A stretch of DNA of 42,495 nt from NCBI GenBank assembly GCA_024231695.1, contig JAAEQF010000047.1, positions 1 through 42,495 on the forward strand. The letters are read 5' to 3'. Every line of letters begins with the position of its first letter. Positions within the stretch are counted from its first letter, which is position 1. The notes beneath the pieces are model-generated. The model ran no database searches, was not told the DNA's origin, and saw only the letters and a program-made list of their open reading frames with translations. The stretch is from FCB group bacterium (GTDB taxonomy: Bacteria > Zixibacteria > MSB-5A5 > GN15 > JAAZOE01). The translations under genes were made by a program, and so were the position numbers. Below, one piece after another: positions 1 to 42,495 of the stretch.

Positions 1-264
1 AGGAAATCTTGTGTCGTTCCTAAATACGAATCTATAATAGATACATAAAAACTATATAATATTATATTTTGTTATCACCTCCAATTCCCGATAGATGATC
101 AAACTCCATTGTTCCCTTTTTACCGGCGGCCCAACAGCCTGTATGTTGCATTTTATCAATAACTACAGGATGTAACTATTTTGTAGACAATTTATCATTA
201 TTTACAATTCGTTTAATTGGTCGAAAATAATTGAAAGTTAAGTTGTATTTGATGGAGACCGGAT
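1..264. other. AT-rich upstream region
   Basis: This stretch precedes the chemoreceptor gene and no convincing coding frame is visible in it. It is strongly AT-rich. A TATAAT hexamer lies near position 33-38, but its candidate -35 partner is poor and it sits more than 200 bases from the gene. A ribosome binding site GGAG lies at 254-257 ahead of the ATG at 265. A CACCTCC near 76-82 would be a minus-strand Shine-Dalgarno, but no convincing gene follows it inside the window. Confidence 0.4.
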
Positions 265-2256
265 ATGTTCAAAAACATGAAATTAGCTGCTAGAATAGGG
301 GGCGGATTCACTGTACTAATTACTCTTTTGGCTGTAATTGCAGGCTGGTCCTATTGGGGTATCGATGGCATTATAGGATACGCGGGCGATGTTGTGGAAG
401 GTGATCAGATAGCGAGCCGCATTAATAGACTGGAAATAGAACATCTCAACTGGGTTAATGCCATTAGTGGGCTTTTAACTGATGATAATATAACTGAGCT
501 TAATGTTGAGACGGATCCACACAAGAGTGCTTTTGGGCAATGGTATTATAGTGAAGAGCGCGAAGAGGCCGAAAAATATATTCCGGAAATAACCGATTAT
601 TTGGAGGCTATTGAAGAACCGTATAAGAAACTCTATGAAACGGCCATAAGAATTGACAACGTTTATCATCAAGCAGATCCAACCCTGCCCAGATTTATTG
701 CCGAAAAGGAGGCGGATCATTTAAACTGGGTCAATCAATGTTTAATGTTATTTGTTGAGAATCAGGACGAACTAGAGGCCGAAACAGATCATCGTCTGTG
801 CAATTTCGGAAAATTTTTATATAGTGAAGAGGCTCAAAAGGTTTCTGCATCCGATTCGGAACTAGCCAGTCTTATAGAATCCATTAAGGGACCCCACGAG
901 AGAATGCATCAATCGGCTATCGAAATCAGCAAAGTGTGGGATTGGGCCGATCAGGACGCACGGGCGGCAACATACGATATTCTAATTGAAAAAACGCTAC
1001 CGGAACTGGAAGTAACCAAAGGTATTCTGACCGAAATGAAAAACAGGTCCGTAGAGATGTTGGCCGGAATAAATAAGGCCAATCAAATCTACGCCACTGA
1101 GACAAAGCGTTACATGAATGAGGTTCAAACACTCCTGGGTAATATCTCTGAGAAAGTGAATCAATCAAGTCACAGCAATCAGTCACAAATGGTCGCTTCC
1201 GCCTCTCAGACAACCTTGTCAGTTACTACTCTTAGCATTATTGCGATATTGACCGGATTAATTCTTGCATTTGTAATAGCTCGTGGCATTACCAAGCCGG
1301 TTGCACGGATAATCTCCGGCCTTACTGTTGGATCGACACAGGTAAGTTCAGCGTCAAAACAGATTGCAGGTGCCAGTCAATCTCTGGCTGAAGGGGCATC
1401 AGAGCAAGCTTCGTCGCTTGAGGAAACGTCTTCATCACTTGAGGAGATGGCCAGTATGACCCGCCAGAATGCCGGTAACGCCAGGCAGGCCAACAGCCTT
1501 GCTTCCGACGCCAGCTCTGCCGCTGATCAAGGGATGAATGCCATGAACAGTATGTCCGAAGCAATGCGGGCGATAAAGAATTCATCCGATGAAACCGCCA
1601 AAATCATAAAAGTAATTGATGAGATTGCCTTCCAGACTAATCTGCTGGCCCTAAATGCCGCTGTAGAGGCAGCTCGAGCCGGTGAAGCCGGAAAGGGATT
1701 TGCCGTTGTGGCAGAGGAAGTCAGAAACCTTGCTCAGCGTTCAGCAGAAGCCGCCAAAGATACAAGTTCTTTGATAGAAGGATCTCAGCAGAGTGCTGAT
1801 GATGGTGTTAAATCGGCCGAGCAATTGGTTGAAATCCTGAGTAATATCACGGGGGGAATAAAACAAGTAACTGATCTCCTGGCCGAAGTTTCGGTCGCAA
1901 GTGACGAACAGGCTCAAGGTGTTGAGCAATTAAATACTGCTGTTGGTCAGATGGATCAAGTTACCCAGCAGAATGCATCGAATGCCGAAGAATCTTCATC
2001 GGCCAGTGAGGAATTAGCCGCACAGGCTCAAGAAATGCAGAATATTGTCGGAGACTTAAGTCATCTGGTGCATGGAAGAAAAATCAAAAATAAAGCGATT
2101 GAAAACATGGTCGAAAAAAGTCGGGATTATCGCTCGCCCGATACAATTCACGATAAACTACAAAACAAGATAACTGGAAGGACAAATGAGACAAAAGCGG
2201 GGATTAATTCCAGTGAGGTCATATCGCTTGTTGAATCGGAGATGGCTGAGTTTTAG
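265..2256 (+). CDS. Methyl-accepting chemotaxis protein with two extracytoplasmic CZB-like domains
   Basis: Membrane chemoreceptor of 663 residues that should signal to CheA/CheW. Membrane segments lie at about residues 10-30 and 319-340, so residues 31-318 form the external sensor. That sensor holds two copies of a CZB-like (chemoreceptor zinc-binding) motif. The second copy keeps the usual ligands: H152, H176 and C179 in DHRLC, and H211/H215 in GPHERMH. The first copy keeps H60 but has P85 and S88 where the second has H and C, and EPYKKLY in place of GPHERMH, so it probably no longer binds zinc. A short HAMP-like linker is followed by the long signalling coiled coil, with the hairpin tip [20 protein letters not shown] near residue 453. 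GGAG at 254-257 supports the ATG. The neighbours are a porin and a PstS-like protein. The receptor assignment is certain; the ligand is unknown. Confidence 0.95.
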
Positions 2257-2285
2257 AGACCAATACCGTTTTTAAATCCCAGTGA

Positions 2286-2320
2286 GTGTCGCTACTCCCT
2301 TTTACACACTGTAGCGGCAC
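2286..2320 (+). terminator. Hairpin after the chemoreceptor gene
   Basis: GTGTCGCTAC (2286-2295) pairs with GTAGCGGCAC (2311-2320), with one G-T wobble and a 15-nt loop. No U-run follows directly, so this may be a weak terminator or an mRNA-stabilising hairpin between the chemoreceptor and porin genes. Confidence 0.4.
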
Positions 2321-2386
2321 CATTAGGATAAAAAAATACAAGTTCTATTAAAAGTACTAGGTAAACAAGGCAAAGGAGGTAGGAAA

Positions 2387-3451
2387 ATGCATTTGTTTAA
2401 AATGCTCACACTTCTAACAATAATGATCTTATGCCTGTCAGTAGTGGCAGCAGCCAGTGACATTTCAGAAACCATTACCATCAATGGCTTCGGTCATCAG
2501 AGCTATATGAAGACAGACACCAACACCTATGTTGTTGCTGATGCTGAAGAAGGTTCATTCAGAGACTATGTTACGGGAATGACATTTTCGGCCAAACCAA
2601 GCGAGAAGGTATTTATTAGAGCCCAATTGATACACGGTAATGATGGTCTCCGAGTTGATTGGGGTTTTGGTGAATATCAATTCAACGAAAACCTTGGTTT
2701 CAAAGCCGGTCGAGTAAAACTACCTTTTGGCCTTTATTCTGAGACCATGGATGTTAAAGCTCTTCAGCCATTCTCATATTTAACGGGCATCTATTTTTAT
2801 GGAGTTAACTCCTATAATGGTGTCGGTTTCTTTGGCTCACATGATTTGGATAATGGCTGGGGCGCGGACCTGGAGTTATTTGGAGGTCAATCGATAACTT
2901 CTGACGGATCCGGTATTCTCAAGGATTTTTATGGCGGACAGTTTTGGCTTAGAACGCCGGTTGACGGCCTCAAATTTGGCGTTGGTCATTGGGAAACAGA
3001 AATTAATGTTCCCGGTTGGCCGGTATTTCCGGTGGCCATATCCATGTTCTCTGGAGAGTATATTGCAGACCGCTGGTTCCTGAGATCAGAGTATAACAGA
3101 AACGTTCAAAGTCATGATCACACCGGCAGCAATCTTTATGTCGAAAGTGGATACTTAATTAATGACTTCCTCCAACCGGTTGCTCGATGGGCATACACCA
3201 AATTAGAGGAAGGCACTATGGCCTTATCTGTTGGTATAGAAGATACAGAAAATGCCTACAGTCTTGGCGTTAATATCTTTCCGGGCCCCGGAATGGTAGT
3301 AAAGCTTGAGCATCATATAATGCAGGGCGACGCAAGTTTACAGCCGACCCAGAGAGAGGGACTTAATTTAGGAGCCATGACTGCCTCAGGTCCAACCGGC
3401 CCGGAAGATAATTGGAGCCTGACAAGTATGAGTGTTGCATTTATGTTCTAA
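2387..3451 (+). CDS. Outer-membrane beta-barrel porin
   Basis: A 354-residue secreted protein. Residues 1-22 form a signal peptide with a hydrophobic core and probable cleavage after AAA. The rest is low in cysteine, rich in Gly, Tyr, Phe and Asn, and shows the alternating pattern of transmembrane beta strands. It ends in Phe (SVAFMF), the usual C-terminal signature recognised by the BAM machinery. The motif GRVKLPFGLYSE around residue 105-116 is typical of porins of the phosphate-selective or OprP-like type and of related putative porins. The Shine-Dalgarno AAGGAGG at 2373-2379 fits the ATG. The next gene starts 37 bases downstream and encodes a small periplasmic phosphate-binding-like protein, so the two are probably co-transcribed and work on the same solute. 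The barrel assignment is firm; the solute is inferred. Confidence 0.8.
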   Translation: MHLFKMLTLLTIMILCLSVVAAASDISETITINGFGHQSYMKTDTNTYVVADAEEGSFRDYVTGMTFSAKPSEKVFIRAQLIHGNDGLRVDWGFGEYQFNENLGFKAGRVKLPFGLYSETMDVKALQPFSYLTGIYFYGVNSYNGVGFFGSHDLDNGWGADLELFGGQSITSDGSGILKDFYGGQFWLRTPVDGLKFGVGHWETEINVPGWPVFPVAISMFSGEYIADRWFLRSEYNRNVQSHDHTGSNLYVESGYLINDFLQPVARWAYTKLEEGTMALSVGIEDTENAYSLGVNIFPGPGMVVKLEHHIMQGDASLQPTQREGLNLGAMTASGPTGPEDNWSLTSMSVAFMF

Positions 3452-3488
3452 GCTTGGATCTGCTTAGGATCAATGAAGGAGTTATATA

Positions 3489-3932
3489 ATGGCATGTTAC
3501 ATAAAAATTATGTTTACAGTCGTTGCATTAAGTCTGTTGGCAATGGCTGTCGCGCAGGCAGGAGACGTTGTCGTCATTGTTAATCCTGCCAGCAGTATCA
3601 GCAAGGCGACTTCCGGTGAAATCGAGAAAGTCTTCATGGGCAAATCATCTTCGGTTAACGACACTAAAGTTGTCCCGGTTGATCAGAGTTCTAAATCCCA
3701 GGCCCGAGTCGATTTTAGCGATAAGATTTTGGGTAAAACCGTAAAAAAGGTAACCAATTTTTGGAAAAAACAGGTTTTTTCCGGAAAAGGTGAACCGCCC
3801 AAACGTCTGGAAGATGATGCCAAGGTAATTGCCTTTGTCGCTGAAAATAAAAATGCCATCGGGTACATATCTGCTGATGCCTTATCTGATAAGGTTAAAT
3901 CTGTTTCGGTTGATGGCAAGGAAAAGTGGTAA
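3489..3932 (+). CDS. PstS-like small periplasmic substrate-binding protein
   Basis: A 147-residue protein with a signal peptide (residues 1-24, ending in AVAQA). The mature part resembles the small single-lobe PBP-like domain related to phosphate-binding PstS. VVVIVNPASSISKATSGEIEKVF opens the domain, a central NFWKKQVFSGKG segment follows, and AIGYISADALSDKVKSVSVD closes it. At about 120 mature residues it is half the length of a full PstS, as is usual for this subfamily often found beside porins and sensors. GGAG at 3478-3481 supports the ATG. It follows the porin closely, so a combined outer-membrane uptake or sensing role is plausible. Binding of phosphate itself is not shown by the sequence. 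Confidence 0.8.
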   Translation: MACYIKIMFTVVALSLLAMAVAQAGDVVVIVNPASSISKATSGEIEKVFMGKSSSVNDTKVVPVDQSSKSQARVDFSDKILGKTVKKVTNFWKKQVFSGKGEPPKRLEDDAKVIAFVAENKNAIGYISADALSDKVKSVSVDGKEKW

Positions 3933-4216
3933 TTACTGAATTGGAGCCAATACACAGGAATATTCATTATCAATGGGGTAGGAACGCAATTTGATTAGCT
4001 GGAAGATTTGTTGCGTCTGCTTTAGCCGCGGGACTCCTACCCCGCGGCTAACCCTAACAGGATAATTTTCTTTCTTCAGATGTATTAACACGCAGAAATT
4101 TCTAATAAGAAACATTATCATGTCATTGAAAGTACCGACGTCATCCATCCAGCGTAGTCTAATTCCACGCAATTCTCAGTCGGCGAGTTAGTGAATTATG
4201 TGGAAGTATAGGTATG
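3933..4216. other. Intergenic region with a strong inverted repeat
   Basis: No gene is visible. It contains a perfect 11-bp inverted repeat (4022-4032 and 4041-4051), and a second, longer-range pairing between GGGGTAGGA near 3974 and TCCTACCCC near 4035. The remainder shows nothing recognisable. Confidence 0.45.
4022..4051. repeat. Perfect 11-bp inverted repeat
   Basis: TTAGCCGCGGG (4022-4032) and CCCGCGGCTAA (4041-4051) are exact reverse complements separated by eight bases. The stem is GC-rich and has no U-tract. It lies about 90 bases after the PstS-like gene and could be a REP-like element or the terminal hairpin of that transcript. Confidence 0.6.
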
Positions 4217-4387
4217 AAAAAAGCCCGAGTTACTGTTGTTGAAATAGAGCCGGTACAAAACAACAAAATGTTAAAAAGGGATCGTTTTCCCACGATCCCT
4301 TTTGCTATGCATCAATTGTGCATCAATCGCTTATGCTGCTGTTTTTTCGATGACCCAGTTGCGGAAGTCGTCTCGCCGACCCCGCCA
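4217..4387 (-). repeat. Repeat copy A: peptide tail plus terminator
   Basis: About 170 bp that match 21151-21320 in the same order. Read on the minus strand it contains an open tail WRGRRDDFRNWVIEKTAA followed by TAA (4331-4387), then a hairpin terminator (4274-4303), then a shared stretch containing CATTTTGTTG. Copy B has the same tail with 13 of 18 residues identical and the stop at the same place. Upstream of the TGG codon the two copies diverge and this one meets stop codons. It looks like the 3' end of a mobile or multicopy gene whose body is missing. I do not recognise the protein family. Confidence 0.65.
4274..4303. terminator. Hairpin terminator inside repeat A
   Basis: A perfect 12-bp stem, AAAAGGGATCGT (4274-4285) with ACGATCCCTTTT (4292-4303), and a 6-nt loop. 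A- and T-rich ends make it usable from either strand. The equivalent stem in repeat B has a different base pair near the middle but is still fully paired. Confidence 0.7.
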
Positions 4388-4532
4388 CTATACAACCTTA
4401 GGTACTGCAACCACTTACAATTATAGGCCTACGAGACGATAGAACTTTTCTTCTAAAACTCTGAGTGATGGACAATGACATCTTAAATTGGATTCTGACT
4501 ACAGATATGATAGATCTGCGTAAAGGCAATAA

Positions 4533-4564
4533 AAAAGGATGCGAGAAAGTTCTCGCATCCTTTT
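4533..4564. terminator. Strong bidirectional terminator after the dockerin protein
   Basis: A 15-base arm (4533-4547) is exactly complementary to 4550-4564, with GGATGCGAGAA as the core, and runs of A and T on either side. It lies 23 bases beyond the stop codon of the minus-strand gene at 4587 and should end that transcript. Confidence 0.85.
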
Positions 4565-4586
4565 ATTATCCTCCTCTAAAGACGAC

Positions 4587-7500
4587 TTAATTTCGTAACG
4601 GCGGGCCGCAGATTGAGAGCCAGGTGGCACAATCGCACGGCGGCGGACCGCCCTTGAAGACGTAGTTGATAAGATAAACGGCGTCTCCGACATTCAACGA
4701 GCAATCGCAATTGGCATCTCCGCTACACAACGCATACGGCGCCGGCGCCGGACCATTCTTGAAGACACGGTTGATGACGAAAACGGCATCGCCGACATTT
4801 AGAGTTCCGTCGTTGTTGGCGTCACCCGGCATGCAGTCGCAACCGGGATCGCCGGTGATAATAAAGGCCAGATCGAGGGAAACGTCGAAATCCGGCGGTT
4901 CATACATTTCGGTCCAGGCGTCAACATCGGCGCCGCCCTGCTGCATTTTTTGGCTGCCGGTCGTACTTCCGCCCATTCCTGACAGCGCACCTCCGGGAGC
5001 GCCCTGGAAATCAATCCGGTAAGTGATATCAAAGAAGCTATCGACGTTGAAATTACTTCCGGGAGGACCCAATCGGGTAATTGTTGTATGACCGGGACTT
5101 GGGAGTTCATGTACCGATCCGATCCTGACTTCCAGCAAATCAAAATCGGGATCACCGAATATCGCGCCGGTAAGATCCATGCTGAGAATCTCGATATCAA
5201 TCGTCTGACTGGCCTTGTCAGGAGACTGCGGTCCGGTATGCATCTCGATCTCTGCCGGGGCACTGAAGGTACGGTCGAAAGTGGACAATGCACCAGTGCC
5301 GGTAACGTGTAGAGTCATATCGGCTTTGAATCGCAGAATCTGACCGCCAAGGTCACCGCCGGCGGAAACAAAGACATCGAAGAAACTGTCCACTCTGGCG
5401 TTACATTCGAGAGTCGTTCCTTCGGGAAGGCCTTCGGTGGCAACCATCGGTCCGTTAGGTTGGGTTATGGGGCAGTCGACCGGTAGATCGACCGTTCCGG
5501 TACTATTACCCGGCTGAGTACAAGGATCGGATATCGAGTAGCCCCAGACGGCATCATCGTTGAAATGCTGCAGGGATGATTTCCAGCCCCAACGTCCGGG
5601 GCTGGTCGGGAATTCGACATTGGCTGTAATATTCAGCCAGTAAACCGTCCCCGAATCCTGATGGAACCACAGATCTTCCGGTAGATAGACATCATACTGG
5701 AAGTATTCCAGATGATTGTCAGGCAGAATGATGTGACCATAAGGATCATAGTATCCTTCCCAGGTCTGGGGGATAATACTGGTGGCCTTGTAGTCTCTGA
5801 CACGTCTTTCCCACAACAGTTTACCGGGCCGGCTGTAATCCTGACCCTGCGTTCCGGCAGGAATATCTTCGTGAATACTAAAGACAAAGTCGAGGATATT
5901 TCCGGTTTCACCGTTTAACCAGGAACCCCAGAAGTGAATATCCTTGACCCATCCGGTTTCCGAGCACTGCCAGTCGTCGGCCAGAACCAGGGGCCATGAG
6001 GCGTTAACATCCCATCCGGCTTCATCCGGCAGTTGCGGATAATGCATTTTGTGATCGTCGGCCGGAGTCCAGGGGTCTTCACACAAATCATCTATGCCAT
6101 TGGCGTTGTTGTCACCCAGGCAATAGGTGTTGTCGCCCATGTAAGTTCCGCCTATGGCTCCACAACCATTGACCGAAATGTTGGAAATGCAGGAACCATC
6201 ATCCAGACAACAGGCCCCGGTTTTTGGGTCGCAGGCTTCGTCGACGCCATCAAAGTCGGCATCGCAGAGTGATCCGGGCCCTTGGGGAACGCCGCTTCGG
6301 TCCAGACAACACAACGGATCAATGTCTTCGCAGCTGCCGTCGGGAAGACAGCAGGCTTCCGGCGCGGTACACTGAGTACCGGGGCCTTGCGGTATACCGC
6401 CCATGAGTTCACAACAGAGCGGGTCGGCGGTTATACAGCTGCCGTCGGAGAGACAACAGGCTTCCGGCGCGGTACACTGAGTCCCGGGGCCTTGCGGCAT
6501 GCCGCCCATGAGTTCACAGCAGAGTGGATCGGCGTCAATACAACTGCCGTCGGAGAGACAACAGGCTTCGGGAGCCGTGCAAACCGTTCCCGGGCCGAGC
6601 CATGTTCCGCCCATAGCGTCGCAATCCGTCTGAGTTGCTAAAACGCAGGAACCGTCATCCAGACAACAAGCGCCTTCATCAGCCGTCGGTGGCTCGCCGG
6701 TTATGACAAAAGACAGATCCATCGATTGGGGCGGTTCGGAGGATACACACTCGTGTGTTATCCGACCGTTGCTAATTAGGAAGTTAAAGCCGCGCACATC
6801 GATGGATACCCATTCAGGATTAAAATCCGGAATGGTGAAGTCATAAACATAGTGCCCGCCAAACATTTCCGAGTTCAACTGAGTGGCCCGTCCGATATAA
6901 AGAGCTTCGTCGGTTCCCGGGAGAGGGGGCATACTATCGGAGGGCGGCTGATCTATCGACCATTGTGCGGTGGACCAGTTTACCGCAAGTTCGAGGGAAG
7001 CCATGGTGGAGGGGTCCATTATCTCCGCGTCAAACTCAATATGTATGGTCTTGAATCGATCCGGGTTATAGGGGTGATCGTAGAACCAGATGTTCCACCA
7101 CTGTTCTGGCGGATAATAGTACCATCCATCACCATAAAAATCGCTGCCGCTTCCGTTGAGGAAGTTTCCGTTCGGATCGATGCTGATATCGAAACTATTG
7201 ATTCTCGCTCCGGCGAATGGGTCCGGTTCATAGAGTTCGTTCCAATTCTCGCCTTCCGTAGAGCCGGGTCGCATCCGGACTGTGCCCTGCGTCGTACCGC
7301 TCAAACCACCGAGGACCGATCCGGGAGCGCCGACAAAGTCGATTTCGTAATAAATATCGAAGAAGCTATCGACCTGGAAATCACTTCCAGGTGGTCCCAG
7401 TCGGGTAAGAGTCGTATGACCGGGGCTGGGTAAGCCGAAGTCTGATCCACCTCTAATTCGTATTTCATCGAAATCGGGATCTCCAAAGATATCCCCGTTA

Positions 7501-8477
7501 ATCCTTATCATGTGATGAGGAAAGGATTGTACCGCGTCACCGGGATTTCGTGGCCCGGAGTGGGTCTCAATCGAGACGGGAATGGTGATGAGGCGGCTAA
7601 AGCCGCCCAAGCCCCCGGTCCCGGTCATTTGCAAAACCAATTCTCCATCGTACTGCTCAGATTCACCCCCATAGGAGCCACCGGGTCCGCTGACTATATT
7701 CTGGTAATTCTCCAGAATGGGATCACATTTAATCGTGGAACCGGCCTGTAACCCATTTACAATATCGATGGTTTCATCCGTTGTCGTGGAAGGACATGAT
7801 GGCGGAAGGGGAACTGTTCCGGTGCCATCATCGGGCTGAACACAAACACCGACCAGATTTCCATCCACCGCATCGTCATTCCAATGATGTATTGATGATT
7901 TCCAGCCCCAATGAGTACTTGTCGGGTCTTCCAATACAGCCGAAATATTGAACCAATAAATGGTGCCCTGCTCCTGCCAGAACCAATCGTTGGAATCCAG
8001 ACAGATGTTGTATTGGAAATACTCCTGGTGATCATTCGGAATAATCTCGCCGGTTTCCGGATCATACCATCCTTCCGGAGTAGGCGGGGTTAGCATAATT
8101 GCGTTAACCTGATCGAAAGTGATATAACGCTCCCAAATGATCGGTCCCGGCCGACTGTAAGGAAACTGAGGTGGATTGACCGGAATATCGGGATGAACAC
8201 TCAGGAAAAAACCGAGTATTTGACCTTCAACTCCACCTTTCCAAGACCCCCAAAAATGAAAGTCCTTGACCCAGCCGGTTTCCGAACATTGCCAGTCATC
8301 AGCCAAGACAGACGGCTTGGTTGCATTAACATCCCATCCGGCTTCATCCGGCAACTGCGGATAATGCATCTTGTAAGGATCATCCAGAACCCATTCACAG
8401 GTTGGATTCTGGGCGGCAGTCCAGGGGCAGAGAAACAGAAGCGCGACTACCACACAAAATAAATGTGTCTTCTTCAC
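4587..8477 (-). CDS. Large secreted protein with duplicated domain, Cys-rich repeats and C-terminal dockerin-like repeats
   Basis: An extracellular protein of 1296 residues. I choose the GTG at 8477 because AGGAGGAG lies just upstream (8482-8489) and it opens a clean signal peptide ending in WTAAQ. The frame stays open to an ATG at 8684, but that would bury the signal peptide. Order: a domain opening KMHYPQLPDEAGWDVNA (about residue 30; DUF7901-like), a beta-rich segment with GPPGS.F.VDSFFDI, five repeats of the GACCL.DGSC type (about 600-800), then a second copy of both domains from about 807. Two dockerin-like calcium loops follow, GDANNDGTLNVGDAV and GDANCDCSLNVGDAV (about 1215-1290). The gene is probably monocistronic with its own terminator. 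Dockerin-like repeats imply attachment or calcium-stabilised folding. Catalytic residues are not evident and the function is unknown. Confidence 0.85.
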   Translation of the reverse strand: MKKTHLFCVVVALLFLCPWTAAQNPTCEWVLDDPYKMHYPQLPDEAGWDVNATKPSVLADDWQCSETGWVKDFHFWGSWKGGVEGQILGFFLSVHPDIPVNPPQFPYSRPGPIIWERYITFDQVNAIMLTPPTPEGWYDPETGEIIPNDHQEYFQYNICLDSNDWFWQEQGTIYWFNISAVLEDPTSTHWGWKSSIHHWNDDAVDGNLVGVCVQPDDGTGTVPLPPSCPSTTTDETIDIVNGLQAGSTIKCDPILENYQNIVSGPGGSYGGESEQYDGELVLQMTGTGGLGGFSRLITIPVSIETHSGPRNPGDAVQSFPHHMIRINGDIFGDPDFDEIRIRGGSDFGLPSPGHTTLTRLGPPGSDFQVDSFFDIYYEIDFVGAPGSVLGGLSGTTQGTVRMRPGSTEGENWNELYEPDPFAGARINSFDISIDPNGNFLNGSGSDFYGDGWYYYPPEQWWNIWFYDHPYNPDRFKTIHIEFDAEIMDPSTMASLELAVNWSTAQWSIDQPPSDSMPPLPGTDEALYIGRATQLNSEMFGGHYVYDFTIPDFNPEWVSIDVRGFNFLISNGRITHECVSSEPPQSMDLSFVITGEPPTADEGACCLDDGSCVLATQTDCDAMGGTWLGPGTVCTAPEACCLSDGSCIDADPLCCELMGGMPQGPGTQCTAPEACCLSDGSCITADPLCCELMGGIPQGPGTQCTAPEACCLPDGSCEDIDPLCCLDRSGVPQGPGSLCDADFDGVDEACDPKTGACCLDDGSCISNISVNGCGAIGGTYMGDNTYCLGDNNANGIDDLCEDPWTPADDHKMHYPQLPDEAGWDVNASWPLVLADDWQCSETGWVKDIHFWGSWLNGETGNILDFVFSIHEDIPAGTQGQDYSRPGKLLWERRVRDYKATSIIPQTWEGYYDPYGHIILPDNHLEYFQYDVYLPEDLWFHQDSGTVYWLNITANVEFPTSPGRWGWKSSLQHFNDDAVWGYSISDPCTQPGNSTGTVDLPVDCPITQPNGPMVATEGLPEGTTLECNARVDSFFDVFVSAGGDLGGQILRFKADMTLHVTGTGALSTFDRTFSAPAEIEMHTGPQSPDKASQTIDIEILSMDLTGAIFGDPDFDLLEVRIGSVHELPSPGHTTITRLGPPGSNFNVDSFFDITYRIDFQGAPGGALSGMGGSTTGSQKMQQGGADVDAWTEMYEPPDFDVSLDLAFIITGDPGCDCMPGDANNDGTLNVGDAVFVINRVFKNGPAPAPYALCSGDANCDCSLNVGDAVYLINYVFKGGPPPCDCATWLSICGPPLRN
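6345..6563 (-). repeat. 105-bp tandem repeats coding for Cys-rich units
   Basis: Within the large secreted protein, 35-residue units (CCLSDGSC..ADPLCCELMGG.PQGPGTQCTAPEA) recur at an exact spacing of 105 bases. The Cys-Cys codons fall at 6348-6353, 6453-6458 and 6558-6563. The DNA of adjacent units differs at only a few positions, which indicates recent tandem duplication. More diverged units flank them. Confidence 0.8.
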
Positions 8478-8551
8478 AATACTCCTCCTAAATGGAATAG
8501 GGCTATGATGTTCACAAAGGAGGAAGGCCAGGAAATTAGTATTGACGAGCA

Positions 8552-8661
8552 CACCGGAAGTTGTATATTTGAGGTGCAGAATGTCTTTCGGATTTCCGGT
8601 GAGGTATTCTGTGTAATCCGGCTCGATGGGTTGATGTTGTCCAGACAAGGCCTGTCGAGCC
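8552..8661 (-). other. Possible structured 5' leader of the dockerin-protein mRNA
   Basis: The 260 bases between this gene and the next one upstream hold two long-range stems. CACCGGAA (8552-8559) pairs exactly with TTCCGGTG (8594-8601), and GGCTCG (8620-8625) pairs with CGAGCC (8656-8661). Inside the second lies an imperfect palindrome around GACAAGGCCTGTC. No known riboswitch class is recognisable. It may be an untranslated leader or chance pairing. Confidence 0.3.
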
Positions 8662-8735
8662 GCCTTTTTTCCTCCGGCTATCATTGTCTTACAAAATCTG
8701 TTCGATAAGCACCTCTTTATAAAGGTAGAGTAGGG

Positions 8736-9521
8736 TCAAGTAAAGTTCTCCAAATTGGTCGAGGAAATGTCTTCTCCCACATTGCTGACTAAACCAAATA
8801 AGGCCGGCAAGGTAAGAGGGGCGTTTATGAAGGCAAAAACCGAGGTATTGCGATCCCGGGGGATGTGCTCTTCCTCTCCACAGAGAATTACTCGACCGTA
8901 TGGAACGCGAACGTCCTCATGAATATCTTTGGCCAATTTAAGAATACGATCCAAGCCGAGAGAACAATCAAGGACGGTATAATCCGGGCGTAAGGATTCG
9001 ATACGCAGTGAGCACTGGTATTCATTCTCGACAAATTGCATATGACAGTCAAATTCCTTGGCCTGAGCCGTCAGTACCGCCTGCGTCTTATTGCAATCGG
9101 TAACGATCAAAAAACTAATCCGCCGCTCATGCACCAGGGAAAAATACTCACAGTCATCACAAGTGTTTGTGCAAAAAAGTTGAGAATGCCCGGAATCCTT
9201 GGAAAGTTTGGCCAATTCATAACAACGACCGCTTCGCGAACGGTAAACGATGCAGTTGCGGCAACTCTCCAAGATGCCGGTCGAAGGAGCATGGAATTCC
9301 CAGCAAAATTGAAATGGCTTTTTCCCACCCGGCTCGCGTCTATTTTTTTTTCGAGTATCAAGAAATTCAATTAGTGATTTTCGATGAATGCGGTGATGGC
9401 CACCGGGAGTGTGATCTGCTCTGATTTTGCCTGCGCTAATCCACTTGAGAACTGCGTCGGTGGTAACCGAACAATAGGCCGCCACCTCGCCGGTGGTAAA
9501 AACTTCCTTGCCTGGCATCAT
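8736..9521 (-). CDS. HTH (excisionase/MerR-like) regulator with Cys cluster and receiver-like C-terminal domain
   Basis: About 261 residues, counted from the ATG at 9521; a TTG at 9530 is an alternative and no start has a strong Shine-Dalgarno. Residues 5-55 form a helix-turn-helix of the excisionase type (VFTTGEVAAYCSVTTDAVLKW, then GGHHRIHR), which binds DNA through a helix and wing. Next comes a cysteine cluster, CWEF...C..C..YR.R...CYEL...C..TC..C, similar in style to the two-CW or FeS/zinc motifs of other regulators. The C-terminal ~120 residues look like a degenerate receiver (SFLIVTDCNKTQAVL..., DYTVLDCSLG) that lacks a clear acidic pocket. A good promoter lies upstream. It is probably a redox- or metal-responsive transcription factor; the target is unknown. 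Confidence 0.7.
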   Translation of the reverse strand: MMPGKEVFTTGEVAAYCSVTTDAVLKWISAGKIRADHTPGGHHRIHRKSLIEFLDTRKKNRREPGGKKPFQFCWEFHAPSTGILESCRNCIVYRSRSGRCYELAKLSKDSGHSQLFCTNTCDDCEYFSLVHERRISFLIVTDCNKTQAVLTAQAKEFDCHMQFVENEYQCSLRIESLRPDYTVLDCSLGLDRILKLAKDIHEDVRVPYGRVILCGEEEHIPRDRNTSVFAFINAPLTLPALFGLVSNVGEDISSTNLENFT

Positions 9522-9579
9522 ATGAGTCAACCCGACAGTAGATTATTGAAATTATCGTTTATTTTCTTGATTCTCTGGA

Positions 9580-9608
9580 AATATATAAATATTCATGGAT
9601 TCTGTCAA
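9580..9608 (-). promoter_or_regulatory. Sigma70-type promoter for the HTH regulator
   Basis: On the minus strand TTGACA (9603-9608) is followed after exactly 17 bases by TATATT (9580-9585). The predicted start near 9573 is about 50 bases upstream of the regulator's start codon. Confidence 0.65.
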
Positions 9609-10185
9609 TAACTATATTGTATTTTTTTATCCACGGGCAATAGTGGATAGGGATGGGCGGTATATCTGGTAAAAGATACACAACTTGCGAGATGGCCGAC
9701 TCGGCATGCTTGTCCGAATTGCTTGACGACATACGCTAAAACAGCATCGAAAGTAATTCAACAAATTACCAGAATTGGGGTGGGTAACAGCGCCCTCTAT
9801 TGTATTAATTGAGACGACAAAACGCAGATGCATACCGTGCTTTAAAGCGACACGAAAATGGCTCACTACCAATCATAAAAAGGACTGGTTCTGGTGGAAT
9901 GGGTGAGGTCTCTCCGGCTTTCGGAACTCAACTCACTCGTAAAGTAACCTTTAAATTCCTTTCACCTCATTTATGTCAGGAATAGGAGCACCGAGCCCCT
10001 ACAAACGCGAAATGCAGGCTGCGACCAAACTCAATCGCCCCAATATGACTCTCTGCCCGAAGGGTTATTTCCATACCACCTTCTTGGCGGCTATATATGA
10101 TGTCGGTGAGTATCAGAATCGCCCGTATTGCGCCATGCAGTTAATAGAGAGGCAATCGCAGGGCGAAGTCACTACTCAAACGGCC
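9609..10185. other. Long intergenic region without recognisable gene
   Basis: About 580 bases lie between the promoter of the HTH gene and the end of the redox-signalling operon. Open frames here are short, lack ribosome sites and resemble no family I know. The only structure I see is a small stem ATCCAC/GTGGAT (9629-9648) next to a run of T. Confidence 0.4.
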
Positions 10186-10566
10186 TTATCCGAGAAGCTC
10201 TTTGACTTTGTTCAACAAATCTTCATCGTTGACCGGTTTTTCGATATAGGCTGCAGGCGGATTAACCTGACTTCGTGTCGATATGAACCGTTCGAATTCA
10301 GGGGAGACCCCGGTCAATATTATAACCGGGATATCGGATAAAATTTTCGATTCATGCAGATTACGGTACATTCGAATCCCTGATTCCTCGGGCATGGTAA
10401 TATCCAGTGTGATCAGGTTGGGATGTACTTCTTCCGCTTTTTTGAAACCTTCGGAGCCGTTGGGCGCCGAAACGACGTCGTAACCGCTATTTTCAAACAG
10501 TACGGTGAGCCATTTAACAACATCCGGTTCATCGTCGACGACTAATATTTTCTTTTTGTCTGCCAT
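10186..10566 (-). CDS. Single-domain response regulator (CheY-like)
   Basis: A 126-residue protein consisting only of a receiver. The acidic pair is D11/D12, the phospho-accepting residue is D55 in LITLDITMPEESG, the switch threonine is in VIILTG, and the conserved lysine is in YIEKP. It has no DNA-binding or enzymatic output, so it must act by protein contact or phosphotransfer. It is the last gene of a run in which a histidine kinase is surrounded by three receivers, 18 bases after the previous receiver gene. It lacks about ten residues of the usual loop that its sister has after VTG. No clear terminator is visible downstream. Confidence 0.93.
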   Translation of the reverse strand: MADKKKILVVDDEPDVVKWLTVLFENSGYDVVSAPNGSEGFKKAEEVHPNLITLDITMPEESGIRMYRNLHESKILSDIPVIILTGVSPEFERFISTRSQVNPPAAYIEKPVNDEDLLNKVKELLG

Positions 10567-10584
10567 TTGTCTTATCTCCTGCGG

Positions 10585-11109
10585 TCAACTGCTCTTTTTC
10601 TTATTGAGCATTTCTTTTATTTTGCGAAGTGTTTCCGGGTCGGCTTCATCGACCAGGTTTTTGACATTACTCTGAAGTTCGACTTTCTCGGCCAGAATAG
10701 ATTCTTCGGCCGTCGTATCCATACCGAGTATTTTCTTGACAGCGGCCACATAATTGTCCGGTTTGACCGGCTTTTCCAGATAGATTCCCGGTCCGGACAT
10801 GGTCAGCTCTTTCAGGTCGGCCTGACCCAGATCGTCCTGGGCGTGCCCGGTGACAATGATGATCGGTATCTGCGACCATTTAGGATTTTTTGTCAAATCT
10901 CGGTACAACCGCGCGCCTGATTTTTTAGGCATGACCAGATCAAGCGAAATCAGGTCCGGCTTCTGTTTTTCGATAATTTCCAAAGCCTCAATCCCATCGC
11001 AGGCGGTGACGACATTGAAACCGGCTTCCAGCAGGGCCGCCTTCAGAAAATTCCGAACATCCTGCTCGTCATCCACCACGAGGACTGTTTTTACGGCGTC
11101 TTCCGCCAT
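10585..11109 (-). CDS. Response regulator with short helical C-terminal extension
   Basis: A 174-residue protein. The receiver spans residues 6-128 with acidic residues at 13-15, phosphorylation site D57 (LISLDLVMPKKSG), switch threonine in IIIVTG and lysine in YLEKP. The last 45 residues are charged and helical (EKVELQSNVKNLVDEADPETLRKIKEMLNKKK) and show no known output domain. They may be a docking or dimerisation segment. AAGGAG precedes the ATG. The gene lies 10 bases after the kinase stop, so it is co-transcribed with the kinase and very likely receives phosphate from it. Confidence 0.92.
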   Translation of the reverse strand: MAEDAVKTVLVVDDEQDVRNFLKAALLEAGFNVVTACDGIEALEIIEKQKPDLISLDLVMPKKSGARLYRDLTKNPKWSQIPIIIVTGHAQDDLGQADLKELTMSGPGIYLEKPVKPDNYVAAVKKILGMDTTAEESILAEKVELQSNVKNLVDEADPETLRKIKEMLNKKKSS

Positions 11110-11119
11110 GGTGCACTCC

Positions 11120-12610
11120 TTATGCTTTATTATCGTTGTTTCTTATTCTCGTATTTTCGTCATGCAGAGTTATCAGTCGTTTGCGCGGGAATTCCATGCG
11201 GAAGCGCGCGCCGCGACCCGCAGTCGAATCGACGATTATCCGGCCACCATGTTCCTGGACAATTTTGCGGGTGGTTAAAAGACCCAGCCCGGTCCCTTCG
11301 CCTCCTTTGGTAGTGAAAAAGGTCGTAAATATCTTTTTCTTGATTTCATAATCGATCCCAGCGCCGTTGTCGGAAACTTCGAATATCAGTTTGTCGCCTT
11401 TTTCTCTGACCCCGACTGTTACTTCAGTACCTTTCTGTTCACCCATCTGACAGGCATCGATGGCATTGGATACCAGATTGGTCAGGCAGGTATGTATGCC
11501 GTCGGGGTCCAGTGGGGCTTTCTTGATGCGGCCCGTAATCAGGGCCTTGAGTTCGATGCCGGATTGAGCGGCCACGTCTCTATATAAATCGACTATCTCA
11601 TCGACCAAATCAGCCGGTTTGACCATTATTAGAACCGGCAGGCGGCCTTTGGAGAAACTCAGGAAATCCTTGACCAGTGAAGTGGTCTTTGTGAAATTGC
11701 GATCCAGCATCTCCCAGCCTTCGTTGATCATCTCCGAATCGCCTTTTTTGAGGCCGAGACTGACAATATATTTTCCGCCTTCCAGTCCCATCAGGATATT
11801 TTTGATGCTATGGGCCAGACCGGCAACAGTTTGACCGACCGCGCCCAGACGTTCGGCTTCGAGGATATCATGTTCCAGCTTTTTGACGGCGGTAATGTCA
11901 GTGGAGATTTCAATCACATGGCCGACCTGTCCGCCGTCGCGGGCCAAAGGCGAGGTCGAAACCGAGTAATGAATGTCCTGACCACTCCGGCCGGTGCCGA
12001 TTTTATTGGACCGATGAACTTTCCCATCGCGGAAAGTCTTAGTCGCCGGGCAACTGGGGCAGCGTGATTTGCGTCTTTTGTAAACCTCGTAACAGTAACG
12101 GTTGAGGACGTCGCCAAAATTATCGCGAAAGGCTTCGTTAGCCCGCACGATACGGTAATCACGGTCGATGACGGTGATGTAACAAGGTACGCGGTCGAAA
12201 AGAATCTGATATTCTTGTTGCCAGCTTTGGGTACCGGTTACGGTGCGGGTCATCTCCATTACATAATCGCAGCCTTTTTCCGGTTCGTGCGCCAGCGGGA
12301 TCAGATGTCCGACATAGTGAGTCTGACGGCCAAGTTTGTCGATGCCTATAGCGTCGGCCACGACGACCTTGCCGGTTTCGAAGACCCGGGTCGAAGGGCA
12401 ATCATCGCAGGGTCGATGAAGTTTTTTGTAAACGGCATAGCATTTTTTACCACGCCATTGCCCGAAATGACGTTCAAAGCTGTTGTTGGCTTCGATGATA
12501 TTGAAATCCCGGTCGATGACGGCGATATTGAACGGCACCTCATTGAACAAGGTTTTGTACATCATGTCGGTCAGGCGACGCGGTTTGTCCTGGCGAGGCT
12601 CGGGCTTCAT
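11120..12610 (-). CDS. Cytoplasmic histidine kinase with two Cys-bearing PAS domains
   Basis: A 496-residue kinase without membrane segments. PAS domain 1 covers about residues 15-125 and PAS 2 about 133-242. Each carries a cysteine motif with identical spacing: C57-x10-C68-xx-C71-P and C173-x10-C184-xx-C187-P. The motifs could hold a metal or FeS cluster, or form disulfides. The dimerisation helix has the phospho-accepting H267 (GLAHSIKNIL). The ATPase domain has the N box (NLVSNAIDAC), G1 (DNGAGID) and G2 (GGEGTGLGL). It overlaps the preceding receiver gene by 4 bases (ATGA), indicating translational coupling, and is followed by two receiver genes. Its position in the redox operon suggests that it senses redox state or the activity of that complex. 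Confidence 0.93.
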   Translation of the reverse strand: MKPEPRQDKPRRLTDMMYKTLFNEVPFNIAVIDRDFNIIEANNSFERHFGQWRGKKCYAVYKKLHRPCDDCPSTRVFETGKVVVADAIGIDKLGRQTHYVGHLIPLAHEPEKGCDYVMEMTRTVTGTQSWQQEYQILFDRVPCYITVIDRDYRIVRANEAFRDNFGDVLNRYCYEVYKRRKSRCPSCPATKTFRDGKVHRSNKIGTGRSGQDIHYSVSTSPLARDGGQVGHVIEISTDITAVKKLEHDILEAERLGAVGQTVAGLAHSIKNILMGLEGGKYIVSLGLKKGDSEMINEGWEMLDRNFTKTTSLVKDFLSFSKGRLPVLIMVKPADLVDEIVDLYRDVAAQSGIELKALITGRIKKAPLDPDGIHTCLTNLVSNAIDACQMGEQKGTEVTVGVREKGDKLIFEVSDNGAGIDYEIKKKIFTTFFTTKGGEGTGLGLLTTRKIVQEHGGRIIVDSTAGRGARFRMEFPRKRLITLHDENTRIRNNDNKA

Positions 12611-13020
12611 CGTTTACGCCCTTTCCAGGTCATTGACGATTTGATCAGGCGTTTGACCGTACGGACAAACTCTTCCACGTCGATCGGCTTTTCAAAGAAG
12701 CATTCCGGCGGCGGTATCTCATCGTCCGGGACAAAAGAATGGATATCAAATTCGCCGTCGGTAGTCACTCCACTGATTATGATAACCGGAATGTGTTTCC
12801 GGTTGTCTCCTCCGCGCAAATGAGTATAAAACGTCAGGCCCGATTTTTTCGGCATCATTATGTCCAAACAGATCAGATCGGGACAAAAACGGTCGAGCTT
12901 CTCCATCCCGTCATCGACGCTGTTAGCCACCTGTGCTTCGAAACCGTTGGCCTGCAGGGCCATCTCCAGATAGGTGGACACATCGGGCTCATCATCAATT
13001 ATCAGAACTTTGCCGCTCAT
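12607..13020 (-). CDS. Single-domain response regulator
   Basis: A 137-residue receiver without output domain. Acidic residues are D9/D10, the phosphorylation site is D53 (LICLDIMMPKKSG), and a serine (VIIISG) stands in the switch threonine place. The conserved lysine is in FFEKP. There is an insert of about ten residues before that lysine (HSFVPDDEIPPPE). The gene starts inside the last 26 bases of the NrfD-cytochrome gene and ends overlapping the kinase start, so electron-transfer and signalling genes are physically coupled in one transcript. The family is certain; the partner is inferred to be the adjacent kinase. Confidence 0.92.
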   Translation of the reverse strand: MSGKVLIIDDEPDVSTYLEMALQANGFEAQVANSVDDGMEKLDRFCPDLICLDIMMPKKSGLTFYTHLRGGDNRKHIPVIIISGVTTDGEFDIHSFVPDDEIPPPECFFEKPIDVEEFVRTVKRLIKSSMTWKGRKR

Positions 13021-14875
13021 TCAATTCTCCCGGGTCAGGCAAAATGACATTGTTTATACCGAGCTCATAATCTTCAATTCGCACGCCATCTTTCAGGATG
13101 TCCGGCGGAAGGCCGGCATGGCAGGTGGGACAGAGAGCCAGTTTAGCCCGGTTTTCGTTTTCGGCCGCTTTCTGCCGGTGGCAGACAATGCAATTGCGAT
13201 GCATGACGTCCACATAGGACGGCGCCAGATAGCTCTCGACGGCGATTTTTGTCCCTTCCGGATAAAGGTCAAGATGGCAGTCATTACAGGTTTTTGCCGA
13301 TTCTTTTTGCCGTTCTTGTTCGGGTGCGTGGCAGTCAAGACAGGCCAAGTTGCCTCCGTTTTCGTCCGCATGCCAATCATGATTGAAAACGTCGTTAACG
13401 GAGTACATACTGCGATGGCATTCCCAGCAGCCACTCTCTTTATCGCCGGGCAAATTCATATGATGACAACCGACACAAGAGGTAGTTCCGCCCAAGCTGT
13501 CGATATGGGCGGCATGATTGAATCCGGTGCCATAACCGTCATGGTTGCCGTCGATATAAAGTACATCTCCTCCCCGGGCTTTATGAGCCGGTGTAGGATC
13601 GACACCCTGACTGGCTATCTTATCATCCGGGATGAATGCGAAACCAAGGGCAAAACTGAGGACAAAGGCCAGCGAATACCGAGTTCGGGCGGCCGTACCG
13701 GGGACTCCCAGCCAGACCCGCGAGGAATAGTCGAATTCCGGCCGGGCGTGGGCGTCAGCTTCCGGATGCGAAGGGCGGCTTTCCCAGATATGAAGTTTTT
13801 CGATGGCGAAGAGAAAGACCAGACCGGCCGCGGAAACCACGCCGAGGCTGATGGCGATTTCCATCCAGGATGGTATATATGTGCTCCCGGTGGAGCTGAC
13901 CATGGTCAGGCCACCGACATTGATCCGGTTGAAGATCATTCCGAAAACCACCAGAAACGATCCGGTCCACTGTCCGCCGGAACTGCCTCGCAGGCGAGGT
14001 ACAGAGAAGATGATTATGGGGATGATGACCGAGATCAACATCTCCAGAATAAAGAGATTGCCTTCCCAAGTTCCGGCGAAAATCAAACCCATTTCCCCGG
14101 AGGCGGCGATGTCGGCGATTTTGATCAGAAAGTAGACAGCCAGCACCCATACGGCGGCTTTCATCAGACCCGACACCAGATCGTTTTCCGGTTTGCGTCG
14201 GTACAACCAGTGGGAAGCCAGGCTTTCCAGTGAAACCATCATCAACCCCAATGCTACCGCCGAGATGAAAAACATTACCGGCATTATCGGGGAATACCAA
14301 AGTGGGTGCATTTTGTATGGCATAATGAGAAACAGCGATCCGAGTGATGATTGGTGCAGGGTCGAGAGCATAATTCCCAGCAGAACCAAAGGGAAACGCA
14401 ATCTCATTATGAACGATCGGATTTTGGCGTAGCGGCTGAACTCCTCGAGCGGCACAGGACTGAATTCCAGCAGCAGGACGGTAGTGTAGAGCATGACGCA
14501 CCAGCCGACCTCGAACAGGGGCGAGTGAGGGTTCCAAAAGACGATCATATGCCAGATGTTCCAGGGCAAACCCAGATCGAACATCAATCCGCAAACTACG
14601 GCTATATAACCGAGAAAGGCGGTCAGAACGGCCGGCTTAACCAGTGGATGGTATTTCTCGCGTTTGAACATATAAAAGATGGCGGTCATGACAAAGCCGC
14701 CGCCGGCCAAAGCGACTCCGGCCATGACGTCAAAACCGATCCAGATTCCCCAGGGGGTGGTATCGGTAAGATTGGTCGTGGCTCCAAGGCCGAAAATGAA
14801 GCGGGTGATGCCGACGGCAGCGGCCAGCCCGGTCAGCATCCATAGAACGGTTTTAGTATTGCGCACTCTGTTCAT
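12995..14875 (-). CDS. NrfD/DsrP-type quinone-interacting membrane protein fused to a hexaheme cytochrome c
   Basis: A 626-residue fusion. Residues 8-360 form an NrfD/HmcC/DsrP-like integral membrane domain with about ten helices. This type of subunit exchanges electrons with menaquinone and sits beside a four-cluster ferredoxin. An extra hydrophobic segment (RYSLAFVLSFALGFAFIP, about 399-416) then leads into a soluble domain with six CxxCH heme sites, at residues 467, 483, 512, 530, 562 and 582, plus further His residues for distal ligation. That segment probably acts as an internal signal anchor delivering the heme domain to the periplasm. In Hmc, Tmc and Dsr complexes the NrfD-type and cytochrome subunits are normally separate proteins. 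It overlaps the ferredoxin gene by one base and the receiver gene by 26. Confidence 0.9.
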   Translation of the reverse strand: MNRVRNTKTVLWMLTGLAAAVGITRFIFGLGATTNLTDTTPWGIWIGFDVMAGVALAGGGFVMTAIFYMFKREKYHPLVKPAVLTAFLGYIAVVCGLMFDLGLPWNIWHMIVFWNPHSPLFEVGWCVMLYTTVLLLEFSPVPLEEFSRYAKIRSFIMRLRFPLVLLGIMLSTLHQSSLGSLFLIMPYKMHPLWYSPIMPVMFFISAVALGLMMVSLESLASHWLYRRKPENDLVSGLMKAAVWVLAVYFLIKIADIAASGEMGLIFAGTWEGNLFILEMLISVIIPIIIFSVPRLRGSSGGQWTGSFLVVFGMIFNRINVGGLTMVSSTGSTYIPSWMEIAISLGVVSAAGLVFLFAIEKLHIWESRPSHPEADAHARPEFDYSSRVWLGVPGTAARTRYSLAFVLSFALGFAFIPDDKIASQGVDPTPAHKARGGDVLYIDGNHDGYGTGFNHAAHIDSLGGTTSCVGCHHMNLPGDKESGCWECHRSMYSVNDVFNHDWHADENGGNLACLDCHAPEQERQKESAKTCNDCHLDLYPEGTKIAVESYLAPSYVDVMHRNCIVCHRQKAAENENRAKLALCPTCHAGLPPDILKDGVRIEDYELGINNVILPDPGELNERQSSDN

Positions 14876-15636
14876 TATTCGTCCTCGTCGCTGTGGTTAT
14901 TTCCGGTCAGCTTCATCCGCCGACGGATAATCCAATTTATCCCGTACATCACTCCACCCATCCCGGCAAAAGCGAAGGGTACCGATTTCATGGCCAGACG
15001 GGTGGTTTCTGGCAGCGGCGTAGTACCGCTACGGGCACCGTAGGTGAGAAAACCAAGGTCGATATCAGAGACATACAAAACCGAAGTTCCCCCGAACTCA
15101 TGCTCGCCCCAGACGCGATTAATATATTTGTCCGGACTGGCGACGATGCGCGTGTGTCCTTCGGCAATCAACTTATCCCGATCTCCGAAAACAGTCGCTC
15201 CCGTTGGGCAGGCTTCGGTGCAGGCCGGTTGTCCACCCTTTTTTATTTTTTCGAAACAGAGTATGCATTTGCGCACGTAGGGAACGGGTTGATCCCAGTC
15301 ATAACGAGGGATACCGTAAGGACAGGCCATCATGCAATAGCGGCAGCCGAGGCATTTGTCTCCGTCATAAACAACCGCTCCTTCGGCTGTCTTGTGCAGG
15401 GCGCCCACCGGGCAGGCGGAAGCGCAGGCCGGTTCCAGGCAATGGCGACATTGTTTGCGGATATAATGCCCGTCCGGTTTGCGGATGATCGAAGTCCAGT
15501 TTTGGGCCGATAAACCATCATTTTTCTGCCAGATATGCGGCCGATCAGGTTCCAGCTCGTTGCTTTCCTTGCAGGCGGCCACGCATTCCAGACAGCCGAT
15601 GCATTTGGTGATGTCGGTTAATATAGCTGCGCTCAT
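14875..15636 (-). CDS. Four-cluster [4Fe-4S] ferredoxin subunit (HmcB/DsrO/NrfC-like)
   Basis: A 253-residue electron-transfer subunit with sixteen cysteines in four sets: C12/15/18/22, C63/66/71/75, C95/98/101/105 and C124/127/139/143. This is the pattern of the DMSO-reductase-type iron-sulfur subunit. No Tat or Sec signal is present at the N-terminus, unlike DsrO or many HybA proteins. A single hydrophobic segment (about 213-232, PFAFAGMGGVMYGINWII) followed by RRR would anchor the C-terminus. The side of the membrane it works on is therefore uncertain. It overlaps both neighbours (4 bases with the cytochrome b gene, 1 base with the NrfD fusion) and should link the CCG/cytochrome b module to the NrfD domain. 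Confidence 0.93.
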   Translation of the reverse strand: MSAAILTDITKCIGCLECVAACKESNELEPDRPHIWQKNDGLSAQNWTSIIRKPDGHYIRKQCRHCLEPACASACPVGALHKTAEGAVVYDGDKCLGCRYCMMACPYGIPRYDWDQPVPYVRKCILCFEKIKKGGQPACTEACPTGATVFGDRDKLIAEGHTRIVASPDKYINRVWGEHEFGGTSVLYVSDIDLGFLTYGARSGTTPLPETTRLAMKSVPFAFAGMGGVMYGINWIIRRRMKLTGNNHSDEDE

Positions 15637-16337
15637 ACCGGGGCTCCTTTCTTGTTCAGAGTCGTACAGACATCATCATCGGTGTCGGCCGGAAAGCGCC
15701 AGGCCAGATTGGAAATGATCTGCGACAGGGGCATCAATATGCAATGGGCGATTTTAGTGAAAGGCATCAACAGGAAGATAACGTCGGCCGAAAGGATGTG
15801 AATCAACATCAATGTCTGATAACCGGATGGACTGAGACTGACGCTGGCGCAGGCGAAACCGGAAACGAAAGGCATTATAATCAGAATCGGCCAGAGGTAA
15901 TCCTGCTTGCGGCTGATAAAACGAGAAGTTTGGCTGAAGATGCGCCCGAGGAACAGGCCAATGGCACAGACGATAGTGATAACTGTCAATACATCGGCTG
16001 TCGGCTTAGGCAGGGTGGGCCAGGCGATACCGATAGCCTTGTGCCACAGCTCGACATGAGCAAAAAGAAAAATCGGAACCAGCAATAGTCCGACATGAAA
16101 GAATATGGATAGAAGGCTATAAGCAGGTCGATTGGCCAATGCGCGGTTAAAAGGAAAGAGCCATTTGAATGTACGCCGAATAATGAAATTCCAGGGCAGG
16201 GTCGTGTCTCCGGCACGCCGGTAGGCGACGATGATGGCAATCAGATCGATGATCAAAATTCGTAAAAGGCCCAAAAGCATCACCGCCAAACTGAAGCGAA
16301 AGAGCGGTCCGCGGGCAAAATCAAGAATATTCTCCAT
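15633..16337 (-). CDS. NarI/DsrM-like membrane cytochrome b subunit
   Basis: A 234-residue protein with about five hydrophobic helices (near residues 12-38, 72-94, 114-134, 148-168 and 175-195). Histidines suited to heme b ligation lie within or beside them (H81, H94, H180, H198). It matches the NarI-like gamma subunits of the Tmc, Hmc and Dsr complexes, which pass electrons between membrane quinone and the HdrD-like FeS subunit. GGAGGAG lies upstream of the ATG at 16337, and only three bases separate it from the CCG-domain gene, so the two subunits are surely made together. Direction of electron flow cannot be read from the sequence. Confidence 0.88.
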   Translation of the reverse strand: MENILDFARGPLFRFSLAVMLLGLLRILIIDLIAIIVAYRRAGDTTLPWNFIIRRTFKWLFPFNRALANRPAYSLLSIFFHVGLLLVPIFLFAHVELWHKAIGIAWPTLPKPTADVLTVITIVCAIGLFLGRIFSQTSRFISRKQDYLWPILIIMPFVSGFACASVSLSPSGYQTLMLIHILSADVIFLLMPFTKIAHCILMPLSQIISNLAWRFPADTDDDVCTTLNKKGAPV

Positions 16338-16340
16338 TGT

Positions 16341-17807
16341 CTATTTCTCCTCCATTACTTCCTGATCAGCCGGGGGCTGGACTATCAACGATTCATCGAA
16401 GATGATCGCCTTGTAAATCAAGTCATGCAATCCAACGACCTCGCAGTCTATCTTTTGATCTTCCACTAATTCTTTCAATTGTTTTTTACAGTTGGCACAG
16501 GGAGCGACCAGGATATTACATCCCGAATTCCTGATCTGATCGGCTTTAAGCTTGCCGCCGACAGTCGTCCGATAGGGACGAATTTCATCGATTGAAACCG
16601 TCCCGCCGCCGCCGCCGCAGCAAATATTGTCTTCTCCGGTCGGGGTCATCTCGACATAGTTTTTACAGAAGGCTTTGAGTATTTCCCGTGGTTGATTCAC
16701 GATCCAGCCCTGCCGGGCGATATTGCAGGGGTCGTGGTAGGCGACTTTCTCAGTGACTACATTAGGGTCGAGTTTCAAACGCCCCTCTTTCCAGACCTTG
16801 TATGTATATTCCATTATGTTGACTACCGGGAAGGCGTCTTTGCCTCCGCAAAAGGTGGGTAAAAAGAGTTTGGCCGAACGGGTGGCGTGACCGCATTCAC
16901 CGATCAGGACTTTTTTGCCCTTGAGTCTTTTGGTCTCGGCGTCTATTTTTTTGACCACTCGCTCCAGAATCCGGTCGCTGTAGAAAAGGCCGTAATTGAT
17001 GCCGTCGAAATATCCGGTGCCGGTTGTCCAGGAATCCCCGGTGGCGGTGAAGACGGCGGCAATACCCATCAGCGTTTCCGCCTCCATTAGAAAATCACTG
17101 ACGGCCGGATAGAAGACAAAATCGGCGCCTTCGACATCTAACGGGAAGGGAATATTAACCCCTTTTTCCTCCATCATATCCTCGGTCAGGAATTCGAGGG
17201 TGTCGACCAGCGCCGGAACAGGGATAGCCGAGGTATTGCCCGAGGTGCCTTCCAGCTGTTCACGAGTACTAACGACCAAAGCCCGCGGAGCTATGCCGAT
17301 TTCGCTTAGGATGTAGCGGCCAAGATGAGTAATAAGGCCGTGATCGATACCGGAAGGACAGTCGTTAACACAGCGACGGCAAGCGGTGCAGTTCCAGAAA
17401 CTATCGGCCATCTCCTGAATCTTTTCGTCGGTTAGATAGCCCGACCCGACTAACCGCCCGACCAGCATACCGCCCATAGTGAAATGCCGGCGGTAAACGC
17501 CCAGCAGTAGTTCCGAGCGATAACAGGGGATGTCTTTGGGATCTCCTGTGGCCTGATATACCTGGCAGGTTGTGGCACAGCGTGAACATTTGGCACTCAT
17601 GCGCACATAATGATCGAGAGCCAGACGGTAATTGGAGTGTTTTAGAATGGCGGCGAAGGCCTCCAAAAACCGTTGGGGACGATTGGTCGTATCAAAATTC
17701 TCAATATGATAGAGGACATCAAGTTTCTGCTTCTCGATCACCTCCGGTTTTCTGGCCGAGGTATAGGCTCGTTTGCGTTCCTCGGAGTTTATTACTTTTG
17801 TCCTCAT
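16341..17807 (-). CDS. HdrD/DsrK-like iron-sulfur protein with CCG domain
   Basis: A 488-residue cytoplasmic subunit. An N-terminal bis-[4Fe-4S] region has C74/C77/C81 with C95, and C140/C143/C146/C150 (CTACRRCVNDCP). The C-terminal half carries a complete CCG motif: C361 (YHDPC), C396-C397-G (NICCGGGGG) and C437xxC440 (APCANC). In heterodisulfide reductase and DsrK this motif holds the non-cubane catalytic cluster acting on disulfides or thiols. An earlier half-domain around C305 (GECGHA) is degenerate. This is the subunit expected to touch the cytoplasmic substrate. GGAG at -9 supports the ATG. TmcB, HmcF and DsrK are the closest named relatives I recognise. No DsrAB or DsrC is in the window, so a sulfur role is not established. 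Confidence 0.92.
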   Translation of the reverse strand: MRTKVINSEERKRAYTSARKPEVIEKQKLDVLYHIENFDTTNRPQRFLEAFAAILKHSNYRLALDHYVRMSAKCSRCATTCQVYQATGDPKDIPCYRSELLLGVYRRHFTMGGMLVGRLVGSGYLTDEKIQEMADSFWNCTACRRCVNDCPSGIDHGLITHLGRYILSEIGIAPRALVVSTREQLEGTSGNTSAIPVPALVDTLEFLTEDMMEEKGVNIPFPLDVEGADFVFYPAVSDFLMEAETLMGIAAVFTATGDSWTTGTGYFDGINYGLFYSDRILERVVKKIDAETKRLKGKKVLIGECGHATRSAKLFLPTFCGGKDAFPVVNIMEYTYKVWKEGRLKLDPNVVTEKVAYHDPCNIARQGWIVNQPREILKAFCKNYVEMTPTGEDNICCGGGGGTVSIDEIRPYRTTVGGKLKADQIRNSGCNILVAPCANCKKQLKELVEDQKIDCEVVGLHDLIYKAIIFDESLIVQPPADQEVMEEK

Positions 17808-17864
17808 GGTTTCTCCACTTATTCCAGAACCGAAGTCCTGCTTGTCTGTATTATCAGCCGATTA

Positions 17865-18623
17865 TTATTCATATACAGGTCCCGACGCCTTTTCATGACC
17901 GGTGACCGGTCCGCGCAAAAGCGGAATTCTTCCAGGGGTAGATACTCGAGTCAGCGTGTCCACGAGGTTGGGGTCAATTAGTTCCAGACTGTATTCCCGA
18001 CAGCATTCGATGACTGACGAGTGGGCCGGACTGACGTAAACGCGGGCGTTGTAATTTGATGACGAGGCTTGATGGAATTCGCGGATTTCCAAATCAGCTC
18101 GATAGGTATGCGCGCCACAACATACAGCCACGCGCACGGTTCGCGAGCATGCCGGGCATTTTATTTCGGCGACCAGATCGACCAAAAATGAATCCTGCCC
18201 CGGACCGGGACTAACCGTATAGCCGCTCTGTTCAAAAATCTCCCGCGCTCGTTCCACCAGTTGGCTATGCGACATCGCGCAGGATTCGGCAGTTGAATTA
18301 TCATCGGGGAGTGTAGGTGCCAACCGGCCGGATATAAACAGGTCCACGGCTTCGACCGCACCGGCGCTGACGCCGGAAATTACGGCCACGCCGGAAGCTA
18401 TCAGCATATCCTTATAAGCGCCCTTGATTCCGTTACAAATAAGTGTCCCGATGCTGTGTATCTGTATCATCCGGACTCGCCGGTACCCTTCCGGTCCGGC
18501 ACATTCGACGTTCTGGATCGATTTGATCTGGTTGCCATCAATGGTCATCACCATAAAATTGCGGGCCGCTTCGAAGCGCGGTGCCACCGCATCACCCAGT
18601 TGTGGAACTGCAACTTTCATCAT
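17865..18623 (-). CDS. NifX/NafY-like protein with Cys-rich C-terminal region
   Basis: About 252 residues from the ATG at 18623. A frame extends to 18662, but that would start inside the sigma54 promoter and upstream of its predicted start site. Residues 2-105 form the dinitrogenase iron-molybdenum cofactor type fold (MKVAVPQLGDAVAPRFEAAR, then ICNGIKGAY, VISGVSAGAVEAVD), which in NifX, NafY and their relatives carries metal clusters. The remaining ~145 residues contain CPACSRTVRVAVCCGAHTYR and a later ECCREY, a possible metal- or cluster-binding region I do not recognise. It is the first gene of the sigma54 transcript and lies 57 bases before the CCG-protein gene. A cofactor carrier or redox sensor for the complex is plausible. 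Confidence 0.75.
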   Translation of the reverse strand: MMKVAVPQLGDAVAPRFEAARNFMVMTIDGNQIKSIQNVECAGPEGYRRVRMIQIHSIGTLICNGIKGAYKDMLIASGVAVISGVSAGAVEAVDLFISGRLAPTLPDDNSTAESCAMSHSQLVERAREIFEQSGYTVSPGPGQDSFLVDLVAEIKCPACSRTVRVAVCCGAHTYRADLEIREFHQASSSNYNARVYVSPAHSSVIECCREYSLELIDPNLVDTLTRVSTPGRIPLLRGPVTGHEKASGPVYE

Positions 18624-18639
18624 AACATTTACAACACTA

Positions 18640-18655
18640 TGCACTAACCGTGCCA
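18640..18655 (-). promoter_or_regulatory. Sigma54 (-24/-12) promoter of the redox operon
   Basis: The minus strand reads TTGGCACG-GTTA-GTGCA. The GG and GC pairs have the exact spacing of the consensus TGGCACG-N4-TTGC, with one mismatch. The predicted transcription start is near 18630, seven bases before the chosen start codon, so the message would be almost leaderless. The gene immediately upstream encodes a sigma54 activator. Confidence 0.75.
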
Positions 18656-18719
18656 ATCGCACACATGTTTAGTAAGGTCTTGTCGGTCAAGAGAATGGGT
18701 GAAGAGGACGGTTTTCGGT

Positions 18720-18777
18720 GTTGCAGATTCTGCAACGGATAGTGTTGCGTGATTGGGGTGGCGCTGTTGCATGCAAC
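18720..18777. promoter_or_regulatory. Two palindromic enhancer sites (UAS) for the sigma54 activator
   Basis: GTTGCAGA-T-TCTGCAAC (18720-18736) is a perfect inverted repeat, and GTTGCATGCAAC (18766-18777) is a second one with the same GTTGCA half-site. Their centres are about 43 bp apart, four helical turns. They sit about 98 and 141 bp upstream of the predicted start of the sigma54 promoter, the usual place for activator binding. TTGCGTG and CACGCAA (18745-18751, 18779-18785) add a flanking inverted pair. Confidence 0.7.
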
Positions 18778-18842
18778 GCACGCAATGCAGTTTTTACAGG
18801 GGAGCTTTGAAGACGGCGGTCAGATAAATAGAATTTATTGTG

Positions 18843-20186
18843 TTAGGGGGAAATCTGGTAACGGTTGAGTTTGCGCCAGAGTGTGCTGCGGTGCATACCG
18901 AGCTCTTTGGCAGCCAGGGTCATATTCCCTTTGTGCTTTTTGAGAGCAGCGATGATGCAGCTTTGTTCGTCGATGGTTTCCTGAATCGGAGTGGTCGATT
19001 CCTTGCCTACAGTCAAGATGGATGCATCAGCCTGCCCTAATTCGATCGGAAGATGTTCACTCTGGATGATACTGCTGTGGCAGACGACAAAACAGTATTC
19101 GATGAAATTCTCCAGTTCGCGGATATTGCCCGGGAAATCATACTGCATGAGTATTTTCATTACTTCCGGGCTTACGCTGAGAATTCTTTTTCCCTGACGG
19201 GCGTTAAATTTGCCGATAAAGTGATCGACCAGATAGGGGATATCCTCGCGGCGCTGATTGAGCGGAGGAAGTTCGAATTTCACCACCGCCAGCCGGAAAT
19301 ACAGATCGTCCCGGAATTTTCCCTGGGCTACCAGATCCTTTAGATTTCGATTAGTGGCAGCCACGATCCGAATGTTCGCTCGTATCGGTTGCGTGCCGCC
19401 AACCGGTTCGTATTCCCGTTGCTGTAATAGGCGGAGCAGTTTCACCTGGGTTGGCAGGGGCAGATCACCGATTTCATCGAAAAAAACCGTACCTCCTTCG
19501 GCTTTGACCAATTTACCGGCTTTGTCCCGCTTGGCGTCGGTGAAGGCGCCTTGGACATACCCGAAAAGCTCCGATTCGAAAAGCTGATTGGGCAGGGTGC
19601 CGCAGTTGATGATTACCAGGTTTTTATTATTTCGCGGACTCAGGTTGTGAATGGCATGAGCAAAAAGTTCTTTGCCTGACCCGGAAGGCCCCTGAATTAA
19701 AACCGTACTTTCGCTCTCAGCGATATCGGGTAAAATAGCGAACAGTTTGTGGATTTTAGGGCTTTTGGAAATGATATCCTCAATTGAATATTTCCGGGTC
19801 AATTCCTTGCGCAAACGCTCAATGGCAGATAGATCGCGGAAGGTCTCGACCGCCCCGAGGATATGTCCGTTGTCGTCCTTGAGAACCGCTGTTGATATAC
19901 TGATCGGGGTTTTTTCTCCCCGGCTGTTGATAATGCTGACCGGCCGATCGATTGTTTCGACACCGGTTTCAAGGGTTTTGTTCAGGGGACAGTGTTCGCA
20001 TACATCAGAATGGAAAATATCAGAGCATTGACGACCGATTGCTTTGGAGGCGGCGACTCCGGTGATCTTCTCGGCGGCCGGATTGAAACTGGTAATTACC
20101 CGATTGCTGTCGACGGTGAAGACACCGTCGGCAATGGAACTCAAGATGACCTTGAAGAACCTCAGGTCCTGTTTGGTATCGGCCAT
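18843..20186 (-). CDS. PAS-containing sigma54-dependent transcriptional activator (NtrC family)
   Basis: 447 residues from the ATG at 20186, which has GGAG (20192-20195) five bases upstream; an ATG at 20219 in the same frame lacks this. An N-terminal PAS domain (about 8-120) carries a cysteine motif, C54-x8-C63-xx-C66-P, like that of the kinase in the same block. The AAA+ domain has Walker A GPSGSGKE (166-173), the sigma54-contacting loop as GAFTDA (213-218), Walker B GGTVFFDEIGD (231-241) and the arginine-finger region FRDDLYFRL. The Fis-type helix-turn-helix is at 418-443. There is no receiver, so it is controlled by its PAS domain rather than by phosphorylation. It probably drives the adjacent sigma54 promoter through the two palindromes. 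Confidence 0.94.
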   Translation of the reverse strand: MADTKQDLRFFKVILSSIADGVFTVDSNRVITSFNPAAEKITGVAASKAIGRQCSDIFHSDVCEHCPLNKTLETGVETIDRPVSIINSRGEKTPISISTAVLKDDNGHILGAVETFRDLSAIERLRKELTRKYSIEDIISKSPKIHKLFAILPDIAESESTVLIQGPSGSGKELFAHAIHNLSPRNNKNLVIINCGTLPNQLFESELFGYVQGAFTDAKRDKAGKLVKAEGGTVFFDEIGDLPLPTQVKLLRLLQQREYEPVGGTQPIRANIRIVAATNRNLKDLVAQGKFRDDLYFRLAVVKFELPPLNQRREDIPYLVDHFIGKFNARQGKRILSVSPEVMKILMQYDFPGNIRELENFIEYCFVVCHSSIIQSEHLPIELGQADASILTVGKESTTPIQETIDEQSCIIAALKKHKGNMTLAAKELGMHRSTLWRKLNRYQISP

Positions 20187-20234
20187 GACAACTCCGGTTT
20201 GTCCATCCCACTTTAACAATCGGCCCCATTATAT

Positions 20235-20257
20235 GTTGCTGAATCCCAAATAGCAAC
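20235..20257. promoter_or_regulatory. GTTGCT/AGCAAC inverted repeat upstream of the activator gene
   Basis: GTTGCT (20235-20240) and AGCAAC (20252-20257) face each other with an 11-base centre, about 50 bases upstream of the activator start. The half-sites resemble those of the enhancer palindromes, so this may be an autoregulatory site. The spacing differs, so confidence is low. Confidence 0.3.
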
Positions 20258-20263
20258 CGATTA

Positions 20264-20300
20264 GATGGCCGGGGCGAGACAGAACACGTCTCCAGCCATC
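20264..20300 (-). terminator. Hairpin after the NifX-like gene
   Basis: On the minus strand GATGGC...GAGAC pairs with GTCTC...GCCATC, with an internal bulge and a 7-base loop. No U-tract follows, so it may be a weak or Rho-assisted terminator or simply an mRNA hairpin between the NifX-like gene and the activator gene. Confidence 0.35.
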
Positions 20301-20323
20301 AATTTCAATACACAGTATTTTGG

Positions 20324-20737
20324 CTAACGTTGGTTTTTGGGGCCGTTGCCATGACCGTGTGCGCAACCGCTCGGACCGTGACCGTGACCCTGGCAGGCCA
20401 TGGCGGGATCGAGCTCGACTAACTTGCCGGACTTGATTTTTTCAATTACTTCGCCCACTTTTCCGGCCTCGGATTTATACACTTTGATACCGCCCTGATT
20501 AAGGGCCTGAATTGCCCGGCGGCCGATTCCGGTGCAGATAATCATATCTACGTGACGGTCGGCCAGAATGCTCATCGGTTGACAGGTTCCATGTTGGTGA
20601 TGGGCATTATTGTTGCCGATGACTGAAAATTCATCTGATTCGGTATTGTACATCCCGAAATAAGGGGCCGAACCGAAATGTTCACTTAATGTATCCTCAA
20701 GACCGCTGTTCCCGTTTATCGGTATGCAGGCTATCAT
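20324..20737 (-). CDS. NifX-like protein with His/Cys-rich tail
   Basis: A 137-residue single-domain member of the dinitrogenase iron-molybdenum cofactor family. MIACIPINGN opens it, LSEHFGSAPYFGMYN forms the conserved HFG segment, and ICTGIGRRAIQALNQGGIKVY closes the fold. The last 25 residues (ACQGHGHGPSGCAHGHGNG) are rich in His, Gly and Cys and look like a metal-binding tail. The gene overlaps the DUF134 gene by four bases, a pairing that is frequent in anaerobes. It is likely a metal or cluster carrier, or a small sensor working with the DUF134 regulator. It lies upstream of the redox operon but under a different promoter. Confidence 0.87.
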   Translation of the reverse strand: MIACIPINGNSGLEDTLSEHFGSAPYFGMYNTESDEFSVIGNNNAHHQHGTCQPMSILADRHVDMIICTGIGRRAIQALNQGGIKVYKSEAGKVGEVIEKIKSGKLVELDPAMACQGHGHGPSGCAHGHGNGPKNQR

Positions 20738-21030
20738 TCGGATGCCTCACTTTCCTTTAGATTTATTACAATGGCGTGGTTGGACACCATAGCTTCGATT
20801 ATTTGTTTGCGGGCCCCGTATAGAAGACGCTGAATTGTACCACGTGATATTCCCATTTTACGCCCAGCCTCTTTCTGATCGAAGTTTTCAACATCGCAAA
20901 GACGCAGAGCCTCGAATTGATCGACACTCAAGACAGTTACTTCCATGTTTTTCAAGGGGATTCCACGAGGTTTGTAAACCCGGTCGGCTTGGTAGCGGCG
21001 ACAGCATCGCTGTTTTCTTGGTCGAGCCAT
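20734..21030 (-). CDS. DUF134 family DNA-binding protein
   Basis: A 98-residue protein of the UPF0251/DUF134 family. The N-terminus has MARPRKQRCCRRY with a Cys pair. The C-terminal half holds a sigma-region-4-like helix-turn-helix (LSVDQFEALRLCDVENFDQKEAGRKMGISRGTIQRLL), about residues 34-70. These proteins are thought to be small transcription regulators and often stand next to NifX-like genes, as here (four-base overlap). AAGGA lies upstream of the ATG. The promoter overlaps a perfect palindrome (21049-21062) that may be its own operator. The family is firm; its effector is unknown. Confidence 0.9.
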   Translation of the reverse strand: MARPRKQRCCRRYQADRVYKPRGIPLKNMEVTVLSVDQFEALRLCDVENFDQKEAGRKMGISRGTIQRLLYGARKQIIEAMVSNHAIVINLKESEASE

Positions 21031-21048
21031 ATCGTGTCCTTTTCATAT

Positions 21049-21062
21049 TGTGCATATGCACA
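21049..21062. promoter_or_regulatory. 14-bp perfect palindrome at the DUF134 transcription start
   Basis: TGTGCATATGCACA is its own reverse complement. It lies 5-6 bases beyond the -10 element on the minus strand and covers the predicted transcription start, a classical operator position for autorepression. Confidence 0.55.
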
Positions 21063-21067
21063 TAAAC

Positions 21068-21096
21068 AGTATCGGTATAAATTTTCTGTTTGTCAA
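21068..21096 (-). promoter_or_regulatory. Sigma70-type promoter of the DUF134-NifX pair
   Basis: On the minus strand TTGACA (21091-21096) is followed after 17 bases by GATACT (21068-21073). The start would fall near 21061, about 30 bases upstream of the DUF134 start codon. Confidence 0.65.
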
Positions 21097-21150
21097 TCGA
21101 AATAAAATAAGACGACATGAGATCAATCCATTTATAGTGGTATCAGTGCG

Positions 21151-21320
21151 AAGAAGCCCCGAATTGTGACTGTTTAAATAGAGTCAGTATATGACAACAA
21201 AATGCAAAAAAGGGGCCGTTACCTACGGCCCCTTTTGCCTTGAATCAATTGCGCATCATGCGCTTACGCGGCTAAGTTTTCGATTGTCCAGTTGCGGAAG
21301 TCGTCTTGTAGACCCCGCCA
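21151..21320 (-). repeat. Repeat copy B: peptide tail plus terminator
   Basis: Matches repeat A (4217-4387) along its length. On the minus strand it reads WRGLQDDFRNWTIENLAA and TAA (21264-21320), then a terminator hairpin (21208-21236), then the shared outer stretch. Upstream of the tail the frame stays open for 15 more codons (LLNLLNFCILWNN is part of it) before a stop, further than in copy A. It is probably a remnant of the same multicopy gene. Confidence 0.65.
21208..21236. terminator. Hairpin terminator inside repeat B
   Basis: AAAAGGGGCCGT (21208-21219) pairs exactly with ACGGCCCCTTTT (21225-21236) around a 5-nt loop. Compared with repeat A, changed bases in one arm are matched by changes in the other. 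Confidence 0.7.
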
Positions 21321-21628
21321 GTTATTCCATAAGATGCAGAAATTCAACAGGTTGAGCAAGCACACATCACTGAGTCAGATAGTGCTTTCCTCGTTCATTC
21401 TCCACATCTTTCTTTGTTGCTTTCTGATTTATAATACACTTAATTTTCATATGAATCGATAAATACAGAAATGCTTCCATATAGGTTAATTACAGTGACC
21501 ATGATAAAATGCAAACTCAATTGCCTTAAGTATTGGGACAGAGGTGCCCGGGCTGAAAAGCATGATTAGAGCTGAGTTTTAGCCAAGCGGTCGGAGCAAA
21601 TAGTGATACTTATCCGGAGGTTTAGGCG
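21321..21628. other. Intergenic region before the lipid-enzyme genes
   Basis: About 300 bases separate repeat B from the CdsA-like gene. Nothing codes convincingly here. A TATAAT near 21432 has no good -35 partner at the right distance. A Shine-Dalgarno GGAGG at about 21617 precedes the next start. Confidence 0.4.
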
Positions 21629-22489
21629 ATGACCTACTCCATAGCCACGATATCTCTGGTCATTATTTTTGCCGTTTTATCGATTGGCCGAATTGTGAGA
21701 GCGCTTACTCGGAAACGCTTCCTGTTCGATTCGTATCTGAGTTATTCATGGCTATTTTTCCTCAGCCTTATTGTATCAGAACTGATTTCTTTTTCGATTG
21801 GTATTTGGATACTTGCGCTAGTAAGTTTCTGGGCCATTAGAGAATACCTTTCGTTGATAGATATTCGGTTGCAGGATCGCCTGGCGATATTCGGAGCCTA
21901 TCTCTCGATTCCATTCATGTATTATTTCATTCAGATTGAATGGTATGGAATGTTCATCGTATCAATCCCTGTTTATGCTTTTCTTGCTATTCCGCTTCTG
22001 GTAGCCCTTGGTGGTAAGAAGACCGAGGGTACAGTCTTCTCCATAGGCTCAATCGATTTCGGCTTGTTTCTCTTTGTGTTCTGCATCGGCCACATTGGCT
22101 ATCTTTCGCTCTACTCGTCGTGGATGGCGGCCTTGCTGATTGTCAATGTGTTAGTATGCGATGTAGCGATCTGCATGGTTCATCGAAAGTTTACAAAGGT
22201 TTGGGTAAGACTGATTGCCTCCTATTTTCTGCCGGTCCCCTTCATAGTGGCGATTTCCCTGGCGCTGTCGGGGTGGACCGAGATCCCTGCCGGGCACTCG
22301 GTTATATTATCCCTGATGATACCTCTCCTGGTGATAATGGGGCATCAAGCCGGCAGTTATATTAAGGCCGACCTCGGTATAAAAGAGGACTTACTGATTC
22401 CGGGTCGGGGGCAAATACTCGACAATCTTCAGTCATTACTCTATGCGGCGCCGGTCATGTTTCACTATATACGATACTTTTTAAGATGA
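21629..22489 (+). CDS. CdsA-like membrane protein (phosphatidate cytidylyltransferase family) with altered signature
   Basis: A 286-residue polytopic membrane protein with about eight hydrophobic segments. Near the C-terminus it carries a recognisable version of the CDP-diglyceride synthase signature (GSYIKADLGIKEDLLIPGRG, then QILDNLQSL, from about 242). The canonical form is S..KR....KD...L.PGHGG..DR.D; here H is R, the second G is Q, and DR.D is DN.Q. The fold is probably kept, but the metal-binding acidic residue is changed, so standard CDP-diacylglycerol synthesis is doubtful. GGAGG lies eight bases before the ATG. It overlaps the next gene by four bases and is the first of three coupled genes, all of lipid-type families. 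Confidence 0.8.
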   Translation: MTYSIATISLVIIFAVLSIGRIVRALTRKRFLFDSYLSYSWLFFLSLIVSELISFSIGIWILALVSFWAIREYLSLIDIRLQDRLAIFGAYLSIPFMYYFIQIEWYGMFIVSIPVYAFLAIPLLVALGGKKTEGTVFSIGSIDFGLFLFVFCIGHIGYLSLYSSWMAALLIVNVLVCDVAICMVHRKFTKVWVRLIASYFLPVPFIVAISLALSGWTEIPAGHSVILSLMIPLLVIMGHQAGSYIKADLGIKEDLLIPGRGQILDNLQSLLYAAPVMFHYIRYFLR

Positions 22490-23931
22490 ACAAACCGACT
22501 GACATAACGTTTTGGGCGATGCTTCTGCATGTTCTCTTACTGCGACCACTCGTGAAGTTGTTTTCGGGAATTAACGTGGCAGGCAAAGAAAATCTGGATC
22601 ATCTCAGGCAATACATCATTATAGCCAATCACAACAGCCATCTTGATATTTTGCTTTTATTCTATCTATTGCCAATCAGCCACATTGTGCGCACGCATCC
22701 TGTTGCCGATAAGCCCCATTTTTCCAAATCGCGCCTTGTTTTTCGACTGGTGGACTTTTTTTTCAAACCAATCTGGGTCACACGGGGAAAGCCAAACCTT
22801 GCGGATGATCCTTTTCGTGAAATCAAGAGAATTATTGACGCTGGGCAGAATGTTATCATTTTCCCTGAAGGCACCCGCGGCGTTCCGGGTGAGATGCAGC
22901 ATTTCAAGAGCGGAATTGGGCGACTGATGACACAGTATCCAGAGATATCGATTGTCCCAGTCTTCCTGATCGGCCCTGAACGGGCGTTACCCAAGGCAAG
23001 CGCTTTGCTCCTGCCGTTCTGGAACAGCATTATTGTGGGACCACCTCAATTATGCACTGGTGGCCACCGCGAGATCACCCATCGCCTGGAGGATATCCTG
23101 ATCGAACTTTCTCGATCTGAATCCGCTCGTAGACATAAAAGAAAGCCCCACGAGCCGAGGGCAGTCAAGCATATTGCCTTTCTGGGTATTGATGGTTCGG
23201 GGAAGAGCACGACTTCACGGATGGTGGCCGCAGCCATTTCGGATTCCTCAAAAGTCTGCCTTGTCAGTGATGAACTGCAATTTTTCGAACAGGGCCGGGC
23301 CAGACAAATACAACCATTAATTACGGAAAGATTACGACAAGTCATTAGCGGTTACGCAAAAAAAGCGAAATCATTAAAGCTTTACAAAATTCCGAAGCTG
23401 ATGGAACTCCTCTTGAGAAACCAACTCCTCAAAGAAGCGGAACGGTGGTACTCTCCTGACCTGATAGTCATGGATGGTTCTCCACTACTTAACTTATTGG
23501 CATGGTCAGTTCTTTACAAGAAAGACACAATAGACGAGGTCACATGTTCTACGGCTCTGGCCATTCTTAGCGGTCGTGAGGGGAACATCAGACGCGATGA
23601 TCCAATCTTCGACCACTTTCCGGAGCTTGCCCATTTGAAGCGTTTGGGTCTGACAAAACTGGCCCTTCCGGATATCGTGATTCTAATTGATCTTCCTCCG
23701 GAAGTGGCCTGTCAAAGAATAGAAACCAGGGGCGAGCAAAAGCAGGTGCATGAAACTGCCGACAAACTTGATCGGTTACGCCGGGCCTACCTTCAGGTGT
23801 GTGGAGTCGTGCAAAAAGACTGGCAAGTTTCTACTGTGATTCTGAATGGCGAGCAAACTCGCGAAGACCTCTGCCGCGCGGGCATTGAGTTAGTGAGGAA
23901 ATCTATTGGTACGGGGGACTTGAGTGGATGA
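22486..23931 (+). CDS. PlsC-type acyltransferase fused to a thymidylate-kinase-like P-loop domain
   Basis: A 481-residue two-domain protein. Residues 1-210 match lysophospholipid acyltransferases: the catalytic H49-x4-D54 (NHNSHLD) and the glycerophosphate-binding FPEGTRG (126-132), with a hydrophobic N-terminal segment for membrane contact. After a basic linker (RRHKRKPHEPR) comes a P-loop kinase domain (228-475) with Walker A GIDGSGKST (234-242), a central VMDGSP, and a lid-like RIETRGEQKQVHETADKLDRL resembling thymidylate kinase. Each half looks complete, so the fusion is genuine and not a frameshift product. The start overlaps the CdsA-like stop, and the stop overlaps the next start. The acyltransferase role is likely; the kinase substrate is unknown. 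Confidence 0.88.
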   Translation: MNKPTDITFWAMLLHVLLLRPLVKLFSGINVAGKENLDHLRQYIIIANHNSHLDILLLFYLLPISHIVRTHPVADKPHFSKSRLVFRLVDFFFKPIWVTRGKPNLADDPFREIKRIIDAGQNVIIFPEGTRGVPGEMQHFKSGIGRLMTQYPEISIVPVFLIGPERALPKASALLLPFWNSIIVGPPQLCTGGHREITHRLEDILIELSRSESARRHKRKPHEPRAVKHIAFLGIDGSGKSTTSRMVAAAISDSSKVCLVSDELQFFEQGRARQIQPLITERLRQVISGYAKKAKSLKLYKIPKLMELLLRNQLLKEAERWYSPDLIVMDGSPLLNLLAWSVLYKKDTIDEVTCSTALAILSGREGNIRRDDPIFDHFPELAHLKRLGLTKLALPDIVILIDLPPEVACQRIETRGEQKQVHETADKLDRLRRAYLQVCGVVQKDWQVSTVILNGEQTREDLCRAGIELVRKSIGTGDLSG

Positions 23932-24926
23932 ACAACAAGATTGCCGTTGTCGCAACGACGATCTCCGGATCGATCAAGGATTGGGGAAAGGTCAAGCGTA
24001 TCGTCCCTCTGTTTCATCAGTATGGAGAGACGGATGTTAATCTCCACACAGTGGACAGTCATGTTGATGCCCGTCACATAACCAGTGAGCTTGTTCAGTC
24101 CGGCAGCAACATTGTTATCTCCGCAGGAGGGTCGGGAACATTCAATGCCGTCCTCGAGGGCTGTTTTGACTCCGGCAGAAATCTGGACGATCTGCGGCTT
24201 GGCTTCCTGCGCAAAGGATCTGCTGATCTCATTGGCAAGGTTCTCGGAATGCCGGATGAAATCGAAAAGGCAATTAGCGTTTTTGTGAATGCGATCGACA
24301 GGAATCGAGTTGTCCCATGTGATGTCATCCGGGCTGTCAGCGAGGGAGGCGATTCTCCTGCTCGACGGTTTGTAGGTTATGGAGGGGCTGAACTGTTTGG
24401 CCGGATACCACACTATACGGAGAATCGCTTTATCAAATACTACAAGGGTTTGCTGAGCCAGGCATTCGGTGATCTCGGTCCTTTTTTTGTCGGCACCAGC
24501 CTGGCGATTATGGAAAAACTGCTTAAAACCATTGGCCGGAAGAAGCGAAACTGGAAAATTATAGCTGATGACGATCTGGTTTCTCAGGATTATTTTCAAT
24601 CCATAATCATTGTCAATGGTGACCTTGGCCCGGATCTTCCCTTTGCCAAATCCGAGCCCCTCGGCTCCGGAAAATTCTATCTTTTCGCCATCAAAGATAT
24701 TGGTGCCATCAAGTTGTTGGGGCAGTTGAAACACGCATGGAATTCGTCAATTATGGAAGAACCCCAAAAATGGGGTTTCGAATCTTTTTGCATTGAGAAG
24801 AAACTGATTCTGGAGCCCGATGGGGCCGATGTGTTCCCGGTTAATGTCGATGGTTCAACTTTGGAATGCCGTATTTCAGCCTCTTTCGAAATCTGTGACA
24901 AAATTCATCTATTATCTGCGCAGTAA
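23928..24926 (+). CDS. Diacylglycerol/sphingoid-kinase-like protein with altered GGDGT motif
   Basis: A 332-residue soluble protein of the DAGK catalytic superfamily (YegS/DgkB/LCB5 type). The nucleotide-binding hallmark GGDGT.N appears as GGSGTFN (67-73), with Ser for the Asp. A later GFLRKGSADLIGKVLGMPDEIEKAI corresponds to the family's GTGNDFA region. The C-terminal half (SQDYFQSIIIVNGDLGPDLPFA; SGKFYLFAIKDIGAIKL; VFPVNVDGSTLECR) has the usual beta-sandwich with the DGE-like end as VDGS. Length and order match the family. The changed Asp may alter or abolish phosphotransfer. It is the third gene of the coupled lipid cassette; no terminator is obvious after it. Confidence 0.85.
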   Translation: MNNKIAVVATTISGSIKDWGKVKRIVPLFHQYGETDVNLHTVDSHVDARHITSELVQSGSNIVISAGGSGTFNAVLEGCFDSGRNLDDLRLGFLRKGSADLIGKVLGMPDEIEKAISVFVNAIDRNRVVPCDVIRAVSEGGDSPARRFVGYGGAELFGRIPHYTENRFIKYYKGLLSQAFGDLGPFFVGTSLAIMEKLLKTIGRKKRNWKIIADDDLVSQDYFQSIIIVNGDLGPDLPFAKSEPLGSGKFYLFAIKDIGAIKLLGQLKHAWNSSIMEEPQKWGFESFCIEKKLILEPDGADVFPVNVDGSTLECRISASFEICDKIHLLSAQ

Positions 24927-25041
24927 GAATGCTGGAAATATCGCGTGCGTATTCTCGATCCAACACCAGCCCGGTGCCGTGATTGGCATATGATTCAATA
25001 GGTTGCGCGGTCATGTTTTCGATATATGGGCATTGGCAGCA

Positions 25042-25275
25042 AAACTGAATTTAATGCAGTTTATCTTGCCCTGAAGCTGGTCTATTTCGCTTTTGGTTTT
25101 TTGATCCTTGGAGCAAGATCTTTGAGATCGAGATTTCCAGATTCCAGAGCGTCATATAGTCTGTCGAATTTTGACTGTTCGAGGCGATCTGCTTGTTGAG
25201 GGTGCCAATTTCGGCCTCGTGCGTCGTTTGTGATTCCGCTACTTCCGCATTGATCAATAAGTACAAAATACGTGC
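25042..25275 (-). pseudogene. Decayed serine-recombinase C-terminal fragment
   Basis: Three successive frames on the minus strand join into a continuous recombinase tail. LLINAEVAESQTTHEAEIG (ending near 25200) leads into ADRLEQSKFDRLYDALESGN and LDLKDLAPRIKK (about 25190-25100) in the next frame, and then SEIDQLQGKIN (about 25095-25060) in the third. The pattern FDRLYDALESG.LDL.DLAPRI is characteristic of the coiled-coil region of large serine recombinases. At least two frameshifts break it, and no catalytic or zinc-ribbon domain remains. It marks an old mobile-element insertion between the lipid cassette and the VOC gene. Confidence 0.6.
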
Positions 25276-25333
25276 TACAGCTCTGGTCACAATTTGGCTG
25301 GCAGTACTTGTCAGGAAAGGTTCAAAATAGAGA

Positions 25334-25687
25334 CTATCGATCCGACCAGACCGCCAGCTCGTTCCCACTTGGATCGACGAAATGAAAGCGCCTTCCCCCC
25401 GGAAACTCATACTGATCCCGAACGATTCTCCCACCATTACCCTTAATACTACTCTCGATCTCTTCCAAATTCGTGGCATAAAGAACTACCAGAGGGCCAC
25501 CCGATACAACTTCCGCTGCCAAGGAAAATCCACCCCCTAATCTTCCGTCCATGAAGCACGTGTATTCCGGCCCATAGTCAGTAAACTCCCAACCGAAGAC
25601 GGCTGAATAAAACATCTTGGTTTCTTTTATGTCTGTTGCCAAAAACTCAATATAATCCACACGACGGTCATGTTCTACCTGGCTCAT
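25334..25687 (-). CDS. VOC-family (glyoxalase/bleomycin-resistance fold) protein
   Basis: 117 residues from the ATG at 25687, chosen because AAGGAGAT lies at 25691-25700; a longer frame to 25831 adds 48 residues unlike the family. The chain shows the two beta-alpha-beta-beta-beta modules of a vicinal oxygen chelate protein: VDYIEFLATDIKETKMFYSAVFGWEF opens it and RFHFVDPSGNELAVWSD closes it. The metal-binding residues are probably incomplete: an E stands in the closing strand (GNELAVW), but the first position (YIEFLATD) lacks the usual His. It looks like a small stand-alone metabolite-binding or detoxification protein. It borders a decayed recombinase, so it may have come with a mobile element. 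Confidence 0.85.
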   Translation of the reverse strand: MSQVEHDRRVDYIEFLATDIKETKMFYSAVFGWEFTDYGPEYTCFMDGRLGGGFSLAAEVVSGGPLVVLYATNLEEIESSIKGNGGRIVRDQYEFPGGRRFHFVDPSGNELAVWSDR

Positions 25688-25996
25688 AGCATCATCTCCT
25701 TTGAAATCATCAGTAACGCCGTTCAGGAATGCGTCCTGAGCGTTTACATCTTCAGGTAGTCTGGACAACGATACTTGAAATCTAACAAGTGGTATGTGCG
25801 ATGTCAATTGCCTCACGGCAGTTTTATCCATCAGTTGAGGGTTTGGCTGGAGCCCATTAAAATACTCTGCAAATGTGTCTGCTGCCTGTCATAAAAATCT
25901 TGCGCCCGGGTATGTCAGTGGATTAACTTTCTATATCAATGATTCATCACCTGTGACAGTTGCCGGTCTTTACTATCCGGCCATTAGGGAGGTTAC

Positions 25997-27711
25997 ATGC
26001 GTCTGTTGTCTACCATACTCTCGAATGTAATAATAATCGCCATAGTGCTTTTAACGGAACCTTTGTGGCCGGTTCCGATTGCGACGGCTGCAAACGGGCG
26101 GGGAAACTTGAAGAATGCACCGCCGATGATCCCATGGGCAAAGTCATCCCGAAAGGAAGCGACCATCAACCCACCGGCGATATGTGGGATGATGTCACCC
26201 AGCCCAGCGGTAATTATTATAGTGGTCTGGAGGCATTCTGCGTGTCGATAAAGACACACCTTAATGAGCTGTTTCTACCCGACTGCTTTGGAATTCTTGG
26301 CACTGAGAAAGTCGAGGCTTTACGCAAAAAAGCAGAGGAATTAGGTTGGCCTGAAGCTGTTATTCCAAAGAATTACAAACAACCGGAATACTCGTTCGAT
26401 GTGGACTTTGTGTCCGGACTTGAGAACCAGTTCCGAGAGCGTGATAATCGCCCCGTTGTCGGACGGCTGAAAGTATCAATGTACTTCGAAGGCAACGAAC
26501 GCGAGTTGGTTCACGAATGGGAGGCCGAAGGTACGCTCGACGTTGTCTCGGGCGGAAGTACCAGTTATTCAGGATATATGAATAGGTTAAGGAAAGCCTA
26601 CAAAGAAGGTCCAAGTATCACAGAAATAATCGACGAATTTGAAAAGCGCCCGGATGACTGTCAGATGAAACTGGAAGAGGAGGTGGTCAAGCTCGGGCAG
26701 GTTATTGAGATCGAGTTGAGTGATTTCAAGGATGTCATGGGTGAAACCTCACGCGAGTTCAACCGCGTGATGCTTCAGGCGCTTAACGGTAAGATTCTAA
26801 ACGGAATGCCAAGTAAATACTCTGATGGTCTGCGTATATTCCCGGTGGGCGAAGAACCTATCAAGATCAAGTATCAGGCGCCAGATAGTTGCTATACCTC
26901 CACTGATTCGTTGATAATCAACAGTACCTGCGATATTCTCGACGAAGAACGTGAGCCATATGCCGACACTGAACTCGACGAGCAGATTCAAAGCAAGGCT
27001 ATTCCACTTTTCTGTCCCGGCGTGTATGCGATCATGACGGTAACGCAGAAAAAATCGAGCAAATGGGACAAAAAAGTGCGGGGCAAGATCGACCGCAAGG
27101 ATTGGAATCAGACAACGTCACTTACTGTGCGGGTGGATTTCGATAAGGAACCGGCCGAAGTGCGCCAGTCTTTTGACCTGACAACCATGACTTCGGTACC
27201 CGACCGCTATCGATACAAGCCGGTCAAATGGACGATTAACTCGCCACAGCATAGCGGCAGCGGTAGCTCCCTTCAGAAGAAAGAGGGTGGGAATGGTATT
27301 GATTTTTTACTGGAGTCGTCATCGTCCGAAACAGGCGTTTTTACAAATCTGAGGCCGACACAGTCGGAAATAATGTTGACAATCGACGTCGACCCGGCCA
27401 CGGGAAAGGCCATGCAGGTGTCTGTCCCGGCATACGAGGCTGATTTGAACATGACTACTACCAAGAAGTGCACCAAAAAAGAACGACGCATGGTGGACGG
27501 TTATGACAAGCTGGTAACCGAAGACTGCAGTGATTCCTGGAAACATGAGAGCACATACTCGGTTGGGCACGCCGAGGATGAATGTTGGGAGATTTCAGGT
27601 GGTGACGGCATCTCAAGCATCTCCGGTGAATGTCAGCGAAGAATCGACAGGGACAACGGTTATGAGGAGATAGAGTTCCGGTGGAGTATTACAATCCAGA
27701 ATGAGTCTTAA
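25997..27711 (+). CDS. Secreted protein of unknown function with probable frameshift after the signal peptide
   Basis: The long reading frame (stop at 27711) is open from about 25960 but there begins with an implausible N-terminus. The ATG at 25997 has a perfect GGAGG site and encodes a good signal peptide (MRLLSTILSNVIIIAIVLL..., cleavage near ATA-A), but lies in a different frame. A one-base change in the G-rich run at 26096-26103 would join the two. The mature part (~550 residues) is Cys-containing, beta-rich and unrecognised. Its last ~180 residues resemble those of the gene at 28794-30743: a QSFDLTTMTS.P.RY segment, DVDPATGKA, and CWEISGGDGISSISGECQ. It opens a run of secreted paralogues. 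Function unknown; the family relation is clear. Confidence 0.65.
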
Positions 27712-27750
27712 ATGAAGCTGGAAGTAATCCTGGCAGCAAGGAGATAAGTT

Positions 27751-28740
27751 GTGAAAGATAACAGACTAACCGGTTTAATAGCAGGAACCATCTTTATACT
27801 GGCCATTAGCGTCTTTTGTGGTCAGGCGCATTCGTCGGGATTTGTAGCCGACCTGGTAGTAGTAGCAAACAGTGATACTCTGATAAGCAGGATTTTTGTA
27901 CTGGGTCAAAAATTTCGCATTGAGACAGAAGAAGATGGTCAGCAAATTGTCGTCATCGTCGAGCAGGAGACGGGCATAACCAAAGTGATTAACATAGACG
28001 AAAAGGCATATCTGAAAGTGCCCGCCAATGACATGAGAAGCCATGATAATGATCCCTTCAGTAGTCTGAGATACACGTTGACCATACCCGATGCCGAAAT
28101 CAAGCAACTCGGAACGGAAACGGTTTCCGGTGTTGAATGTGAAAAAAAAACAGTCTCGTATGACGGCATCGACTACTTCACTCAGTGGGTGTCAGAGCAG
28201 CATGAACTCCCTCTGAAGATCATTGCACTCAACGAGCCTGACAATCTGGTGAAAATGACAAACATCAAGGATAGTACTATTGGTGATGAGCTGTTCGAGG
28301 TGCCGGAAGAGTACACTGCGGTGGGTGGAGAGCAATCCCAAACTCAAGATCAGTTCGTGGAAAGAGAACCAGTTTTCCCGGAGTGGATGAAGGATGCATC
28401 TGCGGCGGAATTGGTGGAGCTTCCGATGAAAAAAGAATTGCTGGCGGGTGAGATGATTCGTATCAAGGTCCTGGCTGGCAAGGATATCTTTGTTCTCGCA
28501 ATCAACAACAACGATGGCAAATCCGTTTTTCTGGCTATTCCTTGTCTGGGCGGCCAACCTATCGACGATCCTTCCAAAGTGTTTGCAGAATATGGTGAAA
28601 CCAGGATGTATCGCATGGAAATACAAGATCAGGCATGGCCGATGAATTTAACGGAAACACCCGACCAGGCTGACGAGGTTCTGATACGTGTGGATAAGGG
28701 TCAAGTCAATATGTTGACCCAGTATACCAATAAGCCGTAG
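27751..28740 (+). CDS. Secreted DUF4412-like protein (paralogue of 30818-31807)
   Basis: A 329-residue exported protein starting with GTG (27751) behind AAGGAG. The signal peptide covers residues 1-27 (cleavage near AHS). The N-terminal ~200 residues resemble DUF4412/LolA-like beta domains: FVADLVVVANSDTLISRIFVLGQKFRIE, then VINIDEKAYLKVP and SGVECEKKTVSYDG. The C-terminal 110 residues form a second module (ELLAGEMIRIKVLAGKDIFVLAINN...) ending VLIRVDKGQVNM. It is the same length as, and similar throughout to, the minus-strand protein 2 kb downstream. It sits between two larger secreted paralogues and is probably co-transcribed with them. Role in the envelope unknown. Confidence 0.8.
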   Translation: MKDNRLTGLIAGTIFILAISVFCGQAHSSGFVADLVVVANSDTLISRIFVLGQKFRIETEEDGQQIVVIVEQETGITKVINIDEKAYLKVPANDMRSHDNDPFSSLRYTLTIPDAEIKQLGTETVSGVECEKKTVSYDGIDYFTQWVSEQHELPLKIIALNEPDNLVKMTNIKDSTIGDELFEVPEEYTAVGGEQSQTQDQFVEREPVFPEWMKDASAAELVELPMKKELLAGEMIRIKVLAGKDIFVLAINNNDGKSVFLAIPCLGGQPIDDPSKVFAEYGETRMYRMEIQDQAWPMNLTETPDQADEVLIRVDKGQVNMLTQYTNKP

Positions 28741-28793
28741 TCAGGTTTTGCCGGACAGAGAATCAGAAATTATCCCAAATGAGGAGTGAGGTC

Positions 28794-30743
28794 ATGGTCA
28801 GACAAAGTATTAGAATATGTAGTATCGCTTTGGGACTTGCTTTTCTTGCGGTTCTGTATCAACCCGCATTTGCCCAGGAAGATGAATGCTCAACACCTAC
28901 GGTAGCTGTAAGAATACAGCAAATCTTTGATTATCCTGATGATATAGGCATTGGCTCTGTTTTTGATGAACTCAACAAGAAGGTTAAAAAACCAAAGAAA
29001 AAAGAGGAATGGCGGGCTGAAATCGAGGCGGCGGTGATAGCAGAACTTCGGAAAAATTCTCAAGAAATTAAATTTATTCAGAATGGCTCCGATTGCGATT
29101 ACTTCTTCAGATATATTCTGATACCATATGGCGTTGGCGAAGAGTTTGAAGTGCGTCCGGGTGTGTGGAGCAGCGAATTTGTAGGTTTTTTGATGCTATC
29201 GTGCCTGGGTACTGAGAAATCGTGTATCGGATATCGTCCAAGGCTAGTATTATGCATCTGTCAGGGTGAAAACCGGGATATCTTTCAGGCAATTATCAGC
29301 AACGTTGGATATTATGGAAATTTAAAGATGAGAATTGCAAGGTATGAGAAGAGATTCCCGGTACCACCCAGAGGTCCCAAAATAAACAGGTCTCTTGATC
29401 GGGATTATGTATCACCCCTGGAAGGAGAAACCGAACTAAACATCAAAGTTCAGGTAACCAATTGCAAGGGGGATCCTGTCTTTGACAGATATCATCGGGA
29501 ACAGAAAGTTCTCTATCAAAGAAAAACAAAAAGAGGTGAACTCACAGCTGACGAGGATTTTAATTACTACGATTTGGTGGACAAGCATAATAGCGATGCC
29601 AATTATCTAGTTCTAGGTATTTACCAGCCTAAAGGAGTATCTGCAAGATACACCCTTCAGAAAGGCATCGAAGCCAGTCTGGATAGTGTTGAGATAAAAA
29701 CATGCGGGCGTAAAAAAGACGCTATTGATACGGCCGAAGTTAAGATCATGGGACTGGATTTAAAAGTTTCTGCTCGCAAGAAGGAACTACTACCGATGCA
29801 GAGCACACAAATCGATATCAGTTTTAACAAGATTGGTCAGGAAGGCGGAAAAATCCCCATAGCCGGTAAAACGGTTCAGATTAAGGTCAGCGGACTGGTC
29901 AACGGCACAGTTTACCCACAGGGGGATGTTGAAACCAATTCACGCGGCCAAGCGACCCTTACATATACAGCCGGTGATCAGGATGAGGAAGTTACCTTCC
30001 GGGCCAAATTCCAGCCGAAGAAATTCAAGGAATTCGTCCAGGACAAAGCCAAGGTAAAAGTCATTAAGTTTGATCGACTCTGCCAGATAACCAGGAAATC
30101 CTCTCATACTACCGACTATACAGAAAACTTATATAATGAGGTTAGAACGCACAAATGGACCGAAATCTCGGAAATCACGATATCAGTAACCTTTAACGAT
30201 AATCCGAGGGTAGATATTGCGTTTGATCCGGTAACGATGCAGAGTAAGCCCCGTCGGTATGTGTATTACGTGGATGATTACTGGATCAGCTCAAGCTACC
30301 ACACGGGTAGTGGGAGTAGGGAGGAAACGGTCGGCAGCGGCGAGCATATTCAAAGGCATATTTCTTCATCAAATAACCAAAATGGGACGTTTCAGGATCT
30401 TCAACCGAGCAACGATGATGCTCGGATGACAGTAACGGTTGACCCGGCCACCGGCAAGGCCACTGAAATCGGTCTTCCTTCTTTTGGTGCTGTGATCTCC
30501 ATAATGAACCAAAGCGATTGCGATGGCGAGAAACGGGTGGAGGGCCGACTGGAACCGTTTGACTGCAGCAGTACCAATCAATACACCCAAGATTTTCCAA
30601 TTCAGTCGTTCCGGGAGAAATGTATGGAAATCTCTGGTGGTGATGGCGTACAGATAATAAGGGGTCAGTGCAGAGAAAACAAAAACACCAGCCAAGGCTC
30701 TAAAGAAGAGAGTTTTGAGTGGGTTATATATATCAAAAAATGA
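28794..30743 (+). CDS. Large secreted protein with Ig-like domain
   Basis: 649 residues from the ATG at 28794, for which GAGGAGTGAGG provides the ribosome site; an ATG at 28779 lies within that site. The signal peptide ends near AFAQ. An N-terminal ~250-residue region is unrecognised and may bind a small ligand. It is followed by a bacterial Ig-like beta domain (about 325-430: LKVSARKKELLPMQSTQIDI, then GTVYPQGDVETNSRGQATLTYTAG). The C-terminal ~190 residues match those of the 25997-27711 protein, with DVDPATGKA in that one versus TVDPATGKA here, and EISGGDGVQIIRGQC. A strong hairpin follows the stop. An extracellular or periplasmic structural role is likely. Confidence 0.8.
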   Translation: MVRQSIRICSIALGLAFLAVLYQPAFAQEDECSTPTVAVRIQQIFDYPDDIGIGSVFDELNKKVKKPKKKEEWRAEIEAAVIAELRKNSQEIKFIQNGSDCDYFFRYILIPYGVGEEFEVRPGVWSSEFVGFLMLSCLGTEKSCIGYRPRLVLCICQGENRDIFQAIISNVGYYGNLKMRIARYEKRFPVPPRGPKINRSLDRDYVSPLEGETELNIKVQVTNCKGDPVFDRYHREQKVLYQRKTKRGELTADEDFNYYDLVDKHNSDANYLVLGIYQPKGVSARYTLQKGIEASLDSVEIKTCGRKKDAIDTAEVKIMGLDLKVSARKKELLPMQSTQIDISFNKIGQEGGKIPIAGKTVQIKVSGLVNGTVYPQGDVETNSRGQATLTYTAGDQDEEVTFRAKFQPKKFKEFVQDKAKVKVIKFDRLCQITRKSSHTTDYTENLYNEVRTHKWTEISEITISVTFNDNPRVDIAFDPVTMQSKPRRYVYYVDDYWISSSYHTGSGSREETVGSGEHIQRHISSSNNQNGTFQDLQPSNDDARMTVTVDPATGKATEIGLPSFGAVISIMNQSDCDGEKRVEGRLEPFDCSSTNQYTQDFPIQSFREKCMEISGGDGVQIIRGQCRENKNTSQGSKEESFEWVIYIKK

Positions 30744-30746
30744 AAT

Positions 30747-30775
30747 CAGGTGTCGGGTAAATTGCCCGACACCTG
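30747..30775. terminator. Terminator between convergent genes
   Basis: CAGGTGTCGGG (30747-30757) pairs perfectly with CCCGACACCTG (30765-30775) around a 7-base loop, with a short T-run a few bases on. It serves the plus-strand secreted-protein gene and may also serve the minus-strand gene ending at 30818. Confidence 0.75.
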
Positions 30776-30817
30776 TAGAGATTTTATCAAACTGATCCGG
30801 CGTTCGAATTCGGCTCG

Positions 30818-31807
30818 TTATGGCTTCTTGTTATACTCAATCTTCATCATAACCTGCCCCTGATCGACACGAATCAGCACCATATCCGCCTGATCGGGAG
30901 TTTCGGTCAGAGTAGTCGGCCGGGCTTGACCTTCCATCATCAGATTATAAGTGCGGGTTCCCCCATATTCAGAGAATACGACCGAAGGATCTTCTATCGG
31001 TTTGCCGTTCAGACAGGGAATAGCATTAAAAGTGGAATTGCCGCCGTGGTTGTTGATTCCATTAACAAAGATGTCCTTACCGGCCATGACTTCGACACGG
31101 ATCATCTCGCCGGCCAGCATAACTTTCTCCAGGGGAAGCTGTACCAGCTCGGCTGAGGCGGCATCCTTCATCCACTCCGGAAACCCGGAATCCTGTTTCA
31201 CAGGCTCGGCCGGAGCAGCAGGCGGGTCATCGCCCATTATAGTATAACCTTCCGGCACAACAAACAGGCCGTCATCAATGGCGGTTTCCTTGATATTGGC
31301 CAACTCTATCACCATATCGACTGTAGCGTGAGCCACGATTTTCAGAGGGAAATCGTGTTGGCTTGACACCCACTGAGTGATGAGATCATTTCCGCCATAC
31401 GAAACTACCGACTTGTCGCACTCTACACCCGCGACGGTTTCCTTGCCCAGCGGCTTGACGCTTGCATCCGGTATGGCCGCCGTATATTTCAGGCTCTGGA
31501 AGGGATCGTTGGCGAGGCTGCCGAAGTCGTCACAGGGCATCTCCATGTAGGCCTTTTCGCTGATGTTGATCGCCTGTGTCACATTGGTTTCCTGATTGAC
31601 GATAATGAAAATTTGTTGACCGTTTTCCATCAATTCCATTCGATACTTGAGTCCCTTGACGAAGATCTTGCTAACCGTTGTGTCACTATCGCCGATTTCG
31701 AGCATGTCGGCGGAGAATTCGGCCGATAACGCCTGACCGCAGAACACTGTCACGATAATCATGGTGACGGCCACGGTCAGCCTTTTTGCATACATTCTTC
31801 TGATCAC
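30818..31807 (-). CDS. Secreted DUF4412-like protein (inverted paralogue of 27751-28740)
   Basis: A 329-residue protein with a GTG start at 31807 behind GGAGGAACC. The signal peptide ends near ALSA. It follows the same plan as its plus-strand relative: FSADMLEIGDSDTTVSKIFV, then INISEKAYMEMP and AGVECDKSVVSYGG. A proline-rich hinge (PPAAPAEPVK) leads to the second module, which ends VLIRVDQGQVMM. The two genes face each other across the Ig-like protein gene and are in inverted orientation, so they arose by duplication with rearrangement. It lies 52 bases after the LemA gene in the same direction and is probably the last gene of that operon. Function unknown. Confidence 0.8.
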   Translation of the reverse strand: MIRRMYAKRLTVAVTMIIVTVFCGQALSAEFSADMLEIGDSDTTVSKIFVKGLKYRMELMENGQQIFIIVNQETNVTQAINISEKAYMEMPCDDFGSLANDPFQSLKYTAAIPDASVKPLGKETVAGVECDKSVVSYGGNDLITQWVSSQHDFPLKIVAHATVDMVIELANIKETAIDDGLFVVPEGYTIMGDDPPAAPAEPVKQDSGFPEWMKDAASAELVQLPLEKVMLAGEMIRVEVMAGKDIFVNGINNHGGNSTFNAIPCLNGKPIEDPSVVFSEYGGTRTYNLMMEGQARPTTLTETPDQADMVLIRVDQGQVMMKIEYNKKP

Positions 31808-31859
31808 GGTTCCTCCCTATGTAAAGAGCCTCTGTTTATTTCCGTATATCAATGCGGAA

Positions 31860-32426
31860 TCAGAAATCGACCTCCACGTCCGCCCGGTCGGATTCGTCGG
31901 CCTGAAATAATTCCCGGGGGGTGTAGCCGAGCATCCGGGCTACAAACATATCCGGGATTTGCTCGATGCGGATATTGAAAGTGTTGACCGAATCGTTGTA
32001 GAATTCACGACGGTCGGCAATCTGGTTTTCAATTTCGCTGATCCGGTTCTGGAATTGGGCGAAACTTCGGTCGGCTTTCAGTTCGGGATAGTTTTCGGCA
32101 ACGGCAAACAGTGATTTCAGGGTCGAGGTCATCATATTATCAGCCTTGGCCTTGTCGCCGATAGTCTGGGCCTTCATAAATGCGGTCCGGGCCTCGGTGA
32201 CTTTGGTCAATACGCCTTCCTCGTACTTCATGTATCCCTTGACCGTGTTCATCAGCTTGGTCAGTTCATCATGGCGTTGCTTGAGAAGCACATCGATATT
32301 ACTCCAGGCCTTCTTGATATTGTTCTTCAGCCTGATCAGCGAGTTGTAGATTCCAATGAGCCAGCCAATAATCACAACGACTACGAGAATCGCCACGAGG
32401 CCAACTACGGTCCAGATTGTAGTCAT
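31860..32426 (-). CDS. lemA: LemA family membrane-anchored protein
   Basis: A 188-residue protein of the LemA family. The N-terminus is a single membrane helix (residues 4-26, VVGLVAILVVVVIIGWLIGIYN) followed by the family motif YNSLIRLKNNIKKAWSNIDVLLKQRHDEL and a long helical bundle. The conserved YPELKADRSFAQFQNRISEIENQIADRREFYNDSVNTFN lies near residues 108-150. The helical part faces the periplasm or cytoplasm depending on topology; the molecular role of LemA is not settled. Start ATG at 32426 with GGAAGG, only four bases after the GIDE gene. LemA beside a GIDE-domain protein is a common pair in bacteria and archaea. Confidence 0.95.
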   Translation of the reverse strand: MTTIWTVVGLVAILVVVVIIGWLIGIYNSLIRLKNNIKKAWSNIDVLLKQRHDELTKLMNTVKGYMKYEEGVLTKVTEARTAFMKAQTIGDKAKADNMMTSTLKSLFAVAENYPELKADRSFAQFQNRISEIENQIADRREFYNDSVNTFNIRIEQIPDMFVARMLGYTPRELFQADESDRADVEVDF

Positions 32427-32430
32427 ATGA

Positions 32431-33261
32431 TCAACCTTCCGGTATGATACCGAGATTCATTAGTAAAATCACTATTCCAGCGGCCAGAAATATCCCGCCG
32501 AAGATAAAACAGGTGCGTACTGTTTTTTTCAAACTTGCCAGTACCGCTTTTTCGCCCTTATCCGAAATAATGAAGGTCTTCTCATTCTTACCCCGGCGAA
32601 TAACAACACCGTCCGGCGTCGTGGGATCGGCGGCGGCGGTTCCCAGTACAAACAAGTTGTCATCTGGTTCGATGATGTACTCGTAGTATTTCCTGTCGCC
32701 TATTCTGATAGACTGCAGTCCCTGTCTTTCAGACATCGGTACCAGATCTGAGTCATCGATATTCAGAGAACCCGGATCCTGGGGGTCGAAATTCTTCAGG
32801 GCCTCGATGATCTTGGGTATCGCCTTGAGAGAACCTATCAATCCTTCGCCCTTTTGATAAAAGGCGTTCTTGTACGAAACCACGAATTCAGCTTTGTCCG
32901 GCTCCACTAATGCTTTTCCGGTGTCATCCTTGGCGAAGAAGGGCACATGACTTTCACCAGAACCAACCTCTTCCCACTTGCGTGAGGTGCCCTTACCGCT
33001 TGAGGAGCTTGATTGGCGGTATTCCTTGATCTGCCACTTGTAGTACACACATTCTGTTTTTGAAAAGGGCGATCTGATTAGTTGATCTGCTTCAACATTT
33101 CCATGGATTTCGACCACTCCCATGGCCATCGATCTGATTTTCGAGCGAGGTATATCTCGAATCACACGAAGCTTACGCCATTTAAAGAACCCCAGAAAAA
33201 ATACGAAGCCCCCAATCAACGTAAAAGCTGCTGCCATCAGGTAATCTTCACTGGTTGCCAT
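32431..33261 (-). CDS. GIDE (MUL1/E3-ligase-like) domain membrane protein
   Basis: 276 residues from the ATG at 33261, with GGAG seven bases upstream; a TTG two codons earlier is less likely. An N-terminal helix (about 8-24) precedes the GIDE domain: IPRSKIRSMAMGVVEIHGNV, then FSKTECVYYKWQIKEYR and VPFFAKDDTG, with a central insert rich in Lys and Ser. A last helix lies near the C-terminus (CFIFGGIFLAAGIVILLMNLG). Bacterial members lack the RING finger of the eukaryotic MUL1 ligase, so no ubiquitin role is implied. It pairs with LemA directly downstream, which suggests a shared membrane-associated function, possibly in envelope stress or membrane organisation. Confidence 0.87.
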   Translation of the reverse strand: MATSEDYLMAAAFTLIGGFVFFLGFFKWRKLRVIRDIPRSKIRSMAMGVVEIHGNVEADQLIRSPFSKTECVYYKWQIKEYRQSSSSSGKGTSRKWEEVGSGESHVPFFAKDDTGKALVEPDKAEFVVSYKNAFYQKGEGLIGSLKAIPKIIEALKNFDPQDPGSLNIDDSDLVPMSERQGLQSIRIGDRKYYEYIIEPDDNLFVLGTAAADPTTPDGVVIRRGKNEKTFIISDKGEKAVLASLKKTVRTCFIFGGIFLAAGIVILLMNLGIIPEG

Positions 33262-33355
33262 TGACAATCTCCGGTCAATAGGTCATTCGTTTGAGAATAC
33301 CGCCATCTGCTTCAGGTAATCGGCCGCGGCATTCTGAACACCGAAAATGGGACAA

Positions 33356-34123
33356 TCAATGGCCGCCCATCCCCATATTCATTTCCACTTCTTTGTAGCC
33401 TTCAGGTATGTCATAGATTCCATCCGGAGCGTCTTTCTCGGCGTGCTCAATCATTTCGACTGTCGTCAGAATATCTTGCCCCATGACCGACGCTACGGTA
33501 GTCGTCAGCACCGGCACACCTTTGATTTGCTTAAGCTGTTCGACAAAGTCCCCAAAACCTGGCATTTGGGCCATCATTCCCCCGCACACTGCGTGGAAGG
33601 CGCCGATGTCGGTGTCGATATCCTCGGTGACCCACATCTGCTGCTTCGAGGCCACCATGGCCATTGTCAAGTCGATGGTGTACATTTTGGTTTGCCAATC
33701 ACCAATCTTTTTGGTTTCCTTGGACGGCGCGACAGTAATTTTTGGGGCGCCCATCATAGCACTCGCTCTCCTCATCATTTGCGCCTGGTTGTCGTCCTTG
33801 GGATCTCCCTCGCCGCCACTGGCAGCAGGGTTAAGAGATATTGCCGAGTATTCTTTCTTTTCGAGATCCAGCATATACATGATGTTCTTTTTGGCATCGA
33901 AGATGACGGCAGTTTTGTTTGCGGTCTGAGCACAGGCCTTGCCATTTGCCAACCACAATATAGTCGTATCATTCTTCTCGGCCTGTTTCTTCCCCATCAC
34001 TTCGTATGCATCAGTATGGACAACCTGCTTGAAGAAGCTGTCGGCCAGAGCCGGCCCACCGATACCGAAGATTATAACCATCATAACCGTTATCACGGAA
34101 CGAGTAACAAAGGTAAATCGCAT
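33356..34123 (-). CDS. Secreted DUF4412-like protein
   Basis: 255 residues from the ATG at 34123, with GAGGTG just upstream; an extra 17 codons in frame (to 34174) lack support. The signal peptide (MRFTFVTRSVITVMMVIIFG, cleavage near ALADS) is clear. The mature domain resembles DUF4412: WLANGKACAQTANKTAVIFDAKKNIMYMLDLEKKEYSAI, then a methionine-rich stretch and IGDWQTKMYTIDLTMAMVASKQQMWVTEDI. It ends in a Gly/Met-rich segment (VEMNMGMGGH). It is distantly related to the two 329-residue proteins nearby but lacks their C-terminal module. It lies about 95 bases upstream of the GIDE gene. Function unknown; probably a periplasmic protein read by an envelope system. Confidence 0.75.
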   Translation of the reverse strand: MRFTFVTRSVITVMMVIIFGIGGPALADSFFKQVVHTDAYEVMGKKQAEKNDTTILWLANGKACAQTANKTAVIFDAKKNIMYMLDLEKKEYSAISLNPAASGGEGDPKDDNQAQMMRRASAMMGAPKITVAPSKETKKIGDWQTKMYTIDLTMAMVASKQQMWVTEDIDTDIGAFHAVCGGMMAQMPGFGDFVEQLKQIKGVPVLTTTVASVMGQDILTTVEMIEHAEKDAPDGIYDIPEGYKEVEMNMGMGGH

Positions 34124-34328
34124 TCCACACCTCACCTTTTGATAAATTATGTTATTGTCTAGCAATAGCATCACACGGCAGGCAAGATCATCTACAATAG
34201 GGTGACTATTTGCCCCTGCCTACTGGTAAAATAGCTGATACACAATGAAGTGTCAACTTGAAATCGAGAAACGGTGGTATTCGGCAATGCAGTATGACTC
34301 TGAATTCATCCCTGTGCCGATTGCCCGT

Positions 34329-34441
34329 AGTGGCAAAGCCACTTTTCGGCTGTCGCCATAATGACCCAAGTAAGGCTCACAGTGAGGCAAGTGAAGGGAA
34401 AACAAGCCCCACCTGTGGGTGGTCTGCGTCTTTAAACGCAG
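34329..34441. other. Cluster of short hairpins
   Basis: Three simple stems stand close together: AGTGGC/GCCACT with loop AAA (34329-34343), CCCAC/GTGGG (34408-34419), and CTGCGT/ACGCAG (34424-34441). They continue into the 43-bp repeat array. No gene occupies 34124-34756. Confidence 0.5.
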
Positions 34442-34474
34442 GGAGTGATAATTCGGGTCGTACACGCGATAGCC

Positions 34475-34579
34475 AAAAACAGGCTTCGCCTGTGAGATAG
34501 CGCCAGCGATCGAGCAGAAAAACAGGCTCCGCCTGTGAGATAGCGCCAGCGATCGAGCAGAAAAACAGGCTCTGCCTGT
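34475..34579. repeat. 43-bp tandem repeat with internal hairpin
   Basis: Units begin at 34475, 34518 and 34561, exactly 43 bases apart. The first two are nearly identical, differing at one base, and the third is cut after 19 bases. Each opens with A5 and the hairpin ACAGGC-TYC-GCCTGT or a close variant, followed by GAGATAGCGCCAGCGATCGAG. No spacer variation of the CRISPR kind is present. Confidence 0.85.
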
Positions 34580-34699
34580 CACGTAAATCTGCCCATAATA
34601 AATGATATTATAAAAATCCAACGGGCATTATCAGCATTTTCTCACTTTAGAGGTTGATCATGATCGGTTTTCCCTGATAGAAAACAATACTTTTTACTA

Positions 34700-34727
34700 T
34701 TGAAATTACGATTTTATCTACTATAAT
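34700..34727 (+). promoter_or_regulatory. Sigma70-type promoter of the SulP signalling operon
   Basis: TTGAAA (34700-34705) and TATAAT (34722-34727) are separated by 16 bases. The start would fall near 34734, about 23 bases before the first start codon, leaving room for the AAAGGAAAG ribosome site. Confidence 0.7.
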
Positions 34728-34756
34728 GTATTCGGGTTAAACAAAGGAAAGCCGTT

Positions 34757-35965
34757 ATGGCGATAATTGCAGTAGTCAGTGGTTCATATTGTTACGGTGA
34801 GGAAATCGTGACCGAAGTGTCCAAGCGTCTTAATTACCGCAGGGTTGACGGTGTCTTGTCTGAGGAAACTTCTAAAAGATATAAGTTAGGCAAAGATCAG
34901 GTGCTCCGTTCCATGATCGGTACTGCGCCGTTTCTGAATATCACCTCGAGTAAACACAAGAGAAGTCTTGGATATCTTGAAGCTACATTGGCTGAATTGT
35001 TACAATCCGACAATGTAGTCCTGAGCGGATGTGCCAGCTATATGATTCCGGGTAACATCTCTCATGTTTTGAAGGTATGTATTATAGCCAACCACAGTTT
35101 CCGGGTTAGGCAGGCGGTTAAGATCGAGGATATATCGGATTCAGAAGCTGCCACCAAAATCATGGAATACGATAAAGGAATCTCGTCCTGTTCGAACCAT
35201 CTCGTGGAACAACCGGCCTACGACGAAAGTCTTTTTGATCTGGTGATTCCAATGCACAGCACTTCTGTTGACGAAGCGGTTGAAATTATCTGCAACCAGT
35301 CCGTTTCTGACGCAGTGAAAACAACCGTCAGATCTCGTGGCATCATGGAAGATTATCTTCTAAGCGCCAAAGTAAAACTTGAACTCACTCTGGCAGGGCA
35401 TGACGCAAACGTGTATGCGGAAAACGGCGATGTGACCATTGAAATCAATGAGCAGGCCATACGGATGGGGAAGCTGGAAAGCAAATTGAAGGATATCGCC
35501 TCTACAGTACCCGGCGTGCTGAGAGTTTCCACGAAACTTGGCCCCAAAGCCGCTCCACCGTCATTAAATCCGTGGGATAGAATTGACGTACCTCCCAAGA
35601 TTTTGCTCGTAGATGATGAAAAGGAATTTGTCCACACGCTGTCGGAGCGTCTGAGGACAAGAAATCTTGAATCATCGATTGCATACGATGGAGAACAAGC
35701 GCTCGAAATGTTGAACGAAGAGATTCCAGATGTCATTGTATTGGATCTAATGATGCCGGGAATCGATGGCATTGAAACTCTCAGACGGGTAAAAGACTCG
35801 CATCCGGATGTCGAAGTAATAATCCTGACGGGTCATGGTTCCGACGAGGAGCAGGAGACGGCTGAGGATCTGGGAGCTTTTGCCTATTTACATAAGCCGG
35901 TTAATATTAATGATTTGGCGCAGAAGATGAAAGAGGCCTATGCTCATGGCAAAAGGAGGCGATAG
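34757..35965 (+). CDS. Cytidylate-kinase-like domain fused to BON and receiver domains
   Basis: A 402-residue fusion. Residues 1-190 resemble the stand-alone cytidylate-kinase-like family (AIIAVVSGSYCYGEEIVTEVSKRLNY; later RVRQAVKIEDISDSEA and HSTSVDEAVEII). The nucleotide loop lacks the usual GSGG, so it may be a non-catalytic sensor. Residues about 204-262 form a BON-like domain (VKLELTLAGHDANVYAENGDVTIE...VPGVLRVSTKL). Residues 280-398 are a receiver with D286/D287, phosphorylation site D330 (VIVLDLMMPGIDG), threonine in IILTG and lysine in YLHKP. It is the first gene of the signalling run leading to SulP and may join nucleotide sensing with phosphorelay. The domain calls are good; the biochemical role is a guess. 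Confidence 0.82.
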   Translation: MAIIAVVSGSYCYGEEIVTEVSKRLNYRRVDGVLSEETSKRYKLGKDQVLRSMIGTAPFLNITSSKHKRSLGYLEATLAELLQSDNVVLSGCASYMIPGNISHVLKVCIIANHSFRVRQAVKIEDISDSEAATKIMEYDKGISSCSNHLVEQPAYDESLFDLVIPMHSTSVDEAVEIICNQSVSDAVKTTVRSRGIMEDYLLSAKVKLELTLAGHDANVYAENGDVTIEINEQAIRMGKLESKLKDIASTVPGVLRVSTKLGPKAAPPSLNPWDRIDVPPKILLVDDEKEFVHTLSERLRTRNLESSIAYDGEQALEMLNEEIPDVIVLDLMMPGIDGIETLRRVKDSHPDVEVIILTGHGSDEEQETAEDLGAFAYLHKPVNINDLAQKMKEAYAHGKRRR

Positions 35966-36013
35966 ACCTGATTCCGATTGATATTGCTCCTGCAACATAG
36001 GGTATAGAACTTT

Positions 36014-37717
36014 ATGAATGATCAGACGCAACATGCTGTTCCGCCTCAGAGCGAACAACAGAGCAGTCTTCCGAGATATCGTCGGCTGCGCCGAAATCTT
36101 ATTATTGTACCGTTTTTAGCCGCGTTAGTGCCCCTTTTAATAATGGCCATTATTAATTATTATCAGGACTACAATGCCTATAAATCGGAAAACTATTTTA
36201 CTGTTTCCCATTTATTGTCCAATTCGAAACGCTCCCTGCAGTTTGCGGTAGAGCAGCGCCGAGCCGTCCTATCTTTGATTGCCAGAGGACAATCTCTAGA
36301 TGATTTGAGTGATGACGCCAGATTGATGGCTATTCTGAGAGATTTGAAGGAGTCGTTTGGTGATTTTGTGGATTTGGGGTTAATCGAGTACGAAGGGAAT
36401 CAATCTTATTATGCGGGCCCTTACGACTTGAAGGGTATTAACTACAAGGATCAATCATGGTTTCATGAAGTATCGCTCAGGGGTACATATGTGAGTGATG
36501 TTTTTATGGGTTATCGAAAATTCCCGCACTTTGTTATTGCCTTCGCTCGCGAACTGGAAAACGGTAAATTCTATGTGTTAAGAGCAACAATTGACACCAG
36601 ATTGCTGAACCGTCAGATTTATGCTCTTGAATCAAGTGAACCGGTTGATATCTTTATAACTAATAAAACCGGTGTCTTGCAAACGGCATCAACATTTTAT
36701 GGCGACGTACTCGACACTTTCAATTTGAAATTTCCGTCGCACATTCTTGACCGAGAGATAATCGATGAGCGCACTTTGTCCGACGGACTCAATGTAACCA
36801 TGGGGGTTGCCAGTATCGACGATAGTCCTTTTGTCCTGGTGGCTATGCTGCAGCATCGGAGTGCGTTTCTGCATTGGATCTCCAAGCGATCGGATGTTGT
36901 CTGGTTCCTTTTGGCCAGCATGATAGGAATACTGGTGACGGTCTCATTGCGTTCCAAGTATATTGTATCTCGGTTGCAGGAATCTGATACCCGCCGGGCA
37001 AAAACTTTGCATAATATCGAATATACGAACAAGATGGCTACTCTGGGAAGGCTATCTGCCGGTGTGGCCCACGAAATCAATAACCCGCTGGCCATCATTA
37101 ATGAAAAGGCCGGTTTAATCAAAGATATTGCATCGCACCAGCCTGACTTTCCTAAAAAGGAAAGAGTCATGGATTTGGTGGATTCGGTTACCTCTTCTGT
37201 AGAGCGTTGCAGTCGGGTTACTCATCGGCTACTCGGTTTCGGCCGTCGTATGGAGTTTCGAAAAGAACACATAGATATGGAAACGTTAATAAATGATGTC
37301 CTCGACTTTCAGCGATCAGAGGCCTCCCATAGAAACATTAAGATCGATTTGAACACGGAATCCGACATATCAACCATCCAGAGTGATCGAGGGCAACTGC
37401 AACAGGTTTTTTTGAATCTTATCAACAACGCCTATGCCGCGTTGGATGATAACGGGAAAATCGACATTAATATTCGTCAATTGAACGCTGACGAAGTTGA
37501 AGTAGCTATAAGCGACAACGGTGTTGGTATTGATAAAAAGGATTTGGATCACATCTTTGAACCGTTTTTCTCAACCAAGGGTGAGTCGGGCACCGGCCTT
37601 GGATTATCAATCACCAAAGATATTATTGAAAAACTGGGTGGAATTATTGTTGTCTCAAGTCGGGTCGGCAAAGGAACGTGTTTTACCGTCAATTTACCTG
37701 TGGAGAGATTAGGTTAA
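36014..37717 (+). CDS. Membrane histidine kinase with dCache-like sensor
   Basis: A 567-residue sensor kinase. The first membrane helix is at about residues 29-50 (LIIVPFLAALVPLLIMAIINYY) and the second at 294-314. The ~240 residues between form an extracytoplasmic dCache-like sensor (YYAGPYDLKGINYKDQSWFHE, then YVSDVFMGYRKFPHFVIAFAREL). Next comes the phospho-accepting H353 (LSAGVAHEINNPLAII), then the ATPase with NLINNAYAAL, DNGVGID and GESGTGLGLS. The kinase core is intact. The gene sits 48 bases after the kinase-like/receiver fusion and 11 before a single receiver, so these form a phosphorelay. The sensed ligand is unknown, possibly an anion relevant to the SulP transporter downstream. 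Confidence 0.93.
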   Translation: MNDQTQHAVPPQSEQQSSLPRYRRLRRNLIIVPFLAALVPLLIMAIINYYQDYNAYKSENYFTVSHLLSNSKRSLQFAVEQRRAVLSLIARGQSLDDLSDDARLMAILRDLKESFGDFVDLGLIEYEGNQSYYAGPYDLKGINYKDQSWFHEVSLRGTYVSDVFMGYRKFPHFVIAFARELENGKFYVLRATIDTRLLNRQIYALESSEPVDIFITNKTGVLQTASTFYGDVLDTFNLKFPSHILDREIIDERTLSDGLNVTMGVASIDDSPFVLVAMLQHRSAFLHWISKRSDVVWFLLASMIGILVTVSLRSKYIVSRLQESDTRRAKTLHNIEYTNKMATLGRLSAGVAHEINNPLAIINEKAGLIKDIASHQPDFPKKERVMDLVDSVTSSVERCSRVTHRLLGFGRRMEFRKEHIDMETLINDVLDFQRSEASHRNIKIDLNTESDISTIQSDRGQLQQVFLNLINNAYAALDDNGKIDINIRQLNADEVEVAISDNGVGIDKKDLDHIFEPFFSTKGESGTGLGLSITKDIIEKLGGIIVVSSRVGKGTCFTVNLPVERLG

Positions 37718-37728
37718 GGGAATAATAT

Positions 37729-38106
37729 ATGGATAATTTTCGTGTTTTACTGATTGATGACGAAGAGGAATTGGTCTCAACCCTTGCGGAACGGTTGGAT
37801 TACCGTGGCATAAGCGCCGACTACGCAATCAGCGGTGATATGGCATTGGAGAAATTGCAGGAATCTTCTTATGATATTGTACTTATTGATTTGAAATTGC
37901 CGGGATTATCTGGTGACGAGTTGTTAACCGTTATACACAAATCATATCCCAACCTTCCGGCTTTGATGATAACCGGCCACGGTTCCGGGGAAGCAGGCGA
38001 TTTCGTAAAACCGGAGGGAGCCTATAGTCTTCTGCAAAAACCAATAAATATATCGGCATTAATCGAAAAAATGAAAGAGGCCATTGAAGCCAATGAACCC
38101 GGATAA
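37729..38106 (+). CDS. Single-domain response regulator
   Basis: A 125-residue receiver with no output domain: acidic residues D10/D11, phosphorylation site D54 (IVLIDLKLPGLSG), switch threonine in LMITGHG and lysine in LLQKP. The region after ITG is shortened (GSGEAGDFVKPEGAY). It follows the dCache kinase by eleven bases and overlaps the start of the degenerate kinase, so translation of the two is linked. It probably takes phosphate from the kinase at 36014-37717. Confidence 0.92.
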   Translation: MDNFRVLLIDDEEELVSTLAERLDYRGISADYAISGDMALEKLQESSYDIVLIDLKLPGLSGDELLTVIHKSYPNLPALMITGHGSGEAGDFVKPEGAYSLLQKPINISALIEKMKEAIEANEPG

Positions 38107-38776
38107 CAGTAAAACTCTCCCGGATCAATTTCTTTACCAGGGTTTGGGGTTCTTTGGTGCGATAACTGCCTCAGTCACACATGAATTTAATAATATACTG
38201 GGCACCATAGATCAATTGTCGGGATTACTGGAAGATTTGACGGTTTCTTCCGGACAGGAAAAGGCAATATCGGAAGATCAAATAAATGCCATTACCGGTA
38301 GAATTAGTTTACAAACAGAACGTGGTCTTACGCTGGTGAAACAGCTAAACACCTTCGCTCATACCAGTGATCATAAGGCGACTGAGTTTAATGTATATAA
38401 CGCATTGGAAAATCTTCAAGCTCTTATGAAACGTCTGGTGAGTACACAGAAGAAAGACCTGATATTGACCGGACCGGGCGAAGAAATATTGGTTAATACA
38501 AACGCCTTTTTTCTACTGCAGGCGCTATTTCTGATTATTAGCAGGATACTGCCCCTTGTCGTAAGTGATTCAGCGATAGAAATGACTCTATGTGAACAGA
38601 ATGATAACGCCGTTATAACGATTAAAGCCCGGCTTAACGGAGCCTTAATTGAGTTACCTGATGACCGCTATCTTGGACAGTTAATTTCCGGATTACAGGG
38701 AAACTCTAAGGAGCGTTTTGATAACGAGCTATATAGTCTTGAACTCAGAGTTCCTCGATCAGACGCTAGCGTTTAG
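38093..38776 (+). CDS. Degenerate histidine-kinase-like protein
   Basis: 227 residues from the ATG at 38093; a TTG at 38084 is possible. The dimerisation helix is preserved, with the H box ASVTHEFNNILGTIDQLSGLL near residues 25-45. The ATPase half (about 120-222) keeps the outline of the fold (LEDLQ-like start, FFLLQALFLIISRIL in the N-box position) but lacks the N-box asparagine and both glycine-rich boxes. It probably cannot bind ATP or phosphorylate itself. It may serve as a phosphotransfer protein, like histidine phosphotransferases derived from kinases, or as a scaffold between the two receivers on either side. It overlaps the preceding receiver gene. Confidence 0.7.
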   Translation: MNPDNSKTLPDQFLYQGLGFFGAITASVTHEFNNILGTIDQLSGLLEDLTVSSGQEKAISEDQINAITGRISLQTERGLTLVKQLNTFAHTSDHKATEFNVYNALENLQALMKRLVSTQKKDLILTGPGEEILVNTNAFFLLQALFLIISRILPLVVSDSAIEMTLCEQNDNAVITIKARLNGALIELPDDRYLGQLISGLQGNSKERFDNELYSLELRVPRSDASV

Positions 38777-38788
38777 GAGGTATTATAT

Positions 38789-39220
38789 ATGATAGTCACA
38801 AAAGTTCTTATTGTAGATGATGAAGAGGATTTCGCGAACGCGCTGGCCGAACGAATGAGAAATCGTGACTTGCAGGTTGATATTGTTGGAAATGGTGAAG
38901 AAGCTATTAATTCTGTGTCGGAAAAGGCTTATGATGCCATTGTCCTGGACATGATCATGCCCGGTTTGGACGGTATTGAGACGCTCAAGCAAATACTCTC
39001 TATCAATCCTGATCTTCAGGTTATCCTCCTGACCGGAAGGGGTACGATTGAAAAAGGTGTCGAAGCTGTCAAGTATGGCGCTTTTGAATTCCTGGAGAAA
39101 CCGGTGAAATTCGATGTTCTGTTCAGCAAAATCGAAAAAGCCAAATCAGCAAAAATAGCGCTTACCGAAGAAAGAACAAACGACATGATTGATAAAATAA
39201 TGAGGAGCAAAGGCTGGTAG
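38789..39220 (+). CDS. Response regulator with short C-terminal helix
   Basis: A 143-residue receiver: D10/D11, phosphorylation site D54 (AIVLDMIMPGLDG), threonine in VILLTGRG, lysine in FLEKP. The last 25 residues form a charged helix (KIALTEERTNDMIDKIMRSKG), not an output domain. The Shine-Dalgarno GGAGGT at 38776-38781 supports the ATG. It closely resembles the receiver of the fusion at 34757-35965 (same DGIETL segment). It ends about 120 bases before the SulP gene, with no terminator visible in between, so it is probably transcribed with the transporter. Confidence 0.92.
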   Translation: MIVTKVLIVDDEEDFANALAERMRNRDLQVDIVGNGEEAINSVSEKAYDAIVLDMIMPGLDGIETLKQILSINPDLQVILLTGRGTIEKGVEAVKYGAFEFLEKPVKFDVLFSKIEKAKSAKIALTEERTNDMIDKIMRSKGW

Positions 39221-39340
39221 GAGTTTTCTGCTAAAAGGGAATAACTGCAGACAGAATTTGCGACTGGTTAATCAATGAATTTAGGATCATAATGCGGTCT
39301 TGTGTTGCTATAGTCATTGTGCCTTCGTGGAGAAGAAATT

Positions 39341-41575
39341 GTGAGCCTTAAGTATATATCTCGTGTTTTCCCATTCCTGAGTTGGTTCAAAGGATATTCA
39401 TCGAGCTATTTTCGTCGCGATCTTACGGGTGGACTGACCGTTGCGCTCGTACTGATTCCTCAGTCGATGGCCTATGCCCAGTTGGCCGGACTGCCCGCAT
39501 ATTATGGACTATATGCTGCTCTTTTACCTCCAATTGTTGCTTCACTTTTTGGATCCAGCCGACAATTGGCCACAGGCCCAGTTGCTATTGTGTCGTTGAT
39601 GACAGCTACTGCCCTGGAGCCTTTGGCGACAGCAGGCAGCGGAAATTTCATTGCCTACGCCGTTCTTCTGGCTTTGATGGTCGGCATATTTCAATTCTTG
39701 CTGGGTGTTGTCAGGCTTGGTTTGGTTGTCAATTTCCTGTCCCATCCTGTGGTTAGCGGTTTTACGAACGCAGGTGCTCTGATTATTGCTTCCTCGCAAC
39801 TGTCCAAGCTGTTCGGTGTCTATGTAGAAAAGGGCGAACACCATTACGAGACTGTTTACGGCGTTATCAAGGAGGCTATTTCGTTTACGCATTGGCCGAC
39901 TCTTGCTCTGGCCGTCCTTGCCATTACTACAATGATTATCTTGCGGAGGATTAACCCGCGTATTCCCAATGTGCTTATTGCCGTACTAATCACGACTGTT
40001 ATTTCCTGGTCCATAGGTTTTGAGCGAACTGCAGAAGTGGCCATTGGACAAATAGAATCAGATGATGTACACACTTTGATTAACGGATTTAATAAAGGTG
40101 TTTCAGGGGTTGACGAGAATACCGCTGAACGTGTTTCTCTACGAGTACAGTACGATAGCCTTGTTGAAGCATATGGGGATAAAAACCGAAATGCGTTGTC
40201 TTGTATGCACCAAATTGAGCTTCTGAATGCTGAACTTGACGAGCTTGCTTACAACGTCGGGCAATCTCGTACCAGTCTGAGAAGATATAGGCTTATCGGT
40301 ACGGATGAGTCCCCCGGTCAGCAGCATTTTTATCCTTATTCTGAAAGCCTGGCCGATGTTGATAGCGATGGGCATATTTGGCGGTTGAAGATCGGAAACG
40401 GTCAATTGAATACTGATGCCTTGACAATATCAAGCGGAGGTGCCGTTGTCGGTACCATTCCGCAGGGTCTGCCGAAATTCGGACTTCCGGTTATCGATTT
40501 CTCGATAGTTTTTGCTCTACTACCTATGGCAATGATAATTTCGCTTCTTGGCTTTATGGAAGCTATCTCGATAGCCAAAGCAATGGCCGCAAGAACGGGT
40601 CAGCGGCTTGATGTCAATCAGGAATTGATCGGGCAGGGTCTGGCAAACATAATCGGATCATTCGGCCAGAGCTACGCGGTTTCAGGATCTTTTTCCCGCT
40701 CGGCCGTGAATCTTCAGGCCGGGGCCATGACTGGATTATCCAATGCGATCAGCAGCATGGTAGTCGTTATCGTACTGTTGTTTTTTACGCCGCTTCTTTA
40801 TCATCTTCCCCAGGCAGTACTGGCCTCTATCATCATAATGGCGGTCATCGGGTTGGTCAGTTTGAAATCATTCATTCATGCCTGGAAAACACAGTGGTAT
40901 GATGGATTGATAGGCATCACGACCTTTATCTGTACACTATTGTTTGCTCCTCATCTGGATCGAGGAATCATTATTGGAGTCATTCTTTCTTTATTGCTCT
41001 ACATGATTCGCAACATGAAGCCAGTGATCGCGTTGTTGTCTCTGCATGTTGATGGTACCTACAGAAACCAAAGTCGCTTTGATCTTGGTCAATGCCCTCA
41101 CATCGCCGTTATTCGATATGCCGGTTCGTTGATATTTTCCAATGTGAATTATCTTGAAAATCAGGTTTTGGAAACCGTTAGTCGAATGCCTGAGCTTCGC
41201 CATGTATTAATCGTAGGAAATGGTATCAATGAGCTGGATGCATCCGGGGCTGATGCTCTGTCGGTATTGATTGACCGCCTGCGTGGTCAGGGGATTCTGT
41301 TTTCGGTCAGCGGCCTTAATGATAGTGTAACCGACGTTCTCAGAAGAACCGGTTTGACAGCAAAAATTGGAGAGAATAACCTCTATCACAATGTGGCTCG
41401 ATCAATAGAAAACATCTGGGAAAAAGCGCATGTTGACTCTAAAGAATCCACATGCCCCCTCCGGGAAAGGCCTTTCAAACATTGGCCGATATCGCCGGAA
41501 GCCCAAAAATCAATTCAGGCCCAAGGTGATGCCGACCCTATTAATAAGCCTAGGGACTCATCAGGTGAGGAATAG
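39341..41575 (+). CDS. SulP-family anion transporter with STAS domain and large internal insertion
   Basis: 744 residues from the GTG at 39341, with GGAG at 39329-39332; a TTG at 39317 is a weaker alternative. It has the SulP hallmarks: DLTGGLTVALVLIPQSMAYAQLAGLP.YGLYA (27-60), then QLATGPVAIVSLM and GVV.LG.VVNFLSHPVVSGF. The second half includes FMEAISIAKAMA and NIIGSFGQSYAVSGSFSRSAVN. A C-terminal STAS domain (about 576-690) contains DASGADALSVLID. Between VAIG and GAVVGTIPQGLP an insertion of about 130 residues (233-366) adds a helical and beta segment that standard SulP proteins lack. SulP proteins move sulfate, bicarbonate or dicarboxylates; the substrate here is not readable. It ends a run of signalling genes, which suggests that its activity or expression is under their control. 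Confidence 0.92.
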   Translation: MSLKYISRVFPFLSWFKGYSSSYFRRDLTGGLTVALVLIPQSMAYAQLAGLPAYYGLYAALLPPIVASLFGSSRQLATGPVAIVSLMTATALEPLATAGSGNFIAYAVLLALMVGIFQFLLGVVRLGLVVNFLSHPVVSGFTNAGALIIASSQLSKLFGVYVEKGEHHYETVYGVIKEAISFTHWPTLALAVLAITTMIILRRINPRIPNVLIAVLITTVISWSIGFERTAEVAIGQIESDDVHTLINGFNKGVSGVDENTAERVSLRVQYDSLVEAYGDKNRNALSCMHQIELLNAELDELAYNVGQSRTSLRRYRLIGTDESPGQQHFYPYSESLADVDSDGHIWRLKIGNGQLNTDALTISSGGAVVGTIPQGLPKFGLPVIDFSIVFALLPMAMIISLLGFMEAISIAKAMAARTGQRLDVNQELIGQGLANIIGSFGQSYAVSGSFSRSAVNLQAGAMTGLSNAISSMVVVIVLLFFTPLLYHLPQAVLASIIIMAVIGLVSLKSFIHAWKTQWYDGLIGITTFICTLLFAPHLDRGIIIGVILSLLLYMIRNMKPVIALLSLHVDGTYRNQSRFDLGQCPHIAVIRYAGSLIFSNVNYLENQVLETVSRMPELRHVLIVGNGINELDASGADALSVLIDRLRGQGILFSVSGLNDSVTDVLRRTGLTAKIGENNLYHNVARSIENIWEKAHVDSKESTCPLRERPFKHWPISPEAQKSIQAQGDADPINKPRDSSGEE

Positions 41576-41643
41576 GTTCCTTGATGGTCGGAAAATCATC
41601 TATGCTGTGAAGTAGTTTGGGGAATAATTCGACAATTTTCAAA

Positions 41644-41672
41644 AAACGGGATTGGGATAACCAGCCCCGTTT
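41644..41672 (+). terminator. Terminator after the SulP gene
   Basis: AAACGGG (41644-41650) pairs with CCCGTTT (41666-41672), followed by GTTTT. It lies about 70 bases after the SulP stop and should end the signalling-transport transcript. Confidence 0.65.
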
Positions 41673-41837
41673 GTTTTAATTGATTATAAATGTGTAAGTT
41701 CCGCCGCCGAGTTGGCGAGTATCCAGTCTATGCGTCTATGATATACCTCAATAGTGGCTATTTTACCTCAGATACTACCTGGATTATTTATGGCAGCCCC
41801 TACGTTGTTTTAAATGACATCATTCTTTAACAAGCGA

Positions 41838-42495
41838 CTAGCGCATTTTGGCTATTGCCGGCGCCAGCCTTTTTGTCATATTGATGATATTCCTTGGTGA
41901 CGCATTGGTGCAAGTAATTTCGCGAATCCCGATAATCTGGCTACTACGCACATCGACCAAGCGAGCGGTTATGTGCAGTTCGCTACCCAACTTATCGACA
42001 CTACCAAGTATTATCAACTCGGCTTCAATCAGTTTGCCAATTTCGACCGCCATCGAAACGGTCAGTCCGGACCGCTGCAGATCAAGCTCATCTACAATCT
42101 TATCGACTTGATTTCGCTCCAGAAGTTGAATGTACGGACTCTTGAACAACTGGTTCTCAAGCATGATAGTTGCCGAGCGGGCAATTGTACTATCCACATT
42201 ATTATAACTAAAATTAAGCACACCAAGTGGCCGTGGTGGACCGGACTGAATTAGAGGCAGACCATCATTGAGGGTGATCACAGTCCTCAAAATGTCCGGT
42301 GACCAATCGGTTTCGGTCGGGCCACCAATTCCAGATGTCGACCACAAGTAAACGTTGCTCTCGGCCGGAACTTTCGTTTGGGTGAATGAACTTGCCAACC
42401 AGCGACCCTCACTGGATAATTCAAAACAGGATATTGAATTGTCGAGCCTGTGGTTGGCTTCAACCACCCCGGCCTCAGCATCCCAGAAGGACAGC
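41838..42495 (-). CDS. WD40-type/CsgG-domain protein, N-terminus beyond the window
   Basis: Partial gene: the frame runs off the right-hand edge, so the true start is not visible. The first readable residues (LSFWDAEAG, then CFELSSEGRWLASS and NVYLWSTSG) have the rhythm of WD40 or beta-propeller repeats. Residues from about 90 on match the CsgG/penicillin-binding-protein-activator type domain: PLGVLNFSYNNVDSTIARSATIMLENQL, then IQLLERNQVDKIVDELDLQRSGLTVSMAVEIGKLIEAELIILGSV and LHITARLVDVRSSQIIGI. CsgG-type domains form outer-membrane-associated secretion or assembly complexes. A propeller joined to this domain suggests a stress- or surface-assembly sensor. It stands alone here, convergent with SulP. 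Confidence 0.7.
   Translation of the reverse strand, partial: LSFWDAEAGVVEANHRLDNSISCFELSSEGRWLASSFTQTKVPAESNVYLWSTSGIGGPTETDWSPDILRTVITLNDGLPLIQSGPPRPLGVLNFSYNNVDSTIARSATIMLENQLFKSPYIQLLERNQVDKIVDELDLQRSGLTVSMAVEIGKLIEAELIILGSVDKLGSELHITARLVDVRSSQIIGIREITCTNASPRNIINMTKRLAPAIAKMR

Follow-up and report, generated by a model that had tools for sequence, protein, structure and literature searches.

A conserved three-gene cassette joining a PlsC-kinase fusion to altered CdsA-like and diacylglycerol-kinase-like proteins in two little-known bacterial phyla

The closest described relatives of the proteins reported here are CdsA (PF01148; T. maritima CdsA, E. coli CdsA and YnbB), PlsC and the lysophospholipid acyltransferases (PF01553), the thymidylate and deoxynucleoside kinases (PF02223, PF01712), and the soluble diacylglycerol (DAG) and sphingosine kinases (DgkB, YegS and SphK1; PF00781). 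In T. maritima CdsA (TmCdsA), Asp219 and Asp249 hold the catalytic metals (PMC7018664). For sphingosine kinase 1 (SK1), Asp81 has been proposed as the base (PMC6148460; likewise assigned in PMC9045371), and the Asp81 mutant was reported inactive (PMC4466670).

The window, a stretch of 42,495 nucleotides (positions 1 to 42,495 of contig JAAEQF010000047.1), carries relatives of all these families in three co-oriented genes at 21629-24926. The preliminary description of three lipid-type genes joined by two 4-base overlaps, the middle one a PlsC-kinase fusion, was confirmed by the open reading frames and by Pfam, with PF01553 and PF02223 both matching a single protein. The features, all on the forward strand, are as follows.

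21629..22489, + strand: gene 1, CdsA-like polytopic membrane protein, 286 aa (PF01148 2.9e-12; hhalign; residue counts)
22343..22345, + strand: codon of H239, at the position of the TmCdsA metal ligand Asp219 (alignments; H or Q in the seven copies)
22421..22432, + strand: DNLQ in place of DRxD of the CDS signature, its last residue replacing Asp249 (alignments; Q or K in 7/7)
22486..22489, + strand: ATGA start/stop overlap of genes 1 and 2 (ORF calls; seen in 7/7 loci)
22486..23931, + strand: gene 2, PlsC acyltransferase fused to a P-loop nucleotide-kinase-like domain, 481 aa (PF01553 1e-20, PF02223 6.2e-11)
22570..22965, + strand: PlsC domain, with HX4D (NHNSHLD, 22627-22647) and EGTR (22867-22878) intact
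23167..23895, + strand: kinase domain, with Walker A GIDGSGKST (23185-23211) intact, DGSP (23473-23484) and an Arg-rich lid RxxxRGExxQVHE (23716-23754)
23928..23931, + strand: ATGA start/stop overlap of genes 2 and 3 (ORF calls)
23928..24926, + strand: gene 3, diacylglycerol/sphingosine-kinase-like protein with an altered site, 332 aa (PF00781 1.1e-11)
24126..24140, + strand: GGSGT in place of GGDGT (alignments; identical in 7/7)
24210..24239, + strand: RKGSADLIGK where P-x-GT-x-NDF-x-R is expected, with Leu for the Asp of ND (alignments; identical in 7/7)

All three window proteins exceed the curated Pfam cut-offs, for CTP_transf_1, for Acyltransferase and Thymidylate_kin on one chain, and for DAGK_cat. 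None of the curated NCBIfam models among those listed reaches its cut-off, and each protein is therefore a divergent member of its superfamily. The junction of genes 1 and 2 is a 4-base overlap in all seven known loci, while genes 2 and 3 overlap by 4 to about 20 bases in six and are separated by 4 bases in G003. Promoter and terminator scans gave nothing usable above the shuffled expectation.

The fusion is the only member of the cassette that keeps recognisable catalytic motifs, and it does so in both domains. Its acyltransferase part scores 74.3 bits against PF01553, with NHNSHLD and FPEG[TS]R present in every copy, and resembles PlsC proteins in HX4D and EGTR. It differs from them in being joined to a kinase and in reaching only half the cut-off of the 1-acylglycerol-3-phosphate acyltransferase model TIGR00530 (52.2 bits against 102.95). 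The kinase part scores 42.8 bits against PF02223 (cut-off 27) and shares with thymidylate kinases the Walker A sequence GIDGSGKST (7/7), the lid arginines (the Arg-rich lid is conserved in 7/7) and the C-terminal half of the Tmk profile. Unlike them, it forms the C-terminal part of a PlsC fusion, falls below the cut-off of the dTMP kinase model TIGR00041 (44.4 bits against 83.25) and occurs in genomes that have a separate Tmk. All seven copies also contain DG[SL]P, DGSP in the window, which appears to stand where thymidylate kinases have DR[YFH]; this placement is our own reading, as hhalign did not place the motif. The plasmid matches of the fusion among those listed were ordinary PlsC proteins covering 34-39% of it.

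The CdsA-like protein has lost the catalytic residues of CDP-DAG synthase. It matches PF01148 at 47.5 bits (cut-off 24), hhalign links it to ten housekeeping CdsAs with 97% probability, and it shares with CdsA a hydrophobic multi-helix membrane character and a C-terminal stretch, LGIKE-DLLIPGRGQILDNLQSLLYAAPVMFHY, that aligns with CdsA. A PDB sequence search with its profile found no match, and its AlphaFold model was poor (pLDDT 65) and matched nothing in a structure search; the CdsA fold of the gene 1 product is thus a prediction from sequence. Only 5 of the 40 residues invariant among the ten housekeeping CdsAs are kept in all seven cassette copies. The columns equivalent to Asp219 and Asp249 were identified by their spacing of 27 and 30 residues, with which the hhalign register agrees; they hold H/Q and Q/K in the cassette copies and Asp at both positions in all ten housekeeping copies. 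The CDS signature KDX5PGHGGX2DRXD is absent from all seven, the window reading KE-DLLIPGRGQILDNLQ in its place, and in none of them are the KR, HGG and DR residues or the conserved SPxKTxEG loop of CdsA to be found. With both metal-binding Asp residues lost, activation with CTP by known CdsA chemistry is very unlikely. The replaced sites differ between copies, and a structural or binding role would therefore fit; such variability would point to loss more than to a newly made catalytic site.

The AlphaFold model of the DAGK-like protein (pLDDT 74.5) has a predicted two-domain fold resembling DgkB and sphingosine kinase 1, with TM about 0.65; in Foldseek the match to DgkB (2qv7) has an E-value of 1.5e-15 and TMq 0.65. 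The catalytic Asp of GGDGT, equivalent to Asp81 of SK1, is Ser in all seven copies, and GTxND reads GSADL in all seven, with Asp changed to Leu. In motif 5 (DGE) MAFFT shows Asp kept and Glu replaced by Ser or Ala, so that the motif reads DGS or DGA, though this Glu also varies among housekeeping copies. A highly conserved insert, TENRFIKYYKG..LFGDLGPFF, further distinguishes the cassette protein from the soluble DAG and sphingosine kinases. As the replacements at GGDGT and GTxND are identical in every copy, a new function of the altered site is suggested, and the conserved polar residues could make a new active site, in which case the protein would be more than a non-catalytic partner.

Two of these changes, DN.Q for DR.D and GGSGT for GGDGT, had been noted in the preliminary description. 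Both are in register by MAFFT, hhalign and HMMER against housekeeping and PDB relatives, and no intact canonical motif aligns at another position. The changes extend beyond the two motifs first named. Read from these alignments, the CdsA-like and DAGK-like proteins lack the residues with which their families carry out CTP transfer and phosphoryl transfer, yet they are as conserved as the fusion.

The cassette occurs in seven genomes of environmental bacteria from two little-known phyla, Zixiibacteriota and the Electryonea/Hatepunaea group, with all three genes present in the same order at every locus. Identical order in seven genomes puts the three-gene set far beyond chance. In a search among 99 relatives the fusion was full-length in G003 (90% identity) and G032 (60%). 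A scan of genome contigs added Candidatus Electryonea clarkiae, Candidatus Hatepunaea meridiana and a Zixiibacteriota MAG identical to G003. Altogether the fusion was found at 50-90% identity over its full length in six genomes besides that of the window, always with both partners. Separate searches with the kinase, DAGK-like and CdsA-like profiles picked out one identical set of five genomes among the 133 of the window's phylum (G000, G003, G032, G130 and G133), and in the second phylum the kinase and DAGK-like profiles both matched the same 2 of 39. The CdsA-like profile gave a few extra, weak matches in the 133 genomes (about 1e-9); the match in G003 is to the canonical CdsA of that genome, and the others are taken to be canonical CdsAs also.

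No relative in the two surveyed phyla had one of the genes alone. The expectation that the three genes form a unit carrying the same kind of altered residues was thus borne out at all seven loci, and the proteins are inherited as one unit. The profile searches covered two phyla, and a broader scan of GTDB relied on two strict peptide patterns that may miss relatives elsewhere; the alignments are shallow, at seven sequences. Among the fetched neighbourhoods of the seven loci no neighbour genes were shared outside the cassette.

The cassette has recently moved horizontally as a block. Between G000 and G003, which belong to different genera of one family, the cassette proteins are 90-93% identical and their synonymous difference (pS) is 0.20-0.29, compared with the 0.60-0.80 of other orthologue pairs and the 0.71-0.79 of four genes on the window's own contig compared with G003. 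Some pairs with pS of 0.08-0.31 and high pN, apparently shadow frames lying opposite real genes, were excluded as controls. The assembly that holds the window is fragmented, with 1001 contigs and 7.9% contamination, but the window contig behaves like its family. The cassette is maintained under purifying selection, with dN/dS of 0.13-0.16 in this pair, the only one measured because synonymous sites were saturated in the others. Between the two phyla the cassette proteins retain about 50-67% identity. Housekeeping CdsAs show 33-48% and most pairs of housekeeping Tmk 30-46%, rising to 50-65% within the phylum. Cassette G+C tracks that of each host region, so composition shows no sign of a recent foreign donor.

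The cassette proteins are paralogues of housekeeping enzymes. Each of the seven cassette genomes encodes a full-strength thymidylate kinase apart from the fusion, and canonical CdsA was found elsewhere in four (G003, G032, G099 and G100) of the five searched with PF01148. That search took in these four and G000, leaving G130 and G133 aside; in G000, a fragmented assembly, only the cassette copy was found. A housekeeping role was rejected on the strength of the second Tmk in seven of seven genomes and the canonical CdsA in four of the five checked.

It seems probable from the sequences that the cassette does lipid-related work outside any described pathway. The reading we favour, tentatively and a little short of an even chance, is a stand-alone mobile lipid-modifying module in which the fusion is the working catalyst and the flanking proteins are repurposed partners, the most economical account of the data. 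At the membrane such a module would modify a lipid or its precursor, and the fusion would couple acyl transfer to ATP-dependent phosphorylation of a small acceptor. Because the DR motif appears to be gone from the fusion kinase, this acceptor is less likely to be dTMP than a nucleoside, a polyol or a sugar-like head group. The CdsA-like protein may serve as a membrane docking or substrate-presenting partner. In the DAGK-like protein a new fixed site, GGSGTF...LRKGSADLIGK...TENRFIKYYKG, may bind lipid or nucleotide or run a changed reaction.

The preliminary interpretation thus stands in part. The single unit, the co-occurrence of its genes and the view that standard housekeeping chemistry is unlikely are supported, the last by the altered catalytic residues. 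The specific three-step order of acylation, phosphorylation and CTP activation is not, because the CdsA-like protein lacks both metal-binding Asp residues and the CTP-activation step has lost its known chemistry.

A more far-reaching version, which is possible but on balance doubtful, is a new lipid system in which a dedicated pseudo-CdsA and a re-engineered DAG-kinase fold are the partners of a bifunctional acyltransferase-kinase. Such a system would make an undescribed lipid or lipid signal and spread between phyla as a unit. We found neither a PlsC-thymidylate-kinase fusion nor a lipid operon with pseudo-enzymes in open-licence papers. To our knowledge there is no case of an operon that constantly pairs pseudo-enzymes of bacterial phospholipid synthesis with an active acyltransferase-kinase, and such a case would be unusual. 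Should the module make a distinct lipid, it would be a transferable lipid trait for poorly known phyla and a minimal three-gene set that can be directly expressed and assayed. The conserved replacement of catalytic residues also makes the cassette a natural test case for the repurposing of CdsA and lipid-kinase folds.

All three proteins might instead be active with altered chemistry in a dedicated pathway, the fusion acylating and phosphorylating, the DAGK-like protein phosphorylating or binding an unusual lipid through GGSGT, and the CdsA-like protein transferring a nucleotide with a re-made site. The 50-67% conservation of all three across genera and phyla, and the low dN/dS (0.13-0.16) of the one measurable pair, are consistent with this, as are the invariant DAGK-like replacements, which suit a new active site better than decay. 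We nevertheless consider it unlikely, as both CdsA metal ligands and the SPxKTxEG loop are gone from every copy and the residues that replace the ligands vary (H/Q, Q/K), a pattern better suited to loss. Alternatively, the fusion might make a precursor, phosphorylated and acylated, for housekeeping enzymes to complete. The flanking proteins would then be regulators whose retained ligand-binding folds sense phosphatidic acid, CDP-DAG or DAG. This would accommodate both the retention of overall family similarity after loss of catalytic residues and the coexistence of housekeeping CdsA and Tmk with the cassette. It does not account for the constant linkage of the regulators to the fusion, and we regard it as improbable.

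The patchy spread of the cassette (5/133 and 2/39), its movement as a compact block without fixed neighbours and its mixture of an intact enzyme with pseudo-enzymes would also suit an accessory role in survival or phage defence, exerted through membrane lipids or nucleotides and not through biosynthesis. This seems quite improbable to us. PADLOC gave no convincing match, the best being VakA at 9.8e-9, which reflects the shared thymidylate-kinase fold; DAGK-like relatives were absent from the phage and plasmid collections and viral contigs searched, and no defence genes were recognised beside the window copy. With only kinase-fold PADLOC matches, a neighbourhood check made at the window copy and no DAGK-like relative in phages, plasmids or viral contigs, a known defence system was set aside as improbable. 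Housekeeping lipid genes whose copies had become redundant or were decaying might likewise have lost catalytic residues and be dispensable, as the cassette's absence from most relatives shows it to be. That explanation is barely credible for a cassette with open frames at all seven loci, strict co-occurrence, strong purifying selection and recent transfer as an intact unit; a dN/dS well below 1 and conservation between phyla largely refute it.

A search of the whole assembly from which the window comes found no canonical CdsA, whereas every other surveyed relative has one. This absence is noteworthy because the CdsA-like protein of the cassette itself looks inactive. The missing canonical gene probably reflects a gap in the assembly.

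The cassette of another Zixiibacteriota genome, G003, is adjoined by two long proteins and a sigma-factor-like gene (locus L032, 3850-12216), a set that is not common to the other cassette loci. The first long protein has tetratricopeptide-like repeats, and by eye both appear to have a CHAT-like C-terminal region.

Elsewhere in the window, a redox cluster on the reverse strand (12995-17807) encodes a fusion of NrfD with a class III cytochrome c, together with a 4Fe-4S protein and a CCG/ferredoxin protein. FeMo-cofactor-type proteins lie beside it, as do a DUF134 protein and a sigma-54 regulator. G003 and G032, the latter a further Zixiibacteriota genome with the cassette, each carry parts of this block as well. 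Two large forward-strand proteins without a Pfam match (25960-27711 and 28779-30743) have a similar C-terminal stretch containing SGGDG; one DUF4412 protein lies between them (27751-28740) and another follows (30818-31807). Further along the forward strand, a single protein fuses a cytidylate-kinase-like domain (PF13189) to a response-regulator receiver domain (34757-35965), and a histidine kinase follows (36014-37717).
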